Source: Candidatus Zixiibacteriota bacterium (GTDB lineage: Bacteria > Zixibacteria > MSB-5A5 > GN15 > FEB-12). Taken from it: DNA of 64,000 nt. The notes under the pieces are model-generated. The model saw only the letters and a list, made by a program, of their open reading frames with translations, was not told where the DNA came from and searched no databases. Shown piece by piece: positions 1 through 64,000 of the stretch. Position 1 is the first letter of the stretch. Each line of letters begins with the position of its first letter. The DNA lies in assembly GCA_017999435.1 (NCBI GenBank), contig JAGNLV010000004.1:434001-498000 (forward strand), in the 5' to 3' direction. A program made the position numbers and the translations under genes.

Positions 1-180
1 AATAAAGCTCCTATTTGTCAAGAACTAAATGACACTTAAATGACACAAAATATCATCATTGCTCCGAAATGAGACGTTAAGCCATTCCCTAACATCTACT
101 TGAAAGTACAGATTCGTCCCGGCATATGTGTACATATTGGCAGGGATTAGATCCGGAGAATCCCGATATTCTGGGTTATC
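1..180. other. AT-rich intergenic segment with a short direct repeat
   Basis: This stretch is clearly more AT-rich than the coding sequence that follows and holds no recognisable gene. The 9-base word AAATGACAC occurs at 27-35 and again at 38-46, so the two copies are 11 bases apart, about one helical turn. That arrangement would suit an operator or activator site for a gene to the left of the window, but no partner promoter can be assigned. The segment also lies downstream of the cytochrome operon, which ends at 181. Confidence 0.3.
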
Positions 181-1170
181 TTAGTCGATCACAAAGCGTT
201 GGACGCGACCACCGGCTCGCTCCAGAACGTAAAACGCGGTACCATTGAAGGCAATATCCCCAGGGTAGCGAAACTCCCCCGGCTTCAGGCCGAAACCGCC
301 GACGAACGCCAGAAACGCTCCGTTCGGACGGTACACCTTGACCACCTGCCGCAGACCGTCGGTCACCCAAACAGTCTTCTCCCCCGCCGTGTCGGTCATG
401 ACAGCGATGCCAGAGGGGAAGGACAGGTCGGCCCGGTCGACATCGTGGCCGGCAAAACCGCGGAGGTACCGGCCGGAGAGATCGAAGAGTTTCACGGCCG
501 GCTCGGCGTAGAGGTCGGTTACGTAGAGGGTGCTGTCATCGACGGTGAGGGCCATGATGGTGCGGAACGGGGACTGGGCGGGGTCATCGACGCCGATAGT
601 CCGCTCCAGGGCGAAAGTCTGATCAAGGATGAGCACCCCCGCGACGTCGCCGGCGGTCGCCACGATGGTGCGGTCGCCGGGTCCGAGGGCAACCGCCTGC
701 GGGCGGAGGGAGAGCGCCGTATCGCCCAGCAGGAGGTCGAGGCGGAGGCGTTCGAGCAGGGCGCCGCGAAAATCGAGCACGTCGAGACACTCGCTGTGGG
801 TGTCGATGAGGATGATCTCGCCGCGGCTGTTGACCACCAGGTCCCGCGGCTGCCCCTTTACGGCCCGCCCGCTCGCGGGGTCGGGGACGAAGTGGAGAAA
901 CGAGTACTTGGGCTGGAGGAGGGCGTCGTAGACGACGACGCGGTTGTTGCCGGCATCGGCGACGAACACTTCCTGCGCGTGGGGGTCGACGAAGAGGGCC
1001 ATGGGGCTGCGGAGCGGCTGGTCCCAGCCGTCATCGGCCGCCAGCGCGGTGATCGAGATGCGGGCGTTGAGCTCGTCGCCGGCGCTCTGCGCGCTCGCGG
1101 AGGGGGCGGCGCCCGCCAGGAGGGCGGCGAGGGCGGCGCCGGGCAGGCAAAGAAGGCGGTTACGGTTCAT
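181..1170 (-). CDS. Secreted NHL-repeat beta-propeller protein
   Basis: The predicted product has 329 residues with a signal peptide (MNRNRLL followed by an Ala/Leu-rich core ending near ASAQ). Successive blades carry the NHL pattern, for example SPMALFVDPHAQEVFVADAGNNRVVVYD near the start, FPSGIAVM...VWVTD...VKVYRPNG and FRYPGDIAFNGTAFYVLE near the end. The ATG at 1170 is chosen because it begins a clean signal peptide; upstream in-frame codons are the shadow of the next gene. It is the last gene of the cytochrome operon and overlaps its neighbour by 11 bases. NHL propellers are common partners of multiheme cytochromes in Geobacter-type electron-transfer clusters; a scaffold or docking role here is inference. 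Confidence 0.85.
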   Translation of the reverse strand: MNRNRLLCLPGAALAALLAGAAPSASAQSAGDELNARISITALAADDGWDQPLRSPMALFVDPHAQEVFVADAGNNRVVVYDALLQPKYSFLHFVPDPASGRAVKGQPRDLVVNSRGEIILIDTHSECLDVLDFRGALLERLRLDLLLGDTALSLRPQAVALGPGDRTIVATAGDVAGVLILDQTFALERTIGVDDPAQSPFRTIMALTVDDSTLYVTDLYAEPAVKLFDLSGRYLRGFAGHDVDRADLSFPSGIAVMTDTAGEKTVWVTDGLRQVVKVYRPNGAFLAFVGGFGLKPGEFRYPGDIAFNGTAFYVLERAGGRVQRFVID

Positions 1171-1756
1171 GGAACAGCCCGCCGATTTCGGCGACCGTTT
1201 TCTTGACCATCGCCAGAGCCAACTGGTCGGCGGAGCGGATGGCGCCGATGCCGAACACGATCTCGCCCTTGTCCCCGCGGCCGTTGTTCGCGGCCACCCA
1301 CACGGTTTCACCGGTCTTGCCGTCGAGCAGACGGCAGTTGTAGGAGACCGTGGGGACTACCCCGAGGAAGCGGTCGTCGCGCTGGTCGAACTCGAGCACC
1401 GATCCGACCAGGAGGTAGTCCAAACGGAGCAGGGCGCAGAGGCTGTCGATTTCGGCGCGCGTGATGCGGGTGGCGGAACGGATGCGGTACTGGCGGAGGC
1501 CGGCGTAGACGTCGCCGTGCTCGGCCAGGTCGATGCGGCCGAGACCGGCGAGGAGGGTCTGGAAGTGGGAGGTGACGATTTCGGCGGCGCTCTCGGTTCC
1601 GCTGAGGTTTTCAAACGGCAGAACCGCAACCCGGGCGCCGGCCGGGAGGAGTTCCTCGACGCGCGGGACGGCGGTCATCTGGGAGGCGCAGCCGCCCAGC
1701 ACAAGCATCAAGCCGGCGAGCAGGAGGCGAAAGAGTGCCACGGCGCTACCTCGCAA
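1160..1756 (-). CDS. CsgG/GNA1162-like outer-membrane lipoprotein (copy 1)
   Basis: The 198-residue product has a lipoprotein signal with lipobox LGGC, the lipidated Cys being residue 23. The core (ARVAVLPFENLSG, later LRLDYLLVGSVLEFD and KTGETVWVA) resembles the alpha/beta nucleotide-independent fold of the CsgG, LpoB and GNA1162 lipoproteins. It is a diverged paralogue of the next gene upstream (1746-2345), with which it overlaps by 11 bases, and shares its AVLPFENL / GVLTFANL strand. CsgG-type proteins can form outer-membrane secretion pores; whether this pair exports a cytochrome or merely stabilises the beta-barrel is unknown. Confidence 0.75.
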   Translation of the reverse strand: MRGSAVALFRLLLAGLMLVLGGCASQMTAVPRVEELLPAGARVAVLPFENLSGTESAAEIVTSHFQTLLAGLGRIDLAEHGDVYAGLRQYRIRSATRITRAEIDSLCALLRLDYLLVGSVLEFDQRDDRFLGVVPTVSYNCRLLDGKTGETVWVAANNGRGDKGEIVFGIGAIRSADQLALAMVKKTVAEIGGLFHEP

Positions 1757-2345
1757 TCTGTCCGAAGGCGCCGGCGACTTCCCGGCACACCTTGGTGGTC
1801 ATCTCCCCCAGCGTGTGGGTTTCGCCGAAGGAGAAGATGGGGAATTTGGGCCCCCCCTTGCGGCTGGTCTCGTAGGACCAGACGACCGCGCCGGTTTGGC
1901 AGTCGACAAAGCGGACGATGACGGCGACGAGGGGGAATTCAGTCTGGCCGGAGCGGACCATGCCGTACTGGGAGACGGCGCCGACGAAGATTCCCTCGAC
2001 CCCGGCGGCCTGGCCGAGCTGGAAGGCCTGTTCGCTCGTGAGGTCTTCGAGGGCGTTGGCAAAGTCTCCCTTGATCGTTTCGGACGCGGCCTTGTTGAAG
2101 TCGCCGGCGTTGGCGACGCTCACGGCGTCGAGCATGAGCAGCTCGGTGATGAAACTCGCAGTCACCTTCTCCGCGGCGTTCTGGTCGGAGGTGAGGTTGG
2201 CGAAGGTGAGGACGCCGACTTTGGAGTAGAAGCCCATGTCCGCTTCGCGGTTGACGTACAGGCGTCCCACGGTGCAGCCCGCCGCCAAGGCGAGGAAGGC
2301 AGCGCCGACGAGCAGACGGACGAATGTGGAAATAGTGCGGTTCAT
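1746..2345 (-). CDS. CsgG/GNA1162-like outer-membrane lipoprotein (copy 2)
   Basis: The 199-residue product begins with a lipoprotein signal whose lipobox is LAAGC (Cys24). It then shows the family core KVGVLTFANLTSDQNAAE, a central helix-rich part (EQAFQLGQAAGVEGIFVGAVSQYG) and a final strand DCQTGAVVWSYETS. The layout matches the GNA1162/CsgG-like lipoprotein family and the adjacent paralogue. The start at 2345 overlaps the stop of the beta-barrel gene by four bases (ATGA), which implies translational coupling and a shared job with the barrel protein. Confidence 0.75.
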   Translation of the reverse strand: MNRTISTFVRLLVGAAFLALAAGCTVGRLYVNREADMGFYSKVGVLTFANLTSDQNAAEKVTASFITELLMLDAVSVANAGDFNKAASETIKGDFANALEDLTSEQAFQLGQAAGVEGIFVGAVSQYGMVRSGQTEFPLVAVIVRFVDCQTGAVVWSYETSRKGGPKFPIFSFGETHTLGEMTTKVCREVAGAFGQIAR

Positions 2346-4141
2346 ATTTGGAGTGTCACCACCGTTTGAAACGATTCATCCACGGTTTGGAGACCGCCGG
2401 TATTATCGGTCTCGTTTCGGATATAGGCAAGCGAGAGTGTCGTGCGCGGGGACAGGTACATGATGAGCTGGCCGTTGACGGTCGCGGGCCGCTGGTCGAC
2501 CTCGGCCACGCCGCCGGGCAGCGAAATCGCGCGCTCCCGACTCTCGCGCCGCCGGTTGTAGGAGGCGTAGACGCTGAACGCCCGGCGGAACGAGTAGCTC
2601 ATGTAGCCGGTGAGGGAGGTCGTGCGGGACTCGACGGCGCCGGTGTAGGTGCTGCGAATCACCGTGAGGTTCATATTCAAATTGTCGCGCGGGATGTAGG
2701 TGAGCCCGGCGTTGTAGTTCTGCGAGAAGGCGGAGCCCAGTTTCAGCACGCCGCCCTCGGACAGCGCCGTCACCGTAAACCGTCCCTCAAGCCGGCGGCT
2801 GAAATCCACCCGGGCGTCGAGCGAACGAGTGAACTGGTAGCGCCGGTTGGGATCAACCGGGTCGCTGTTGCGGGTGAGCGACAGGTCCAGGTAGGTGCGG
2901 ATGTACGGGAGGGGCTTGAAATTCAGCGCCGCGTTGTAGGTGTCGAGGACGTAGTCGCCGTCGTCGGCCAGCCCCACCACGTCCCCCTCGCCGTCGAGCA
3001 CGCTCTCGGTGCGCTCGGACTGCTGGAAGATCGTCCGGTTGAAAGTGAGGCGGGTGTCGACGCCGCCCCGCAGGTAGCGCGTCGCTGTGGCGCCGACGTT
3101 GACATACTCGGTGACAGCGTAGGCGCCCGACTGCCCGCTGATCTGGTACCCCTTGCCGACAAAGCCGGTGAGGTAGCTGGAGGGCGTGTATTCGGCGCGG
3201 GCGGCGAAATTCTGGTCATCGGCGTCAAACTCGGCGGCATTCGCGGTCGAGCGTGTGAAGCGGCCCGACCAGGAGGCGGCCGCGGTCACGTCGGCCAGCG
3301 CCGTCACCGAGACCAGGGCGGAGGCGGAGTGGGTGCGGGAGTCCTGCGCCAAGGCCCCCGCGCTCTCCCTCCGCGTGTCGTAGTAGTTGTAGGTGGCCGA
3401 GAGGTAGGCAAGCTCGGGCCAGGAGCGGCCGGCCCCGAGCGTGCCGGACCAGGTTTCGGTGGTCGAGGAAATCCCGCCGGGGAGCGTGCTCCGGCGGGCA
3501 AGGTTGTTGTAGTTGGCGCGCACGTTCAGCGGCCCCCGCGCGTAGCCGCTCTCGACCACCCAGTTGCGGCTGAGCCCGCCGAACTGCGGGACCTCCTCCC
3601 GATCGTAGTTCTTCACGCGCGAGTAGACCACCGCGAGAGTCGGCAGGTTCTCGTACGCGACCGCGGCGGTCGCGCGCCAGTCGCGGTAGTAGACGTCGAA
3701 CGCGTCCCCGGTCGCGATCGACTGCGACCGGCGCGTGTACGGCGAATAGCGGGCCGTCAGCGTGTAGCCGTAACTCTTTAGATCGAGGTAATAGATCGGC
3801 TGATACTCGGCGTGTTCGAGAAAGGGGTATTCGCGGCGCTGGAGGTTGGCTGTGAGCCGGAGGAGGTTCTTCGTAAACAGCTCGTCCTCGTAGGACAGGA
3901 GGAGCGATTCGCGCGTGACGTTGTCGGACTGCCCGACCACGGCGGTGTCGGCGACGAGTTCGCCGCCGAGAGAATCCGCCCGAACATCGAGCGCTTCCTG
4001 CCTGAGGTGTTCCCAGGAGAGGCTGGCGTTGCCGAACAGGCGCTGTGCGCGCACCGCGGCAGCGTCCCATCCCGGCGGCAGCAGAATGGCGGCCGACAGC
4101 AGCAGCGACGAGCGCAGAAGACGGCGACGGAGGAGGGGCAT
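2342..4141 (-). CDS. Outer-membrane beta-barrel protein of the cytochrome operon
   Basis: The product has 599 residues with an N-terminal signal peptide (MPLLRRRLLRSSLLLSAAILL). The body is a long run of alternating amphipathic strands rich in Tyr, Arg and Thr with short turns, such as SYGYTLTARYSPY, LTGYMSYSFRRAFSVYASYN and TTLSLAYIRNE, and it ends in a hydrophobic strand (FQTVVTLQI), a typical signal for barrel insertion. The size would allow roughly 24-28 strands, comparable with the MtrB/PioB porins that sheathe decaheme cytochromes, although I see no direct sequence signature of that family. The start is fixed by a TGATG junction with the upstream cytochrome gene. Inferred role: conduit for one of the neighbouring six-heme cytochromes. 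Confidence 0.8.
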   Translation of the reverse strand: MPLLRRRLLRSSLLLSAAILLPPGWDAAAVRAQRLFGNASLSWEHLRQEALDVRADSLGGELVADTAVVGQSDNVTRESLLLSYEDELFTKNLLRLTANLQRREYPFLEHAEYQPIYYLDLKSYGYTLTARYSPYTRRSQSIATGDAFDVYYRDWRATAAVAYENLPTLAVVYSRVKNYDREEVPQFGGLSRNWVVESGYARGPLNVRANYNNLARRSTLPGGISSTTETWSGTLGAGRSWPELAYLSATYNYYDTRRESAGALAQDSRTHSASALVSVTALADVTAAASWSGRFTRSTANAAEFDADDQNFAARAEYTPSSYLTGFVGKGYQISGQSGAYAVTEYVNVGATATRYLRGGVDTRLTFNRTIFQQSERTESVLDGEGDVVGLADDGDYVLDTYNAALNFKPLPYIRTYLDLSLTRNSDPVDPNRRYQFTRSLDARVDFSRRLEGRFTVTALSEGGVLKLGSAFSQNYNAGLTYIPRDNLNMNLTVIRSTYTGAVESRTTSLTGYMSYSFRRAFSVYASYNRRRESRERAISLPGGVAEVDQRPATVNGQLIMYLSPRTTLSLAYIRNETDNTGGLQTVDESFQTVVTLQI

Positions 4142-5283
4142 CAGAAGTCCCCCGGCGCCGGCCCACCCGGAGCGCTGCCGGGGGCGGGGTTGTGCACGTT
4201 GTGGGAAGTGGGGCTCGAGTAGTCGCGGCCGTGGCAATCGTAACAGTGCGTGACATCGCCGGCCGCGTGGGCCGGGACGTTCGACGGCAGCGGACTGAGG
4301 ATGAGCCCCTCGACCGAGGCCGAGCCGCCCGGGCTGTCCGAGGCCGGGTGACAACCGAGACAGAAGCGGCGGACCTGGGCGTTGTCGGTTTTGATGTCGG
4401 TCAGCCCGTACCAGCCGGGACGCTGGTCGGAGAGCAGGTAGTGGTTGCCGCCGAGACCGCCGTAGCCCTCGGAACCGTGCGGGTTGTGGCAATCGTAGCA
4501 GGGGAGGCGCGCGCCGGAGGGCACGTAGCCGCCGCCGGATCTCACGCCGTGACCGCTCATGCGGCCGGGGTTGATCGAGCGGTCATAGTAGTCGGCGATC
4601 GTGCGCGCGGTATCGTCCATCGCCACCGGGCCGTCGAGACTGTGACAGTTCAGGCACAGGCTGTAGTCGGCCGGCAGCAGGCCGACGTCGCTCCCGACGA
4701 TCCCGTTGTAAGTCGTGTCGAGCATGTCGTGAAGGTTGCCCGACCCGTGCACGGCGTGGCAGTTGGCGCAGGAACCGTCGCCGTAGAAGTCCTTGATCGG
4801 CATATCGGGATCGGCGAAGTGGGGCGAGTACCGGGGGTCTTCCCAGATGATGCGTCCGGGCCAGCGCACGCGGTGCTCGACGCCGGGCACGCGCCCGCCG
4901 CCGCTGCCGAATTCGAAATAGCCGGGATCATCGGAGCCGAGCGGCAGGCGGTCGGACTCCTGGGCCGGATAGCCCGAGGTGGCGCCGGTGGGACGGTCGG
5001 CATGGCAACCGCCGGCGGAGGCGGCGAAACAGAGGCGGTTGGCGTTCGGCTCGAAGAGGCCGTAGTCGTTGCCGGCGGCCGGATCGTGGCTGGTGTGGCA
5101 CTGGGCGCAACTGCCGCGCGGGAGCTCGGTCAGGCGCCAGACACCTGTAGCCTCCGAGCCGTGGGGCGAAGCGCGGTAGTGGCCGTTGTCGGCCCGGAGC
5201 GCGGCGGCCGCCAGCAGCGAACCGGCAGCGGCCGCGACAAGGGCGGCGCGCAGGCGAGGGGTCGGGCGAAATGCTCTCGTCAT
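4141..5283 (-). CDS. Secreted multiheme c-type cytochrome (six CXXCH)
   Basis: The 380-residue product has a signal peptide ending near residue 31. Six canonical heme-binding motifs are visible: CAQCH, CANCH, CLNCH, CYDCH, CLGCH and CYDCH. An extra C-X7-CH element (C85 to C93-H94) lies between the first and second and might bind a seventh heme in a non-canonical way. Many other His residues could act as distal ligands. The protein is periplasmic or exported. The ATG at 5283 gives the signal peptide; the reading frame continues further upstream but only as the shadow of the next gene. It is coupled to the barrel gene by a one-base overlap, so the two products probably work together. Confidence 0.88.
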   Translation of the reverse strand: MTRAFRPTPRLRAALVAAAAGSLLAAAALRADNGHYRASPHGSEATGVWRLTELPRGSCAQCHTSHDPAAGNDYGLFEPNANRLCFAASAGGCHADRPTGATSGYPAQESDRLPLGSDDPGYFEFGSGGGRVPGVEHRVRWPGRIIWEDPRYSPHFADPDMPIKDFYGDGSCANCHAVHGSGNLHDMLDTTYNGIVGSDVGLLPADYSLCLNCHSLDGPVAMDDTARTIADYYDRSINPGRMSGHGVRSGGGYVPSGARLPCYDCHNPHGSEGYGGLGGNHYLLSDQRPGWYGLTDIKTDNAQVRRFCLGCHPASDSPGGSASVEGLILSPLPSNVPAHAAGDVTHCYDCHGRDYSSPTSHNVHNPAPGSAPGGPAPGDF

Positions 5284-5300
5284 ACTTGCTCCGCAACCTC

Positions 5301-6272
5301 TCACTGATTGTGGCATTGCTGGCACCCGGCGAGATGGCCCTCGCCGCCTTCCCGGTAGGGCCACCGCAGCCCGTACTCGAACGGCCCGCCGTGCGGACGG
5401 TGGCAACTGATGCACACGACTTCATTGGAGGCGGCCGCTTCCCGGGCGCTCACGTAGTCGTCGGCCGCGGGCGCTTCGAAAGGGACGCGCGGGATGCCCG
5501 CCGAGGCGCCTCCGGCCGGCGGGAAGCCGTCGCCGATACCGGCCGTCCAGTGCGCCGGGTCGGTGTGGCGGTCGGTGAAATACGCGTCGAGCGCGATGTC
5601 GCTCGGGTGGCCGGTGAAATGAGCGGGCGGAACGCCGGCGTTGTCCGCCCGCGCCTGATCGTGGCAGGCGAGACACCACGCCGAGGAGTTCTGCCGGTAG
5701 GCGATGTTGTCGCGCTCGTAGGCGGCAACGGTCGCCGCCGCGCTCGGCGGATCCCCCGGCTGAAACCGCGAAAAGACATCGCCGCCGTCGACCAGCACGA
5801 TCGAATCCCCCCGGTCGGCGGGGTCGAAGCGCAGGTTGCGGTAGTTCGAGTTGCCGTGGACCGCGTGGCAGTGAGCGCAGGTGAGGTCGACCAGTTCGGC
5901 CGAGGTTTGGAGCGGGGCGAGCGTGGGAATCCCGAGATTGTGGCCGCCGCGGTTGTCGGCGCCCAAAAGACCGAACCAGCCGCCCGCGCTCTCCCCGGAG
6001 GGCGTGCCCTGGTACATCTGGACGGGGCTCTGGACATCGGGGGCGGTCGGATTGCTCCCGTCGTGGCACGACAGACACAGCTCGTTGATCGAGCTTTTCA
6101 GCAGGAGGACCGAGTACGGTCCGCCGGCGACCGGTTCCCCCTGTTCAGAGGAGTGCTGCAGGTGGCAGTCCTGGCACATCAGGCTCTCCCCCGTGTGCCA
6201 CTGGCCCGCGGCCGCGGCCAGGGGAAGAAGGACGGCGATGGCGCAGACAGTAACTCGCATGGCCGTTCTCAC
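5301..6272 (-). CDS. Secreted hexaheme c-type cytochrome
   Basis: The 323-residue product has a short signal peptide (core VTVCAIAVLLPLAAAAGQ). Six CXXCH motifs are present: CQDCH, CLSCH, CAHCH, CLACH, CISCH and CQQCH, the last only three residues from the C terminus. Spacing is wide and irregular, unlike the paired motifs of the giant cytochrome upstream, and resembles the other six-heme protein in this operon. Translation can start at the GTG at 6272, which overlaps the previous stop (GTGA), or at the ATG at 6260; the first fits the coupled layout. Likely role: electron carrier of the periplasm or outer membrane. Confidence 0.87.
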   Translation of the reverse strand: MRTAMRVTVCAIAVLLPLAAAAGQWHTGESLMCQDCHLQHSSEQGEPVAGGPYSVLLLKSSINELCLSCHDGSNPTAPDVQSPVQMYQGTPSGESAGGWFGLLGADNRGGHNLGIPTLAPLQTSAELVDLTCAHCHAVHGNSNYRNLRFDPADRGDSIVLVDGGDVFSRFQPGDPPSAAATVAAYERDNIAYRQNSSAWCLACHDQARADNAGVPPAHFTGHPSDIALDAYFTDRHTDPAHWTAGIGDGFPPAGGASAGIPRVPFEAPAADDYVSAREAAASNEVVCISCHRPHGGPFEYGLRWPYREGGEGHLAGCQQCHNQ

Positions 6273-7231
6273 TGCACGCGGTAGAAGAGGGCGCGCCCGA
6301 ACTCGTCGAGGACGAGCACGCGGTTATCGATGGTGGTGGTCATCGCGGCCGGCCGAAAGAGCGGCTGGGGAAAGGGCACGGCGGCGACCGCGCCGCCGGC
6401 GGGATCGAAGATGCGGAAGGCGGCCGCGGTGCGGTCGGCCACCCAGATCAGGCTGCGGCTGTCGGCCGTGCCGCCGGCGGCCTCCCAGCCGCGCTCCTCG
6501 CCGGGGCTGCTCCAGCCGAAATACAGGAGGAATTTCCCCTCGGCGGAGAAAAGCTGGGCCGGGTAGTTCTTCTCGTCGGTCACCACGAACCGGCCGTCGG
6601 CCAGCGGCACGAGCGCGCTCGGGACCAGGACTTTCCCCTTGCCCGAACCGTGGGGAACCGCGATCCCCTGATAGCCCCAGCTCTCGTCGAAGCGCAGAAC
6701 CTCCCCCGTCTTCCGGTCGAGCGCCAGCCAGCCGCGCTCGGGGGTGCGGAGGAGCTGGTCCAGCCGGCGGTGCGGTTCGAGAACCGGCGCGAGATCGGCT
6801 ATTGAGTCGAGTTCGGCCGGGTTGTCGCGGATCAGCCGCAGGATGCGCAGATCAGCTGTGCGGGTGAAGACGAGTTCATTTTCGCCGGTGAAAGCCACCG
6901 CGAGCGGGCGGCCCAGGTCGACGGCGCCGCCGGCCGACCAGAGCGGGCGGCCGAAGTAGTCGATGACGGCGATCCGGTTGGCCTGGGGATCGGCCACCGC
7001 GATCTGCTCGCCGCTCGGCGACACGGCGAGCGAGCTGGGGCGTTCGAGGCGAAGGCCGTCGGCCGCAATGACAATCTCGCCGTCGAGCGTCTGGGCGGAG
7101 ACGGCCGCGGCGAACAGGAACACGGCGCTAAGGGCGGCCGCACCAATCGCCGGCCCTCGCCGACACCGGGCGCGCGGCGATGAACTGCCGGCGAGCCCCT
7201 GTGCTTCCGTGTCGATTCGTTTCCGCTCCAT
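6269..7231 (-). CDS. Secreted NHL-repeat beta-propeller protein (second copy)
   Basis: The 320-residue product has an N-terminal signal or anchor (hydrophobic core IGAAALSAVFLFAAAVSAQ) and propeller blades such as RPSSLAVSPSGEQIAVADPQANRIAVIDYFGRPLW and SRSLIWVADRTAAAFRIFD. The fold class matches the NHL protein that ends the operon, but the two are only distantly alike, so the operon carries two different propellers. The ATG at 7231 is chosen because it directly precedes the hydrophobic signal. The gene sits between the giant cytochrome and the hexaheme cytochrome, which supports a role in organising cytochromes at the envelope. Confidence 0.82.
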   Translation of the reverse strand: MERKRIDTEAQGLAGSSSPRARCRRGPAIGAAALSAVFLFAAAVSAQTLDGEIVIAADGLRLERPSSLAVSPSGEQIAVADPQANRIAVIDYFGRPLWSAGGAVDLGRPLAVAFTGENELVFTRTADLRILRLIRDNPAELDSIADLAPVLEPHRRLDQLLRTPERGWLALDRKTGEVLRFDESWGYQGIAVPHGSGKGKVLVPSALVPLADGRFVVTDEKNYPAQLFSAEGKFLLYFGWSSPGEERGWEAAGGTADSRSLIWVADRTAAAFRIFDPAGGAVAAVPFPQPLFRPAAMTTTIDNRVLVLDEFGRALFYRVQ

Positions 7232-7251
7232 GGTCGTCACCCCGGCCGCCC

Positions 7252-10200
7252 TCAATGCGAGAGGCTGTGGCAGGTGATACAGAGTTTCCGGTCGCGATCG
7301 CCGAGGAGGATCTTGTCGTACTCCGAGGAGTGCGGCGAATGGCAGCCGACACAATTGAGATCCTGCTTGGTCCGCGGGTCGATGACGCCGGCGCCCATCG
7401 GGTGGTAGTGCGTCTCTTTCGCGTCGGCGTGGCAGGTCATGCACAGCTCCATGATGTCGGGGGTCGAGAGGAGGCGCTTGTAGTCGCCGGCGTGGACCTC
7501 ATGGCAGGTGCGGCAGTCTTCGAAAGCCGCCTGGTGTTTGAACTTCCCGCTGAACTCCGGCGTGTTGTGGCAGGTCAGGCAGACGGCCACGCCCTGCTTT
7601 TTCTGCAGCGCGCCGGTGTAGCCGACGTGTGGACCGTGGCAGCCGGTGCAGCCGTTGTCGTCGCCGACCGGCGCGTGCACGACCGGCCGGTCGAGCGTCC
7701 TGGCAAAATCCTCGTGGCAGGTCAGGCACAGCGTCTTGACCGGCGCGATAAGCCGGGCGGGCTGTTTGCCGACGTGGCAGGAACCGCACTGGCCGGCCGT
7801 GAAGGGGGCGTGCGCTCTGGGCATGAGGAGACCCCCGCCGCCTTTCGGGGCGGCGTGCGCCTCGTGGCAATTCTGACAGTCGGCCGCCGCGACCGCAAAA
7901 CCCGAATGCGCGGCCGTCATCTCCCCCGCCGAGGCGTCGTGACACGAACCGCAGAGGTTCTCTTTCGAAACGGTCAGCAGCGACGCGGTCGCGCCGGCAT
8001 GGGGCTGGTGGCAGGCGGTGCATTCGCCGCTCACCACCGGGGCGTGCGGCTGGCCGTTCTTGATCTGCTGCTCGAGGTCGGCGTGGCAGGCGAGACAGAA
8101 CGTCTCCGCCGGCTTGTTCTTGAGCGCCGTGAAGGCCGAGGCGTGCGGGCGGTGGCAATCGAGGCACTGGCCGTCGGCAAACGGCCGGTGCTGCACCGCG
8201 AGATCCATCTGCGTGCGGACGTCGGCGTGGCAGCCGGTGCAGAGCGCGCCGCCCTCGGCTTTCAGCATCTTGTCGTAGTCGGCGGCGTGGACGCCGTGGC
8301 AGGCGCCGCACTCGCCCGCGGCGAAGGGGGGGTGCTGATGGGCCAGGCCGGCGGATTCGCCGACCTTCTCGTGGCAGGCCGAGCAGACCGAGGCCATGTC
8401 GCCGGACAGCGCCGCTTCCCCGTTCGGCCCCTTCGCGTGGCACAGATCGCAGCTCTTCTCCGCAAACGGGGGATGGAGCCGCGCGCGGACGAGTTTGGGC
8501 TGTTCGGAGATGTGGGGGTTGTGGCAGTCGAGGCAATTGGCGGAGTCGAGCGCGAAACCGTCGTGAGCCGCCTGCAGGCCGGCATCGACCGCATGGCACG
8601 CGGCGCACAGCTCAGGGGCGGGGGCGGTGACGAATCCCGGATTGGCGGAACCGTGCGGCGCATGGCAGGCGTCGCAGTTCCCGGCGGCCACCGGAGCGTG
8701 CACGCCGGGCCGGCGGAATTTCTCCGCGAGGTCGTCATGGCACGTGTAACACAGGTCGGAGCTGAGGCCGGTCAGGCGCGGCAGCTGCGAGACGACGCGG
8801 CCGTCGACCACGGCCCGCTGCATGCGCCCGGTCACGAGGTTCTCCTGCATGGCGCCGTGGGGGTTGTGGCAGCCGCTGCAGTCGCCCGCGCGAGCCGGCG
8901 CGTGGACATACGCGGCGGTTACTTTCAGATCATCGTAGTCGTGGCAGGTCGCGCACACGTCCTTCTCGTGCGCCGCCAGCAGATGGGGAGCATTGGCGCC
9001 GTAGTGCGGGACATGGCAGCTCCGGCAGTCGTCGGCGGCCGGGGGATGCGGCACGGTCATGCCCAGCCGGCCCTGCACGTCGGCGTGGCAGCCCACGCAG
9101 GCGTCCGCCCCCTCGCCCCGCACCAGGTGCGGCGCCGTCGAGTAGTGCGGACTGTGGCAGGCGGCGCAGTCGGAGGTGAGGTAGGGCTGGTGGCCGGAGA
9201 GCGCGCCGAGGGCGGCGTCGTCGACGGCGTGGCAATCGGCGCACAGCTCGGAGGGATCTTTCCGCAGAATCGCGGCGGTCTTGCCCTCGTGGGAGGCGTG
9301 GCACTGCCGGCAGTCGTCCGCGGCGGCGTGGACGGTCGCGGCCGAATCGCGGGCGGCTTCGAAATCGCTGTGACAGGACAGGCAGAGATCGGCCTCGGAG
9401 CGCGCCAGGAGCGCGGCGTTGGCCGAGCCGTGGACCTCGTGGCAGGAGCTGCACTGGCCGAGGACCGCCGGCAGGTGCGGCGTGAGCCCCTTGCCCGTGA
9501 GCACCTCGCTGTGGCATTGGCCGCACAGTTCCTCCTGGGGCGCCGTGAGAAGGCTCCCGAAACGGGAGGAATGCGGGCGGTGGCAGTCGGTGCAGTTGTC
9601 GCCGGTCATGGCGGCGTGCGGGTGGGCGAGGTTCGCTTTCTCGGCCACGTCCGAGTGGCAGGTGACGCATCCGTCGCTGGGCGACACGCCCTCCGCGAAG
9701 GCCACCCGGCCCCGATCGTCGGGGAGGCTGTGGCAGGTCTCGCAGTCGCCCGAGGCGAACGGCTCGTGGGTCCGGTCGGAGAGAAGTCCCTTGCGCCCGG
9801 CGGCGTGGCCCGAGTGGCATTCGGTGCAGGCGAGGCCGGCGACATGGCGGGCGCCGTGGGCCGCCGTCATCCGGCTGTCGGCCGGGGAATGGCACGATCC
9901 GCAGAGGTCGTTGGCCGGAGCGGTCAAGAGACCAGTATGCTCCGAGGCATGGGGCGCGTGGCAGCGGGTGCACTCGAGTTCGTTGAAGGGCGGATGGGGC
10001 ACCGCGGCGTGAAGCGACGAGTCCAGCTCCGCCTTGTGGCACATGAAACAGGCGCTCGGATCATCGAGCCCCTCCGGCGCCGCCCGGAGCAGCCCTTTCT
10101 TGTCGGAAGCGTGCGGATCGTGGCAGTCCCAGCACTTGCCGTCGGAGACCGGGAAATGGACGCTGGCCTTGTCGAATTCGGCTTTCAGATCGGCGTGGCA

Positions 10201-10443
10201 GGAGTAACAGAGATCGTTGGTTGTCGCAGTCAGCACAAGGGTCTGGGCGAAACCGTGGCGTTTGTGGCAGGACTCGCAGTTCTCCTCTTTGGTGGGCTGG
10301 TGGATGAATTTCCGGCTGGTATAGAGCTGCTTCTGTTTCTGGTGGCAGTCGTAGCAGGTCTTGACCGCCGAGGCCGCCGGGGCCAGGACGAGCCCAAGCA
10401 ATAGCGGTACGATCAGGAACGCGGCGCGGGAGAATGTCTTCAT
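7252..10443 (-). CDS. Giant secreted multiheme cytochrome with 42 CXXCH motifs
   Basis: The product has 1063 residues: a signal peptide (MKTFSRAAFLIVPLLLGLVL...ASA) followed by an almost uninterrupted chain of heme sites. By direct count there are 42 CXXCH motifs, about one per 25 residues. They mostly form doubled-CXXCH modules of the pattern LC-x2-CH ... H-P-x(n)-C-x2-CH-x-PH, with extra His residues suited to bis-His ligation. No non-heme domain is visible after the signal. ATG 10443 is preferred to GTG 10449 because GGAG lies 10 bases upstream of it. The architecture suits a periplasm-spanning or extracellular electron wire. The neighbours, a barrel and two smaller cytochromes, support export of electrons to or from the cell surface. 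Confidence 0.95.
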   Translation of the reverse strand: MKTFSRAAFLIVPLLLGLVLAPAASAVKTCYDCHQKQKQLYTSRKFIHQPTKEENCESCHKRHGFAQTLVLTATTNDLCYSCHADLKAEFDKASVHFPVSDGKCWDCHDPHASDKKGLLRAAPEGLDDPSACFMCHKAELDSSLHAAVPHPPFNELECTRCHAPHASEHTGLLTAPANDLCGSCHSPADSRMTAAHGARHVAGLACTECHSGHAAGRKGLLSDRTHEPFASGDCETCHSLPDDRGRVAFAEGVSPSDGCVTCHSDVAEKANLAHPHAAMTGDNCTDCHRPHSSRFGSLLTAPQEELCGQCHSEVLTGKGLTPHLPAVLGQCSSCHEVHGSANAALLARSEADLCLSCHSDFEAARDSAATVHAAADDCRQCHASHEGKTAAILRKDPSELCADCHAVDDAALGALSGHQPYLTSDCAACHSPHYSTAPHLVRGEGADACVGCHADVQGRLGMTVPHPPAADDCRSCHVPHYGANAPHLLAAHEKDVCATCHDYDDLKVTAAYVHAPARAGDCSGCHNPHGAMQENLVTGRMQRAVVDGRVVSQLPRLTGLSSDLCYTCHDDLAEKFRRPGVHAPVAAGNCDACHAPHGSANPGFVTAPAPELCAACHAVDAGLQAAHDGFALDSANCLDCHNPHISEQPKLVRARLHPPFAEKSCDLCHAKGPNGEAALSGDMASVCSACHEKVGESAGLAHQHPPFAAGECGACHGVHAADYDKMLKAEGGALCTGCHADVRTQMDLAVQHRPFADGQCLDCHRPHASAFTALKNKPAETFCLACHADLEQQIKNGQPHAPVVSGECTACHQPHAGATASLLTVSKENLCGSCHDASAGEMTAAHSGFAVAAADCQNCHEAHAAPKGGGGLLMPRAHAPFTAGQCGSCHVGKQPARLIAPVKTLCLTCHEDFARTLDRPVVHAPVGDDNGCTGCHGPHVGYTGALQKKQGVAVCLTCHNTPEFSGKFKHQAAFEDCRTCHEVHAGDYKRLLSTPDIMELCMTCHADAKETHYHPMGAGVIDPRTKQDLNCVGCHSPHSSEYDKILLGDRDRKLCITCHSLSH

Positions 10444-10460
10444 TGCCACGTGACTCCGCC

Positions 10461-10934
10461 TTATTTCTTGTCGGGTGCGGGAATATACTGCGCGGCGACC
10501 TTGAAGTCGAGCAACTTGAAGCCGAGCAGGTCGGTGCGGCGGTAGTGCGGCGCATCGACATAATGAAACGCCCAGCTTTCCTGTACCAGCGTGTCCGCCT
10601 GCTCAACGCGGATCCGTGCCGCCGGATTGTACAGCGTGTCGGACATCTGCAGACCCTTCCCCTCGGTCGTAATCCCAAGATGCGGATTGAACAGGATGAT
10701 GCGGGCTTTCCACTCCTCCTCCCCGATGAAAAACGGCTGGTCGAACCCTACCGTGTCAACCTGGAGAAAATCCGGGAAGAGCCGGTGGCGCGTCTCGATG
10801 ATGTAGACATCACCCGAATGATCGACGGTTTTGGTCGAGTCGACATCGGCCGCCGCCGCGGGAAGGGCGGTCAAGGCCAGAAGAACACCAACGAGAAGCG
10901 GTCGAAGGGCGGACGTATGGCGAAGAAGCTTCAT
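10461..10934 (-). CDS. Small secreted protein heading the cytochrome operon, possibly ResB-like
   Basis: The 157-residue product has a signal peptide (MKLLRHTSALRPLLVGVLLALTALPAAAA). The mature part is beta-rich (GDVYIIETRHRLFPDFLQVDT, WKARIILFNP, ADTLVQESWAFHYVDAPHY) and contains no CXXCH motif. The phrase about an extruded strand plus the closing WAF segment is faintly reminiscent of the periplasmic region of ResB, the cytochrome c maturation factor, but this is only an impression. It is the first gene after the operon promoter and lies 17 bases upstream of the 42-heme gene, so a role in cytochrome maturation or assembly is plausible. Confidence 0.6.
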   Translation of the reverse strand: MKLLRHTSALRPLLVGVLLALTALPAAAADVDSTKTVDHSGDVYIIETRHRLFPDFLQVDTVGFDQPFFIGEEEWKARIILFNPHLGITTEGKGLQMSDTLYNPAARIRVEQADTLVQESWAFHYVDAPHYRRTDLLGFKLLDFKVAAQYIPAPDKK

Positions 10935-10968
10935 GCGACATTTCCATTCTGTATCGAAATTTGTGAAA

Positions 10969-10996
10969 AAAGTAACTAAAATTGTCCTGTTGTCAA
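10969..10996 (-). promoter_or_regulatory. Sigma70-like promoter of the cytochrome operon
   Basis: On the minus strand a perfect -35 hexamer TTGACA (10996-10991) is followed after 16 bases by TACTTT (10974-10969), a partial -10 match. It stands 35 bases before the first start codon at 10934, in an AT-rich patch between divergent genes. No equally good candidate lies inside the downstream nine-gene run. Confidence 0.5.
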
Positions 10997-11109
10997 GCGC
11001 ATTCTGCCGCATGGCGGCATTTGACGAGCTCCGGAGTCAACGTTTTTAATTGTACCACTTCGTACGATATTCTATCCTGGCGTATAACCTAGCAGGGAGA
11101 TGTGGCGCC

Positions 11110-11820
11110 ATGACCTCAGTAGAAGCGCTTATCAATCGGCAATTCATGCGGTGGGAGCGCGAGCAACTTCGACGGCAGGAGCAGGAACCTCCGGCAGCCG
11201 CCGTGCCGCCGATTATCACGGTGTCGCGGCAGACGGGGTCGCGCGGGTCCTACTTCGCCTCCCGGCTGGCGCTGGCCCTGGACTACCAGCGCATCCATCG
11301 CGAGGTTATCGATGCCGTCTGCGCCTCATCGGGCTACTGCCGAAGAATCGTGGAGTCGCTGGATGAGAGGTACCGGTCAAATCTGGAGTTGCTGATCGAG
11401 TCGGCGTTGAGCGGGACGGGGATCGACCGCTCGGATTTCACCCGCCAACTCTACCGGGTGGTGCTGTCGATAGCCCGGCTGGGAGGGGTTGTGCTGATCG
11501 GCCGGGGGGCCAACTTTATTCTGGGGCCGCGGCACGGATTCCACGTGCGGTTCATCGCGCCGCGCGAGCGGCGGGTCCGAAATCTGGTCGCCTACAAAGG
11601 GACCACCATGATCGAAGCATCGGAGATGATCGACCTGTCGGACCGGCGGCGGCGCGAGTTCGTGCGCAAGATTTTCGGGGCCGAAATCGATGATCCGAGT
11701 TACTACGACATGATCATCAACGCCGACTGCATCGACATCGAGGAGTTGGTGGAGGCAGTCGCGATCGCCTACCGGGGGAAGTGCAGCAAGCTGGCCAACC
11801 TGGGCAACGACATTCCGTAA
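11110..11820 (+). CDS. Cytidylate-kinase-like protein
   Basis: The 236-residue product resembles the Cytidylate_kin_2 family (Pfam PF13189). It starts its core with ITVSRQTGSRGSYFASRLALALDY, where cytidylate kinases have a glycine-rich P-loop, and continues with helical segments and a conserved GVVLIGRGANFIL strand and FIAPRERRVRNLVAY. The usual G-x4-GK-S/T loop is not complete, so nucleoside phosphorylation is uncertain. ATG 11110 is chosen because AGGGAGA lies 9 bases upstream; an earlier in-frame ATG at 11050 has no ribosome site. It is monocistronic and divergent from the cytochrome operon. Confidence 0.75.
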   Translation: MTSVEALINRQFMRWEREQLRRQEQEPPAAAVPPIITVSRQTGSRGSYFASRLALALDYQRIHREVIDAVCASSGYCRRIVESLDERYRSNLELLIESALSGTGIDRSDFTRQLYRVVLSIARLGGVVLIGRGANFILGPRHGFHVRFIAPRERRVRNLVAYKGTTMIEASEMIDLSDRRRREFVRKIFGAEIDDPSYYDMIINADCIDIEELVEAVAIAYRGKCSKLANLGNDIP

Positions 11821-11936
11821 ATCCCGGCGAGGCAGGCGGGGGCACGGCGCCCATCAGGCGTTCGCCGAACCGCGAGACCCCGGTCCGGTCAGTCCCCCCG
11901 ACAGTGCGGCGGCTTTTGTCGATCCGGCCATCCAAC

Positions 11937-11975
11937 AAAAAAGGCGCCTCCTGAGCGGGAGGAAACCCAGGAGGC
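11937..11975 (-). terminator. Rho-independent terminator after the small PEP-CTERM gene
   Basis: On the minus strand GCCTCCTG (11975-11968) pairs with CAGGAGGC (11953-11946) around a 14-base loop and is followed within three bases by six T residues (11942-11937). It lies 28 bases past the stop of the gene ending at 12004. Confidence 0.75.
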
Positions 11976-12003
11976 TCGGAAGGGTAGAGGTAGGGGAACG
12001 GAC

Positions 12004-12285
12004 TTATGCTTTTTTGGGCCGCAGCAGGCGCATGGCTGCCAGGCCGGCGCCCAGCAGGATGAGCGTTCCCGGCTCGGGGACCTGCGGCGGAGGTTCATCG
12101 CTGTAGACCTTGGCGTCTCCATGCACGTCGGGCGATTCGACGGCGCCGACCGACTCCTCGTTGTCGCTCTGAGGAATCCAGACGCCGAAGACATCGTCAA
12201 AAGCCACCGTGAGCACGATGACGAATATGATAACGGCGATGACCCATTTCATTGGATTGCTGTGCGTGTCGTGAGAAACTTTCAT
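12004..12285 (-). CDS. Small PEP-CTERM protein
   Basis: The 93-residue product has an N-terminal hydrophobic segment (WVIAVIIFVIVLTVAF), an acidic middle and the tripartite PEP-CTERM tail: VPEPGTL, a hydrophobic helix (ILLGAGLAAMRLL) and the basic end RPKKA. Such tails are recognised by exosortase, which removes the tail and hands the protein on for surface or extracellular-matrix attachment. No exosortase gene is in the window. AAGGA lies 7 bases upstream of ATG 12285. A sigma54-type promoter precedes it and a hairpin terminator follows, so it is transcribed alone. Confidence 0.85.
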   Translation of the reverse strand: MKVSHDTHSNPMKWVIAVIIFVIVLTVAFDDVFGVWIPQSDNEESVGAVESPDVHGDAKVYSDEPPPQVPEPGTLILLGAGLAAMRLLRPKKA

Positions 12286-12349
12286 GGCGTCATCCTTCTT
12301 TCGTTTACCGAATCTCCCGGTTCACTCCAATCTCTGCCGCTTTAATCAG

Positions 12350-12364
12350 AGCAAGCACCGTGCC
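12350..12364 (-). promoter_or_regulatory. Sigma54 (-24/-12) promoter of the small PEP-CTERM gene
   Basis: The minus strand reads GGCACGGTGCTTGCT, which matches the RpoN consensus GGCACG-N4-TTGCW exactly over this stretch with correct GG-to-GC spacing. It lies 65 bases upstream of the start codon at 12285. Two other PEP-CTERM genes in the window have equivalent sites. Confidence 0.75.
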
Positions 12365-12554
12365 GCAGCGGGACGCGGCCGTCCCCTGGCCGCCCGCAGT
12401 CCAAGCCGCAGAGCAGCTTAGGGGCAGGATTATGGACTTGTCCCCATAGTCCGGGGTCGGCCCGAGGTCGGCATTATTCTGCACAAATTCGCGCCCTCAT
12501 CGGTGGAGAATGCCGCCGGCGCGGTCTAGGCAAAAAACCGGAGGAGAAATCGCC

Positions 12555-13259
12555 ATGGACACCACCCTGGGCCGCGCGACCGCCCATCTGGCCGAACCGG
12601 ACGACCGGCGAGGCGCCGGCGATCTCATCGCCCTGATTAACCGCAACATCAACCCCCCCGCGCCGGTGACCGCCGACGCCGCCGTCATTCGCGCGATGTA
12701 TGTCGTCTCCGACGAAATCAACAGCTTCGGCGGCTGCTTCCCCTCCGACGAGCACGCGGGACTGTGCCGGCTGCTGGTCGATTCGCCGGTCATGGTCGGA
12801 CACCGCCGGGACCGCCTCCCCATCGCGCGGAATTTCCACGCCGAGGAGGTGGTGCGGGACGGCCGACCGTGGGTCAAGTGCTGGTTCTACTGGCTGCGGG
12901 CGGCCGACGGCGCGGAGACCCTCCGCGAGAACATTGACGGCGGCATCTACCGCGAGTGCTCGATCAGCTTCACCTTCCTCTTCCCCGAATGCTCGATCTG
13001 CGGCAAGGACATCCGCGCCTGCACTCACCAACCCTTTGCCCGGTACGCGGACGGCGACGGTGAAGCGGTCTGCCATTTCCGCTACCGCGGGATCGAGCGG
13101 GTGCTCGAGACCTCGCTTGTGTACCGGGGGGCCCTGCCCGGCACCCGGCTGACCAAGGACCTCCGCGACCGGCATCCCGTGCGAATCCCTGATGAGACGC
13201 TGATCGAGGCGCCGACCGAGCTGCCCGCGGCGGAGCGCTATCTCGTGGCGCCGGCGTAA
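12555..13259 (+). CDS. Putative phage capsid maturation protease (5-prime part)
   Basis: The 234-residue product contains RNFHAEEVVRDGRPWVKCWFYWLR, GIYRECSISFTFLFPE and a CSICGKDIRACTH cysteine cluster. That combination recalls the XkdF-like and prohead-protease-like proteins that precede capsid genes in tailed phages; the family assignment is from memory of this pattern, not a search. GGAGGAG lies 8 bases before ATG 12555. The frame ends at TAA 13257-13259 but then stays open to 14054 in the same frame, so this may be the front part of a longer gene. It opens the plus-strand capsid cassette. Confidence 0.6.
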   Translation: MDTTLGRATAHLAEPDDRRGAGDLIALINRNINPPAPVTADAAVIRAMYVVSDEINSFGGCFPSDEHAGLCRLLVDSPVMVGHRRDRLPIARNFHAEEVVRDGRPWVKCWFYWLRAADGAETLRENIDGGIYRECSISFTFLFPECSICGKDIRACTHQPFARYADGDGEAVCHFRYRGIERVLETSLVYRGALPGTRLTKDLRDRHPVRIPDETLIEAPTELPAAERYLVAPA

Positions 13260-13301
13260 GAGGGGATTCCGGTCGCCGCGGCGTGCAGCGGGCCGGGCGA
13301 G

Positions 13302-14054
13302 TTGCGGCTGCGCCGCCTGGACAATCTCGACCTCCCTCCCGCCCTCGCCGGCCGCTGGGCCGCCGACCGCCTGCCGCCGTTCGATGAACTCGGCGGCTAC
13401 CTGATCGGACGGCAGGGGAAGACGCGCTGCGCGCTTGCGGAGACGGAGTGCTTCCTGCGCGGCGAGCCCTCGCCCGTGACCCGTCTCGAGCTTCGGCTCC
13501 TCCCCGGACCGGACACGCCGCCCCTGAGAGCCGCCGGTTCCGGGCGGTTCACAGTCGGTCTGCACCGAAGCGAGATCGGCACGCTGCCGCAGATCGATCG
13601 CCTGGCGGCGCGTCTGGCCACGCGCGCCGGTGTCCGCATCTGGCCGACCACTCTCTCGCTGCGCGAACACGCCGGCTACCGCTACCGGCCGCTTCTTGAC
13701 CGAACCGCCCCGGGGGGCGGCTACACCCTGCGGCAACCCGACGCAACCGGCACAGCGCACCTGGTGTTCGCCGACCGCGATGCGGTGCATCGCTTTCGTC
13801 TCCGACAGTTCCAGCTTCAGCGGCTGCTCCACGGAGCGAAGTTTCTGGCCGACCGCTGCCCGGCGACTGACGACGGGGCGCCCGGGATCACGACCGCCGA
13901 GGACCACCGGCGCCTGAGCGGACCGCTGCTTGAGTCGGTGCGGGATGCCGACGCCTTCCGCCTCCGCCTGGCGGGCCGTCTGGCGGGCGAGTACGTGTTG
14001 CGGCCGGTGACGATCGACGGGGAGCGGCGGCACCTGTTTTACCGGTGCACGTAG
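13302..14054 (+). CDS. Uncharacterised capsid-cassette ORF, probable continuation of the upstream gene
   Basis: This reading frame is in the same phase as the preceding one and separated from it only by TAA at 13257. Reading through gives ...RYLVAPA-stop-EGIPVAAACSGPGELRLRRLDNL. It has no ATG or GTG near its front; TTG 13302 is the first possible start and its ribosome site (GGGCGAG, immediately adjacent) is poor. The 250 residues from TTG are Arg-, Leu- and Asp-rich without recognisable motifs. The likeliest reading is a nonsense mutation in, or recoding of, one 499-codon gene (12555-14054). An independent gene is the weaker option. Confidence 0.5.
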   Translation: MRLRRLDNLDLPPALAGRWAADRLPPFDELGGYLIGRQGKTRCALAETECFLRGEPSPVTRLELRLLPGPDTPPLRAAGSGRFTVGLHRSEIGTLPQIDRLAARLATRAGVRIWPTTLSLREHAGYRYRPLLDRTAPGGGYTLRQPDATGTAHLVFADRDAVHRFRLRQFQLQRLLHGAKFLADRCPATDDGAPGITTAEDHRRLSGPLLESVRDADAFRLRLAGRLAGEYVLRPVTIDGERRHLFYRCT

Positions 14055-14113
14055 CCGCAAGGAGGCGGCGCACCTGACAAATCTGCGACTCCTGAGAACC
14101 AACGGAGGTGCAT

Positions 14114-14422
14114 ATGCCCAACGCGCATGGCCCCGGGTTCAACCTGCTCGGGCCGGTCATCAACATCGTCACCATCATCATGGGCGTGGTCACCGCCTAT
14201 TTCGTGACGATCCAGTCGCTCAAAATCGACCTGGCGGCCAAAGCTGAACGGGCGGTCGTGGAAACGCTCGACAAACGGCTGACCGCGTTCGAGGTGAGCC
14301 TGACCGAGGGAGCGGTGACGCGCGATCAGTTTTACGAATTCGCCCGGGACACCGAGGCGCGCCTGGCGCGCATCGAGCTGTACCTGGCCCAACAATCGGA
14401 GGACGAGCGTGGAAACAAATGA
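14114..14422 (+). CDS. Small membrane protein, holin-like in layout
   Basis: The 102-residue product has one transmembrane helix near its N terminus (LLGPVINIVTIIMGVVTAYFVTI) followed by a charged helical tail likely to form a coiled coil (KAERAVVETLDKRLTAFEVSL...RLARIELYLAQQ). GGAGG lies 5 bases upstream of ATG 14114. One-helix proteins with a coiled-coil tail occur among phage holins and spanin-like proteins, but nothing here proves lysis function and no endolysin gene is nearby. It overlaps the next gene by 14 bases. Confidence 0.6.
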   Translation: MPNAHGPGFNLLGPVINIVTIIMGVVTAYFVTIQSLKIDLAAKAERAVVETLDKRLTAFEVSLTEGAVTRDQFYEFARDTEARLARIELYLAQQSEDERGNK

Positions 14423-14792
14423 AACCCTGATCGAGCAGGTCGATGACCTCGCGGCCGCCTGGACGCCGGACAATCTGTGCGAGCTCGATTTCGACCGCAT
14501 CCGCGACCTGCTTGGGCGGCACCGCCGGCTGCTGGCGGAACACGAGTCGCTCCGGGAGGATCTCGCCGCCCTGCGGCAGGACTATGTCGCCCGGATCGGG
14601 GGCATGGCGAAAGCGATTGCGGCGGTCACCCGCCGGACCGGCGCGGCGCAGGCGCACGATGCCGCAGCGGCAGTTCTCGAGTATCTTCGGACGCTCGAGA
14701 CGATGACCGCGGCGCAGTTGATCGAGCAGTACCGCCTGGCCGGCGCGCGTTTCCGCGATGCTTTCCCGACCAGTTTCGGCCGCCTGCCGTGA
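14409..14792 (+). CDS. Small helical protein of the capsid cassette
   Basis: The 127-residue product starts at GTG 14409, inside the end of the previous gene. It is almost entirely helical, with a heptad-like stretch DRIRDLLGRHRRLLAEHESLREDLAALRQDYVARI. No family is recognised. A scaffold or structural role would suit its position just before the decoration and capsid genes, but that is only positional inference. Confidence 0.55.
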   Translation: METNETLIEQVDDLAAAWTPDNLCELDFDRIRDLLGRHRRLLAEHESLREDLAALRQDYVARIGGMAKAIAAVTRRTGAAQAHDAAAAVLEYLRTLETMTAAQLIEQYRLAGARFRDAFPTSFGRLP

Positions 14793-14934
14793 GTGAGACG
14801 GCGGCGTGGCGCCGCCGCGCGCCCGGCCGCCGCTCTGTCCCGTGGGACTGACCGTCCCGGCCGCGCGGGAGCACCCGCCTCCCGGCCACCCTGCCACCAA
14901 GACCGATCGTAACCCCCACTCCGTGAGGAGACCT

Positions 14935-15354
14935 ATGACGATTCGACCGCAGAACCTTGAAGCCGTCGCGCCGGTGCTGGCGACTTTCGCAGTCCACCAG
15001 ACCGGCGGCGTCGACGATCTCAAAGACGCCCACCTCGGTGAGCCGGTGATGCTGACCGGCAGCAACGAGGCGGGCCCGATCAGCAACGGCGGCCAGCTGC
15101 TCGGGAAGCTGGTTGCGCTGACACTCGCCGACGGCGACGACGGGAGCCGCCTGGCGACCGTGCAGATCGGCGGCGTCTGCCGCCTGAAGATCTCCGCCAC
15201 TTACCCGGCGGCGGGCAACCGCGTGGTCGGCGGGACCGCCGGCACGGTCAAGCAGGCGCCGGCCGTCTCGGGCGACCCGGCCGGCGGCAACATCGCGCGC
15301 GGCACCGTGCTCGCCGTCAACGGCGCTGTCGACTGCACCTTTCTCTTGAACTGA
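14935..15354 (+). CDS. Putative capsid decoration/head-stabilising protein
   Basis: The 139-residue product is beta-rich and Gly/Ala-rich (GEPVMLTGSNEAGPISNGGQLLGKLVALTLADG, then RGTVLAVNGAVDCTFLLN). The size and the position directly upstream of the major capsid gene match the decoration proteins of HK97-like and lambda-like heads. GGAG lies 4 bases upstream of ATG 14935; the GC-rich stretch before it (14793-14934) contains hairpin potential but no gene. It is separated from the capsid gene by 11 bases, which include its ribosome site, so the two are probably made together. Confidence 0.6.
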   Translation: MTIRPQNLEAVAPVLATFAVHQTGGVDDLKDAHLGEPVMLTGSNEAGPISNGGQLLGKLVALTLADGDDGSRLATVQIGGVCRLKISATYPAAGNRVVGGTAGTVKQAPAVSGDPAGGNIARGTVLAVNGAVDCTFLLN

Positions 15355-15365
15355 AGGAGACCGCT

Positions 15366-16469
15366 ATGACGTTCGAACAGTTTCTTCGCTCGGCGGCGCT
15401 GACCGGCGCGCCGCGGGAATGCGACCGCGAGTGGGCCGGAGGCGCCGTCGACCTGAGCCGGACGGCCGGGATCGAGATCACCCGCGCGCTCTACGGCGAG
15501 GCGGAGGCCCGCGGCCTGAGCCTGTCGGAGTTGCTCGAGCTCGACGACTACGACCCGAGCCCCGCCGGGGCGCCGCTCGACGCATTCGAGCGCCAGCTCG
15601 CGCTGGCCGGGATCCGCTTCGGCGGCAAGACTCCGACCACGGTCGAGCAGTTCTACCAGCAGGCGCCGGCGCTCCTTCCGGAGTTCATGCGCCGGGAGAT
15701 CCGCGCCGGGCAGGCGATGCGCCCCGAACTCCGGCGCCTCATCGCCAACACCGCGATCATCGCCTCCAACACCTACACCCCGTTCTTCATCGACACGACC
15801 GACGCCGCCTGCTTCTCGCTCCGGCCGGTGGCCGAGGGCGCGGAGACGCCGCAGGTGCTGGTCACCGAGCAGAACCACGCCGTCCGCATCGCCGACTACG
15901 GCCTGGCCCTGAAAGCCAGCTACAAGGCGCTCCGCTACCGCACGGCCTCGCAGTTCCGCGTCCTCCTCTGGTACATCGGGTTCCGCCTCCAGACGGACAA
16001 GATCGGGATGCTGGTGGAGACGATTCTCAACGGCGACGGCAACGACAACGCCGCCGCGGTCATCACCTCGGCCGCCAGCGGCGTGCTGGCCTACGACGAC
16101 CTGGTCAACCTCTGGTCCCAGTTCGCGCCGTTCGAGATGAACACGATCATCTGCGGTGTCAACCTGATGAAGGAGATCCTCACCCTCGACGAGTTCAAGG
16201 ACCCGATGGCCGGCTACCGCTTCCAGAACACGGGGGACCTGTTCAGCCCGCTGGGGGCGTCGCTGGTGCGCTGCGACGAACTGGCCGCCGACCTGATTGT
16301 CGGCCTCGACAGCCGCTTCGCGATCGAGGAGGTCGTGACTCAGCCGCTGACGATCGAGTACGACAAGATCATCGAGCAGCGCTTTGAGGAGGCCGTGATC
16401 AGCGAGTCGGTCGCCTATGCGAAGGTGATCCACGGCGCGGCGGTCGTGCTCGATACCGTTCACGCTTAA
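15366..16469 (+). CDS. HK97-fold major capsid protein
   Basis: The 367-residue product has a helical N-terminal arm of about 110 residues and then a body with the hallmarks of HK97-type coat proteins. These are a stretch facing a substrate loop (VTEQNHAVRIADYGLALKASYKALRYR), a long helix (LWYIGFRLQTDKIGMLVETILNGDG) and a C-terminal beta region with DSRFAIEEVVTQPLTIEYDKIIEQRFEEAVISESVAYAKV. The length is usual for the family. GGAG is positioned 8 bases upstream of ATG 15366. It is the clearest structural gene of the cassette. The reading frame is intact, which argues against simple prophage decay. Confidence 0.85.
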   Translation: MTFEQFLRSAALTGAPRECDREWAGGAVDLSRTAGIEITRALYGEAEARGLSLSELLELDDYDPSPAGAPLDAFERQLALAGIRFGGKTPTTVEQFYQQAPALLPEFMRREIRAGQAMRPELRRLIANTAIIASNTYTPFFIDTTDAACFSLRPVAEGAETPQVLVTEQNHAVRIADYGLALKASYKALRYRTASQFRVLLWYIGFRLQTDKIGMLVETILNGDGNDNAAAVITSAASGVLAYDDLVNLWSQFAPFEMNTIICGVNLMKEILTLDEFKDPMAGYRFQNTGDLFSPLGASLVRCDELAADLIVGLDSRFAIEEVVTQPLTIEYDKIIEQRFEEAVISESVAYAKVIHGAAVVLDTVHA

Positions 16470-16499
16470 CCACCGGGGCCGGCGGCGCCGGGCGAAGGG

Positions 16500-16515
16500 G
16501 CGGGCTGCAGCCCGC
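16500..16515. terminator. GC-rich palindrome after the capsid gene
   Basis: A perfect 16-base palindrome (GCGGGCTGCAGCCCGC) lies 30 bases past the capsid stop, in a 137-base gap that is otherwise unusually GC-rich. It may act as a transcription attenuator or mRNA 3-prime stabiliser that keeps capsid expression high. There is no T run, so classic termination is not supported. Confidence 0.3.
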
Positions 16516-16606
16516 GCCGGACGCCCGCACCACCCGCCGGCGCGGCGGACGGCCGGGGCCGGGGCGCACCTCCCCCCCCGGCCGCGCCCCATGGGAAAGG
16601 AGCCAC

Positions 16607-18019
16607 ATGCGCCAGACTATCTGTCCTTCCACCGCCCTCCACCCGCTCGGCGCTCCGCCGGGGCGGAAACTGCTGCGCGTTTCGTCCGGCCCGCACGCCG
16701 GGCGGGAGGCGGTGCTCTTCCAGGCCGCCCCGGGCGAGATCGCCTGCGCCTGGGCCGACCGCCCCTACGCCGGCTGGTCGCCGCCCGCCGCCGTCACCGC
16801 CCAGGCCGAGGACTCTCCGTTCGACGCGGCGATCATGCCGGACGGGACGATTCACCTCGTGTACACCGAGGCAGGCACCGGGTATCTCGCCGCAAGGAAG
16901 CTCACGCTCACCGGCGGAGCGTGGGTCCCCGGTCCCCCGGTCACAGTCGTCGACCGGCCGATCGCCCGCTACCCGAGCCTCGCGATCCTCCCCGACGGCG
17001 CGCTCTGGGTCTGTTGGACGGGGATCGAGAGCGGTACCCACCGGTTGTTTGCGAAGTCCTCGAGCGATGGCGGGACAACCTGGGGCGCCGGTCCGTCTGA
17101 CCCGGGGGAGTCGCTCACGCTGGGAGCATCCTCGGCCTTTGGCCGGCTGGCCGTCGGACCGAGCGACCTGTACGCGGCGTACACCAACGGCGGCATGCAG
17201 CTGTGCGTGCGGTCGCGGCCGCTCGGCGGCGGCGCCTGGGGCACGAGCACCAACCTCGCCGCCGGCGAGAACTTCGACGAGCACTTCGACGTCGCCGCCG
17301 GCGTCGACGGCCGGCTCGGTGTCGTCTGGGACAACGGCGCGCTCCGCTACCGGGAGTTCGACGGCGACCAGTGGGCGCCGACGGTCGTGCTCGACGGCGC
17401 GGGGGGATCGTGGCCGCAACTGGTCTTCATCGATTTCGCTCCGCTGGTGGTGTACCTCTCGGAGAGCGGAGCGGGCCAGGCGATGCCGCTGTATACGACC
17501 CGGCAGGGCGGCGCCTTCGTCGCGCCGGCGGCGCTCGATGGCCGCGCCGCCCCCTTCGCCGCCGTCGCCCTGTACGACACGGTGAGCGCCTCGTGGGCGA
17601 ACCTCACCGCCGAGGCTACCGGGACCGCGCCCGCCGATATCGCCCATCCGGTCTCGGGCGCCCTGCTTGCCCACGCGGGCGACGCCCTCTACCTCGGCAT
17701 GGAGGAGCGCTTCCGCTTCGCGAAAGTGCGGCTGTCCTCCGCCGGGGCGGGAGGCAGCACCGTCTGCAGCTACTGGGACGGTTCCGCGTGGGCGGCCATC
17801 ACGCCCGCCTCCGGCCCGTACAACTTCGACGTACTCGAGCACGACCTGCTCCTGTGGAACGACTACAACACCGTGCCGGTCGACTGGCAGAAGAAGCCGG
17901 TCGCGGGCGCGGTACACTTCTGGGTGAAAATCGAGGCGCTCGCCGATTTTGCAGCCGCCCCGGTGGGCAGCCAGATCACCGCCGTCTCCCGCGTGACTGC
18001 CCTCACGGTGAGGAGGTGA
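16607..18019 (+). CDS. BNR/sialidase-like beta-propeller protein of the capsid cassette
   Basis: The 470-residue product lacks a signal peptide. Its first 300 residues form repeated blades with Asp-box-like turns (SSSDGGTTWGAG) and strands such as SPFDAAIMPDGTIHLVYTEAG and YPSLAILPDGALWVCWTG, as in sialidase or BNR propellers. The remaining part is a separate beta domain (VCSYWDGSAWAAITP, KPVAGAVHFWVKIEA). AAGGAG precedes ATG 16607. Its place after the capsid gene suggests a virion surface or fibre protein that binds a carbohydrate. A catalytic Arg triad cannot be confirmed by eye. Confidence 0.65.
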   Translation: MRQTICPSTALHPLGAPPGRKLLRVSSGPHAGREAVLFQAAPGEIACAWADRPYAGWSPPAAVTAQAEDSPFDAAIMPDGTIHLVYTEAGTGYLAARKLTLTGGAWVPGPPVTVVDRPIARYPSLAILPDGALWVCWTGIESGTHRLFAKSSSDGGTTWGAGPSDPGESLTLGASSAFGRLAVGPSDLYAAYTNGGMQLCVRSRPLGGGAWGTSTNLAAGENFDEHFDVAAGVDGRLGVVWDNGALRYREFDGDQWAPTVVLDGAGGSWPQLVFIDFAPLVVYLSESGAGQAMPLYTTRQGGAFVAPAALDGRAAPFAAVALYDTVSASWANLTAEATGTAPADIAHPVSGALLAHAGDALYLGMEERFRFAKVRLSSAGAGGSTVCSYWDGSAWAAITPASGPYNFDVLEHDLLLWNDYNTVPVDWQKKPVAGAVHFWVKIEALADFAAAPVGSQITAVSRVTALTVRR

Positions 18020-18022
18020 ACA

Positions 18023-18835
18023 GTGTCGTACACCACCGATGAACTGGTGCGCCGCCACCTCGCCGACACCCGGCCGCTGGCCGACCGGGTGACCGACCAG
18101 GCGATCGTCCTGGGAGAAAGCGGCTGGGTTCTTTTTTGGCGCGGACCGATCGAGGCGGGGACGGTCGTCGTGAAAGCCCTCCGCGGCGCGGCGCCGCTCC
18201 GGCGCGCGCTCGCCCTCGCGGGCGGAAGCGCGGCGCTGGGAGTCGCCCCGGTCGTGCCGGGGTCGGTCGTGGCCGCCTCCGACAGCTCGCTCGGGACGAT
18301 TTACGCCGAAAACGTCGATTTTGTCATCGATTATCCCCGCGCCGTTTTCTATGCCAAAGCCGGCGGCGCGCTGGCCGACGACGCGTCGGTAACCGTCTGG
18401 CTGCGCGAGTACACGCTGTGCGCGCCCGGCCTCGACTACGCCCTCGATGCCGAGGCGGGGGCGCTCCGGCGGCTCGCCGGCGGGTCCATCGCCCCCGTCG
18501 AAACCGTCCGCCTCGACTACACGCCGCTCTACGCGGCCGGCGACGACATGCTGATTGCGGCGGCAGTGGCCGAGGCCAACGGCCTGGTGGGTGCGGCGGT
18601 CGACCCGGCCAGGGCGTTCGGCGCCGATCCCGCCCTCGAGGCGGCGGCAACCTGTCATGCCCTCGCCGTCGTCTGCCGCGGATCGGCCGCCCGCGTGCTC
18701 GCCACCCGTCCCGAACAGGAGAGAGCGGCCGCTGCCTGGACCCGGCTCTCGGAACTCTACGCCGACCGCGCCGACCGTCTGCTCGCGGCCTTCCATCCGC
18801 CGGCTGCCGGTCCCGCCGCGCCCTCGGCCGTGTGA
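18023..18835 (+). CDS. Uncharacterised capsid-cassette protein
   Basis: The 270-residue product starts with GTG 18023, served by AGGAGGT that overlaps the end of the previous gene, so the two are coupled. The N-terminal third (MSYTTDELVRRHLADTRPLADRV) is helical, the middle is beta-rich (VDFVIDYPRAVFYAKAGG, VTVWLREYTLC) and the C-terminal third is Ala-rich helix. The start resembles head-tail connector or neck proteins in size and position, but no specific family is recognised. Confidence 0.55.
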   Translation: MSYTTDELVRRHLADTRPLADRVTDQAIVLGESGWVLFWRGPIEAGTVVVKALRGAAPLRRALALAGGSAALGVAPVVPGSVVAASDSSLGTIYAENVDFVIDYPRAVFYAKAGGALADDASVTVWLREYTLCAPGLDYALDAEAGALRRLAGGSIAPVETVRLDYTPLYAAGDDMLIAAAVAEANGLVGAAVDPARAFGADPALEAAATCHALAVVCRGSAARVLATRPEQERAAAAWTRLSELYADRADRLLAAFHPPAAGPAAPSAV

Positions 18836-18846
18836 AAGGAGGAACC

Positions 18847-19221
18847 ATGCTGACTCCGCTTAACGACGTGCTGGCCCGCCGCCTGTGGTTTATCCCCGGA
18901 TTCGTCGTCTGGGGCGTGCCGGGGCTGAGCGAAATCGACTTCGTGGCCGCCGAGCAGATCGGCGGCGCGACCGCGCTCCGCCACGGCGCCGCCGTCCCCG
19001 GCGGCGGACCGCAGACGGTGCTCTACGCCGACCTCGTCGACCACCGGGGGAACGCTCTGCCGGCGGCGCTGGCATCGCCGCGCGTGTGGCTGCGGCCGCA
19101 GGGCGCGACGCCTGCCTTCGTCGTGGGCGCCGAAACGCCCTCGTCCTTCCGGGTCGCGCGCGATCCCGACGGCGCCGGGCCGGTGACCGCCGATCTCTTC
19201 GTCATCGAAATGGGCGACTGA
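18847..19221 (+). CDS. Small uncharacterised capsid-cassette protein
   Basis: The 124-residue product begins at ATG 18847 after AGGAGG. It appears to be a compact beta protein (PQTVLYADLVDHRGNALPAALASPRVWLRP, then VTADLFVIEMGD). No motif is recognised. The one-base gap to the next gene and the shared strand place it firmly in the capsid operon. Confidence 0.55.
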   Translation: MLTPLNDVLARRLWFIPGFVVWGVPGLSEIDFVAAEQIGGATALRHGAAVPGGGPQTVLYADLVDHRGNALPAALASPRVWLRPQGATPAFVVGAETPSSFRVARDPDGAGPVTADLFVIEMGD

Positions 19222-19222
19222 G

Positions 19223-19564
19223 ATGGCTCCGGGCGCCCAGATCCGCGAACGGCTCCTTTGCGAATGGCTCGCGCGCCTCGAATTGCTCATCGCGGGGCAC
19301 TTCGACGCCCTGCTCGGATTCGCCCGGCCGAAAAGCCGGAGCCGCTCCGGCGGCGCGTCCGGCCCGCCGCGCAGCGCCCAAAACGCCAAAGTATCGGAGT
19401 TGATCAAAATGATCCAACTGTATGCCCGGCTGGCCGACAGCCGGCCCGGAACCGACGAGTTCTGGGAGATGATCGAACGAATCCGCCAGGAGAAATTGCC
19501 GCTCCGGCCGACCGGGCAGCTTCCCGCGGCGGAGGCGAGCCCCAAGAAAGGACGCCGGCCATGA
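19223..19564 (+). CDS. Small basic helical protein of the capsid cassette
   Basis: The 113-residue product has helical ends around a basic, low-complexity linker (RPKSRSRSGGASGPPRSAQNAK) and a C-terminal KKGRRP. The charge would suit nucleic-acid contact, possibly a small terminase-like or DNA-binding role, but no helix-turn-helix is evident. Its stop overlaps the next ATG (ATGA), so it is translationally coupled to a secreted protein. Confidence 0.5.
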   Translation: MAPGAQIRERLLCEWLARLELLIAGHFDALLGFARPKSRSRSGGASGPPRSAQNAKVSELIKMIQLYARLADSRPGTDEFWEMIERIRQEKLPLRPTGQLPAAEASPKKGRRP

Positions 19565-20310
19565 CGCGCTCGGCGGCCGTGCTGCTCGCGGCGCTGACGC
19601 CGCTTCTCGCCGAGGCCGCGCGCATCGACACGCTGCGCGGACCGTCGCAGATTGAGGACGCCACCATCTACGGCTACCTTACCTGCGACGGCGAAATCAG
19701 CGGCGAGGACTGCCGGCGCTACAACACGGGCAACTGCCTCTATTTCTCCGTGGGAACCCAAGGCACCGGCAACCATCGCGCGGTGCTGCGCTTTCCCGGA
19801 TGGGACGGCGTCGTGCCGGATTCCTCCGTCCTGGAATTGTTCTGCGAACTGGAGGACGACGGCGCCGACCGGCGGATCTTCCTCTATCCCCTCACCCGCC
19901 GCTTCGTGGAGGGCGTCGAGGGATTCGGCGCGGGCGGCATTCCCGCCGACAGCGGCGTCACCTGGAACCACGCCTGGCTGGCTCACGGCCGGGGCGACTC
20001 GCTCTCCTGGACCTCGCCGGGAGGTGATTTCACCGCAGCCGTGGCGTGCACGCTGATCGCCGCCGACAGCGGCAAATACCAGCGCGTCGCCGGTTTCAAC
20101 CGCATGCTCGCCTACTGGGATTCCACCGGGTCCGATCCCGGCGTCATCCTGATCGGAGAAAACGTCTTCCCCGCCAACACGGCGAAAAAGACCTTCACCT
20201 CGGCCGAAGGCGCCGGCGACCGGGCGCCGCGGCTGTTGTTGTACTATCCCGGCGCTCCGGTCGCCGCCGGACGGCGGCGGCTGCAGTCGACAGCCGCCCC
20301 CGCGCGCTGA
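19561..20310 (+). CDS. Secreted DNRLRE-like protein encoded in the capsid cassette
   Basis: The 249-residue product has a signal peptide (MTRSAAVLLAALTPLLAEAA). The mature part matches the pattern of DNRLRE/CBM96-like domains: DATIYGYL, NTGNCLYFSVGTQGTGNHRAVLRFPGWDG, SSVLELFCELEDD and GVTWNHAWLAHG. Such domains occur in secreted, surface and some virion-associated proteins, where they bind polysaccharide or make fibres. A signal peptide is unexpected for a virion structural protein made in the cytoplasm. The four-base overlap with the preceding gene shows it belongs to this operon. Confidence 0.7.
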   Translation: MTRSAAVLLAALTPLLAEAARIDTLRGPSQIEDATIYGYLTCDGEISGEDCRRYNTGNCLYFSVGTQGTGNHRAVLRFPGWDGVVPDSSVLELFCELEDDGADRRIFLYPLTRRFVEGVEGFGAGGIPADSGVTWNHAWLAHGRGDSLSWTSPGGDFTAAVACTLIAADSGKYQRVAGFNRMLAYWDSTGSDPGVILIGENVFPANTAKKTFTSAEGAGDRAPRLLLYYPGAPVAAGRRRLQSTAAPAR

Positions 20311-20336
20311 TGATCCGACGAGAAAGGAACGTGCCC

Positions 20337-21416
20337 ATGAATTATCGGCTTGCTTTTATACTCGCGCTGCTGCTGCCGGGGATGTCGGCCGCCGCCCGGA
20401 TCGTCCACAACCGCACGACGCTTGCGACCGGTGAGGATTCGCTCGCCGTGGCGTTCCAGGTGCTCGACAGTCTCGGCAACCCGACTGAGGCCGATTCGAT
20501 CTTCATCTCCGTGATCGGTCCGTCGGGCGGCATGACGGCGGTCGACTCAATGACGCCGGCCGACGCGCGGGTCTCGGTGACAGCGCCGGGTGGTCAGCCC
20601 GCCTATGTGTTCCACTGCCAGGTCTCGGCCATCGACGGCGCCGGCGCACCGGGCGTTTACGCGCTGACGGTGATGGCCAAATCGACGGCCCTCGGGCTGG
20701 CGACCCAGACGGCGGCGGCCTTCCAGATCGTCGCCGCGCCGTTGTCCGAACGGCTCGCCCTGCTCGATGATACCGTCCGGGTGAACGGCGGAGTGATCGA
20801 CAGCAACCGCACCGAGCGCGGGATGGCGATTGGCTCGGGCGCCGTGTCGGTCGTGCTCATCGCCTACGACTCGACCCGCACCCAGGTCATCCCCGGCGTC
20901 CGCGTCGTCATCCGCGATCTCGCCCAGACGCTCCTGCACGGCCTCGGGTTCACCGACGTGAGCGGCGCAGCCGCCTTCAATCTCGACGCCGACTCGGTGC
21001 TCGCGGTCGCGGCCGCTCCCGGTTACCTCTTCCCGCCGTTCGACACGCTGGCGATCGTCGGCGCGACCATGGACACGCTGTTCGGGACGGCCTCGTACCC
21101 CGAACCGCCGCCCGCGGGCGGCCTGTGCCGTGTCTGGGGCTGCCTGTACGGCATTGACGGATCGCCGCAGGCCGGGGCGACGATCTCCGCGATGCTCCCC
21201 TCGGGCGTCGCGCGCTTCGGCGGTGCGGTCGTGGCGCCCAGCCCGGTGAGCACCGCCACCGACAGCACCGGCCTCTTTCAACTGGACCTGATTCCGTCGG
21301 AACTGCTGGAGAGCGAGGATCCCCGCTATGACCTGACGATCTTTCGGCCCGACGGCGTCATCCTCCGCCAGCGGATCGCCGTCCCGAATCAGCCGCTCTG
21401 GCAGTTGGAGTGGTAG
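20337..21416 (+). CDS. Secreted beta-sandwich protein with carboxypeptidase-regulatory-like repeats
   Basis: The 359-residue product has a signal peptide (MNYRLAFILALLLPGMSAAA). The first domain is an Ig-like sandwich (LAVAFQVLDSLGNPTEADSIFISVIGPSGG). Two later segments (GVRVVIRDLAQTLLHGLGFTDVSGAAAFNLDAD; CLYGIDGSPQAGATISAMLPSG...TDSTGLFQLDLIP) look like carboxypeptidase regulatory-like folds that often serve as surface adhesive modules. AAGGA lies 9 bases upstream of ATG 20337. It is the last gene of the capsid cassette and ends before a convergent terminator. Confidence 0.65.
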   Translation: MNYRLAFILALLLPGMSAAARIVHNRTTLATGEDSLAVAFQVLDSLGNPTEADSIFISVIGPSGGMTAVDSMTPADARVSVTAPGGQPAYVFHCQVSAIDGAGAPGVYALTVMAKSTALGLATQTAAAFQIVAAPLSERLALLDDTVRVNGGVIDSNRTERGMAIGSGAVSVVLIAYDSTRTQVIPGVRVVIRDLAQTLLHGLGFTDVSGAAAFNLDADSVLAVAAAPGYLFPPFDTLAIVGATMDTLFGTASYPEPPPAGGLCRVWGCLYGIDGSPQAGATISAMLPSGVARFGGAVVAPSPVSTATDSTGLFQLDLIPSELLESEDPRYDLTIFRPDGVILRQRIAVPNQPLWQLEW

Positions 21417-21442
21417 GACCGCGCCCTTCAGCGCCAAGAGAG

Positions 21443-21469
21443 GGGCATGGCCGCCGCCTGGCCGTGCCC
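21443..21469. terminator. Convergent terminator-like hairpin between the capsid cassette and the flavoprotein gene
   Basis: GGGCATGGCC (21443-21452) pairs with GGCCGTGCCC (21460-21469) with one G-U pair and a seven-base loop. It lies between two convergent genes whose stops are at 21416 and 21475 and could serve both. The T runs are weak on either side. Confidence 0.45.
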
Positions 21470-21474
21470 TTCCC

Positions 21475-22749
21475 CTACTTCACCCCCGCCATGCTCCGGC
21501 CGGCGATCCAGCCGGTGGTCCAGGCGCTCTGGAGATTGAACCCCCCCGTGAGACCGTCGATATCGAGCACCTCCCCGGCGAAATACAGCCCCTGCCGCAA
21601 CCGGCTCTCCATCGTCCGGAAATCGACCTCCCCCAGCGCCACCCCGCCGCAGGTGACGAATTCCTCTTTGAAAATCCCCCGCCCGGCCACGGCCAGATGC
21701 GTCTCTGTCACCTGCTCGGCGAGGACCGCCATGTGCTCCCGCGTGACGGCCGCCCACGCGGTCTCCGGCGGGATCCCGACTGCGGCCGCGATCCGGCTCC
21801 AGTAGCGCGAGGGGAGCGAGACGGGGCTGTCGCCGTGCGCCAGCCGCTTGCCGTGCGCCTGCTTGTGCGCTGTCATACCGCGGTAGACCTGTTCGGCCGT
21901 GGAACCGGGGACGAAATTGACCACCAGTTCCGCGCGGTAACGGCTCTCGTGAAGCGGACGCGCCGCCCACGCGGAGAGCCGGATCACAGCCGGCCCGCTC
22001 AGCCCCCAATGGGTAATGAGCATCGGTCCGCTCTGTTCGAACCGTTCCCCTCCCACTGCGAGCCGCAACTGCACGGATTCGAAACTGACTCCCGCCAGCC
22101 CCTGCAGGCGCAGGTCGGGAACGGTGAAGGTGAACAGCGACGGCACGGGGGGAACAATGGTGTGGCCGAGCGCCTGAGCCAGCGCGTGCCCCGGCCGACC
22201 GCCGCCGGCGGCGATCAGCAGGCGGTCGCATTGCTCGCGGCTCCCGTCGCCCGCGATGACATCGAACAGCGGCGCATCGTCGGTGTCCCTTCCCGCCGGC
22301 GCCGCCTCGCGCACACGCGACCCCAGCCGTATCCGCACGCCGGCTCGCTCCGCCTCGCGCAGCAGGCAGGCGACCACCGCGCCCGAATCATCGCTCGCCG
22401 GAAATACTCGCCCGTCCGCCTCCGCCTTCAGGCGCACCCCCCGGCCCTCGAGCCAGGCGATCATGTCGCGCGGCTGGAACCGCGCGAACGGCCCGCGCAG
22501 CTCGCGCTCCCCGCGCGGGTAGTTCTTCACCAAATCCGCGGGCTCGAAACAACGGTGCGTGACGTTGCACCGTCCGCCTCCCGACAGGCGGACCTTGTCG
22601 AGCGGCGCGCCGGTCGCCTCCCACACGATCACCTCGCCGGGCCGGCCGGTTTCGGCGGCCGCGATCGCCGCAAAGAGGCCGGCCGCCCCTCCGCCGACAA
22701 CCCCCAGCCGCAGCCGGCGCCGGTCGGATCTGTCCTTGTGATTCGCCAC
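21475..22749 (-). CDS. HI0933-family FAD-dependent oxidoreductase
   Basis: The 424-residue product has the FAD dinucleotide-binding fold at its N terminus (LGVVGGGAAGLFAAIAA), the family signature SGGGRCNVTH at about residue 57 and the C-terminal FAD-contact motif GLYFAGEVLDIDGLTGGFNLQSAWTTGWIAG. These define the HI0933/BaiN-like flavoproteins, which are cytoplasmic and have poorly known substrates. The length is usual for the family. It starts at GTG 22749 and is monocistronic, divergent from tspO and unrelated to the phage-derived genes that flank this region. Confidence 0.88.
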   Translation of the reverse strand: MANHKDRSDRRRLRLGVVGGGAAGLFAAIAAAETGRPGEVIVWEATGAPLDKVRLSGGGRCNVTHRCFEPADLVKNYPRGERELRGPFARFQPRDMIAWLEGRGVRLKAEADGRVFPASDDSGAVVACLLREAERAGVRIRLGSRVREAAPAGRDTDDAPLFDVIAGDGSREQCDRLLIAAGGGRPGHALAQALGHTIVPPVPSLFTFTVPDLRLQGLAGVSFESVQLRLAVGGERFEQSGPMLITHWGLSGPAVIRLSAWAARPLHESRYRAELVVNFVPGSTAEQVYRGMTAHKQAHGKRLAHGDSPVSLPSRYWSRIAAAVGIPPETAWAAVTREHMAVLAEQVTETHLAVAGRGIFKEEFVTCGGVALGEVDFRTMESRLRQGLYFAGEVLDIDGLTGGFNLQSAWTTGWIAGRSMAGVK

Positions 22750-22841
22750 GCGAGGTAGTATTGTATCCGGAGGAAGCGGTTACAAGCCCAAACTCCGCCC
22801 CGCGCGGAGCGGACCGGTCGGTCCGCGGCGATGGAGGTCGC

Positions 22842-23354
22842 ATGATGACTGCCCAGGAAAGCGCCCCCGCTCCCCGAACTCAGCCCCGCCGGCGGGCGGT
22901 TGATATCCTCGGGTTGCTGGGATGGTTGATCCTCGTGTTCGCGGTGTCGTTCGCCGCCTCCCGGTACATGCCGGGCGAGTGGTACGCCCGACTGCACAAA
23001 CCGTCGTGGACTCCCCCGAACTGGATGTTCCCGGTGGTGTGGACGCTGCTGTATGCGGCGATGGCGGCGGCGGCCTGGCTGGTGTGGCGGCGCGATGGTT
23101 TCGCCGGGGCGCGGGCGGCGCTCGTCCTCTTCCTGGCGCAACTGGCGCTCAACGGCGTCTGGACCTACCTCTTTTTCGGCCGGCAGTGGGTGGGGTTGGC
23201 GCTGGTCGACATCCTGGCGCTGCTCGCCGCCGTGATCATCACCATGGTCCTCTTCCGCAAACACGATCGCCGGGCCGGGTATCTGCTCGCCCCCTATATC
23301 GTCTGGCTGGCCTACGCCTCGACCCTTAATCTCGGCGTTCTCGTTCTCAACTGA
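22842..23354 (+). CDS. tspO: TspO/MBR-family membrane protein
   Basis: The 170-residue product has five transmembrane helices and the family signature with its aromatic loop, LHKPSWTPPNWMFPVVWTLLYAAMA, followed by LNGVWTYLFFGRQWVGLALVDI. Members bind porphyrins and other tetrapyrroles and act in stress or tetrapyrrole handling. GGAGG lies 4 bases before ATG 22842; the ATG at 22845 is also possible. The tetrapyrrole link is of interest given the heavy heme demand of the multiheme cytochromes elsewhere in the window, but no operon connection exists. Confidence 0.9.
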   Translation: MMTAQESAPAPRTQPRRRAVDILGLLGWLILVFAVSFAASRYMPGEWYARLHKPSWTPPNWMFPVVWTLLYAAMAAAAWLVWRRDGFAGARAALVLFLAQLALNGVWTYLFFGRQWVGLALVDILALLAAVIITMVLFRKHDRRAGYLLAPYIVWLAYASTLNLGVLVLN

Positions 23355-23384
23355 GCGGCGGGCGGCCCGAGGGATAACAAGGGT

Positions 23385-23410
23385 GCGGCGGCGGCATCGC
23401 TGCCGCCGCC
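23385..23410. terminator. Strong hairpin between tspO and the type IX-sorted protein gene
   Basis: GGCGGCGGCA (23387-23396) pairs perfectly with TGCCGCCGCC (23401-23410) around a TCGC loop. The neighbouring genes converge here (stops at 23354 and 23438). T runs are poor on both sides, so bidirectional termination or mRNA protection is probable rather than proven. Confidence 0.5.
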
Positions 23411-23437
23411 TGCCCTATGGCCACGGCGACGCCGCAG

Positions 23438-25705
23438 TCACTTCAGAAGCAGCATCTTCCTGGTCTCCACGAAATCGGCCGCCGTGGCGCGGTAGAGGTA
23501 GACGCCTGACGCATACGCCGAGGCGTCCCACTCGACCGTCACCGATCCGGGCGCCGAGGCGCCGTGGAATTCCCTGATGAGCTGGCCCAGCGTGTTGAAG
23601 ATCTCGATCCGCCACTCGGCGGCGACGGGCAGATCGAACTGAATGGTCGTCGCCGGGTTGAACGGGTTCGGGAAGTTCTGGTGCAGGGCGAAGGTCGAGG
23701 GGGCCGTGGGCTCGACCTTCGCGTTGGGGTCATCCGGAATGTCGTCATCCACATTCCCGCTTCCGCACGACGAGCAGCCGGTTCCGGTGGAGCTGCACTT
23801 CAGAGTGATGGTGGAGCCGTTCGTGGCGGCGTACATCGGACCGCCGGCCGCGTAGTCCCACACCTTGCCGTTCGTGACCGAGATCCCGATGCCGTAGGGT
23901 TTTCCGCGAAGGCAGGGAGATTTCAGCCCGATGCGGAGCCGGCAGACTTTCACGGGATCGCCCGTCGGCCCGACGCCCGCGAACAGGGAATTGGTCTGGA
24001 TGTCGTAAGTGTGGTAGTTGACGAAAGTGGGAATGACCCCGGTCATCCGGTCGATGATCCCGTAGATGCACGCCCAGGTGGGCACCGTGATGCGCACGGA
24101 GAAGGAATCGATGGCGCAGGTCCCGCGAACGTAGAAGTCCACCTCGCCGCAGGCCGTGGAAGAACTGCCGCCGCCGGCGAGGAGTTGGCCCATGAGAACC
24201 TCCACCGAGTCAAACGCCCCGCCCGACCAGGCGTCCAGGATGCCGTTGACGGAATCCGCCCGGAGGCACCCGACCGTGTCGGGGACGACCGTTCGGCCGT
24301 GGCCGATGCCGAAATCGTGGATAAATTTCGGACGGAGGTAGCGGTTGTTCCAGCTGGGCGTGAATCCGGCCGTGTCGAACCGCACCTTGAGCGTGACCAG
24401 ACTGTCGAAGTCGCCGCCGCCCGGCAGGTAGTTGGCGCGCGCGGCGTCCCAGGTCTGGTAGACCGCCGTCAGGTCGCCCTGGCTCAGATCGAGGAACTTC
24501 ACCGCGGGCGCATAGTGGTCGATCCCCGCGAAGTCGAGGTTGGGTGTCCAATCGATGTTCATGGTCAGGCCGGTGTCGGATTGCGACCCCATGCCCGCGG
24601 CGAAGGTGCTGCGCATGAGCACGCCGAATTTCAGCAGCTGCCCGTCGTCCTGCATCGTCACCGGCTCGCCCAGGTAGCGCGCCCGGTAGGCGGCCGTGTC
24701 GGCCATCGCAATCGTGACCGACGGGTCGCTCACAGCCGCCGGATCGATCGAACCGGAGCACTCGCTGACCCACACCGTGAGCCAGCCGGGTACGGCGTTC
24801 AGCACCGTCGAGGTGTTGCCGAGCGGACACCTCGGCGCCAGCGTGAGGTGAACGAGCGGGAAGTGGTGGCCCTCATCCACGCCGCTGAAATTCAGCGCGG
24901 TGATGACGATCGTATCGCTCCGCAGCGTGACGGTGCCGCCGAAGTAGGGCGGCATCTCAAACCCCCGGAATTCCAGCTTGGCGGTGTCGAACGTGTACGC
25001 CTGCCAGACGAGGCTGAGGCGAAAGTCGGTGGTCGCGTACTCGGTGAGTACAAACTCCTCGCCGACCTCACCCGTCACCGCGGTATCGGCGATTTCCAGC
25101 GTGATATGGTATGCCGAGTCGGGCATCCGGTCGACCGAGCCGTCGTCCCACCCCTCGCTTCCGGGCGAGTAGATAATGCCGTTGACAGTCACCGAGTTGT
25201 CCATCCCGTTGCGAGAGAAGTTCACGCCGCCGGGCAGCGAATCCTGGGGCCAGCACTCGTGGATGAACCTCAGGCGGCCATACTCGCGCGTGCCGGCCGA
25301 GGCCGTATGCAGCGGGCTCGTTGTGTCCAGCGTCATCTGCATCTGCACGACTCCATGCGGGCTTTCCTGAGCATCGAAGTAGGCGTACCAGCCGGGGTCG
25401 GCCTCCGCTGCCAGAAAGCTCATCCGCGTGGTGTCGTACAGCACTTTTACGTGGATCTCGGTGATGGCGCCGTTGAGCTGCTCGAAGAGGGAGTCAAAAC
25501 CGATGCCCAACGATACCGTTGCGACCTGGGCCGCCGAGTCGCTCACCGTACCCGTCACGTAGGCGAGGCCGTCGCCGAGGGCAAAGGTCACATGGTCCGA
25601 CGTTTCGGACATGACCTCGGAGAACGCCGGCCCGGCCGCCGACGCGGCCAGCAGGAAGCCGGCGAAAAACCCTCTCATAATGCACGTGTGCGTCAATGCA
25701 TGCAT
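23438..25705 (-). CDS. Large secreted protein with cohesin-like repeats and a type IX sorting domain
   Basis: The 755-residue product has a signal peptide (MRGFFAGFLLAASAAGPAFS core), several beta-sandwich segments that resemble cohesin-like domains (VATVSLGIGFDSLFEQLNG...ITEIHVKVLYDT; later GVLMRSTFAAGMGSQSDTG and CAIDSFSVRITVPT) and an end typical of type IX secretion substrates: ALHQNFPNPFNPATTIQFDLP ... LGQLIREF ... ASGVYLYRATA ... KMLLLK. It should cross the outer membrane and be fixed at or released from the surface. GGGAGGA lies 5 bases before ATG 25705. It is preceded by a 224-base leader from a strong promoter. Confidence 0.82.
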   Translation of the reverse strand: MHALTHTCIMRGFFAGFLLAASAAGPAFSEVMSETSDHVTFALGDGLAYVTGTVSDSAAQVATVSLGIGFDSLFEQLNGAITEIHVKVLYDTTRMSFLAAEADPGWYAYFDAQESPHGVVQMQMTLDTTSPLHTASAGTREYGRLRFIHECWPQDSLPGGVNFSRNGMDNSVTVNGIIYSPGSEGWDDGSVDRMPDSAYHITLEIADTAVTGEVGEEFVLTEYATTDFRLSLVWQAYTFDTAKLEFRGFEMPPYFGGTVTLRSDTIVITALNFSGVDEGHHFPLVHLTLAPRCPLGNTSTVLNAVPGWLTVWVSECSGSIDPAAVSDPSVTIAMADTAAYRARYLGEPVTMQDDGQLLKFGVLMRSTFAAGMGSQSDTGLTMNIDWTPNLDFAGIDHYAPAVKFLDLSQGDLTAVYQTWDAARANYLPGGGDFDSLVTLKVRFDTAGFTPSWNNRYLRPKFIHDFGIGHGRTVVPDTVGCLRADSVNGILDAWSGGAFDSVEVLMGQLLAGGGSSSTACGEVDFYVRGTCAIDSFSVRITVPTWACIYGIIDRMTGVIPTFVNYHTYDIQTNSLFAGVGPTGDPVKVCRLRIGLKSPCLRGKPYGIGISVTNGKVWDYAAGGPMYAATNGSTITLKCSSTGTGCSSCGSGNVDDDIPDDPNAKVEPTAPSTFALHQNFPNPFNPATTIQFDLPVAAEWRIEIFNTLGQLIREFHGASAPGSVTVEWDASAYASGVYLYRATAADFVETRKMLLLK

Positions 25706-25935
25706 AGAATCCTCCCTGGAAGTTTTGAAACGTGTGCGCGTAGTCGTGGACGAACAGATTTCCTGTGCCCGGTCTCACCTCCCTTCGCCGCACCGGATGA
25801 TGCCCGGCACCCCGATTGCCCGGCGCGCGGCGAGCCCCGCGCGGCGCGCCTCCGAGTCATCATCACGCTATTCGAGTAATAACCGTGTCCCCGCCCCCGC
25901 CCTGCGTCTCCGGACCTCCCGGTTGAGCCGGCAAA
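25706..25935. other. Long untranslated leader of the type IX-sorted gene
   Basis: This stretch between the promoter at 25936-25965 and the start codon at 25705 holds no gene on either strand. It would be transcribed as a leader of about 224 bases. No riboswitch class was recognised. Confidence 0.4.
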
Positions 25936-25965
25936 ATTCTACACGCCGCGGGGCCAGGCTGTCAA
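25936..25965 (-). promoter_or_regulatory. Strong sigma70-type promoter for the type IX-sorted protein gene
   Basis: The minus strand has TTGACA (25965-25960), an 18-base spacer and TAGAAT (25941-25936), giving six of six and five of six consensus matches. It reads toward the gene starting at 25705. This is the best sigma70-like promoter seen in the window. Confidence 0.65.
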
Positions 25966-26004
25966 GAGATTTTCTGGGCGGTCCGGCGGCTCCCGCCGGG
26001 CATA

Positions 26005-26036
26005 GAAAGGCGGCGAAACCCCGGGGTTCCGCCGCC
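26005..26036 (-). terminator. Rho-independent terminator after the CBM9/DUF5916 gene
   Basis: On the minus strand GGCGGCGGAACCCC and GGGGTTTCGCCGCC form a near-perfect stem centred on CCCCGGGG, followed by TTTCT. It starts 26 bases past the stop at 26063. Confidence 0.7.
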
Positions 26037-26062
26037 GGCTGCAGCCTCCCTCGAAGAAGGGG

Positions 26063-28360
26063 TCATGTTTGGAAGAGGTATTGCAGTTTCAGGAAAAACC
26101 GCCGCGACGACATCCGCCACTGGTCCGGTTCATCAGTCCCGGCCGCGAGATTCTGGTAGTCGTAGGTCGTCCCGACATAGAAGACGGAAAACGGGCTGAG
26201 CTGGTAGGAGAGAAGCGGGTCGATATCCCACCGCTCCGACCCGTCGTTGTACTGTACCACCAGCCGCAGCGACAGCTCCCGGGTGGCCTGGAACTGGACG
26301 CGGGTCCGGGTGATGTGCTGCTCGTACAGGAGTTCGTCGGTGGCGACGTGGCGGCTGCGGGTGAAGGTGTAGCTCGGTTCGATCATCAGCCGGTCGAGCG
26401 GCTTGAGGTCGACCTCGATCCCCCCGGTCACTTGATTTCCTGTGGCCGACTGCCGTACGGCCACGTCGCGGCCGAACGACAGGTCGCCGTTGAACGCGAG
26501 CGCATTGCTGATCACGCCGCCGGCGCCGATCCGCACGGCGTAGAGACCGTCGAACTGCACGCCCCCCCAATTCTCGTCACCGGCCGTGTAAGTGAGCGAG
26601 GCATAACTCTGCCAGAAGCGGAAATTCGCCTCCAGCCCGGCCGTGCCGTGCGTCCATTTGATCCTGCCGTCGTAGTTCCAGCGCCGGTCGACATAGATAT
26701 TCGGCGCCAGGCGCTCAATCAGACGGCCCTCGCCGTAGAAAAGGTAGTACGCGTTGACGAACGCGTTCCGGTAGTCGTTCCAGGGATCGTAGCCGGTCTG
26801 GGTCCGATAGGTCGGATCCACCTGGTCGTAGTTGAGACGGAAATTGAGGTGCCGCCCCTGGCGGCGGAACTGGGTGATGAGGGCGTTGCCGGAGAACGAC
26901 TCGCCGTCGGTGAGCACCGTGTGTTTGCCGTTGTCGAAAGTCATGCCCTCGAAGCGCTCGGGCTGCCCGAACAATTCGGGCCGGTCGGGTTCGCCGGTGT
27001 AGCTGGCGACCACCTGCCCGACCCAGCTGTAGTTGCGGGAGAGCCGGATGTCCGCATCGAGGCTCGCCACCGTCCCGTACCCCCCCCAGTCGTAGCGGCG
27101 GTCGGTGAGGATGAAACCGCCGCGCGAGTCCTGCCCGAACGAGAGCGAGCCGCGCAGGACGTTGACGGTGCTGGCGCCGGCGCGGAGGCTCCCCCCGCTC
27201 TCTTCCAGCGGCACGGTGTAGGGCGAGTTCTCATCCCGGGCGCTGAGAAATCCGAGCCGCCACCGCCCGGCCCGGCCGGTGAGTTTCGCCGCGTACCGGG
27301 GATCCCAGATCGTGCGCGAGGAAAACGAGTTGAAGAGCGTCTGGAAAATGTCCGCCCCCTCCTGGAAAAATGGCCGCCGCTCGGGATAGAGCAAGTCGAT
27401 GGTCGAATTGATGTCGATCTGGGCGGCGTCCGACTCGATCTGACTGAAATCCGGATTCCAGGTCGCCTCCACCGTCATCCCGGAGGTCACCGCGTACTTC
27501 CCGGCCAGCGACATCTCCCCCTCGACCTTCTCGTTGTCGAACGGGTACCCCTCGGCGGCGACGATCTGTCCCGACTGGTTGGCCACCGCGGTGGCGAGCA
27601 ATTCGACTCCCTTCCCGGGCGCCACGTCGGCGATCCCCTCAACCGTCCCCCACTGGCAGGGCCAGCACTGCTCGCTCCGGTTGTAGGCCGCCCAGGAGTA
27701 CTGGAAGGACGACGCACGCGGGCGGTTGCGCCAGAAGTCCACCCGCCACGACTGCTCGGCCCCCTGGGGAAAGCGCAGCCCGGAAAATGGGATCGCGATC
27801 TCCACCCGGTAACCCTCCGGGGTGACCTGCGCCGCCGACCGCCACACCAGGTCGAAACTCGCGTCCTCGCCGACCGTCGGCGTCCAGAGGATGTCCTTCT
27901 GCACACCATAGGGATTGACGAAGAATTCATAGGCCGAGGCGGCGTTGCCGTACGTGTCGATCAGCACGATCGCGCAGTCGTCGCCGCTGTATGCGTCGCG
28001 CCGGGTCATCGTGGCCCGGAGCGCCCGGGGATCATCATCGCAGATGAACCCGACATAGAGATTGGCCTTGTCGTAGGTGACGAGCACCTCCGTGCGCACC
28101 GCCGGCGGCGTCATGTCCCCGGGCGAGCGCTCGACGAAACGGTCGGTGCGCGCCGCGTTTCTCCACCCCTCGTCGCCCAGGTCCCCGTCGACCTCGATCC
28201 TCCCAGCCGCCGGGCGCAGCGTGATCGACGGCCGGTACACCGGCGTGAAATCCGAGGCCGGCAGCATCGCGGTCGAACCGCGAGCCTGGGGCGCAAGCCC
28301 GAGCAAAACAGCCGCCGACAGAGACACAAGCAAACCCCGGTTCACTGCGCGCACATTCAT
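26063..28360 (-). CDS. Outer-membrane DUF5916 protein with N-terminal CBM9-like domain
   Basis: The 765-residue product has a signal peptide (MNVRAVNRGLLVSLSAAVLLGLAPQARG). A carbohydrate-binding family-9-like domain comes next (RIEVDGDLGDEGWRNAAR, EVLVTYDKANLYVGFICDD, SAYEFFVNPYGVQKD). The rest (ESDAAQIDINSTIDLLYPERRPFFQEGADIF and alternating Tyr/Arg strands to the end) matches DUF5916, a predicted outer-membrane beta-barrel. GGGAAGG precedes ATG 28360. These proteins are frequent in FCB bacteria and are thought to handle polysaccharide at the surface, but no substrate is known. It is transcribed alone, with a terminator just after it. Confidence 0.85.
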   Translation of the reverse strand: MNVRAVNRGLLVSLSAAVLLGLAPQARGSTAMLPASDFTPVYRPSITLRPAAGRIEVDGDLGDEGWRNAARTDRFVERSPGDMTPPAVRTEVLVTYDKANLYVGFICDDDPRALRATMTRRDAYSGDDCAIVLIDTYGNAASAYEFFVNPYGVQKDILWTPTVGEDASFDLVWRSAAQVTPEGYRVEIAIPFSGLRFPQGAEQSWRVDFWRNRPRASSFQYSWAAYNRSEQCWPCQWGTVEGIADVAPGKGVELLATAVANQSGQIVAAEGYPFDNEKVEGEMSLAGKYAVTSGMTVEATWNPDFSQIESDAAQIDINSTIDLLYPERRPFFQEGADIFQTLFNSFSSRTIWDPRYAAKLTGRAGRWRLGFLSARDENSPYTVPLEESGGSLRAGASTVNVLRGSLSFGQDSRGGFILTDRRYDWGGYGTVASLDADIRLSRNYSWVGQVVASYTGEPDRPELFGQPERFEGMTFDNGKHTVLTDGESFSGNALITQFRRQGRHLNFRLNYDQVDPTYRTQTGYDPWNDYRNAFVNAYYLFYGEGRLIERLAPNIYVDRRWNYDGRIKWTHGTAGLEANFRFWQSYASLTYTAGDENWGGVQFDGLYAVRIGAGGVISNALAFNGDLSFGRDVAVRQSATGNQVTGGIEVDLKPLDRLMIEPSYTFTRSRHVATDELLYEQHITRTRVQFQATRELSLRLVVQYNDGSERWDIDPLLSYQLSPFSVFYVGTTYDYQNLAAGTDEPDQWRMSSRRFFLKLQYLFQT

Positions 28361-28791
28361 ACACCTTCCCCTTTCCCATTCGTGCAAGATGTTCCTGGTT
28401 GTACGCAACCGTCCGCCTGGCCGCTGCCTCCGCACCGTGGGCGGAACAGGACCAGGATCTCCGGGGATCGGTTCCTTTTGAGATTTCATACGGGACGGAT
28501 GCGCAAGCGGTTTCGTTCCGCTTGACAAAGCGCGTCGCAATGTCTGCGGCGCGGGCACCGTTGACCAAAGCAACTACCCGGCTCGGTGCGGCTATGCTGC
28601 GAGATCTGCAAACCGACCCGAATTCCACGGGACGATCCTCAAAATCTCCCGTAGGTCAGGATTTTTGTGATCCTGACATTCTCGCCATCGATAGAAGCAG
28701 GCCCGTCAGGACCACAAGGGTCCCGGCCTGCGAAATCCCGTTCGCGGGCGTATCCGGCGGAATCGGACGCGGCCCTGCCGAGCGCCCCCCA
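28361..28791. other. Gene-free spacer with nested inverted repeats
   Basis: No gene is supported here although long frames cross it antisense to flanking genes. It includes the inverted repeat GTCAGGAT (28655-28662) / ATCCTGAC (28670-28677), and just before it ACGGGA (28627-28632) facing TCCCGT (28647-28652). These could be an operator or RNA hairpins controlling the gene that starts at 28360; no clear -35/-10 pair was found for it. Confidence 0.35.
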
Positions 28792-28823
28792 TATAAACGA
28801 GAAGCCCGGTCGGATGACCGGGC
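28792..28823 (-). terminator. Rho-independent terminator after the cohesin-like protein gene
   Basis: On the minus strand GCCCGGT (28823-28817) pairs with ACCGGGC (28810-28804) around a six-base loop, followed by TTCTCGTTTATAT. It begins 29 bases past the stop codon at 28852. Confidence 0.7.
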
Positions 28824-28851
28824 TCCCGAGAGAAAAGCTTCGCAAGCGCGA

Positions 28852-29448
28852 CTACTTCGACTTGACCACCACAAATGCCGGGTAGATCTCGAGCCGCTTG
28901 TCGGCGCGGATCGCCTCTTCACCCAGGCGGTTCTTGATTTCCTCGAACTGCGCCACCAGCATGAGCGAGTTGCTCGGGCTGGTGGTCGTGGTGTCCACAA
29001 CCAGGTTCTCGACCGGTTGGTCTTCGATCGAGGAGACGAAGACAGTCACGAGCCGGCCTTTGCCGGGCGCCAGCACGTTGGTGCTCGGCCCCATGTTCGC
29101 GACCATGCCGAGCGTCACGCACTGCTGCATCGTATCCGGGCGGAAGCCGCGGTAGGCGAAATGATCGACCCGGCCGCCGGTGTAGACGGCGGAGTCGGCC
29201 ACGATCCGCACCGTCCCGCTCGAGAGTTTCAGCGGCACGGCGAGGCCCTCAACATTCTCGTCGTTGGTGGCGCTGATTGTGATCGACCAATTCTGCGGAT
29301 CGATCCGGGAGACCTCGGCGTACACGGTATCGAGGATGCCGAAATTATCCGGCTTGGCGGCCGGTTTTTGCGGTTCCTCGGCGGCGCCGAGCGACGCCAG
29401 CAGAAGAATCCCAAGGGCGGACAGCGTTAACAATCTGGTGATGTGCAT
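28852..29448 (-). CDS. Secreted protein with a cohesin-like domain
   Basis: The 198-residue product has a signal peptide (MHITRLLTLSALGILLLASLGAAE). The mature part is one beta-sandwich: SITISATNDENVEGLAVPLKLSS, VDHFAYRG, LAPGKGRLVTVFVSS and an NSLMLVAQ strand. The ordered strand pattern resembles cohesin-like domains found in secreted FCB proteins. A dockerin-tailed protein is encoded at 55826-57241, so a cohesin-dockerin pair is conceivable, but no experimental support exists for this family. Confidence 0.6.
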   Translation of the reverse strand: MHITRLLTLSALGILLLASLGAAEEPQKPAAKPDNFGILDTVYAEVSRIDPQNWSITISATNDENVEGLAVPLKLSSGTVRIVADSAVYTGGRVDHFAYRGFRPDTMQQCVTLGMVANMGPSTNVLAPGKGRLVTVFVSSIEDQPVENLVVDTTTTSPSNSLMLVAQFEEIKNRLGEEAIRADKRLEIYPAFVVVKSK

Positions 29449-29509
29449 CTTTCCTCCAGGCTGAATTCGGTCGGACCGTCCGCCACTGCGGCGGGCGGCC
29501 TATTCTCTT

Positions 29510-30994
29510 TTACAATTCAGAGGTCGGTTCGATCTCAGTCAGGCCGGCTTTCAGCGCGGTCAGGAGCGAATCGGCAACCTGCTGTTGCCCAAGGCGTTCC
29601 CGGCGGATCGCGGCGGCCCGGACGAGCGCCTGGCGGCCGATTTCATGCCGCCCATATTTCCGGTACAAGTCCTCCAACGTCCCGGCCGCCTCCGCCCAGT
29701 TGCCCAGGCGGCTGTCCAACTCGGCCTGAAAACTCAGGGCCCGGGCCTCCATCAGGCCTTCCTGGCTGTAGCGAGCGACCTGGGCGTAATACTCCCGGGC
29801 ATCCCGATACCACCGGTCGGCCTGGTCCTTGCGCCCCAACTGCTCGTAGCGCCGCGCCACGTAGAGAAACGCCCCCATCGCCTCGTCGGAACCCCGGTAC
29901 CCCTCGATCAGAGCGTGGTACTCGACCTCGGCCCGATCCCAGTTGTCTTCCAGTTCGAAGGTGCGGGCCATGGCCAGCTGGGCCGGGGGAGTCATGGCCC
30001 AGTAGCGGGGATGATCACGCTTGAGGGCCACCAGGATCTGGCGGGCATCGCCGTAGCGCTTTTGCTCCATCCGGATCAGCGCCTTGCGGAAGAGCAAATC
30101 CGGGTAGTAGGCCGTGTCGGAGGGCCCCAGCCGGGCCAGGAGAGTGTCGTACATGGCGGCCGCGCGGGTGAAATCGCGGAACTGAAAACCGACGATCTCG
30201 GCTATCCGGGCGCGGACTGCCGGATACGCCTGCGAGGCCGTGTCCGAGAGCTGCTCCAACTGCGCGATCTCTTTCTGCCCCTGCCCGGTTTCGCGGTACA
30301 ATCCGGCCAGGGCCGCCCGGCAGGACGCCTGCAGGAGCCGGTCGGAAGTCTTCGCGGCGAGGTCGGTGTAGTAGCTCACCGCCCGCTCCAGATGATAGGC
30401 AGCTTCCACCGAATCCCCCACTTGGCGGGCGACGGCGAAGATGTGGGCGGGCAGGTCGAACAGCGGCTTGACGATTTCGCCGCGGCTGTCGACCGGCGGG
30501 AAGAACGTTTCCAGCGCCGAGGTGTACATCGCCAGCGCACTGTCCCACCGGCCGGAGGCCTGCAGGGTGCGCCCGAGGTTGACCTGGGTCACCATGAGTT
30601 CTTCCCGCGCCAGGGCGGACTGAGAGAGGAGACGGGTGAGAACGGCGATCGACTCCTCGTACCGCCGCTGGTTGTAGAGCAGGCGGTTGAGTTCGTTGCC
30701 GGCCTGAAACGCGATCTGCTGCAGCTCCCGGTACTCGACCGGGTTGGCCTGCTCGCTGACCGAGTCGAGCGCGGCCAGGGCGAACTCCGCAGCCGCGGAG
30801 AGCTTCTCCCCGGCCCGCCGAACCAGCTCGGGCGGAGCCTCGCGGGGATTCACCTGGGCCTGCGCGATGATCTTCTCGGCATCGAAGAGCTTCTTCTCCG
30901 CCTGGAAGCGCAGGCGCAGGGCGGGGTTGTCGGCGCAGCCGAAAGCGGCGGCGAACCCGGCGGCGAGAATGAGAATTCGCGAGATTCTTCCCAT
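29510..30994 (-). CDS. TPR-repeat lipoprotein
   Basis: The 494-residue product starts MGRISRILILAAGFAAAFGC, a lipoprotein signal with Cys20. The rest is tetratricopeptide-like helical repeats (for example YEESIAVLTRLLSQSALAREELMVTQVNLGRTLQASGRWDSALAMYTSALE and AMGAFLYVARRYEQLGRKDQADRWYRDAREYYAQVA). Such proteins scaffold outer-membrane or cell-wall complexes. The ATG at 30994 is chosen over an earlier in-frame start because it begins the lipoprotein signal. It lies 61 bases upstream of the cohesin-like gene and may share its transcript. Confidence 0.85.
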   Translation of the reverse strand: MGRISRILILAAGFAAAFGCADNPALRLRFQAEKKLFDAEKIIAQAQVNPREAPPELVRRAGEKLSAAAEFALAALDSVSEQANPVEYRELQQIAFQAGNELNRLLYNQRRYEESIAVLTRLLSQSALAREELMVTQVNLGRTLQASGRWDSALAMYTSALETFFPPVDSRGEIVKPLFDLPAHIFAVARQVGDSVEAAYHLERAVSYYTDLAAKTSDRLLQASCRAALAGLYRETGQGQKEIAQLEQLSDTASQAYPAVRARIAEIVGFQFRDFTRAAAMYDTLLARLGPSDTAYYPDLLFRKALIRMEQKRYGDARQILVALKRDHPRYWAMTPPAQLAMARTFELEDNWDRAEVEYHALIEGYRGSDEAMGAFLYVARRYEQLGRKDQADRWYRDAREYYAQVARYSQEGLMEARALSFQAELDSRLGNWAEAAGTLEDLYRKYGRHEIGRQALVRAAAIRRERLGQQQVADSLLTALKAGLTEIEPTSEL

Positions 30995-31110
30995 TTGCGT
31001 TATTATCGGCAGTCTGACAAACCGTTGCCACAGAGTCCGAGGCAAATATACGGGCGGGGGAAACGGGAACAAGTCAAAAAACAGCGGCGCCTGCGGCCAC
31101 CAAAGCGCAC

Positions 31111-31138
31111 GGGCCGCCCGAATAACTCCGGGCGGCCC
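31111..31138 (-). terminator. Hairpin after the 252-residue PEP-CTERM gene
   Basis: CGGGCCGCCCG-type arms (GGGCCGCCCG at 31111-31120 and CGGGCGGCCC at 31129-31138) form a ten-base perfect stem with an eight-base loop, starting 26 bases after the stop at 31165. The trailing T run on the minus strand is short (CTTT a few bases on), so efficiency is uncertain. Confidence 0.5.
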
Positions 31139-31164
31139 GCCTGCAAATCTTATGGGTCAAGGGA

Positions 31165-31923
31165 TCATGCGTCGCGGCGACGCAGGCGGCGGAGCATCAC
31201 CCCCGACAGCCCCAGTCCCAGAAGGAGAACGGTCGCCGGCTCCGGAACCATCGCCACCGACTTCTCCATCAGGTCATTGCCGCAACCCAGAGTGACGTGA
31301 AAATCGAGCGACTGGAAATCCCCGAGCAGCGAACGGGCAAACCTGAACTCCCACACGTACGTGTCGCCGTCACCCGGCATCAGATGATTGAGCTCGTAGT
31401 CATCCCAGAAACTGAGCATCGTATTCACCTGGCCGAGGTAAGTGCCGCTGGTCATCCGGTAGTCGCCGGCCAAGGGGGCGATGGGCGTGCCGTAGTACGA
31501 ACCGGGGATATTCGGGATACCGGTGCGGCCGGTTACTCGATACAGGCCGTTCGAGCCGCCGTTGACCAGATCAATGGCATACTGGTAACCGCCGCCATTG
31601 GTGCCGATGAACAGGTCGCCCAGGTTGTAGTTGCGGCCCCAGCCGGTCGAATAGGCGGAGTAACCGAACGAGTTGGTCAGGGCGATGTACACATAGTCCT
31701 GATCCACCGCTACTTTCAAACCCTCGAGGTCGAACTCCTCGCCCCCCTCGCCGAGGGTACCGGGCGACGGCAGGTTGCCTATTCCGCCGGGGTAATTGAT
31801 CGGCGACCAGTTGTTGTTCTCGTCGAACGGCGAGTCGCCAAAATCATAGTAGTGAAAATTGAAGGCCGAGGCGGGAGTCGCCAGACAAAAGCCAATGCAC
31901 AGCACAAGAACAAGGATCCGCAT
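31165..31923 (-). CDS. PEP-CTERM protein, 252 residues
   Basis: The product has a signal peptide (MRILVLVLCIGFCLATPASA), a Gly-, Asn- and Tyr-rich extracellular domain (GDSPFDENNNWSPINYPGG, VAVDQDYVYIALTNSFGYSAYSTGWG) and a PEP-CTERM tail: VPEPATVLLLGLGLSGVML then RRLRRRDA. The middle resembles other PEP-CTERM proteins that hold a lectin-like or phospho-binding fold, but no family is assigned. Exosortase processing and surface or matrix export are expected. A sigma54-type promoter lies 46 bases upstream. Confidence 0.88.
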   Translation of the reverse strand: MRILVLVLCIGFCLATPASAFNFHYYDFGDSPFDENNNWSPINYPGGIGNLPSPGTLGEGGEEFDLEGLKVAVDQDYVYIALTNSFGYSAYSTGWGRNYNLGDLFIGTNGGGYQYAIDLVNGGSNGLYRVTGRTGIPNIPGSYYGTPIAPLAGDYRMTSGTYLGQVNTMLSFWDDYELNHLMPGDGDTYVWEFRFARSLLGDFQSLDFHVTLGCGNDLMEKSVAMVPEPATVLLLGLGLSGVMLRRLRRRDA

Positions 31924-31968
31924 GGTTGCCCTTTCGCAGTTGTTCTACTTCTATCTGTTCAAAGTTTT

Positions 31969-31983
31969 AGCAACTGCAATGCC
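31969..31983 (-). promoter_or_regulatory. Sigma54 (-24/-12) promoter of the 252-residue PEP-CTERM gene
   Basis: The minus strand reads GGCATTGCAGTTGCT. The GG and GC elements and their spacing fit the RpoN consensus, with C to T and G to T changes just after GGCA. It is 46 bases upstream of the start at 31923. Confidence 0.65.
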
Positions 31984-32138
31984 GTTGGCTTTCCCCCTGC
32001 TCAGTGTGCATCATAAGATATTGTGACACCGTTACTTATACGACAGAGCGGAGACTGTACTCCGTGGCCCGGCCTGGCTTTCCCTGCAACAAGTTGCACA
32101 ACAACGACAATCCGTGTCACCACGACCTGCGGGAAATA

Positions 32139-32166
32139 GAAAAGGCCACCCTGATCCGGGTGGCCC
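32139..32166 (-). terminator. Rho-independent terminator after the 115-residue PEP-CTERM gene
   Basis: On the minus strand GGCCACCC pairs with GGGTGGCC (32165-32158 and 32151-32144) around a six-base loop, followed by TTTTC. It begins 33 bases past the stop at 32199. Confidence 0.7.
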
Positions 32167-32198
32167 CAGAATTCTCGATTCGATTGAATGAAGCTCGG

Positions 32199-32546
32199 TT
32201 AAGCTTTGCGGCGGCGAAGCAACGCCAAGCCCGCGATACCCAGACCGACAAGCACAAGAGTGGCCGGCTCAGGAACGGTCGTGACCGTCTTGGGGAGCGT
32301 GGTGTTGCCCGGTCGAATGATCACCCCGCCGGTCCCGTCGGTACCGGTCGCCTGGCTTCCCGACGTCCGAGGGTCGCCGGTAAAATACGCCTGCCCGGTC
32401 GTGCCGACTGAACCGTCGGCGACGGTGATCTGGGCGCCCCAATCGATCGAAGACACATCGACCAGCCGTGGAGCGCTCAGCGGCAAAGCAACCGCTTGAG
32501 CTGCACACACCAAGGTGACCGCCAAAAGGACGATGATCGCTTTCAT
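32199..32546 (-). CDS. PEP-CTERM protein, 115 residues
   Basis: The product has a signal peptide (MKAIIVLLAVTLVCAAQAVA), a short Gly/Thr-rich mature region (DGSVGTTGQAYFTGDPRTSGSQATGTDGTGG) and the PEP-CTERM tail VPEPATLVLVGLGIAGLALL followed by RRRKA. Its tail is almost the same as that of the neighbouring 252-residue protein, so one exosortase should process both. ATG 32546 is chosen because it starts the signal peptide. A perfect sigma54 consensus lies upstream. Confidence 0.88.
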   Translation of the reverse strand: MKAIIVLLAVTLVCAAQAVALPLSAPRLVDVSSIDWGAQITVADGSVGTTGQAYFTGDPRTSGSQATGTDGTGGVIIRPGNTTLPKTVTTVPEPATLVLVGLGIAGLALLRRRKA

Positions 32547-32593
32547 CCGAAACCCATTTTTGTTTAGGGTAAAGATCTCCTGTGCAATTTTCC

Positions 32594-32609
32594 AGCAATT
32601 TTCGTGCCA
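32594..32609 (-). promoter_or_regulatory. Perfect sigma54 promoter of the 115-residue PEP-CTERM gene
   Basis: The minus strand reads TGGCACGAAAATTGCT (32609-32594), an exact match to the RpoN consensus TGGCACG-N4-TTGCW. The start codon is 47 bases downstream. The repeated AATTGC word just downstream may add to local strand opening. Confidence 0.85.
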
Positions 32610-32866
32610 CCTGACCCAATTCGACAGCATTCTGCTATGATCTTGTCAATCATAATATTAACTGTTTGACCTTATCGTCCCGAGAACATGACGTCTTCCT
32701 GTCTGCACACACACTTGTGCACGCATCTGCGCTGTTTCTGCAAACCACTTGCAGCGTCTTCTCTCACCTGTAATCCCGCTCGGCTCACAATCATACCAGG
32801 ACCGCGCCTCAAATCCGGCCTGCGCGTCTGGCAAAGAGCTCACGCCAAAATTCGGAGGAGCCTGCT
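32610..32866. other. Spacer upstream of the portal gene
   Basis: No gene is supported. The first part is AT-rich (TTGTCAATCATAATATTAAC at 32643-32662), which may hold the promoter of the plus-strand portal-terminase pair, but no convincing -35/-10 pair was identified. GGAGGAG lies just before the portal ATG. Confidence 0.35.
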
Positions 32867-34108
32867 ATGTGTGCCAGTCGGAGGAACTCGGGTCAGTTGG
32901 CCGCCGGGGTGCTTGTGCCGCCCCCATCCGCTCTGAGCACCGGCGGTCAAATCGACCGCCAACTGCGCTTGAGCACATCAGACCTCCAGCGGGGCCGCTA
33001 TCGCATACTGCTGTACCGCTTTCTCGCCGATTCGATCCCGGCGGTGGCCGCCTGTGTCGGGACCTGGGTTCGTTTGGCCGCCGCGCCGGGCCGGTTTCTG
33101 GTCGACGGCGATGTCTCGCCTTCTGTCCGCCGCCAAGTGGAAGAGCGGCTGGAGCGCCTGAGCGCGCACGTGTACCGTTCGGTCGGGGGGACGCGGGCGG
33201 GCGGCGCCGATCTCCCGGTCGACATTGCAGCCGGGTTGTTTCGCGACGGTTTCTTCGGCGGCTTCGTGACCGTGGACGCAACCGGGACCGGTGTGGACCG
33301 GTTCATCCCGGTCGATGCCGCACGGGTGAATCTTACGGTGGAGGACGGCCGCCGGCAATTCCGCTATGCCGCCGACCACGGCGACCTCGATCTCGATCGT
33401 CCCGACTTCTACTACATCCCCCTCTCCGGCGGCGTCAACGCCCCGCTGGGGCGCTCGGTTCTGCAGGCAGTGCCGTTTGTCGCCTATATCGAACAGCAGC
33501 TGGTCGATGACATGCGGCGCTCCAGTCACAACGCGGGGTTTCACCGCCTCCATGTGAAGGTGACGCCCCCGGAGCGTCTCGCCGGCGAATCCGACACGGC
33601 GTACGTGCAGCGGATCAACGGTTACTTCGACGAGACGGTCGGGATGATCCGGTCGTGCGCGATCGACGAGAACCCGGTCACCTGGGACAACGTCGCCATC
33701 GACTATATCGGTCCGGACGCCACCCGGAGCGTGACTAACAGTTGGTTTTTCAGCCACCGATCGATGATCGAGGAGATCTGCGCGGGGACCGGCCTCGCGC
33801 CGTTCCTGCTCGGCTATTCCTACGGCGCCACGACTTCGTGGTCGGGGTTCAAGTTCGACCTGGTCATGCGGCAGGTGCGCTCGGTGCAGGCGGAGATGCG
33901 CCGCCTGATCGAGTGGATCGCCGCGATCGACCTCGCCCTGGCCGGCTTCTCCGCGCGCGTGCGCTGGGAATTCGACAACACCTTCGCCTACCAGGCCGGC
34001 GAGCGGGCCGGGGTCGAATCGACCCGGATCAACGATCTCATCCGGCTGTACGAGGTGGGATTGATCGACCGGGCCACGGCCGCGGCGAAAGCCGCCGGGC
34101 TCGTGTGA
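32867..34108 (+). CDS. Phage-type portal protein
   Basis: The 413-residue product fits phage portals of the SPP1/HK97 type: an N-terminal helical stretch (DLQRGRYRILLYRFLADSIPAVAACVGTWVRLAAAPGRFLVDG), a beta core (DRPDFYYIPLSGGVNAPLGRSVLQAVPFVAYIEQQLVDDMRR), the stem-crown motif region (FFSHRSMIEEICAGTGLAPFLLGYSYGATTSWSGFKFDLVMRQ) and an alpha-helical C terminus. Portals form the dodecameric DNA entry ring of the capsid. GGAGGAG lies 6 bases upstream of ATG 32867. It is about 11.5 kb from the capsid gene, on the same strand. Confidence 0.82.
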   Translation: MCASRRNSGQLAAGVLVPPPSALSTGGQIDRQLRLSTSDLQRGRYRILLYRFLADSIPAVAACVGTWVRLAAAPGRFLVDGDVSPSVRRQVEERLERLSAHVYRSVGGTRAGGADLPVDIAAGLFRDGFFGGFVTVDATGTGVDRFIPVDAARVNLTVEDGRRQFRYAADHGDLDLDRPDFYYIPLSGGVNAPLGRSVLQAVPFVAYIEQQLVDDMRRSSHNAGFHRLHVKVTPPERLAGESDTAYVQRINGYFDETVGMIRSCAIDENPVTWDNVAIDYIGPDATRSVTNSWFFSHRSMIEEICAGTGLAPFLLGYSYGATTSWSGFKFDLVMRQVRSVQAEMRRLIEWIAAIDLALAGFSARVRWEFDNTFAYQAGERAGVESTRINDLIRLYEVGLIDRATAAAKAAGLV

Positions 34109-34177
34109 GCCGGCCCGGCCGCGCCGCGCGCCCCGCGGCCGCACCCGGCCGATTTGAGATTACCGGAAGGACGCTCC

Positions 34178-35530
34178 ATGAACGCGCTTGCGACCGACTG
34201 TGAGAGCATCGACTGGCGGCGCGCGCTCGAGGATCCGGCGTACTTCGCGCAGGCCGTGCTCGGCGTGACGCTCCACGCCGGACAGCGGCAGTGGCTGGAG
34301 AACGCGCTGGCCCGGGAGAACGTGCTGGTGACCGGCAACCGGTGGGGAAAGTCATTCGTCTCGGCCGTGAAACTCCTCCGCCACGCCCTGTTCCGGATTC
34401 GCGGCTCGCTGGCGTTTGACGGGTCGGGGCGGTACCGCGCGGTCGCGGCGTCGATCACGCAGGACCAGGCCAACCTCCTGTTCAACCAGGTGGTCCGACT
34501 GGCCCGCCAGTCCCCCGTGCTGCGCCCCCGGATCGCCTCGCTCGTCCGCTCCCCCTACCCCATGCTGACCCTCGGCAACGGCGCGGTAATCGAGGCCCGG
34601 TCCACCCAGAACCGGGGCGAGTACCTGCTCGGGAACGACTACGACCTGTTTGTCTTTGATGAAGTGGCGTTCGAGGCGGACCCTGAGTATGTTGTCGAGG
34701 AGGTACTCCTCATGCGCCTGGCCGACCGGGAGGGGATGCTCGATCTGGTCTCGACGCCCAATGGGAAGAACTGGTTCTACCGGCGGGTGAGGGAGCTGGC
34801 ACAGGGGGCGCGGCCGGGGTATTTCCAGTCCGGCGACAGTCGCGCCAATCCCTACATCTCCCGAGCTTTCCTCGACGAGCGGGTGCGGCATTTCACCGCG
34901 CGGCGGCTCGCGCAGAATATCGAAGGTCAGTTTGTCGACAGCGGCGGCGAGGTGATCCGCGGAAGCGATATCGATGCCGCGCTGGCCGGAATCTCCGGGT
35001 CGGAGGAGGCCGGCGGGGCGGCCTCCGGGGAGATCCGCTATCTCTCCGGGTGGGATCTCGCGCGCAAGCGGACGGCGACGGTCGGGATCACGGTCGCGGC
35101 GGCGGACGGTCCGGCCCGGGTGGTCGCCCTCGAGCGGCTGAAGGAGACGGACTGGGCGACGGTGATCGCGAGAATCAGGGCGCGCCAGGAGCAGTACCCC
35201 GGCCAACTGGTGATCGACGCCACCGGGCTGGGGGATCCGATCGTCGAGGCCCTGCGCGAGTACCGTCCGACCGCGGTGATCTTCACCGGCCCGCGCAAAG
35301 CGGAACTGCTCACCAACGTCGAGCTGTTTCACGCCCGGCGGCGGATCGTGTACGAACGGTGGGAGCTGCCCGACGGTCCGGGGCGGACGTGGTCGCTGGA
35401 GGATGAACTGCGGAGGGCGCGCTGGGACGACAACTGCGAGTGCGACAGCCTCATGGCGCTGGCCCTGGCATTGTGGCCGCTCCGCACGCGCCCGGCCCCG
35501 GTGATCGCCCCGCGCCTCGGGCGGGCGTGA
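34178..35530 (+). CDS. Phage-type terminase large subunit
   Basis: The 450-residue product is a complete TerL. Its N-terminal ATPase has Walker A GNRWGKS (residues 53-59) and Walker B LFVFDE (D161-E162), followed by a coupling segment VSTPNGKNWFYRRV. The C-terminal nuclease has the acidic set D293 (GWDLARKRT), D347 (LVIDATGLGD) and D423 (DDNCECDSLMALALAL). It packages DNA through the portal. GGAAGGA lies 7 bases before ATG 34178. It follows the portal by 69 bases; phages normally have terminase first and portal second, so the order here is inverted. Confidence 0.88.
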   Translation: MNALATDCESIDWRRALEDPAYFAQAVLGVTLHAGQRQWLENALARENVLVTGNRWGKSFVSAVKLLRHALFRIRGSLAFDGSGRYRAVAASITQDQANLLFNQVVRLARQSPVLRPRIASLVRSPYPMLTLGNGAVIEARSTQNRGEYLLGNDYDLFVFDEVAFEADPEYVVEEVLLMRLADREGMLDLVSTPNGKNWFYRRVRELAQGARPGYFQSGDSRANPYISRAFLDERVRHFTARRLAQNIEGQFVDSGGEVIRGSDIDAALAGISGSEEAGGAASGEIRYLSGWDLARKRTATVGITVAAADGPARVVALERLKETDWATVIARIRARQEQYPGQLVIDATGLGDPIVEALREYRPTAVIFTGPRKAELLTNVELFHARRRIVYERWELPDGPGRTWSLEDELRRARWDDNCECDSLMALALALWPLRTRPAPVIAPRLGRA

Positions 35531-35550
35531 GACCGGCGACCGGCAATCGC

Positions 35551-36798
35551 CTACAGGGAGCCGGAAGGTGCGTCCGGATCCTCCCCGGCCCGGGCGAGTT
35601 TCACCCGCAGCGTGACCGTCTGCTTCCGGCGGATGAACTTCTTCAGCTCCGCGCTGAGCGCCGCAGGCAGCAGACCCTTCGCGTAACCGTCCTTCATCAG
35701 CGCCGCGCTGTCCAGCTTGAAATACTCGATCAGGCCGGCGTCGCGCGCCAGCGCCGTCAGACTCGCGAAATCGGTGCTGCTGTCGGTCTTGGTGACAAAC
35801 TTCTCCTCCTCCGTGATCCCCACCGCGACCTCTCCCCCTTCACCTGAGAACTTGGTCATCTGGAGCTCCCCGGCCAGCCGCACGAGGTCGGCCCGCAGGG
35901 CGGCCATTTCGGCCTCGAGCTCTTTGACCGCCGCGTAGCGCGCGATATACTCGGTCGCTTTGGCGTAGGCCCGCCGCAGAGCTCCGTCCCGGTCCGCCTC
36001 GCCGGCCTCGATCAGCAGCTTGTGCCGCTTGGCCGGACAGAGCGCGGCATACTCGCACCAGTTGCACAGCGACGATTCGCGCGTCGGAAACTGGCTGAGA
36101 CGGTCGGCCTCGTGGATCGCCAGGATCTGCTGGCGGATGTTTTCGACGAGCAGTTCGAGATCATCGGGGCGGAACCGGTGGGCGACGACCTCGTCCATGC
36201 GCAGGCAGTACTGGGCCGCCTCGATGTCGCGGTACTGCGGGTAGTTCGCCATCACCGCCAACTGGTAGAGGCCCATCTGGTGGAAATAATCCGGGTCGTG
36301 CGGGCGGGAAAGGTTCTTGCCGGTCTTGTAGTCGCAGATCTCCACCGTGCCGTCGTCCCGCCGCCACAACCGGTCGATGCGGGCGCTCAGCCGGTAGGGC
36401 GTGCCGGGGAGGGTGAAGTGGAGGTGGAGCTCCGCGCCCAGCAGGGCGCCGGGCCGGAACGGCCGGTAGCGCTCGTGGTGGCGGGCGAGGATTTCACGGC
36501 CGATGCGGATGTAATCGTCGATGCCCATGTGCTCGGTCACAACCGCCAGGAGAGCGCGGTCGACCTCGCGCCAGGCCCGCTCGTAGATCTCGAGGGCGGC
36601 CTCGAGCGACAGCTCCACGCCGTCGGCGCCGCGCTCGTAGAGCGCCTGGAGGACGGTGTGGACGGCGGTTCCCAGGTACGCTTCGGCGGAGATCCGTTTC
36701 GGGATTTCCGGCCGCTCGAGGTACCGGAACTGAAATTTGCGCCGGCACTGCGCAAAAGTCTGGAGCGCGCTGTGGCTGAAGGTCGTGAGCATGGACAC
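35551..36798 (-). CDS. RecB-family PD-(D/E)XK nuclease with an iron-sulfur motif
   Basis: The 415-residue product has the RecB-like nuclease fold. It shows H47 in a GTAVHTVLQALYE helix, D142 (ARIDRLWRR) and the DYK motif D156-x-K158 in VEICDYKTGK, and Cys18 with C245-x2-C248-x5-C254, which would bind a 4Fe-4S cluster as in AddB and Cas4-type enzymes. A C-terminal helical extension of about 150 residues (ALRRAYAKATEYIARYAAVKELEAEMAALRADLVRLAGELQMTKF...) is additional. GGGAGG lies 5 bases upstream of GTG 36798. It is convergent with the terminase gene. A DNA repair or end-processing role is likely; no helicase partner is in the window. Confidence 0.82.
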   Translation of the reverse strand: MSMLTTFSHSALQTFAQCRRKFQFRYLERPEIPKRISAEAYLGTAVHTVLQALYERGADGVELSLEAALEIYERAWREVDRALLAVVTEHMGIDDYIRIGREILARHHERYRPFRPGALLGAELHLHFTLPGTPYRLSARIDRLWRRDDGTVEICDYKTGKNLSRPHDPDYFHQMGLYQLAVMANYPQYRDIEAAQYCLRMDEVVAHRFRPDDLELLVENIRQQILAIHEADRLSQFPTRESSLCNWCEYAALCPAKRHKLLIEAGEADRDGALRRAYAKATEYIARYAAVKELEAEMAALRADLVRLAGELQMTKFSGEGGEVAVGITEEEKFVTKTDSSTDFASLTALARDAGLIEYFKLDSAALMKDGYAKGLLPAALSAELKKFIRRKQTVTLRVKLARAGEDPDAPSGSL

Positions 36799-36828
36799 GC
36801 AAGCCTCCCTCGTGTGACGCCGGCTGAG

Positions 36829-37869
36829 CTACTGCGGCGGACCGGCCTCCCGCGCCGGCGGAGGGGAGTACGATTCGATCACGCCTTTGAGAAATCCCAC
36901 TCCGAGGCCGAAGTGGATGGTTGGGAAAATCAACGGTCCGTACAGCAGGCAGTTGAGATTGCGATGCCGCAGCGCGAGACTGAGGGAATAGAAAATGACG
37001 GTGAGGAGGTAGAGCGCCGCGACAATCTGGAAGAGCTTCATCACCGCGAGCGAGAGAAACCCGAGGACGAAGAGGACGATGCAGAGGACGACGCCGGCGG
37101 CGGCCAGCCAGTGGGTGGGCGCCCAGAGTCCGTGCTTGCGCGACATGCGGAAACGCCCGAGACCGTAGCGGACCATCTGCCGCCACAAGGCCGGCAGAGT
37201 CGCGCGCGGGTAGTAGTAGACTCTCAGTGCGGGGTTGAGCCAGGCTTTCAGTTTCGCCCGGTGGACGCGGAAGTTGAGTTCGATGTCCTCGCCGGCGTCG
37301 AAGTTCTCGTCGAACAGCCCGACCCGGTCGAAGGTCGCGCGCGTCCACATCGCCCCGGAGGAGGTCGGGTCGACCTCCCCCTCGTAGTCGGCGTAGATTT
37401 CCGATCCGGGTTTGTGGCCGAGCGCCGAGCCGCGGCAGAGCGCGATCGCCGTCTGCAAATCGTTGAGGTCGGGCGGAGTGAGCGGCTGCGGCCGGCAGAG
37501 ACAGTCGGCGCCGGTGCGGTCGAAGGTTTCGACGACGTCGCGCAGGAGGGTCTTGCTCGGAATGTACACGTGACCGTCGATGACGACGATCCGCGGCGCG
37601 GTGCTGTTGCGGATGCCGATGTTGCGGCCCGAGGAAGGGCGGCGCACCGGGTTGTCCAGCAGCCGCAGGGCGCCGAACCGAGTCTTGTAGGACTCGACGA
37701 TTTCGCGGGTGCGGTCGGTCGACCCGCCGTCGGCCACCACCACCTCGAGGCGGTCCATGGGAAAATCCTGAAGGTACAACTGCTCGAGGGTCTGCCCGAC
37801 GTACTTCTCCTCGTTGCGGACGGGCATGATCACCGCCAGGTCAAATTTCGACGGTTTGCTCTCGGGCAT
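36829..37869 (-). CDS. Family 2 glycosyltransferase with C-terminal membrane helices
   Basis: The 346-residue product has a GT-A domain (FDLAVIMPVRNEEKYVGQTLEQL, VADGGSTDRTREIV, VIDGHVYIP, DAGEDIELNFRVHRA) and about three membrane helices near the end (WLAAAGVVLCIVLFVLGFL, LFQIVAALYLLTVIFYSLSLAL). It most resembles ExoA-type transferases that build exopolysaccharide from the cytoplasmic face of the membrane. It lies just downstream of the FapA and regulator genes on the same strand. No other exopolysaccharide gene is near, although PEP-CTERM systems elsewhere in bacteria often go with such genes. Confidence 0.85.
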   Translation of the reverse strand: MPESKPSKFDLAVIMPVRNEEKYVGQTLEQLYLQDFPMDRLEVVVADGGSTDRTREIVESYKTRFGALRLLDNPVRRPSSGRNIGIRNSTAPRIVVIDGHVYIPSKTLLRDVVETFDRTGADCLCRPQPLTPPDLNDLQTAIALCRGSALGHKPGSEIYADYEGEVDPTSSGAMWTRATFDRVGLFDENFDAGEDIELNFRVHRAKLKAWLNPALRVYYYPRATLPALWRQMVRYGLGRFRMSRKHGLWAPTHWLAAAGVVLCIVLFVLGFLSLAVMKLFQIVAALYLLTVIFYSLSLALRHRNLNCLLYGPLIFPTIHFGLGVGFLKGVIESYSPPPAREAGPPQ

Positions 37870-38008
37870 AGGGACCGTTGGCTCCTGATTTCAGGTTTAC
37901 CCGGACGCCGGCGCCGGACCCGACCGGCGCGCGGGGGCAATATACGCACGCGCGGCCGGTCCAAACAAGGCAAAACCGGGGAGTGCGCGGGGGCGGGGCC
38001 GCGCCCGC

Positions 38009-39442
38009 TCACCCGTCCCGATCCGGGCGGTACTCGCTGATCACGACTTTCCCCTCCTCCAGCGTGACCTTGCAGCGTTTGTGGATGTCGGTGAATTCGC
38101 GGTAGATGACGCCGAAATGGGCGGAGACACCGTGGTAGAGGCGGTCCTGGACGATGATCTGCGCGCCCGCGACCTCGCGCAGGCGCTCCTCGAGCCGGTA
38201 GCGGACGTCGGCGAGGCGTTCGAGCTCGCCCGGGGCGGCGGCCACGAATTCCTCCAGTCGGCCCAGGGCCTCGGCCCGCTGGGGATCAAGCAGACCCTCC
38301 GCCTGCAGCCGGTACATGGTCAGAAGGGTGGCCCGAATGCGCGCGAGGTCTTTCTCGATGCGCGCGATTTCAGCACCCGTGCAGCGGTACTCGCGCATGA
38401 GCTCGGCGTCGTAGCCGACGCGGAGGATGGTGGCGGTGCCGGCGTCGTTGCCGGCGGTGGCGACGCGGATTTCGCGGCCGGCGTTGGATTCGCCGCCGAT
38501 GATTTTTCCTTTGCGGGCGCGGACGATGATGCGCTCGGCCGCCGTGACCTGGCAGTTGAGGAGTTCGTCGCCGACGAGAACGTCGTTGCCGGAGATGATG
38601 TTGACCCCCTCGGCGTACTTGACCAGCACGTCGCCGTCGGCCTTGATCATCCCCTCCCCCTTGCCGTAGGCGCCCCCCTTGATGAGGATGTTGCCCTCGC
38701 ATCGGATGGTGCAGTCGGCGACGTTGCCGCCGACTTCGAGGTTGCCGCCGACATTGAGGGTGAAGCCGGGCCGGACGTCGCCGACGACGCGCACCGAGCC
38801 GATGCAGTTGATGTTGCCGATGCTCATGTCGACGTCCCCCTCGATGCGGGTGACGTCGTTGACGGAGACGGTGCCGCGGGTGAAGACGATGGCGCCGCTG
38901 GCGGCCGCCACCAGCGAGAGGCCGTCCGGCTCGACGCGCGTGTTCTTCCCCTGGCGGAAGTTGAAATCGCGCCCGCGAATGCCGGGGATCAGACGGCCGT
39001 CCACCCCGCACCCGTCCTCGCCGTCGCCTGGCGGAATCTTGCGCACCAGCACGGTCCCCTCGCGGACGTTCTGGATGAAATTGATCGAGCGGTAGTCGAT
39101 GCGCCCGTCGCCGGATTCCTCGGGCGTGTGCTGGGTCTCGGGTTCGAAGGCGTACTCGAAGGCGGCGTCCTTTCCGCGCCGGGGGGGCGTGCCGGTGGCG
39201 ATTTTGGTCGGGACGTCGTAGAGCCGCTGGTCGAGGACGCGCTTGATGGCGTCCCAGTCGATGCCGTGGGTCACGCCGGCACGGACGATCTCCTCCCGGA
39301 CGTCATCGAGGGTGACCTCCCCGCCGAGGTGTTCCGGGTCGCTCACGGCCATCATGGCGGACATGTTGTCGCGCGTGATGACGACCCGCACGAGTTTCGG
39401 TTTGGGACGCTGGACCCGGGTTTCCGGCGAGGTCTCGGTCAT
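38009..39442 (-). CDS. FapA/DUF342-family protein
   Basis: The 477-residue product has the DUF342 (FapA) layout. It has an N-terminal domain (VTLDDVREEIVRAGVTHGIDWDAIKRVLDQRLYDVPTKIATGTPP), a right-handed parallel beta-helix with regular Gly/Asp turns (RIEGDVDMSIGNINCIGSVRVVGDVRPGFTLNVGGNLEVGGNVADCTIRCEGNILIKGG) and a C-terminal coiled coil with a beta-hairpin (AEIARIEKDLARIRATLL). These proteins act in polar localisation and flagellar or chemotaxis control. ATG 39442 is chosen because the frame before it is a shadow of the next gene. It lies 10 bases from the next gene and is probably cotranscribed with the two response regulators. Confidence 0.88.
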   Translation of the reverse strand: MTETSPETRVQRPKPKLVRVVITRDNMSAMMAVSDPEHLGGEVTLDDVREEIVRAGVTHGIDWDAIKRVLDQRLYDVPTKIATGTPPRRGKDAAFEYAFEPETQHTPEESGDGRIDYRSINFIQNVREGTVLVRKIPPGDGEDGCGVDGRLIPGIRGRDFNFRQGKNTRVEPDGLSLVAAASGAIVFTRGTVSVNDVTRIEGDVDMSIGNINCIGSVRVVGDVRPGFTLNVGGNLEVGGNVADCTIRCEGNILIKGGAYGKGEGMIKADGDVLVKYAEGVNIISGNDVLVGDELLNCQVTAAERIIVRARKGKIIGGESNAGREIRVATAGNDAGTATILRVGYDAELMREYRCTGAEIARIEKDLARIRATLLTMYRLQAEGLLDPQRAEALGRLEEFVAAAPGELERLADVRYRLEERLREVAGAQIIVQDRLYHGVSAHFGVIYREFTDIHKRCKVTLEEGKVVISEYRPDRDG

Positions 39443-39452
39443 GGGTGCACTC

Positions 39453-39848
39453 TCAGGCCGAGGAGTTCGAGGCGGCCAGGATGCGCCAGTAGGCGCGCTC
39501 GACCACCAGGGCGATTTCGTAGCTCTTGAACGGTTTGGTGATGTATTCGTCGGCCCCCAGCAAGAGGGCATCCTTGACGGTGTAGGTGTCGCCGTAGGCG
39601 GTCATGATGATCACGCCAGTGCGGGGGTGTTCCCGCTTGATGATCTTGAGCAGGTCGAACCCGTTCATCCCGGGCATCTTCATGTCGGAGATGACGATGT
39701 CGCAGGGTTGGCTCCGGAGCAGGGCCGCCGCCGTCTCGCCATCCGGCGCCGTCGCCACTCGGTACCCTTCGCGGGAGAGGATCTTCTCCAGCAGGAGCCG
39801 CATCATGGCCTCATCGTCAACTACAAGAATCGAGACCGCACTTTTCAT
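39453..39848 (-). CDS. Single-domain response regulator (CheY-like)
   Basis: The 131-residue product is a receiver domain alone. It has acid pocket D11-D12, phospho-acceptor D55 (IVISDMKMPGMNG), T83 (IIMTAYGD) and K105 (ITKPF). There is no output domain, so it should act by protein contact, as CheY does on the flagellar switch or as a phosphorelay intermediate. It lies 10 bases upstream of the FapA-type gene and 63 bases past another receiver gene. Confidence 0.93.
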   Translation of the reverse strand: MKSAVSILVVDDEAMMRLLLEKILSREGYRVATAPDGETAAALLRSQPCDIVISDMKMPGMNGFDLLKIIKREHPRTGVIIMTAYGDTYTVKDALLLGADEYITKPFKSYEIALVVERAYWRILAASNSSA

Positions 39849-39911
39849 GGGCCTGGTGTCCTCCGTGCAATTGTCGTTCGCCTTTTGGGTGCCGGTCTCC
39901 CCGGCGCCCGG

Positions 39912-40337
39912 TCACCGGCTGAGCGCGGACGAGATTTCGGAAATGAAATCTTCCAGCTGCACCGGTTTGTACATTACGCGGCAGGCGCCCAGCAGGCCGG
40001 CTTTGTGCACCAGCTTGTCGGTGGCGTTGCCCGTGATCACGACCACCGGCGTCCGGGGGCGCCGCTTCTTGATCTCGGAGAGAACCTCCAGGCCCGACAT
40101 TTCGGGCATGATGAGGTCGACCGTGATCAGGTCGTAAGGGGTGGCCTCGACTTTCGCCAAAGCCTCGAGCCCGCTGTCGGCCAGGTCGACGCGGAAAGCG
40201 TCGGTCGTTCCGCAGAAATCGCGGAAGACGTCGCGCACCCACTTCTCGTCGTCCACGATGAGCACGCGGAAGGGCTCGCCGCGTTCCTGAGCCAGGCGGG
40301 TCAGTTTCTGCATGTCGCTGTCGAGCATCGGCATCAT
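39912..40337 (-). CDS. Response regulator with a short N-terminal helix
   Basis: The 141-residue product is a receiver with D29-D30, phospho-acceptor D74 (LITVDLIMPEMSGLEVL), T in VVVITGNATD and Lys in VMYKPV. A short helical lead (MMPMLDSDMQKLTRLAQERG) precedes the domain. No output domain is present. The start is uncertain: ATG 40337, 40334 and 40328 are all possible and none has a strong ribosome site. It belongs to the operon with the small helical protein and the degenerate kinase. Confidence 0.88.
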   Translation of the reverse strand: MMPMLDSDMQKLTRLAQERGEPFRVLIVDDEKWVRDVFRDFCGTTDAFRVDLADSGLEALAKVEATPYDLITVDLIMPEMSGLEVLSEIKKRRPRTPVVVITGNATDKLVHKAGLLGACRVMYKPVQLEDFISEISSALSR

Positions 40338-40437
40338 CCCGGTTGGGGTTTGGCAGTGTCGTTTGCGCCGCTCTTTGCCCGGTTTATCGGCAAATCCGGA
40401 CAAGTCTTGTACCGCATCGGGCAAGGGGCGCTGCGCG

Positions 40438-40812
40438 TTATCCTTTCGTGTCGACCCGTCCCTCCTCGGCCAGAGCGTCCATGATGCGGGTGCACTGCTC
40501 CAGGATGGCGCGGAGACGGCCCTCGATCGGGTCGCTCCCCGGCGGCCGGGTGGCGAGGTCGTTGACCATCGCCTCGAGGTTCCGGGCGGCGTTGATGATA
40601 TCCGCCAGTTCGTGCACCACCTTGACCGTGCCGTTGACCAGCTTGATGAAGTCGGGTTCCAGGCGGCTGAGGGTCGCCGACCGCCCTTTGGCGCGGGCGA
40701 GGTAGATGGCGAGGTTGAGGGCCAGCACCTTCACCTCTTCGTTCAGCTCATCGACCCGTTCGATGATGGCCGGGTCGATGGGCCGGAACTCATCGGTTCG
40801 GGATTTCGTCAT
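40438..40812 (-). CDS. Small helical protein of the regulatory operon
   Basis: The 124-residue product is almost all amphipathic helix (ERVDELNEEVKVLALNLAIYLARAKGR, DFIKLVNGTVKVVHELADIINAARNLEAMV, GRLRAILEQCTRIMDALAEEG). It resembles the signalling helices of chemoreceptors or a four-helix phosphotransfer-type bundle, but no conserved phospho-His pattern is evident. Its start overlaps the kinase stop by four bases (ATGA), so it is coupled to the kinase and likely its partner. Confidence 0.7.
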   Translation of the reverse strand: MTKSRTDEFRPIDPAIIERVDELNEEVKVLALNLAIYLARAKGRSATLSRLEPDFIKLVNGTVKVVHELADIINAARNLEAMVNDLATRPPGSDPIEGRLRAILEQCTRIMDALAEEGRVDTKG

Positions 40813-42743
40813 GGCATCCCCACTTGCTGCCCGGCGAGGGGCATTTCGAGCACCAGGAGCGGGGCTCCGTTGTCGGTCGTGCTCAGTCGGTAATCGCCGC
40901 CGTGGTAGCGAATTGTCTCGCTCGCGACCAGCACCTGCAGCCGGAGGGCCGCCGTTTGGCGGGCGAAAATCTGGTCGAGCATGCGCAGGAGGCGTTCGGT
41001 GCGCTCCGGCCGCGTCTGGAACGCCAGGCTGAGCCGCGCCCGGCCGTCGGCCCGCTCCGTGCGCACGTCGATGCGGGCTTCGTCCGCCGTCTCTTCGACG
41101 ATCATCTGGAACAACTGGTAGAACGCATTGCCGAGCTGGTCCGGGTTGCCGTATACCGAGAGCCGCTCGGTGGCCGCCGACAGGCTCAGGCCGCTCGGCC
41201 GGTGTTCGGTCTGACCGCAGAGACGGGCGATCACGTTGGCCGCGAGGACGGAGAAATCGAAGACCTGGTTTTGGCGGCTGGAGGCCGAGGCGAATTCGAT
41301 CACCTGGTTCAAGAGCGCGTCGGCCCGCCGCACTTCGCTGGCGATAATGTTGAGATACTCGGCGCCGCACTCGCTGCGGTGGCTCTCACGAAGCAGGTTG
41401 GTGAAGCCTTCGATAATGGTGAGCGGGTTGCGCAGTTCATCGGCCACGGCGGCGGTGAGCTCGCCCATGACCGACATCTTCTCAGCCCGGATGACCTGCT
41501 CCTGGGACTGTTCAAGGCGGCGGTAGGTGCGTTCGAGCTCGCGGGCGCGCTGGCGCTCGCGGTCGTAGAGGCGGGCGCGCTGGATCGCCACGGCCGCCTG
41601 GTCGGCCAGCACTTTGAGCAGCCGCACCGCGTCGTCGCCGATCGGCGCGCCCGTGATCGCGTTGTCGGCCACCACCAGGCCTTGGCACGTCCCTTTGCTC
41701 ATGAGCGGCACGAGGGCGGCCCGGGTCGTCCCGGTGCGCCGGAGAAGACCGGCGGTCAGGTCGTCGAGCTCGGCATCGGGCTCGAGATTCACGCCCGTGC
41801 CGGAATCGCAGATGTGGGCCAGAAGGGATTCGTTATCGAGAGCGATGGTGAGACCGCGGATGCATTCGAACAGCCGGTCGGTCGGGTCCTCCGACCCGCT
41901 GGGGTGCACATCGAGCAGCTGCGCCAGCGACAGGTGCATCCCCGCCAGGCGGGTCCATATGCGCCCGGCTTCCTCGGCCGAGGTCGGCCCGACCGCCATG
42001 TGGGCGGTCAGCTCGTGCCGGTCGCGGTCGAAGAGGAAGAGAAACGCCCGGTTGAAACCGAGCCCCTGCGAGGCGGTGGCCCCGGTGAGAATGATGCGGA
42101 GAATCTGGCGCAGCTCCAGCGAGGACGACAGGGCCGCGGCCACCTCGGCCAGGATGGAGAACTCGTCGTGGGCGCGGCGGTTCTGGTCGGCGGAGGCCTC
42201 GCGGACGATGCCCACGATTTCCGCCGCCTGGTCGGGCAGCGGTACGGCGCACAGCGTCACCGCCAGCGGGCGGGCGCCGGGGCCGCTGATCGCAATCTCT
42301 CGGCGCACGCAGGCCCGGTCGCCGCTGAGGAGACGGTCGAACTGGTCGTACACATCCCCCGGAAACACCGCCGTGAGGTTGGAGACGTGGCGGTTCTCCC
42401 ACGGCGTCGTGTGATCGATGCCGAGGAGCTCAGAACCGGCCTCGTTGCAGTCGGTGATGTACCCCTGGCGGTTGACCAGGAAGAGGCCGATGTCGAGGTG
42501 GTCGAGGGCCAGCAGCACGGCTTTGCCGCGCGCCGGGTCGCGGCCCTCGGTCGGGGTCTCCCCCGCCGGGCGGGGAAAGGTGAGCGGCCGCCCCCGGCGC
42601 AGCGCCTCGCGGAGAACCTCGGCGTCGGGCGGCTCGGTGACCACCAGCGGCGCGGCCGCCGCGATCGGCTCCACCGTTCGTTTCCTGATGTGTACTTCCT
42701 CCCCCGGCTGCTCCCGCTCGATGATATCCGACGTGGTCTTCAT
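40809..42743 (-). CDS. Histidine-kinase-like PAS-GAF protein with a degenerate catalytic core
   Basis: The 644-residue product has an N-terminal PAS-like segment (about 75-175, LDHLDIGLFLVNRQGYITDCNEAGSELLGID), a GAF domain (about 195-390) and a coiled coil. The H-box then reads MGELTAAVADELRNPL: the phospho-acceptor His is replaced by Asp435 (GAT). The following ATPase part also lacks a clear N-box Asn and any D-x-G-x-G motif, so ATP binding is doubtful. It is cytoplasmic, with no membrane helix seen. It may be a sensory pseudokinase that acts by protein contact with the two adjacent receivers. Confidence 0.85.
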   Translation of the reverse strand: MKTTSDIIEREQPGEEVHIRKRTVEPIAAAAPLVVTEPPDAEVLREALRRGRPLTFPRPAGETPTEGRDPARGKAVLLALDHLDIGLFLVNRQGYITDCNEAGSELLGIDHTTPWENRHVSNLTAVFPGDVYDQFDRLLSGDRACVRREIAISGPGARPLAVTLCAVPLPDQAAEIVGIVREASADQNRRAHDEFSILAEVAAALSSSLELRQILRIILTGATASQGLGFNRAFLFLFDRDRHELTAHMAVGPTSAEEAGRIWTRLAGMHLSLAQLLDVHPSGSEDPTDRLFECIRGLTIALDNESLLAHICDSGTGVNLEPDAELDDLTAGLLRRTGTTRAALVPLMSKGTCQGLVVADNAITGAPIGDDAVRLLKVLADQAAVAIQRARLYDRERQRARELERTYRRLEQSQEQVIRAEKMSVMGELTAAVADELRNPLTIIEGFTNLLRESHRSECGAEYLNIIASEVRRADALLNQVIEFASASSRQNQVFDFSVLAANVIARLCGQTEHRPSGLSLSAATERLSVYGNPDQLGNAFYQLFQMIVEETADEARIDVRTERADGRARLSLAFQTRPERTERLLRMLDQIFARQTAALRLQVLVASETIRYHGGDYRLSTTDNGAPLLVLEMPLAGQQVGMP

Positions 42744-42750
42744 GCTTCAC

Positions 42751-43371
42751 TTACCTCATCCGGATGACAGTTCCGATCCGCCGCACGAGGCGGCCGGCCA
42801 GCTCTTCCTCGAGACGGCGGAAGAAGACGGACTTGTCCGGCGCGCTGATATGGAGGTCGGGATCGTGAATGTCATTATCCACACTTCCCTGAAAAACTTG
42901 CGGCCCCTTTTTCTGCACATGGAACGGCTCGGCGAGGGCCAGCCGGCCGCGGGCGACGTCGATGACGCGCAGTTCCCCTTCGATGACCCCGAGGGCGACA
43001 TACCGGTGGGCGACCAGCGGGATCTGCATCGACTTGCGGTGCTCCAGGCGTTCCGATTCCACGCGGACGATGACGACATAGGCGGCGCCCGCCTCCTGTC
43101 CCCAGGCGGCCAGAGCCGCGGCGTCGCCGTGATCCGGGGGGAAAGCCGGGTGCGGGGGCGTTTCCGCGCGCACCGTCAGAATCCGCAGGTCATCGTGCCG
43201 GGTCAGGCGCTGCACGAGGCGCGCCTCGATCTCGCAGTCGGCCCAGGGCAGGTCGGGGGGAGCCACGACCAGCGCCACGGTCCGGCCGGGCGTTTCCCCG
43301 GGGCCGGCGCTGACGAGCAGAAGCCCGGCGGCCATGGCCGCGGACAGTAGGCCGAGAGCGCGCCCCCTCAT
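42751..43371 (-). CDS. Secreted protein of unknown function
   Basis: The 206-residue product has a signal peptide (MRGRALGLLSAAMAAGLLLVSAG). The mature part (ALVVAPPDLPWADCEIEARLVQRLTRHDDLRIL, AAYVVIVRVESERL, IEGELRVIDVARGRLALAEPFHVQKKGPQVFQG) has the alternating strand-helix pattern of TolB-N or CsgG-like lipoprotein folds, but there is no lipobox. Its start overlaps the stop of the PilZ gene downstream on the other side by four bases, so it is part of the PilZ-kinase operon. Confidence 0.65.
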   Translation of the reverse strand: MRGRALGLLSAAMAAGLLLVSAGPGETPGRTVALVVAPPDLPWADCEIEARLVQRLTRHDDLRILTVRAETPPHPAFPPDHGDAAALAAWGQEAGAAYVVIVRVESERLEHRKSMQIPLVAHRYVALGVIEGELRVIDVARGRLALAEPFHVQKKGPQVFQGSVDNDIHDPDLHISAPDKSVFFRRLEEELAGRLVRRIGTVIRMR

Positions 43372-43889
43372 GCCGGGCTCTTCCGCTGCTCGGTGTAGAG
43401 GTAGCGCGCCAGCACCCGGCGCACGCCTTCGTTGAAGTCCGCAGCCCGCTCGCCGAGGAGGTCGAGCTCGGCGGCCGACAACCGGTCACGCAAGTGCTCG
43501 CGCGTAACGAACTCGATCCCGGTGAGACAGACGGCGCCGTCGTGGTCGCACCGCTTGACGAGGCCGAGGACGTTGTCGAGGGATTCGAGCCCCTCGAGGC
43601 GGAAGCGCATGGCGACAATGTCGCCTTCGTTCAGCGGCTGGGCGAGTTCGACGAGCACGCCGCCGGCGCCGATATTGAGTATCTCGCCGCTCAGTTCCGG
43701 TTCGGCCTCGGTCGGCGTGAAATTGCCGAAGGCATCCTTGAGACGCCGCAGCCACATCGGGGAGACGATCTCCAGCCGGACATAGCGGCGGCGGTTTTCC
43801 TGTTCAATCCGAAGCGGCCGGCGGGCGCCCACGCCCGGGTCGGTTGCCTCCACGTCGTGCACGAATCTCGTCCCTGTGACTCTCTTCAT
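43368..43889 (-). CDS. PilZ-domain protein (c-di-GMP receptor type), 173 residues
   Basis: The product carries a PilZ domain with the arginine-rich motif ENRRRYVRLEI and the second motif ILNIGAGGVLVE, in place of the D/N-x-S-x2-G consensus (here N-I-G-A-G-G). The middle holds an insert with LRRLKDAFGNFTPTEAEPELSGE. Binding c-di-GMP is expected from the arginines but may be weakened by the altered second motif. AGGAG lies 6 bases before ATG 43889. It is the first of three PilZ genes in a row counted from the left. Confidence 0.82.
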   Translation of the reverse strand: MKRVTGTRFVHDVEATDPGVGARRPLRIEQENRRRYVRLEIVSPMWLRRLKDAFGNFTPTEAEPELSGEILNIGAGGVLVELAQPLNEGDIVAMRFRLEGLESLDNVLGLVKRCDHDGAVCLTGIEFVTREHLRDRLSAAELDLLGERAADFNEGVRRVLARYLYTEQRKSPA

Positions 43890-43902
43890 ACCAAGCTCCT
43901 GT

Positions 43903-44667
43903 TTATACTGCGTTCTGTTCATGCATCCATGCGATGAGTTTGCGTTCGATCTCCCGCTGCATGCGCTGGTCGAGGGCGAAGACCGAGCCGGGCATCGGCC
44001 GCACGGTGGGGAACGGCAGGTGCCCGTTGCGATCCTCGCGGGCGATGAACTGCAGGCCGACGTGCCAGCGGCCGGTCTCGACCGCCGACGAGTGGCGCAC
44101 CTGTCCGAGCAGGAGCGACGGAAAGCCCAGCTCCGGGCCGCCGACGTTGACGAACAGGTAGGTGCGGGGTTCGAGGACGCTGGTGAAAACGATGAGCGCG
44201 CCGCCGCCCGAGAGATTGACCGTCTCGGTCTCCAACCAGCGGAGGCGGCTGAGGCCGGTCGGGGCCAAACGGGCAATCGGCAGCGCCGCCAGCCGGAACG
44301 GGCAGGCGATCGGCACGCGGCAGAAGCGGCGGCGCCGCAGCGGGGTGACCGTGTCGCCGAGGTAAATGCGGCACCCGCCCCCCTCGGTCCGCCGCAGAAC
44401 CGCGGACACCGAGACCGGCTCCCCCTTGTACACGATCTGCAGAACGACTCTCTGGTTGTTGACCAGGTTGGCGATCAGTCCCGCGTGGCCGCTCCGGTCG
44501 ATGGTGATGGCCTTGCCGGCCGCCACCGTCACCCGGCTGGTGAGCGGTTTGCCGGGAAACTGCTCGGCATAGAGCGTGACCTTGCGCCCCACCAGGGTGG
44601 AGAGGTCGAAGCGCTCGATCTCGAGGGCGTCGAGCGCCTGATCGCCGGCGGCTTCCCGCGCCGTCAT
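43903..44667 (-). CDS. YcgR-like PilZ protein, 254 residues
   Basis: The product has an N-terminal beta domain (RKVTLYAEQFPGKPLTSRVTVAAGKAITIDR) in the position of YcgR-N, then a PilZ domain with RRRRFCRVPIACPFRL and VNLSGGGALIVF, a full match to the RxxxR plus D/NxSxxG pair. Such proteins slow the flagellar motor when c-di-GMP is high. Its start at 44667 overlaps the neighbouring stop by four bases. It is separated from the flagellar genes by only two intervening genes. Confidence 0.88.
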   Translation of the reverse strand: MTAREAAGDQALDALEIERFDLSTLVGRKVTLYAEQFPGKPLTSRVTVAAGKAITIDRSGHAGLIANLVNNQRVVLQIVYKGEPVSVSAVLRRTEGGGCRIYLGDTVTPLRRRRFCRVPIACPFRLAALPIARLAPTGLSRLRWLETETVNLSGGGALIVFTSVLEPRTYLFVNVGGPELGFPSLLLGQVRHSSAVETGRWHVGLQFIAREDRNGHLPFPTVRPMPGSVFALDQRMQREIERKLIAWMHEQNAV

Positions 44668-45410
44668 AACAGCCCCTTCTGGCGCAGCTTCACCTGCTCC
44701 TGAAAGACATAGTTGACGAGCTTGTTCTGCATGCTCCGCGAGAATTGCTGCACCGACTCCGGCAGCCGGCCGAGCTCGTCGGCGGTGAAGACCTGCGCGA
44801 GGTAGTCGGCGCGCACAAACTCGATGCCCGCCAGGCCGCCGGCGGCGGGCCGGTCGACGCGGCGGACGACGGCGGCGACGGGGGTCGGGATGCCGATGGC
44901 GGGGAAAAACTCGACATCGGCGAGCAGCCGCGCACCGGGCCGGAGTTCGAAGGGAGCCTCGATGAGCATGCCGCCGCCGGAGAGGTTGAGCGACACGGTC
45001 CGGTGGACAGCGTGGGGCGGCAGCGACGGGCTGCCGGGCTGGCCGAGGACGGTCACCGTGAGTGGGCGGCGCAGGTCGAGGCGGACGAACTGCCGGCGCT
45101 GCACCCGCTGGATCGCCTCCGGGGCGCGCAGCAGGTAAATGCGTTTCTCGCGCCGGGCAATGACCGCAATCTGGCTGTCGAATCGGTACACGGCGTCGTC
45201 GCGGGTGAAGATCACGCGGCAGGGAGCGCCGTTGCGGATCAAGTCGGTTCCGCCGACAAACTCGGGCGCGCCGATCACGAGGATCCCCTGGCCGAAGTCC
45301 TCCAGGCGGGTGATGTACCGCCCCGCCTCGGGACCGTCGCCGATCACGATCTCCAGGCGGTCCCAGAGGTTTATTTTTCCGGACGCGGATGTCGTCGCAG
45401 GCGGTGTCAC
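44664..45410 (-). CDS. YcgR-like PilZ protein, 248 residues
   Basis: The product is a paralogue of the next gene: an N-terminal YcgR-N-like domain (LEIVIGDGPEAGRYITRLEDFGQGILVIGAPEF) and a PilZ domain with RRQFVRLDLRRPLTV and LNLSGGGMLIEAPFEL. It starts at GTG 45410 with AAGGA 7 bases upstream. The three linked PilZ genes and the flagellar block imply strong c-di-GMP control of motility or of adhesion. Confidence 0.88.
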   Translation of the reverse strand: MTPPATTSASGKINLWDRLEIVIGDGPEAGRYITRLEDFGQGILVIGAPEFVGGTDLIRNGAPCRVIFTRDDAVYRFDSQIAVIARREKRIYLLRAPEAIQRVQRRQFVRLDLRRPLTVTVLGQPGSPSLPPHAVHRTVSLNLSGGGMLIEAPFELRPGARLLADVEFFPAIGIPTPVAAVVRRVDRPAAGGLAGIEFVRADYLAQVFTADELGRLPESVQQFSRSMQNKLVNYVFQEQVKLRQKGLL

Positions 45411-45425
45411 GGGCCGGTCCTTTCC

Positions 45426-46610
45426 TCACGCCCCCTGGGGCGCTTCCATGCTCGACTTTCCATACTCGATCGCCAGTTCAAGGATTTTGCGGGCCAGCGC
45501 GGTCTGGGTCTGGTCGTGCCGGTTGCGGTAGATGAACTCCTGGCCGTGGCGGATCGTGTGGTTGAAGAACTCGCGGGCGGTGGCGAAATCGCCGGTGCGG
45601 CGGGAGAGCTCCGCGATCAGGTACGAGGCCTGGATCTGCTGGTTGCCCGGCGCGATGCTCCGGCCGTCGGTGAACGCCTGCCGGTAGAAATGGACCGCCT
45701 TCTGCAGCGCCTCGCGCTCGCTGGTCACGATCCCATCCCACGACTTCTTCAGATCGTAGAGGAACTCGGCGAAGGTGGGGAAGCCGGCGAAGGTCGGCTC
45801 GCTGTTGATGTCGCCGAGGCCGACGCCGACGGTCTTGAATTCCTCGATCAGCGTGGTCAGGTCGGCCAGGCGCTGCTCGACGCCCGTGATCCGCTCGGTG
45901 AGGGCCGCGCCTTCGGCGAGGAACCGCTCGCGGTACGGGAGAATCTGGGCTTTCAGCTCGGAGGTCAGGGTGTCGGCCTCGAACTGCGACTGGACCGACT
46001 CGAGGAACTCGGCGACCCGGTCGCGAGCCGACCCGAGGGCGTCGGTGATGCCGTCGTGGCGCGTGTCCAGCTCGTAGAGGAAACCCCGCATCCGCGAGAT
46101 CTGCGGGTTTTCCCCGCCCTCGAGGCTCCGGAAGACCCAGCCGATCCGCAGGTAAAAGCGGCCGAGGTCGAGGCGGCTGTAGTGTTCGAAGAGCTGCTCG
46201 TCGAAAGCCGCGAGGTGGAGCTTGAGAATGGCCGTCTGGTTGGGGAACCGGGCCATGTCGATGGCCTTGCCGAGGCGCTTGACAATCGAGTCGGCGGTGG
46301 CGAGCTGGTCGAGGTGTTTGTCCTTGGTGGCTTTGAGGCGGTAGGTGCGGAAGGCGTTGTCCTTCTTCCACTCCTTGTAGGCGGGCGTGTACTCGCGGGA
46401 GTAATAGCAGTTGCCGCAGGTGGCGACAAAGAAGACCAGCGGGTTGTAGCCGTCGTACTTGGGGTAGCGCCACTTGATGTCGCGGGGGCAGAAGTCGCTG
46501 TCGCGGCCTTCCTCGACGTACGCGCCCATGCGCACGGTTTCAAATTCGTTGATCGTGCGGCAGATGGGGCATTCCACCTTCGACAGGAAAAACGGGGAAT
46601 CGCTGGCCAT
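45426..46610 (-). CDS. DUF2225-family zinc-binding protein
   Basis: The 394-residue product has a cysteine-rich head typical of DUF2225: CPICRTINEFETVRMG, DSDFCPRDIKWRYPKYDGYNP and VFFVATCGNCYYSREYTPAY. The Cys pairs probably hold a zinc ion. The remainder is helical and contains TPR-like stretches (IQASYLIAELSRRTGDFATAREFFNHTIRHGQEFI). Its function is unknown; the family turns up next to motility or surface genes. AAGGAG precedes ATG 46610. It follows the flagellar genes on the same strand after 21 bases. Confidence 0.85.
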   Translation of the reverse strand: MASDSPFFLSKVECPICRTINEFETVRMGAYVEEGRDSDFCPRDIKWRYPKYDGYNPLVFFVATCGNCYYSREYTPAYKEWKKDNAFRTYRLKATKDKHLDQLATADSIVKRLGKAIDMARFPNQTAILKLHLAAFDEQLFEHYSRLDLGRFYLRIGWVFRSLEGGENPQISRMRGFLYELDTRHDGITDALGSARDRVAEFLESVQSQFEADTLTSELKAQILPYRERFLAEGAALTERITGVEQRLADLTTLIEEFKTVGVGLGDINSEPTFAGFPTFAEFLYDLKKSWDGIVTSEREALQKAVHFYRQAFTDGRSIAPGNQQIQASYLIAELSRRTGDFATAREFFNHTIRHGQEFIYRNRHDQTQTALARKILELAIEYGKSSMEAPQGA

Positions 46611-46631
46611 GACTCGCTCCTTGCTCGTCGG

Positions 46632-47012
46632 TTAACTTCGTTCGTAGTTGAGGACCGCCAGTTCGGCATCGGAGACGGGCAGCACGGCCTTGATCTCCGC
46701 GTCGGTGGCGCCCGTGCGCAGCATGCCCCGGGCGAGCCGCAACACTTCGGCCCGGTTGCGGCGGAGGGATGCGGCGGGCTCGCCGGCCGCGGCCCGCTCG
46801 CCGAAACCGACGTACCGGACGTCGTCCCGCGGCCGATCGGCCGCGAGCGGCGGCGCAGGCGCGGGGGCAGCGGCGGGCGACGGGGCCTCGGCCGCTCCCG
46901 GCCGGGTCTTCCGGCGGAACATCGAATACATCACCATCGAGAGCGCCCCGGCGGCGAGATAGCCGGTCGCCGTGAGCGCCAGGTCGATCCACATGTCATT
47001 CGTCAGCGGCAT
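46632..47012 (-). CDS. Small membrane protein with a DUF6115-like tail
   Basis: The 126-residue product has one N-terminal membrane helix (MWIDLALTATGYLAAGALSMVMYSMF), a Pro/Ala-rich linker and a C-terminal helix-turn-helix like segment (EVLRLARGMLRTGATDAEIKAVLPVSDAELAVLNYERS) like that of DUF6115, found in proteins coded beside flagellar operons. The start is ATG 47012, with AGGA 8 bases upstream; ATG 47021 is possible but lacks spacing for a ribosome site. The tail suggests a cytoplasmic partner contact. Confidence 0.65.
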   Translation of the reverse strand: MPLTNDMWIDLALTATGYLAAGALSMVMYSMFRRKTRPGAAEAPSPAAAPAPAPPLAADRPRDDVRYVGFGERAAAGEPAASLRRNRAEVLRLARGMLRTGATDAEIKAVLPVSDAELAVLNYERS

Positions 47013-47030
47013 AACTTCCATCCTAAGTCT

Positions 47031-47360
47031 TCAGGCCTGCAGGTCGATGTGCAGCGGGGCGGGCGGCTCTTCCCTGTCGTCGGCGTCCGCCGCGCGGTCC
47101 TGCGCCTGGTGTGGTTCGGTCGGGTCGTCGTCGCGGTTCTCCTGATCCGGCGGGCTCTCCTGTTTGCTCAGGTCGACGTCGACGATGAGCGGGTCGTCCG
47201 GCCCGTCGTCGGCGCGGCGGTCGCCGCCGGCCATTCTCCGCTTGAGCGCCCGTTTGAACGCTTCGCGGTCCTGCTCCTCGTTGGCCTTGGCCGTCTCGTT
47301 CACGCGGTCGTGCGGCGGCGGCGGGGGCAGTTTGTCAATCGTTTCAATCGAGGGCGGCAT
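47031..47360 (-). CDS. Small acidic disordered protein in the flagellar block
   Basis: The 109-residue product is highly charged (many Asp, Arg, Glu and Pro) and probably disordered, with a short basic patch EAFKRALKRRMAGG. It ends in the phrase LHIDLQA, which could bind a partner. No family is known. It sits between fliA and the DUF6115-like gene on the same strand with small gaps, so cotranscription is very likely. It should not be mistaken for a FlgM anti-sigma factor without testing, though size and position would allow that. Confidence 0.55.
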   Translation of the reverse strand: MPPSIETIDKLPPPPPHDRVNETAKANEEQDREAFKRALKRRMAGGDRRADDGPDDPLIVDVDLSKQESPPDQENRDDDPTEPHQAQDRAADADDREEPPAPLHIDLQA

Positions 47361-47391
47361 CGCGCGCCTGTCTCCTTTTCCCGCGTGCGGC

Positions 47392-48267
47392 TCACCCGGT
47401 CAGGGCGAACCGTTCGCGGACCATGCTCCGCAGCTTGCTCACCGCGCGCGTGTGGATCTGCGACACGCGCGACTCGGAGATCACCATGACCGCGCCGATC
47501 TCCTTGAGCGTGAGTTCCTCGTGGTAGTAAAGCGAGATCACGAGCCTTTCCTGCTCGGTGAGCCGGTCCATGGCGACTTCGAGGAACGACCGCAGTTCGC
47601 CGCGCTCGATTTCGCCGAGCACGGTGGCGCGGGTGGAATCCTGTATGGTTTCGATGCGCGGGACCTGGCGGTTGTCGTCCTCGCGGTAGATCACCTCGTC
47701 GAGCGAGAGGATCTGGGTGCAGGAGACGTCCTCGATCGCCAGGTGGAGTTCGCGCTCGCTGATTTTCATGTGTTTGGCCAGTTCGTTCTTCTCCGGCGGG
47801 CGGCCGAGTTCGTTTTCGAGGTCGACCAGGGCGCGTTCGATCTCGCGCGACTTGGCGCGGGTGGAGCGCGGCACCCAGTCCAGCGCCCGCAGCTCATCGA
47901 GGATGGCGCCCCGGATGCGGGGGACGGCGTAGGTTTCGAACTTGACGCCGCGGCCGGGGTCGAAATTTTTGAAGGCTTCGATCAACCCGATTACTCCGGT
48001 GTTGACGAGATCCGGCAGCTCCACCGAGCGGGGAAACCCCATCGCCATGCGCGACGCGACGTTGCGCACGAGGGGGATGTATTTGGCGAGCAACCGCTGC
48101 CGGGCTTCCGGATCCCGCGATTTCGAATACTGAGCCCAGTCACGCGCGGTCACATCCCATTTCCGAGTCTTCTTGGGTGTGATCTCGGGCGTGATGGTCT
48201 CGGCGACGCTCACGCGGCGCGGTTTGCAGCCGCGCTTTTTCGGCTCGACTTTGGCAGTGCTAACCAT
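47392..48267 (-). CDS. fliA: FliA-type sigma factor (sigma28)
   Basis: The 291-residue product has the sigma70 region 2 (RQRLLAKYIPLVRNVASRMAMGFPRSVELPDLVNTGVIGLIEAFKNFDPGRGVKFETYAVPRIRGAILDELRALDWVPRS), region 3 and region 4 with the helix-turn-helix LTLKEIGAVMVISESRVSQIHTRAVSKLRSM. The insertion DELRALDWVPRS and the overall layout are those of FliA and WhiG. A basic N-terminal tail of about 45 residues (KKRGCKPRR) is extra. It directs transcription of late flagellar genes. It lies downstream of flhG with a gap of 7 bases. Confidence 0.95.
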   Translation of the reverse strand: MVSTAKVEPKKRGCKPRRVSVAETITPEITPKKTRKWDVTARDWAQYSKSRDPEARQRLLAKYIPLVRNVASRMAMGFPRSVELPDLVNTGVIGLIEAFKNFDPGRGVKFETYAVPRIRGAILDELRALDWVPRSTRAKSREIERALVDLENELGRPPEKNELAKHMKISERELHLAIEDVSCTQILSLDEVIYREDDNRQVPRIETIQDSTRATVLGEIERGELRSFLEVAMDRLTEQERLVISLYYHEELTLKEIGAVMVISESRVSQIHTRAVSKLRSMVRERFALTG

Positions 48268-48274
48268 ATGTCTG

Positions 48275-49144
48275 CTATTTCCTTATATCGGCCTCAGCCG
48301 GGTTAACCTTATCGTCCGCAAGGGTGAAAAGTCCGCACCGGTCCGCCCCTTCCGGGGTGAGCTCGCGGACCAGAGAACGGGCCATTCGAGTAAGTGCCTG
48401 AACGGCAAGAGAATGTTCGGCGGCCGCTGCCAGCGGCTGCTGGGCCGCCACCGCCGTCCGCACCGCCGCATCCTCCGGCACAAAACCCAGGCAACGCAGC
48501 CCCTCGCCCAAAAACCGCTCCGTCACCGCTCCAAACTTCTGGTGCAGGTACTGGGCCTCCTCCGCATCCGCCGCCCGGTTGATCACCAGTCGGCAGGCGA
48601 TGTCGGCCCGGGCCTGGCGGATGTGCTTGAACAGACCGTAGCAGTCCGAGATCGAGGTCAGCTCCGGCACGACCACGAGGAGATTTATCTCCGACCCGTG
48701 GGCGATGAGGGTGGCGATCCGGGACCGCCCGGAGCTGTGATCGCACACGATGACATCGTAAGCGGCCCCTTCGGCGCGCAGCCGCTTGAGCATGGAGCCC
48801 ACCGTCCCGGCCGACCAGGCCTCGGGATCACACAGGCGGGGCGAGACGCCGAGCAGGTCCAGCCGCTCGGCGAGCGGGGTGCGGCACTCGGCCAGCGACA
48901 GACGCCGGTCGATGAATTCGCCGATACCGACGGCGCAGGCGCGGTTGGCCAGGATGTGCAGGTTGCCGCCATAGACGTCGCCGTCGACGGCAAGGACGCG
49001 GAGACCGAGAGCCGCCAGCCGTTCGGCCAGGTTGAAGGCGAGGATGCTCTTGCCCACGCCCCCCTTGCCGGAGAGCACCGACACCAGGCGCGGCCCGCCC
49101 TGCGGGACGGCCGAGGCGGGGGCGACGAAGTGCAGTCTAGTCAT
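48275..49144 (-). CDS. flhG: FlhG/FleN MinD-like ATPase
   Basis: The 289-residue product has the deviant Walker A SGKGGVGKS (residues 25-33), the D-box AVDGDVYGGNLH and switch II CDHSSG, all of the ParA/MinD superfamily. A membrane-targeting helix may be at the C terminus (ALTRMARSLVREL). With FlhF it sets flagellar number and place. The start codon at 49144 overlaps flhF by 8 bases, so they are coupled. The active-site Lys of the second signature position (GKGGVGK) is present, so ATPase activity is likely. Confidence 0.93.
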   Translation of the reverse strand: MTRLHFVAPASAVPQGGPRLVSVLSGKGGVGKSILAFNLAERLAALGLRVLAVDGDVYGGNLHILANRACAVGIGEFIDRRLSLAECRTPLAERLDLLGVSPRLCDPEAWSAGTVGSMLKRLRAEGAAYDVIVCDHSSGRSRIATLIAHGSEINLLVVVPELTSISDCYGLFKHIRQARADIACRLVINRAADAEEAQYLHQKFGAVTERFLGEGLRCLGFVPEDAAVRTAVAAQQPLAAAAEHSLAVQALTRMARSLVRELTPEGADRCGLFTLADDKVNPAEADIRK

Positions 49145-50294
49145 CGGCCGCCTCCCTGCCGGTGAGCGTCGCGGCCAGCGCGGCCGGATCGGCGGCTTTG
49201 AGCCGCCCGAGGCCGCCGGGGCTGTCGGAGAAGAAGACCATCTTGACTTTGGCGGCGCGCGCGGCGGCAATGAATACGCCCTGGCGGCGGGTCACATCGA
49301 GCATGGTCGCCGCCAGGTGGGTGGGCCCGAACCAGCGGTAGCGGGCCGCCAGATCGATCGCATCGGCGGAGCGCATCGTCGCCGGGATCACCAGGAACCG
49401 GTAGCGGGCGCCGATTTTCGCCGCCGCCCGCACGAGCGCCTCGCGGCGATCGGGCTCGGCCGGCAGCGCCGGAGCATCGATCAGCGTGATGCTATCTTTG
49501 GTCCCGGCCTTGTCCGCGTGCTCGCCGGCGACTTCGGCGACATCGAGGTTGAGCAGGTCGGCGTAGCCGGCCAGTTCTTCATGGGCGCCGACTTTCTGAA
49601 AATCCACGCCGGCCAGCGCTACCTTCCGTTTCTCCACGGCAGCGAGGTGCGCGGCCAGTTTGCCCATGACCGAGGACTTCCCCGCCCCGGCCGGACCGAC
49701 AAAGAGGACGCGGTCGCCCGGGCGGAACTTCAGATCCGGCACCATCAGCCGGGACAGCTCCTTCACCAGCTCGCTGCGGATTTTCGCCAGCGCGCCGGGG
49801 CCGAGGAACCGTTCCGGCCTGGCCAGCAGGAAAGCATCGATGAAATCTTCCGGCACATCGGCGTCGCGGAGGGAAGCGGCGACCGCCCGGATCGCGGGGT
49901 CGGCGATTTCCTCACCCCCGCGCGTCGCGCTGAGGCAGACGAGGCGGTCGAGGGTTGCCTCGATGCGGGCGAGCCGATCCTCGGAGGGGACGGGTGCTTC
50001 GGCCCCCGGTTCGTCGGCAAGCGGCTCGGGCCCCGCGTCTTCGACCGCGGCCGGGGCCGGCTCGCCGTCGGAAGCGACGGGGAGCCGGTTGACCGAAGCT
50101 GGGCGGCTGTCGAGGATGTCGGACATCCGGCCGACAGTCGGTTTTTCCAGGCAGGCGGTGATTTCCACCTGGGGCCGGTTGTACCGGTCGGTGAGCTGGC
50201 GCGTCTTGAGCACGATGGCGTCGCCGCCCATTTCCCGGCGCGCCTGTTTCATGGCGGCCGAGGCGGATTCTGCGGTAAACGACTTAATGATCAT
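49137..50294 (-). CDS. flhF: FlhF, SRP-type GTPase with altered motifs
   Basis: The 385-residue product shows the FlhF layout: an N-terminal B domain (MIIKSFTAESASAAMKQARREMGGDAIVLKTRQL), a variable linker, an N domain and a GTPase G domain with P-loop GPAGAGKS (200-207). The following motifs deviate from SRP GTPases: the DTAGR loop is DAPALPAEP (residues 273-281), and the position of TKxD reads TMLDVTRRQG. GTP binding may persist while hydrolysis is doubtful. It overlaps flhA by 11 bases. The gene sets flagellar placement in other species, with FlhG as partner. Confidence 0.9.
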   Translation of the reverse strand: MIIKSFTAESASAAMKQARREMGGDAIVLKTRQLTDRYNRPQVEITACLEKPTVGRMSDILDSRPASVNRLPVASDGEPAPAAVEDAGPEPLADEPGAEAPVPSEDRLARIEATLDRLVCLSATRGGEEIADPAIRAVAASLRDADVPEDFIDAFLLARPERFLGPGALAKIRSELVKELSRLMVPDLKFRPGDRVLFVGPAGAGKSSVMGKLAAHLAAVEKRKVALAGVDFQKVGAHEELAGYADLLNLDVAEVAGEHADKAGTKDSITLIDAPALPAEPDRREALVRAAAKIGARYRFLVIPATMRSADAIDLAARYRWFGPTHLAATMLDVTRRQGVFIAAARAAKVKMVFFSDSPGGLGRLKAADPAALAATLTGREAADD

Positions 50295-52371
50295 CCTGCA
50301 ACCTCACCATTCCGGTCGAGATCACCTCGACGTCGGGGAGAATCTCGTTGTACGAGAGGACCATGAGGCCCGGGAAGCGCGCCTCGGCGAGGCGGCGCAG
50401 GGCCAGTCGGATATTGGGCGAACAGAGACAGGCCGGGTTGACGCCGGCCGCGTGCTGGAGGTCGATCTGCTCCCCGATCCGGCCGAGCAATTGCTCGGCC
50501 AGCGCCGGGTCGATCGCGAGCATCAGTCCCTGTTTGGTATTCTGCACGGAGTCGGCGAGTGTCTGCTCCACCGCCGGGTCGATGGTGAAGACGCTGATCC
50601 GCCCGCGGGCGTCTTTCGCCAGTTCCGTCACCTGGCGCCGGAGCGCCATGCGGGCGTACTCGGCCAGCACGTCGGCGTCCTTGGTCGCGCCGATGTAGTC
50701 GGCGACGGTCTCGAGAATGGTTGCCAGGTCGCGCACCGGGATTCGCTCGCGCAGGAGCTGCTGCAGGACTTTCTGCATCGTGCCGAGCGGGACGATCTCC
50801 GGCACGGTGGACTCGACCAAGGCCGGGTAGTCTTCCTTGAGCGTGTCGACGAGGTGCTGGACGTCCTGGCGCGAGAGAATTTCCGGGGCAGCCCGGCGGA
50901 TCGTCTCGATCAGGTGCGTGGCGACCACGGCCGAGGGCTCGACTACGGTGTACTCGCGGGCCTCGGCCACCTCGCGGAGGTTCGGGAGAATCCAGGTCAC
51001 GGCGAGGCCGAACGCCGGATCCTTGGTGTCGAAACCCTCGAGCTTCTCGCGGACATAGCCGGGATTGATGGCAAGGAGGTGGTCGGTCATGAGTTCAAAG
51101 CCGGCGACGCGGAGACCCTTGACCTTGATCTGGTATTCATTCGGCCGGAGCCGGATGTTGTCGCGGATGCGGATGGGCGGGACGACGATGCCCAGCTCGG
51201 CGGCGAGCTGTTTGCGGATCGAGCCGATGCGGTCGAGGAGGTCGCCGCGCTGGTTGGGGTCGACGAGCGGGATCAGGCCGTAGCCGATTTCCAGCCCGAG
51301 GGTGTCCACCTTGAGCAGGTCCTCGGTCCGCTCCTGGGTGCGGTGTTCCTGGGCGCGGGAGCGCTTCTTCGCCTCCTCCTCTTCCACCGCCCGCTTCGCC
51401 TGCAGTTGCGTGGTGAGGTAGCCGAGCCCGCCGACCACGCCGCCGAGGGCGAGGAAGGTGAAGGTCGGCATGCCGGGGAGGAATCCGAAGATGAGCAGGA
51501 CGACGGCGGCGACCATGACCGCGCGCGGCTGGCGGGTGAGCTGGCGGGTGAGGTCGGTGCCCATGTTCGAGTCGGCGGCGGCGCGGGTGACGATGATACC
51601 GGAGGCGGTCGAAACCAGAAGGGCCGGGATCTGCGTCACCAAACCGTCGCCGATCGACAAGAGCGAGTAGGTGCGCAGGGCCTCGTTGATATCCATGCCG
51701 TTGATGGCGATGCCGATGATGAAGCCGCCGATGATGTTGATCAGGGTGATGAGGATTCCGGCGATGGCGTCGCCGCGGACGAATTTCGAAGCGCCGTCCA
51801 TGGCCCCGTAGAAATCAGCCTCGCGGGCGATATCCCGGCGGCGCGCCCGCGCCTCTTCTTCTGTGATGATCCCCGCGTTGAGGTCGGCGTCGATGGCCAT
51901 CTGCTTGCCGGGCATGGCGTCGAGGGTGAACCGGGCGGCGACCTCGGAGATACGCCCCGCACCCTTCGTGATCACCACGAACTGGATGATGACGAGGATG
52001 ACGAAGACGATGAAGCCGACGACGTAGTTTCCCTGGACGACGAAGTTGCCGAAAGTCTGGATCACGTCGCCGGCGAAGGCCTGGCCGAGGATGAGCCGGG
52101 TCGAGGCGACGTTGAGGGCGAGCCGCATGAGGGTCACGATGAGCAGCATGCCGGGAAAGACCGACATGTCGAGCGGCCGCGTGACATAGAGGGTGGTGAG
52201 CAGCACGACGAGCGAGAAGGTGATGTTGAAGGCGAGGGCGAAATCGAGCAGCGGCGTGGGGATCGGGATGACGAGCACGCCGATGATGCCGATCACGCCG
52301 ATCGCCAGGGCGATGTCGGAGCGGCTCACGAGCAGGTCGAGCAGGCCGGTATGGTCTTTCCCCGCCTTCAT
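50284..52371 (-). CDS. flhA: FlhA, flagellar export gate protein
   Basis: The 695-residue product has about eight N-terminal membrane helices, the FHIPEP-type conserved loop (ERLNVASTRLILG equivalent region GNYVVGFIVFVILVIIQFVVITKGAGRISEVAARFTLDAMPGKQMAIDADLNAGIITEEEARARR) and a large cytoplasmic domain (IGYGLIPLVDPNQRGDLLDRIGSIRKQLA). This is the full-length nonamer export gate that receives flagellar substrates. The length is normal for the family. One base separates it from flhB. Confidence 0.97.
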   Translation of the reverse strand: MKAGKDHTGLLDLLVSRSDIALAIGVIGIIGVLVIPIPTPLLDFALAFNITFSLVVLLTTLYVTRPLDMSVFPGMLLIVTLMRLALNVASTRLILGQAFAGDVIQTFGNFVVQGNYVVGFIVFVILVIIQFVVITKGAGRISEVAARFTLDAMPGKQMAIDADLNAGIITEEEARARRRDIAREADFYGAMDGASKFVRGDAIAGILITLINIIGGFIIGIAINGMDINEALRTYSLLSIGDGLVTQIPALLVSTASGIIVTRAAADSNMGTDLTRQLTRQPRAVMVAAVVLLIFGFLPGMPTFTFLALGGVVGGLGYLTTQLQAKRAVEEEEAKKRSRAQEHRTQERTEDLLKVDTLGLEIGYGLIPLVDPNQRGDLLDRIGSIRKQLAAELGIVVPPIRIRDNIRLRPNEYQIKVKGLRVAGFELMTDHLLAINPGYVREKLEGFDTKDPAFGLAVTWILPNLREVAEAREYTVVEPSAVVATHLIETIRRAAPEILSRQDVQHLVDTLKEDYPALVESTVPEIVPLGTMQKVLQQLLRERIPVRDLATILETVADYIGATKDADVLAEYARMALRRQVTELAKDARGRISVFTIDPAVEQTLADSVQNTKQGLMLAIDPALAEQLLGRIGEQIDLQHAAGVNPACLCSPNIRLALRRLAEARFPGLMVLSYNEILPDVEVISTGMVRLQDDH

Positions 52372-52372
52372 C

Positions 52373-53443
52373 TCAGTGCACTCCCTGTCCCTTGAGGCGG
52401 TAGACGTAGGCGAGCACCTCGGCCACGGCGCGGAAGAGCGCGGCCGGGATCATCTGGCCGACGTCGCACATTTTGAAGAGGGCCTGGGCGAGGGGGCGAT
52501 CCTCGACGCAGGGGACGTTATGGGCGAGGGCGATTTCCTTGATCTTCTGCGCCACCAGCCGCTGCCCCTTGGCAACGACGTGCGGGGCGCGGTGCTCCTC
52601 GGGCGCATACTTGAGGGCGACCGCGTAGTGGGTCGGGTTGGTGATAACGACGTCGGCGGTCGGCACCGCCTCCATCATGCGGCTGCGGGCGATCTGGAGC
52701 TGGATCTGCCGCACCCGGGCCTTGATCTGCGGCGACCCCTCGGTGTCCTTGAACTCGTCCTTGAGGTCCTGCTTGCTCATGCGGATAGACTTCTCGAATT
52801 CGTAGCGCTGGTAGATGTAGTCGAGGACGGCGATGACGAGGATGACCGCACCGACCTTGAGCGCCAGTTCGAGCGCAAGCTTGCCCATGGCGGCGGCGAT
52901 CTGCGCCACCGTCATATCGGCGAAGCGGTAGAATTCGGGGAATTCGGCGGCGATGACGCGGTAGGCGACGAACGCGACCACGGTGAGTTTCAGCAGGTCG
53001 CGCAGGAGCGTGACCGCCGAGCGGACCGAGAAGATGCGCTTGAAACCCTTGACCGGGTCGAGCTTGTCCAACTGCGGCGCAGCCGCCTTGGGGGTGATGC
53101 GGAAACCGACCTGGGCGACATTCACGCCGACCGCGATCACGGTCAGCACGGCAAACACCGGGCCGAGGATGATGAAGAACTTGAGGAGGTGGTTGCGGAA
53201 GACGCCGGTGAAGGTCGGGTCGGCCAGGGCGAGACTGGGCGCGTTGGCCATGGTCGCCCGCATGAGCGCCAGCGCCTGGCCGGCGATGTACGGCCCCATC
53301 AGGTAGAGGGTGACGAAGCCGAGGCAGATCACGGCGGCCGAGTTCAACTCCATCGACTTCGCGACCTGCCCCTCCTCGCGCGCCTTCTCCCGGCGGCGTG
53401 AGGTCGCCTTCTCGGTTCTTTCCTGGAAACTCTCGTCCGCCAT
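52373..53443 (-). CDS. flhB: FlhB, flagellar export switch protein
   Basis: The 356-residue product has the basic N terminus (ERTEKATSRRREKAREEGQVAKS), four membrane helices and the cytoplasmic autocleavage motif NPTH at residues 269-272, followed by YAVALKYAPEEHRAPHVVAKG. This switch turns export from rod-hook to filament subunits. The length is standard. It sits between fliR (5-base gap) and flhA. Confidence 0.97.
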   Translation of the reverse strand: MADESFQERTEKATSRRREKAREEGQVAKSMELNSAAVICLGFVTLYLMGPYIAGQALALMRATMANAPSLALADPTFTGVFRNHLLKFFIILGPVFAVLTVIAVGVNVAQVGFRITPKAAAPQLDKLDPVKGFKRIFSVRSAVTLLRDLLKLTVVAFVAYRVIAAEFPEFYRFADMTVAQIAAAMGKLALELALKVGAVILVIAVLDYIYQRYEFEKSIRMSKQDLKDEFKDTEGSPQIKARVRQIQLQIARSRMMEAVPTADVVITNPTHYAVALKYAPEEHRAPHVVAKGQRLVAQKIKEIALAHNVPCVEDRPLAQALFKMCDVGQMIPAALFRAVAEVLAYVYRLKGQGVH

Positions 53444-53448
53444 TTCCC

Positions 53449-54237
53449 TTATGCCTTACCGAATGCGAGGTAGAGCACGCGCAATTCCCGATCGAGGTGG
53501 AGCGTCACTTTCTCCAGCACGTAGCCGAAGAGCGGGAGCGACAGGGCAAGCATGGCCAGCCCGGCCGCGATTTTGATCGGGATGCCGACGAAAAAGACAT
53601 TCATCGTCGGCATCGTCTTGGCGATCACGCCGAGGGCGACGTCGGCGAGGAAGAGCGTGATCATGACCGGGGCGGCGATTTTGATCGCGATGACGAACAC
53701 GTAGGCCGTGTACTTGATCAGCAGTTCGCCGACCGCCCCCGACGTCCCGGCGACACCGGGCGGGATGACCTCGTAGCTGTCGGCGAAGGCTCTCAGCACG
53801 AGGTGGTGGCCGCCGATCACGAAGAAGATCACGGTCGCGGTGAGGACCCAGAACTTGCCGATCACCGGCATCTGGCTGGAGCCATCGGTGTCCGGAAGCT
53901 CGACCATCGCAAATCCCATCTGGTAGCCGACGAGCGCGCCGCCGGTTTCAACGCCCATGAACAGGAGGCGGAAAACCAGCCCGATGATCAGCCCGACCAG
54001 AACCTCCTTGACCGCGAACCCGGCCAGCACCCAGAGCGAGTCGAAAGCCGGGAGCTGGGGCTGGCGGATGACGGAGGCGATGACGCCGGCCAGGAGGATG
54101 ATCAGGCCGATCCGCACCAGGACCGGGACCGACTTGTCGCCGAACACCGGCGCCATCAGGAAGAGGCCGGAGGCCCGCATGATGACGAGGAGGAAGACCT
54201 GGAGAGCGTTGGCGCCGAAGTTTACGAATTCAAACAA
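53449..54237 (-). CDS. fliR: FliR, flagellar export gate protein
   Basis: The 262-residue product is a multi-helix membrane protein with FliR features: SGLFLMAPVFGDKSVPVLVRIGLIILLAGVI, then FAVKEVLVGLIIGLVFRLLFMGVETGGALVGYQMGF and ADVALGVIAKTMPTMNVFFVGIPIKIAAGL. It starts with TTG 54237 and an AGGA 11 bases upstream. In most genomes it adjoins fliQ; here the two are split by 3 kb that contain two unrelated genes. A separate promoter lies just upstream. Confidence 0.93.
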   Translation of the reverse strand: MFEFVNFGANALQVFLLVIMRASGLFLMAPVFGDKSVPVLVRIGLIILLAGVIASVIRQPQLPAFDSLWVLAGFAVKEVLVGLIIGLVFRLLFMGVETGGALVGYQMGFAMVELPDTDGSSQMPVIGKFWVLTATVIFFVIGGHHLVLRAFADSYEVIPPGVAGTSGAVGELLIKYTAYVFVIAIKIAAPVMITLFLADVALGVIAKTMPTMNVFFVGIPIKIAAGLAMLALSLPLFGYVLEKVTLHLDRELRVLYLAFGKA

Positions 54238-54252
54238 GGGTCACAATCCTGG

Positions 54253-54282
54253 TTTATCGGTTATCGCCTTTTGCTATGTCAA
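54253..54282 (-). promoter_or_regulatory. Putative promoter for fliR-flhB-flhA-flhF-flhG-fliA
   Basis: The minus strand shows TTGACA (54282-54277), an 18-base spacer and GATAAA (54258-54253), giving six of six and four of six consensus matches. It lies 16 bases upstream of the fliR start. It would supply transcription after the insertion that separates fliR from fliQ. Confidence 0.5.
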
Positions 54283-54491
54283 ATGGTGTGCCGAAGTGAA
54301 ACGGCGGGGGCGGTACAGGTAAGTCGTTGGGAGAAAGCATCTTGCGGGACGGGAAAAATCGGGCGGGGGCCGCCGGAGAGCGGACTGCGGAAAGGTTTAC
54401 CAGCAGTTGTGGGAAAAAAGTTCAGAGCGCGGAAAGGCCGCGGCCGGGATGTCGGCGGCCACGGACCGGGGAGCAGGGCGGGCGATAGGGG
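54283..54491. other. Gene-free spacer between fliR and the DUF4126 gene
   Basis: This 209-base GC-rich stretch holds no supported gene or hairpin terminator. It marks one border of the insertion that splits the flagellar block. Confidence 0.35.
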
Positions 54492-55523
54492 TTACGACAG
54501 GTCGGTGCGCGGGTCGGAGGATGGCGAAGACGCGGCGGCCTCTCCCCGCCCGAGCTGCGCGCGCAACCCTTCGGCCAGCGCCTCCAGGGCGGCGGCTTTG
54601 TCCCGCGTGCCGTAGAACTTGATGACCCGGCGTCCCGACTCGATGTGCATTACCGAGAGCACGGGGCGTTTACGGAATTCAATGCGCGCCGTCGCGGACA
54701 ACGCGATTTCGTAGGTACGTACTTTGAACCACCGCCGCGTGATGAAGGCCAGCCGCGCGGGGCCGGAGACGAGCAGCCCGGCGTAGAACCGCCCGCCCGA
54801 AAATCCCTTGCCCGAATATACCCAGGCCCGCCGCCGCGGCGGATCGGTCGGCGGAAGGGCGTTGAGGGCCCGGCGGAAGGGGTCGGGGAGGTCGGTGTCA
54901 GAAAGGACCGGGGCCCCCTCATCCCCGCGCAGCGATCCGGTCACCGCGGCGAACTCCATTTTCGCAAGACGGAGGAGTTTCGGCCCGAGCCAGAACATCA
55001 GCGCCAGAAACAGCCCGACCGCCGCCATCCCCAGAGCGGGATAGCGCAGGAAGAGGAGGCTGCCGACGACGACGAGGACATCCTCAAACAGACTCACCAG
55101 GCTGTTGGAGACCGGTTCCGGACTCTGATTGACGATGAGCCGGGTCGCCGCTTTCGTCGAGTGGGACGACAGACTGAGGCCGCCGCAAACAAGCGCGGCG
55201 GCGGTCTCCCACACCGGGTCCATCCCCTGGAAGGCGGCCAGACCGAGCGCGGCCGCGCCAAGCGGTCGAACAAACGTATGCACGGCATCCCACGCCGAAT
55301 CCACCCAGGGGATCTTGTCGGCGATGAATTCGACCGCGTACAGGAGACCGGCGATCACGAGCACGGCCGGGTGGGCAAGCACCTCCAGACCCTGCAGGGG
55401 GAGGGGGAGCGAAATGATGTTGTAGCGGACGGCAAGTCCGACCGTCAGCGCGGCGGCGTACAGGTTGAGACCCGACAGCAGCGCCAGACCGAACATCGAC
55501 CCCAAAAGCGAGAGTGTCTGCAT
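54492..55523 (-). CDS. DUF4126 membrane protein with a PH-like C-terminal domain
   Basis: The 343-residue product has the DUF4126 multi-helix membrane region (LSLLGSMFGLALLSGLNLYAAALTVGLAVRYNIISLPLPLQGLEVLAHPAVLVIAGLLYAVEFIADKIPWVDSAWDAVHTFVRPLGAAAL) and then a soluble C-terminal domain (YEIALSATARIEFRKRPVLSVMHIESGRRVIKFYG) with PH-like strand order. Its function is unknown. ATG 55523 is chosen by frame and signal. It sits in the same orientation as the flagellar genes but is functionally unrelated, so it is probably an insertion. Confidence 0.8.
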   Translation of the reverse strand: MQTLSLLGSMFGLALLSGLNLYAAALTVGLAVRYNIISLPLPLQGLEVLAHPAVLVIAGLLYAVEFIADKIPWVDSAWDAVHTFVRPLGAAALGLAAFQGMDPVWETAAALVCGGLSLSSHSTKAATRLIVNQSPEPVSNSLVSLFEDVLVVVGSLLFLRYPALGMAAVGLFLALMFWLGPKLLRLAKMEFAAVTGSLRGDEGAPVLSDTDLPDPFRRALNALPPTDPPRRRAWVYSGKGFSGGRFYAGLLVSGPARLAFITRRWFKVRTYEIALSATARIEFRKRPVLSVMHIESGRRVIKFYGTRDKAAALEALAEGLRAQLGRGEAAASSPSSDPRTDLS

Positions 55524-55546
55524 GCGGCAGGTTTCCTTCTGCACGC

Positions 55547-55575
55547 AAGCTACCGCTCTGCCGAGGAACTGTCAA
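55547..55575 (-). promoter_or_regulatory. Putative promoter for the DUF4126 gene
   Basis: The minus strand has TTGACA (55575-55570), 17 bases and TAGCTT (55552-55547), a weak -10. It lies 24 bases upstream of the start at 55523. The rest of the divergent spacer (to 55825) contains the small hairpin GTCTCC (55674-55679) / GGAGAC (55685-55690) and no other gene. Confidence 0.4.
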
Positions 55576-55825
55576 CAGCGTTCGGCCAACGGGACAACGG
55601 CCCACAGGCAAGTCACCATGGAGATGCCCCAGAGCGGACATTTCGCAGGCGGTTACGAAACATGCCCGCGGAGGTCTCCGTATGGGAGACTGGGATTGAT
55701 CCTGCCGATGGGGATTCGGCGGGCGGCCGCCCTCGTACAGACGCGCGAGGCGTGCGGAGCGGAGTCACATCATCCGCACGCAAACGAGGCGGCGCCGCGT
55801 GCGCCGCACCAGGTCGGAGGTCGGC

Positions 55826-57241
55826 ATGTCCATCTCGCACAGAGCTCTGGTCGCCGGTGGTCGGAAGGCACGACCATCCCGGCTGCGGGCGGTTGTCTGC
55901 GCCGCCCTCACTCTCGTCCTGCTCGCCGCGCCGGGCAGATCCGCAGCCGGGGCTCCCGGTCAGCTCGGGACCGGGCGCGCCCTGATTCCCATCACGCCCG
56001 AAAACGCCCCGAATGTCGCGTTGCTGGCAACGCTGTCGGAACACACGGGCGGCGTGTGGACGGCGGCGTTCAGTCCCGACGGCCGTCAACTGGCCTCCTG
56101 CGGCGAGGACGGCCGGGTGATCATCCGCGTGGTTGATTCACTGTCGCACACCCGGACACTGGGCGATTCCGAGTACTGGGTGGTCGGGCTGGCGTTCAGT
56201 CCCGACGGTTCGCAGTTGGCCGCCGGGGAGGCCGACGGGTTCGGAGGAGCTTACGGCCCGATCCGCATTTGGGACGCGGCGGCCGATACCCTCGTGCGGA
56301 CGCTGTCGGGGCATTACGGGGGCGTCTGGAGTCTCGACTACCAGGAGAGCACGGGGATGCTGGCCTCGGGCAGCTTCGATGGGACGGTGCGGATCTGGGA
56401 CCCGCAGACCGGCGCGCCGGTGCGCATCCTGAGCGGACACACGGCGGCGGTGCTCGCGGTAGATTTCAGCCCCACCCAGGACCTGCTCGCTTCGTCGGGA
56501 GTGGATTTCACGGTACGCCTGTGGCAACCCGCGACCGGCGACACCGTGCGCGTGCTCCGCGGGCACACGGGCAATATCGGGTACGTGGAGTTCAGTCCGG
56601 ACGGATTGGCGCTGGCCTCATCGGCCGACGACCGGACGGTCCGGTTGTGGGATTTTTCGGACGGCAGTCTGCTCTGGTCGCGCGCGGCCGGCCAGGGCTG
56701 GGTGAACTGCGTGACTTTCAGCGGCGACGGGCGCCTAATGGCCACCTGCGGCCACGACGGCTCGGTGGTGCTGCGCGACGCCTCCACCGGGGCCGAGCTC
56801 AAACGGCTGGCGGGACACCAGGGTCCGGTGCTGCGCGGGGCGTTCAGCCCTGACGGCACGCTGCTGGCCACCGCCTCGTGGGACCTCACGGTTCGGCTCT
56901 GGGGCGTGGAGACGGACTTAGACGGCGACGGAGCGGACAATGACAGCGACAACTGCCCGAACGTCCCCAATCCGGGGCAGGAGGATGCCGACGGCGACGG
57001 GATCGGCGATGCCTGCTGCTGCACTGTGCGGGGCGACTGCACCGGCGATGCGGCGGTGGGAGTCGCGGATCTCACGTACTTCATCAGATACCTCTTCCGC
57101 GGGGGGCCGGCGGCGGGTTGCCCGTCGCACGCGGACATCAACGCGGACGAAACGGTGGGACTGGCGGACCTGACCTGCCTGATCGGCTTTTTGTTCCGCG
57201 AAGGGCCGGCTCCCGCGGCCTGCCCTTCGGCCTGGCGGTGA
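55826..57241 (+). CDS. Secreted WD40-repeat protein with TSP3 repeats and a dockerin-like tail
   Basis: The 471-residue product has an N-terminal signal region (LRAVVCAALTLVLLAAPGRSAAG), about seven WD40 blades (for example GGVWTAAFSPDGRQLASCGEDGRVIIRV; LASGSFDGTVRIWDPQTGAPVRILSGHTAAVLAV), an Asp-rich thrombospondin type 3 stretch (DLDGDGADNDSDNCPNVPNPGQEDADGDGIGDAC) and two dockerin-like repeats (GDCTGDAAVGVADLTYFIRYLFRGGPAAGC; ADINADETVGLADLTCLIGFLFREGPAP). GGAGG lies 5 bases upstream of ATG 55826. It reads against the flagellar genes around it. A surface assembly role by dockerin binding is inferred. Confidence 0.85.
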   Translation: MSISHRALVAGGRKARPSRLRAVVCAALTLVLLAAPGRSAAGAPGQLGTGRALIPITPENAPNVALLATLSEHTGGVWTAAFSPDGRQLASCGEDGRVIIRVVDSLSHTRTLGDSEYWVVGLAFSPDGSQLAAGEADGFGGAYGPIRIWDAAADTLVRTLSGHYGGVWSLDYQESTGMLASGSFDGTVRIWDPQTGAPVRILSGHTAAVLAVDFSPTQDLLASSGVDFTVRLWQPATGDTVRVLRGHTGNIGYVEFSPDGLALASSADDRTVRLWDFSDGSLLWSRAAGQGWVNCVTFSGDGRLMATCGHDGSVVLRDASTGAELKRLAGHQGPVLRGAFSPDGTLLATASWDLTVRLWGVETDLDGDGADNDSDNCPNVPNPGQEDADGDGIGDACCCTVRGDCTGDAAVGVADLTYFIRYLFRGGPAAGCPSHADINADETVGLADLTCLIGFLFREGPAPAACPSAWR

Positions 57242-57286
57242 GGGGAGGGTCGTGTGCCGCCGGAGGGCGCCGACGGCCGGACAGCT

Positions 57287-57556
57287 CTACCCCACGAGCT
57301 GCGGGATGAGGTCGAACATGTGTCGCGTGAAGTCGGTCGCGATGTTGATCATCCAGGGGAGAAAGATCAGCAGCGCGAGCGCGACCGCGAGGATCTTGGG
57401 CACGAAGGTCAGCGTCATCTCGTGAATCTGCGTGACCGCCTGGAAGATCGAGATCACGAGCCCGACGATCAGGCCGAACAGGAGCATCGGGCCGGAGATC
57501 AAGAGGGTCACCGAAAGGGCCTCGCGGCCGATGGCCACCACCATTTCCTGGGTCAT
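57287..57556 (-). CDS. fliQ: FliQ, flagellar export gate protein
   Basis: The 89-residue product has two membrane helices and the family pattern ALSVTLLISGPMLLFGLIVGLVISIFQAVTQIHEMTLTFVPKILAV. It is the usual length. The stop at 57287 lies 45 bases from the convergent WD40 gene, so the flagellar transcript probably ends here before resuming at the fliR promoter. Confidence 0.96.
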   Translation of the reverse strand: MTQEMVVAIGREALSVTLLISGPMLLFGLIVGLVISIFQAVTQIHEMTLTFVPKILAVALALLIFLPWMINIATDFTRHMFDLIPQLVG

Positions 57557-57625
57557 ATGATCAGTTTCTCCGTCAATGGACCGGTCGTCATCACGCCGGG
57601 TTCATGAGGGTCCCGGCCACCTTCG

Positions 57626-58378
57626 TTACATCCGGAACGACTCCACGAGCGATTTCACCAGCAAGTACCAGCCGTCCACGAGCACAAACAGGAGGATCTT
57701 GAACGGCAGCGATACGATCACCGGCGGCAGCATCATCATCCCCATCGACATCAGCACCGACGCGACCACCATGTCGATCACGAGAAACGGAATGAAGAGG
57801 ACGAAGGCGATCTGGAAGGCGGTGCGCAGTTCGGAGATCACGAAGCCCGGCACGAGGACGTGGAGGGGGATATCCTCCGGCGTCTCAGGCGGCTCGAGCT
57901 TGGCCATGTCGACAAAGAGCGCGAGATCCTTCTCGCGCGTCTGCGCCAGCATGAACTGGCGGAAGGGTCCGGTGGCTTTGTCGAAGGCCTCCTTCCCGCT
58001 GATCTGTTTGTCCAAGTAGGGCTTGATCCCCTCGCCGTACGATTTCTCCACGGTCGGAGCCATCACGAAGAAGGTCAGGATGAGGGACAAGCCGACCAGC
58101 AGTTGGTTGGGCGGCATCTGGTTTATCCCCATCGCGCTGCGCAAGAACGACATCACCACGACGAAGCGGATGAAGGAGGTGACCATGATGAGGATCGACG
58201 GGGCCAGGGCGAGGATAGTCAGCAAAAGGACGATCTGCAGGGTGGTCGACAGCTCCTGGGGATTGTCGGCCGACCCGACCTGGAGCGAGACTTTCGGCAG
58301 GCTCTGGGCCGAGACATCGGCCGCGGCGAGCAGAGAGGCGGCCGCGACGAGGGCGCCGAGAACAAGCAGCTTTTTCAT
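57626..58378 (-). CDS. fliP: FliP, flagellar export gate protein
   Basis: The 250-residue product has a signal peptide (MKKLLVLGALVAAASLLAAADVSAQ) and the conserved core STTLQIVLLLTILALAPSILIMVTSFIRFVVVMSFLRSAMGINQMPPNQLLVGLSLILTFFVM, then VPGFVISELRTAFQIAFVLFIPFLVIDMVVASVLMSMGMMMLPPV. This is a normal FliP. ATG 58378 is selected as the first residue of the signal; the frame continues back to 58444 without a better site. Confidence 0.96.
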   Translation of the reverse strand: MKKLLVLGALVAAASLLAAADVSAQSLPKVSLQVGSADNPQELSTTLQIVLLLTILALAPSILIMVTSFIRFVVVMSFLRSAMGINQMPPNQLLVGLSLILTFFVMAPTVEKSYGEGIKPYLDKQISGKEAFDKATGPFRQFMLAQTREKDLALFVDMAKLEPPETPEDIPLHVLVPGFVISELRTAFQIAFVLFIPFLVIDMVVASVLMSMGMMMLPPVIVSLPFKILLFVLVDGWYLLVKSLVESFRM

Positions 58379-58444
58379 ATCCGATATTTCTTGTCGCGCG
58401 ACATCCTGTCGCGCGGTGGCGCCCGCAGGCGCGGTAACGGGCAC

Positions 58445-59005
58445 TTAGGCAGTCAGGACTGTGTCTTTCCTTTTCAAGCGGAGCGTGCGCAGTTTCCCGG
58501 ACGCCGCTTTGAGCACGTTCGGAAACGTCTCCGCCTCTCCCCCGGCCGCCGGGGCGGCGAGGATCTCGGCGGTCTTCTCCGGAGACAGCTCGGTCAGCAG
58601 CGTGATCGCGGTTTCGGTGACCCCGACCAGGACGGCCTTGTCGGCGACCCGCACCAGCGAGATCGTCTTGCGGGGGGCCACGGCGGCGGTTTCGATGATC
58701 TCGAGCCGCCCGGAGCGGCCGAACCCGCCGCGCTTGCCGGCGAGCCGCCGGAGGGCGTAAATGCCGCCGTAGATGCAGGCGATGACGATGGCGAGGGCGC
58801 TCGCGATACGCACCAGCGAAGGGAGGGCCGACCCGGCGAAGGGTGCGGCGTCGGTCTCGGAGTTCGGCGCCGCCTGCAGGCGTCCGAGGTCGACGCCGCG
58901 CTCGGCCGAGGCCGGGCCGCCGTTGATTAGCGCGAGGCCGGCGATGGCCGCGCCGAGGATGAGGGCGAGGCCGATGGAGCGCCGCCGGGTCAGTTTACTG
59001 TTCAT
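58445..59005 (-). CDS. fliO: FliO, flagellar export assembly protein
   Basis: The 186-residue product has a signal-like N terminus, a single membrane helix (LVRIASALAIVIACIYGGIYALRRLAG) and the cytoplasmic FliO pattern GRLEIIETAAVAPRKTISLVRVADKAVLVGVTETAITLLTEL. FliO helps assemble the FliP ring. It overlaps fliN by 11 bases. The extended tail of Ala/Lys-rich sequence is not conserved. Confidence 0.9.
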   Translation of the reverse strand: MNSKLTRRRSIGLALILGAAIAGLALINGGPASAERGVDLGRLQAAPNSETDAAPFAGSALPSLVRIASALAIVIACIYGGIYALRRLAGKRGGFGRSGRLEIIETAAVAPRKTISLVRVADKAVLVGVTETAITLLTELSPEKTAEILAAPAAGGEAETFPNVLKAASGKLRTLRLKRKDTVLTA

Positions 59006-59546
59006 CGCTCAGCAGTTTCAGCCGCTGCTCCGGCGTCATGAGTTGGACGATGCGGACGCCGAAGTTTTCGTCGATGACGACCACTTCGCCGCGCGCCACG
59101 ATTTTTCCGTTGACCAGCACGTCGACCGGCTCGCCGGCCAGCTTGTTCAGTTCGACGACCGATCCGGGCCCAAGCGAGAGGATGTCGGCGATCGACATCC
59201 GGGTGCGGCCGAGCTCGATCGAGAGCGGCAGGTTGACATCCATGAGCAGGCCGATGTTGCGGGGGGCCGGTTTGGCCGCCGGTTCGGAGAGGTGCTGGAA
59301 CTCGGCCTCGGCCACCTCGGCCGACCCGAACCGGATGTCCTCGGGCGCGGTCTTCGATTGCTCCTGCGGGAGATCCTCCAGCATCGCCATCATGGCCGCG
59401 TCGGCCTCTTTGCCGGACAGTTGTTCCCGGGCGGCGGCCTGCCGGACCGCTTCGCGGGCGGCCGTCTCGGCCTCAGCGCCGGGCTGGGCCGCGGCGGCCG
59501 CGCCGCCGACCTCGTCCTGCGGCTGCGCGTGCGTCTGATCCGTCAT
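58995..59546 (-). CDS. fliN: FliN, flagellar switch protein
   Basis: The 183-residue product has a long acidic, Ala/Gln-rich N-terminal extension (about 90 residues) and then the standard SpoA domain: IGLLMDVNLPLSIELGRTRMSIADILSLGPGSVVELNKLAGEPVDVLVNGKIVARGEVVVIDENFGVRIVQLM. It forms the C-ring with FliM and FliG. Its start overlaps the fliM stop by four bases. The extension resembles FliY-type N-terminal parts, but no CheC phosphatase motif is visible. Confidence 0.95.
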   Translation of the reverse strand: MTDQTHAQPQDEVGGAAAAAQPGAEAETAAREAVRQAAAREQLSGKEADAAMMAMLEDLPQEQSKTAPEDIRFGSAEVAEAEFQHLSEPAAKPAPRNIGLLMDVNLPLSIELGRTRMSIADILSLGPGSVVELNKLAGEPVDVLVNGKIVARGEVVVIDENFGVRIVQLMTPEQRLKLLSDEQ

Positions 59547-60544
59547 TGCTTCTTCTCCTCCGATGAGCGTTCACATACATCGATAACCTGGAACGCGCGC
59601 TTCTTGCCCGCCAGGCCGGGCCGCGCCGTGTACTTGCGCCGGCGGTTGACGAAGACCTCGATGGGCGCGTTGATTTTCTTCTCCGACGGCACGACATCCC
59701 CGATGCGCAGGTCGAGGAACTCCCGCATGCGGATGGACGTGTCGAGCAGGATGGCCGACAGGTCGACGGCCACGTCGTTGAGATTGGTGAGATTCACGTC
59801 GCGGTCGGATTTCTGGAGCCGCTTCTTGGTCGCGTCGATCCAGTTCTGGGCCGAGAGCTTGGTGATGATCGGCTCGAGCGCAACGTAGGGGTAGCAGATG
59901 GTGAGCAGCCCGGTCGACTGGAAGATCTTCACCTGGAACGAGACCACCACGACCGTTTCGCCGGGCGGGACGATCTGGATGAACTGCGGGTTGGTCTCGA
60001 ACGATTTCTGCTCGACCTTGATCTCGACGATGTTCTCCCAGGACCGTTCGAGGTCGCGGTAGAGCCGGTGGGTGAGCCGTCCCATGACGGAGCGCTCGAT
60101 GGGGGTCAGCTCGCGCTCGGTCTCGAGGATCTTGCCGCTCCCGCCGAACATGCGGTCGATGAACGAGAAGGTCAGGGTCGGGTTGAAGTCGACCAGGCTC
60201 AGCCCGTCGAGCGGCTCCGCCGCAAACGTGCAGCTGCACGAGGGCGTCACCAGCGACATGATGAATTCAGTGTAGGTGATCTGGTCGACGCTGACGAGAT
60301 CGACGTCGACGATGGTCCGCATGATCGTCGACAGCGACGAGCTGTAGTGCCCGGCGAAGTTGTCGTGCATGTTCTCCAGCGTGCGGAGCTGGTCTTTCGA
60401 CACCCGGTTGGGGTGCTTGAAATCGTAGGCGAGGACGGACCGCATGCGATCGTCGCGCCCGCGCTCCGCGCCCGGGGCCGATTCGCCCGACGACACCGTC
60501 GTCAGCAGGGCATCGATTTCATCCTGGGTCAGGATCTTCGCCAC
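59543..60544 (-). CDS. fliM: FliM, flagellar switch protein
   Basis: The 333-residue product begins with the CheY-binding peptide-like start MAKILTQDEIDALLTTVSSGE, followed by the CheC-like middle (LRTLENMHDNFAGHYSSSLSTIMRTIVDVDLVSVDQITYTEFIMSL) and a C-terminal SpoA domain (VAVDLSAILLDTSIRMREFLDLRIGDVV). The Q-D-E-I-D-A-L signature for phospho-CheY contact is complete. It links chemotaxis signalling with the motor, and the two small receivers at 39.5-40.3 kb are candidate partners. Confidence 0.97.
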   Translation of the reverse strand: MAKILTQDEIDALLTTVSSGESAPGAERGRDDRMRSVLAYDFKHPNRVSKDQLRTLENMHDNFAGHYSSSLSTIMRTIVDVDLVSVDQITYTEFIMSLVTPSCSCTFAAEPLDGLSLVDFNPTLTFSFIDRMFGGSGKILETERELTPIERSVMGRLTHRLYRDLERSWENIVEIKVEQKSFETNPQFIQIVPPGETVVVVSFQVKIFQSTGLLTICYPYVALEPIITKLSAQNWIDATKKRLQKSDRDVNLTNLNDVAVDLSAILLDTSIRMREFLDLRIGDVVPSEKKINAPIEVFVNRRRKYTARPGLAGKKRAFQVIDVCERSSEEKKQ

Positions 60545-60556
60545 GTCGGCACTCCC

Positions 60557-61162
60557 TCACTGCAGCACAAAGTCGGTGTAGTAGACGCCGGCCAGCTCGT
60601 CCGTCTTCATGAGCTCCCCCACCCGCTTCTTGATCTGGTAGCGGGTGATCTCCTTCTGCCGGGTGTCGGTGAGCTGGGCGACCGTTTTCGAGGACAGGAT
60701 CGTGATGAGGGCGTCGCGGATAGCGGGCTCGCGGGCGCGGAAGGCGATCATCGCGGCCTCGGTCTTCACTTCGAACCCGATCGACACTGAGAGGAAGCGC
60801 GAGCCGCCGGTGCCGGCCGGGTTGATCACGAGGTCGTCGATAGTGAAGATGCGGGCGGCGTCGGCGCCGCCGCCGTGCCCGCCCCCGGACTCTTTCCTGG
60901 TTTCCGCCGGCGCGGTCTCGGCGTGCGGCGCGGGGGCGGCGGATTCGGCGGCCCCCGCCGGCGTCTCCGGCGACGGCGCGAGCATCGGTTTGACCACGCC
61001 CAGAGCCAGCACGATGCCGACGACGACGGCGGCCAGGCCGATGCCGCCGAACAGGAGCAGCTTCTTCTTCCCGCCCGGGGCCGGGGCCGGCTGGTCCGGG
61101 GGAGGCGCGGCCGCCGCGGGGGTTACGGCCGTCTTCTCGTTCTTGTCACTTTCGTTCGGCAT
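60557..61162 (-). CDS. fliL: FliL, flagellar basal body-associated protein
   Basis: The 201-residue product has a short disordered N terminus, one membrane helix (LLLFGGIGLAAVVVGIVLALGVV), a Pro/Ala linker and the FliL periplasmic core ARIFTIDDLVINPAGTGGSRFLSVSIGFEVKTEAAMIAFRAREPAIRDALITILSSKTVAQLTD. The core is standard and sits at the stator. It overlaps flbD by 17 bases. motA and motB are not found beside it. Confidence 0.94.
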   Translation of the reverse strand: MPNESDKNEKTAVTPAAAAPPPDQPAPAPGGKKKLLLFGGIGLAAVVVGIVLALGVVKPMLAPSPETPAGAAESAAPAPHAETAPAETRKESGGGHGGGADAARIFTIDDLVINPAGTGGSRFLSVSIGFEVKTEAAMIAFRAREPAIRDALITILSSKTVAQLTDTRQKEITRYQIKKRVGELMKTDELAGVYYTDFVLQ

Positions 61163-61382
61163 GGCGTTCTCCTATCGCGCGGGCCCGCCGTCCGGCGCCG
61201 GGGGCGCCGGGACGGCGGTCGCGCTGGTCCGGCGCGCCCCGACCCGGTTCGTCCGAAAGACGAACCATGATCTCGCCGTCGACATTGACGAACGTCACCG
61301 GTCCCGGAAGCGATTCCAGGAAGCGGATGAGTTCGGCGGTGTACTCGAACGGCACTTCGTTATGTCGGGTCACGCGAATCAT
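61146..61382 (-). CDS. flbD: FlbD-family protein
   Basis: The 78-residue product begins with the FlbD pattern MIRVTRHNEVPFEYTAELIRFLESLPGPVTFVNVDGEIMVRLSDEP. The remaining 30 residues are basic and of low complexity. FlbD proteins are encoded between flgE and motA in many firmicutes-type flagellar operons; their function is unclear. The gap to flgE is 7 bases. Confidence 0.85.
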   Translation of the reverse strand: MIRVTRHNEVPFEYTAELIRFLESLPGPVTFVNVDGEIMVRLSDEPGRGAPDQRDRRPGAPGAGRRARAIGERHAERK

Positions 61383-61389
61383 CTAGTCG

Positions 61390-63330
61390 CTACCTCTTGA
61401 TGTTGACCAGTTCGTCGAGCATGTTGTCGGAGGTCGTGATCACCCGGGCGTTGGCCTGGAAGCCGCGCTGGGCGGTGATCATCCCGGTAAACTCCTGGGC
61501 AATGTCGACGGCCGAGCTCTCCAGGGCGCCGGAGAAGATCTGTCCGGAGATGGTCTGCCCGGCGACGCCCTCGACGGCGCTGCCCGAGTTGGCGCTCTCC
61601 TGGTACATCGACTTCCCCGCTTTCCGCAGACCGGACTGGTTGAAGAAGTCGGAGAGCATGACCTGGGCGAGCAGGCGGGTGACGCCGTTGTTGAAGATGC
61701 CGGAGATGTTGCCGGCCTTGTCGATCGCGATCTTCTCGAGGATGCCCACGCCGTAGCCGTCCTGGCGGACGATCGAGGCGGTGTGGGTTCCGGAAGCGAA
61801 CCCGGTGAGGCCGTCGAAACTGAACGCCGTGCCCGGGTTGACCACGACTTCCATGTTTTCGGCGCCGTTGTTGGGGTTGATCGTGATCGCTTCGTTGCCG
61901 CCGTTGTAGGCGAACGAGTTGAGCGAGCCGTCGGGGTTGAACTGGACATACCCCGACCCGCCCGTGAGCACCGTCTCCGTGCCGAGGGTGGCGACAGACC
62001 ACTCCCAGCGGTTGGTGAGGGCGGAGCGGAAGAACTCGATGGAGAGAGTGTGGCGGCCGCCCTGGGAGTCGAAGACCGTGATCGAGGCGGTGTGGGTGGT
62101 CGACTCGGTGTCGATAACCAGGTCGTTGCCGTTGGTGGCGCCGATGCCGGCCTGTCCGGCGGTGATTTCGACGCCGCCGTCGCCCAGCCCGCTGAGCCCG
62201 GTCACCAGGCCGGTCCGCTCATCGACAACCAGGCCGAGCTGGGTGACAAACGGTCCGCCGGCTGTCCCGGATCCCTGGAGGGGGGTGAAGGTGTCGGTCG
62301 CCACGAGCGTGGTGTCGGCGCCGCCGGAGGTGGCCACGGTCGCGCCCAACCCGGCGCCGAAGATCGTGTTGAGCACGTCGCCGGCCCCGGCCGGGGAGCT
62401 CACGATGTTGTAAGTGGCGTGGTCGCCGGCCCGCGTCCGCATGATCGTGATCGCGCCGGATCCGTCGAGGCTCGCCGACACACCGGCGATCTGGTTCAGG
62501 GAGGCGATGAGTTCCTCGACCGTGGTGGTAGCGCTCAGTCCGGAGATCGTCTCCGTCCGGGCGCCGTCAATGGTCAGGCTGAAGTCGGAGAAGTCGGTGA
62601 CGCCGAGGGCGCCGAGGGTCTGCGCGCCGGTCATTCCGGCGGTCGCGCTGGTGACCGTGTCGGCAATCGCCTGGTCGCCGGTGATGCTGACGCGGTGGGT
62701 GCCGCCCACGCCGTCAAGCGCGGTCCCGGACACCAGGAGGACATTGGAGTCGCCCGATTCGACGAGCGCGGCATTGGCGTCGCTCGCCGAGGCGTCAAGA
62801 TTGGCCGAGAGCCAGATTTCCTCGGTGGCGTTGGCCGGATCCTGCTGGCCGAAGGGGAGCCGGATGGGTCCGGTGGTCGCCAGCGAGGGGATCTGGCCGG
62901 TGTTGTCGGCCATGCGGCCGAGGACGTACAGGCCGTTGGAGGGATCGACGAGGGTGGCCTGGGAGTCCAGCCCGAAGGCGCCGGCCCGGGTGTAGAAGCG
63001 GTTGCCGTTGGCGTCGCCGAGGATGAAAAACCCCGAGCCCTGGATGGCCAGGTCGAGGATCTGGCCGGTCGTCTCGAGCCCGCCCTGCTGGAAGAGGTTG
63101 TCGATCGAGGCCACTTCCATCCCCAGCCCGAGCTGGACCGGGTTGGTGCCGCCGGTGATGGCCGAGGGGCGCCCCGCGCCCTTGAACGTCTGCACGAGCG
63201 CTTCCTGGAAATTCACACGGCTGGTTTTGAACCCCACGGTGTTGATGTTGGCGATGTTGTTGCCGATCACGTTCATTTTCACCTGGTGGTTCTTCAGTCC
63301 GGACACACCGGCATACAGTGATGCCATCAT
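61390..63330 (-). CDS. flgE: FlgE, flagellar hook protein
   Basis: The 646-residue product starts with the flagellar rod-hook N terminus (MMASLYAGVSGLKNHQVKMNVIGNNIANINTVGFKTSRVNFQEAL), has the central FlgE region (GGLETTGQILDLAIQGSGFFILGD) and ends with the C-terminal coil (VDIAQEFTGMITAQRGFQANARVITTSDNMLDELVNIKR). It is much longer than the roughly 400 residues of enteric FlgE; the extra, Thr/Gly-rich middle carries a hook-IN-like segment (GMTGAQTLGALGVTDFSDFSLTIDG). GGAGG lies 10 bases upstream of the first ATG. Confidence 0.95.
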   Translation of the reverse strand: MMASLYAGVSGLKNHQVKMNVIGNNIANINTVGFKTSRVNFQEALVQTFKGAGRPSAITGGTNPVQLGLGMEVASIDNLFQQGGLETTGQILDLAIQGSGFFILGDANGNRFYTRAGAFGLDSQATLVDPSNGLYVLGRMADNTGQIPSLATTGPIRLPFGQQDPANATEEIWLSANLDASASDANAALVESGDSNVLLVSGTALDGVGGTHRVSITGDQAIADTVTSATAGMTGAQTLGALGVTDFSDFSLTIDGARTETISGLSATTTVEELIASLNQIAGVSASLDGSGAITIMRTRAGDHATYNIVSSPAGAGDVLNTIFGAGLGATVATSGGADTTLVATDTFTPLQGSGTAGGPFVTQLGLVVDERTGLVTGLSGLGDGGVEITAGQAGIGATNGNDLVIDTESTTHTASITVFDSQGGRHTLSIEFFRSALTNRWEWSVATLGTETVLTGGSGYVQFNPDGSLNSFAYNGGNEAITINPNNGAENMEVVVNPGTAFSFDGLTGFASGTHTASIVRQDGYGVGILEKIAIDKAGNISGIFNNGVTRLLAQVMLSDFFNQSGLRKAGKSMYQESANSGSAVEGVAGQTISGQIFSGALESSAVDIAQEFTGMITAQRGFQANARVITTSDNMLDELVNIKR

Positions 63331-63430
63331 GATGTGCGTACCTCCGTTTTGCCGTCGCCGGGCCTCTCCATCCCAATGGAGGCCGACCCGCGGTGCGATG
63401 CAGTGTTATGGTTGGTGTTCATCACAGTTC

Positions 63431-63829
63431 TCACAGGATGACGGCCGAGTCGATCGACGTCACCACGCCCTCGCGCAGGTTGTCGCGGTCGAAGGCGGTG
63501 ATGACGGTCCGGTTGGGCACGGCCACGACCAGGGCCGCCTCGTCGGTGAGGACGAGCGTTTCGCGCGAGCCCTTGGCGGCGGCGCGGTCGATCGCGTCGG
63601 CGATTTTCGCCAGCGTGGCATCGCTCAGCGCGATCCCGCGCGAGAACAGCCGCTGACTGGCGTGTTTGGAGAAATGCACGGCCCGGTCGGCCGCCAGTTC
63701 GCGGGAGAACATCTCCCGGAACGACCCCTCTCCGGCCTGGGCCGGCCCGGCGGGGGCGGTCCGGTTGGCGATCTCGATCAGGTTGACCGGGCGCTGGCCG
63801 ACTGCTATCGGCTGGGGCGTGATCTTCAT
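63431..63829 (-). CDS. TIGR02530-type flagellar operon protein
   Basis: The 132-residue product matches the TIGR02530 family: VHFSKHASQRLFSRGIALSDATLAKIADAIDRAAAKGSRETLVLTDEAALVVAVPNRTVITAFDRDNLREGVVTSIDSAVIL. The family is encoded between flgD and flgE in many species and its role is unknown. It lies 33 bases downstream of flgD and 100 bases upstream of flgE. Confidence 0.85.
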   Translation of the reverse strand: MKITPQPIAVGQRPVNLIEIANRTAPAGPAQAGEGSFREMFSRELAADRAVHFSKHASQRLFSRGIALSDATLAKIADAIDRAAAKGSRETLVLTDEAALVVAVPNRTVITAFDRDNLREGVVTSIDSAVIL

Positions 63830-63862
63830 CGTAACGTCCTTCCGCTTCTCCGTCTCCCGGCG

Positions 63863-64000
63863 TCACTCGCCGCCGAGTTGCCCCTCTTCGGCAATGGCCG
63901 CCACGTCGCCGAACGGGATCTCCATGCCGTCGACGCGGAAATAGGCGGCGCCGTCGCGGTAGGTCACCGCTTCGACCACGCCGCGCATGCCCAGCTTGGG
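63863..64000 (-). CDS. flgD: FlgD C-terminal fragment (gene continues past the window)
   Basis: The last 45 codons of a gene enter the window from the right: PKLGMRGVVEAVTYRDGAAYFRVDG and then MEIPFGDVAAIAEEGQLGGE before TGA. The position before the TIGR02530 gene and flgE, and the pattern of a short beta barrel tail (G-x-V-x-x-V ... F-x-V-x-G-x-x-I-P), fit FlgD, the hook cap protein. Only the C terminus is seen. Confidence 0.6.
   Translation of the reverse strand, partial: PKLGMRGVVEAVTYRDGAAYFRVDGMEIPFGDVAAIAEEGQLGGE

Follow-up and report, generated by a model that had tools for sequence, protein, structure and literature searches.

A plus-strand run of phage-type head genes at positions 12555-21416 of a 64,000-nucleotide stretch from a Candidatus Zixiibacteriota genome (the whole stretch is referred to as the window) raises the question of what a bacterial chromosome builds from head genes that stand without a tail, lysis or integration set. 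The sequence-only reading of this DNA had proposed a tailless or otherwise reduced particle, or dependence on tail genes elsewhere, and had named gene transfer agents (GTAs), capsid-forming satellites and encapsulin-like shells as possible models. The analysis presented here points to a probable answer, a GTA-like viriform that is passed on vertically, has no tail or only a very short one, and derives from a former tailed phage.

Genes of the head cluster in the window

The run 12555-21416 proved to be a genuine morphogenesis cassette, in which the protease-like, decoration-like and HK97-type major capsid protein (MCP) genes, the propeller gene and the small genes of unclear function are all present, flanked by minus-strand genes as originally described. 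Chance arrangement can be dismissed, because about 50 genomes from separate assemblies show the complete gene order. The initial description missed a second half of the set, the portal and terminase large subunit (TerL) genes, which lie in the same window beyond the cassette. Features are as follows.

12004..12285, minus strand: small PEP-CTERM-like host gene (open reading frame); many relatives have a minus-strand homologue between their TerL and protease genes
12555..13259, plus strand: prohead (maturation) protease domain; phrog_16951, E 4e-12
13302..14054, plus strand: C-terminal domain of the protease polypeptide, in frame with 12555..13259, with a TAA (13257-13259) between them
14108..14422, plus strand: small membrane protein with one N-terminal transmembrane segment and a coiled-coil tail; conserved
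14409..14792, plus strand: small helical protein, kept within the taxonomic order of the window's genome
about 14935..15354, plus strand: decoration-like virion protein of about 139 aa; phrog_4588, 1e-5
15366..16469, plus strand: MCP, HK97 type; phrog_3922, 2e-62; Pfam Phage_capsid_4, 7e-7, above cut-off
16607..18019, plus strand: beta-propeller protein of 470 aa, constant in length, lectin-like, with a C-terminal beta domain
18023..18835, plus strand: predicted head-tail adaptor of 270 aa with an inserted Ig-like beta domain; AlphaFold model and structure matches
18847..19221, plus strand: conserved 124-aa protein, constant in length, no family match
19223..19564, plus strand: small helical protein of about 100 aa; conserved motif LIKMIE...FW.MI..IR
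19561..20310, plus strand: secreted protein with signal peptide; slot filled by different secreted genes in different species
20337..21416, plus strand: secreted Ig/carboxypeptidase-regulatory-like protein, the last cassette gene, conserved in most relatives
32867..34108, plus strand: portal protein; phrog_3753, 3e-13; present in 34 of 41 relatives
34154..35530, plus strand: TerL; phrog_2, 1e-30; Pfam Terminase_6N, 2e-7

The protease start at 12555 is preceded by a GGAGGA site, and in most relatives the protease and the 13302..14054 domain, which perhaps has a scaffold role, form a single open reading frame. Alignment of 37 protease sequences shows invariant H98 and S151 (numbered from 12510), as well as an invariant C161/C164/C171/H173 cluster. 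The open reading frame of the decoration-like gene, starting at 14806, is too long; the proteins of relatives measure 139-140 aa. The small membrane protein resembles a holin or spanin by appearance only, the 124-aa protein is possibly, at a guess, a connector or tail-closure component, and the secreted genes gave weak Ig/CarboxypepD_reg matches only.

Ancestral organization and its rearrangement

The portal and TerL genes (32867-35530) are located 11.4 kb beyond the cassette on the same strand. In most relatives they stand directly upstream of it, and the two segments are parts of one ancestral cluster. Its usual gene order is portal, TerL, the minus-strand PEP-CTERM-like host gene, protease, membrane protein, helical protein, decoration protein and MCP, followed by the propeller, the 270-aa, 124-aa and about 100-aa proteins, one or more variable secreted genes and the Ig-like secreted protein. 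From the portal to the last gene, the intact cluster occupies 12-15 kb. Conservation at the same locus, suggested earlier as a check, holds in that the gene order is kept in about 50 genomes and, within the taxonomic order of the window's genome, the same host genes flank the cluster on both sides.

The arrangement differs in the window, where the capsid half comes before portal-TerL and is headed by the PEP-CTERM-like gene; a host nuclease-like gene that is found ahead of the cluster elsewhere is now inverted after TerL. Two adjacent inversions probably split this cluster; the PEP-CTERM-like gene marks the breakpoint, which would lie between it and TerL. Among the 70 genomes in which both genes were scored, TerL is 3.7-9.7 kb upstream of the MCP gene on the same strand in 48; in six the two genes share a contig at a distance of 15.7-91 kb, in some cases on opposite strands, and the remaining 16 have them on separate contigs.

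Tail, lysis and integration genes

In agreement with the sequence-only reading, PHROG and Pfam profile searches recognised no tape measure, tube, baseplate, integrase or replication gene among the cassette genes. Nor did the cluster of any relative yield a recognisable tape measure, tube, sheath or baseplate gene, and no tape measure emerged when the propeller, adaptor and 124-aa families were scanned against PHROG, or from PDB sequence searches. Throughout 57 near-complete genomes, tape-measure (PF10145) and sheath (PF04984) families were each detected in only four, and neither in the genome of the window; these searches would not have picked up a conserved but divergent tail encoded at a different locus. 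No att-like repeats were found in 11000-37000. No lysis enzyme was identified, which counts against a particle that is released. Two findings had been named as fatal to the idea of a reduced particle, tail genes among the small unknown proteins and a recent, decaying prophage of a single strain; neither turned up.

Predicted adaptor and propeller

The AlphaFold model of the 270-aa protein (18023..18835; pLDDT 87.6) matches the T4 portal-neck chain gp13 (Z 9.4, 104 residues, 3.4 A) and neck chains of RcGTA (Z 7.1 and 6.8). Its helical part also matches phicrAss001 portal-assembly and P1 connector chains, and its insert corresponds to neck/tube Ig domains. Although the Z values are moderate, phage neck proteins dominate the matches, and the protein is for this reason called a head-tail adaptor, which would mean that a connector is present. 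A short match of this family to phrog_807 ("major tail protein with Ig-like domain") covers about 36 residues of the inserted domain; reading the gene as a tail protein was rejected, since the predicted fold is that of an adaptor. The search of the small genes for tail and connector families, suggested by the sequence-only reading, has in this way given a putative connector, and neither a tape measure nor a tail tube.

The propeller model (pLDDT 93.8) matches PLL lectins of Photorhabdus (Z 27); binding of glycans would suit such a protein, which may act as a receptor-binding protein or nozzle. One BFVD match was annotated as a P22 gp10-like nozzle; generic propeller and lectin matches dominate, and this specific assignment is not claimed.

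Distribution in Zixibacteria and beyond

In a set of 97 Zixibacteria genomes with completeness of at least 85%, the MCP is present in 88 (73 of the 78 high-quality ones) and TerL in 89. Almost without exception these are single-copy genes with uninterrupted reading frames; one stop codon is present in each of three TerL matches. Losses are seen in some lineages, as illustrated by G017 (98% complete), which is without MCP, TerL and portal, and by the complete genome G048, in which no TerL match was found. Since a few lineages have lost all or parts of it, the element is not essential.

The best MCP matches among public genomes come mostly from entries titled Candidatus Zixiibacteriota, and the few carrying Thermoplasmata, Calditrichota, Flavobacteriaceae or Ignavibacterium titles are taken to be mislabelled MAGs. 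Outside the phylum, identity to the nearest MCPs falls to 38-41% in one further group and to 34-38% in Firmicutes. No MCP above 38% identity was found on IMG/VR contigs and none above 36% in the phage collection, while the propeller and adaptor gave no useful match to phage records. The open-access literature searched contained no relevant report of a Zixibacteria GTA, capsid or prophage.

The group at 38-41% identity is a small phylum with the public title "Omnitrophota". Of its 12 genomes, 11 carry one copy of this MCP (56-94% identity). Decoration, protease and secreted genes form a conserved cluster with it, in which no tail genes were recognised.

Vertical inheritance and selection

MCP distances were compared with those of rpoB in 36 genomes from 15 families. 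The two are correlated (Mantel r 0.85; none of 5000 permutations as high, largest permuted value 0.27), with MCP distances ~1.4 times those of rpoB, and the corresponding trees have 21 of 33 splits in common, against 0.23 expected (maximum 3). Correlation with rpoB was also obtained for TerL (r 0.75, 20 genomes), the propeller (r 0.67) and the adaptor (r 0.58), in each case with none of 5000 permutations as high.

The dN/dS estimate that had been proposed for the capsid gene yielded low values, indicative of purifying selection. Pairwise MCP values (NG86) are 0.014-0.049 in nine of ten pairs, with dS saturated in many; the outlier, 0.24, is a pair with one partial sequence. In the pair G103/G104, dN/dS is 0.021 at dS 0.26. 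Among 59 TerL sequences, conservation is 97% or higher for the Walker A motif TGNRWGKS, the DE and STP motifs and the nuclease aspartates. In addition, the G+C content of the cluster moves with that of its host, over a range of 35-61% among ten relatives and at 70% in the window. Domestication and co-inheritance of phage head genes are well supported.

Comparison with known systems

A close parallel is RcGTA (Rhodogtaviriformidae), which likewise combines a phage-derived head, protease, portal, terminase and adaptor with vertical co-inheritance, has genes at several loci in some genomes and lacks replication genes. The tail of RcGTA is complete and siphovirus-like, tape measure and baseplate included, whereas no such tail was recognised in the Zixibacteria element, which belongs to a different host phylum. 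To our knowledge, the propeller has no counterpart in RcGTA. BaGTA and BhGTA (VSH-1) are similar in being independently domesticated, endogenised sets of phage-like particle genes, each from its own caudoviricete ancestor (PMC9953437); they differ in their hosts and in that transfer has been shown experimentally for them.

Oscillospiraceae prophages with phrog_3922-type capsids share portal and protease order with the Zixibacteria cluster and have MCPs 33-38% identical to its MCP, but L118, the only annotated one, carries tail sheath and baseplate genes. Capsid-forming phage-inducible chromosomal islands have head and packaging genes without tail genes, as does the Zixibacteria element; they are, however, mobile, integrase-bearing and sporadic, while the latter is fixed and vertical. 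Encapsulins are also HK97-fold shells retained by the host, but they are without portal, terminase, adaptor and prohead protease. The Zixibacteria element has all four, and the conservation of its portal and of the TerL active-site residues contradicts the encapsulin-like shell put forward in the sequence-only reading.

Nature of the particle

In the explanation that we consider probable, a tailed phage would have become a permanent part of the chromosome no later than in the common ancestor that the sampled Zixibacteria share, and would have been inherited since. MCP and decoration protein would assemble a prohead on the portal, the protease would mature it, TerL would fill the head with DNA and the adaptor (18023) would seal the portal. 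The lectin-like propeller would provide adhesion or a nozzle, and the particle would have no tail or a very short one. Packaged DNA should be mostly that of the host, since the genes are without replication and integration functions and are often scattered. Formation of the particle, its packaged content, release and delivery, and the lack of a real tail are what we infer from the genes.

An ordinary, possibly decaying, prophage or a phage satellite is highly improbable. The genes are of phage origin, and in the window the cluster is split and the protease reading frame broken by an in-frame TAA, which speaks in its favour; single-copy presence across the phylum, tree congruence and low dN/dS speak against it, together with the lack of an integrase, att-like repeats and viral relatives above 38% MCP identity. 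An intact or recent prophage was rejected on the same grounds, as the element is not sporadic and no replication genes were recognised in the cluster. Tails could also be supplied from elsewhere, by a divergent tail locus or by resident prophages, whose tails capsid-forming phage-inducible islands reportedly use. The neck/tube-like Ig domain inserted in the adaptor and the contractile-tail genes of L118, a Firmicutes prophage with a related MCP, are in line with such a source, while the scarcity of PF10145 and PF04984 argues against a common tail locus of these kinds; on balance we regard it as unlikely.

A minor but real chance is given to a domesticated head kept for a purpose other than transfer, such as a storage compartment for DNA or protein, or an anti-phage decoy or interference device. 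Vertical inheritance shows host benefit only, tail and lysis genes were not recognised, and the cassette encodes signal-peptide proteins, which are unusual among virion genes. Retention of the portal, adaptor and a TerL with conserved ATPase and nuclease residues alongside the capsid does not favour this view, and the lectin-like propeller suggests surface binding. Three observations support the GTA-like reduced particle of the sequence-only reading, namely vertical inheritance as a single copy throughout the phylum, purifying selection, and a tail set that is missing. They are compatible both with a tailless form and with short or borrowed tails.

Kogay et al. 2022 (PMC9662315) list six criteria for GTAs. 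Three are seen here: proteins of caudoviricete derivation (MCP, portal, TerL, protease and decoration protein, with the adaptor by its fold); full endogenisation, often at multiple loci (MCP in 88 of 97 genomes, modules apart on one contig in six); and mostly vertical inheritance with co-diversification with the host. The others are encapsidation of mostly random host DNA, a genome that its own particle cannot fully package, and delivery to other cells (PMC9662315). As regards self-packaging, the intact cluster of 12-15 kb might by its size fit a head, and split loci are not packageable as one unit. With three of the six, we file the element as GTA-like on genomic evidence, and not as a proven GTA.

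Significance

Formally classified GTA families (2022-2023) come from alphaproteobacteria and spirochaetes. We tentatively suggest that Zixibacteria may possess a tailless or minimal-tail GTA, as old as their sampled radiation or older, and that the second phylum may have a related, separate one. If this is true, the two together would define a class of GTA that delivers DNA by head, adaptor and adhesin rather than by a long tail, and how a GTA works without a recognised long tail becomes a directly testable question. A phylum-wide, single-copy head locus that tracks RNA polymerase would rank among the broadest cases of virus domestication known, and in that case gene transfer, or a related function of the head, would be close to universal among Zixibacteria.

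Organization of the cassette in relatives

In most relatives, the protease and its C-terminal domain form a single ORF of about 445-625 aa; in the window, an in-frame TAA (13257-13259) lies between the two. Between the conserved genes of about 100 aa and for the Ig-like protein, relatives carry signal-peptide proteins of 250 to 845 aa which differ by species (e.g. locus L032:3523-4815). After the Ig-like gene, several relatives encode a conserved membrane protein of about 110 aa (L032:6363-6701; L042:7269-7595), holin-like by appearance. It was not found past 21416 in the window.

Large proteins rich in CXXCH motifs, multihaem cytochromes, are encoded on the minus strand at 5301-10449, including:

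7252-10449, minus strand, multihaem cytochrome of 1065 aa with many CXXCH motifs

Possible lineage losses are represented by three Zixibacteria genomes. The major capsid protein (MCP) gene of G053 is split into two far-apart pieces (C1:1725304 and C1:2322220) with overlapping residues, no match to the terminase large subunit (TerL) was found in the complete genome G048, and MCP, TerL and portal are all absent from G017 (98% complete).

Related capsid genes outside Zixibacteria

Another small phylum (L100, L101, L231-L241) has a related MCP, 38-41% identical to that of the window, with one copy in each of 11 genomes out of 12. The conserved cluster around this MCP contains decoration, protease, a 263-aa protein and a secreted "SQIED" protein, accompanied in two genomes by an endolysin-like peptidase, and no tail genes were recognised in it. 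Together with a related MCP, a Firmicutes prophage (L118) encodes tail sheath and baseplate proteins, a possible hint that the ancestor of this capsid lineage was contractile-tailed.
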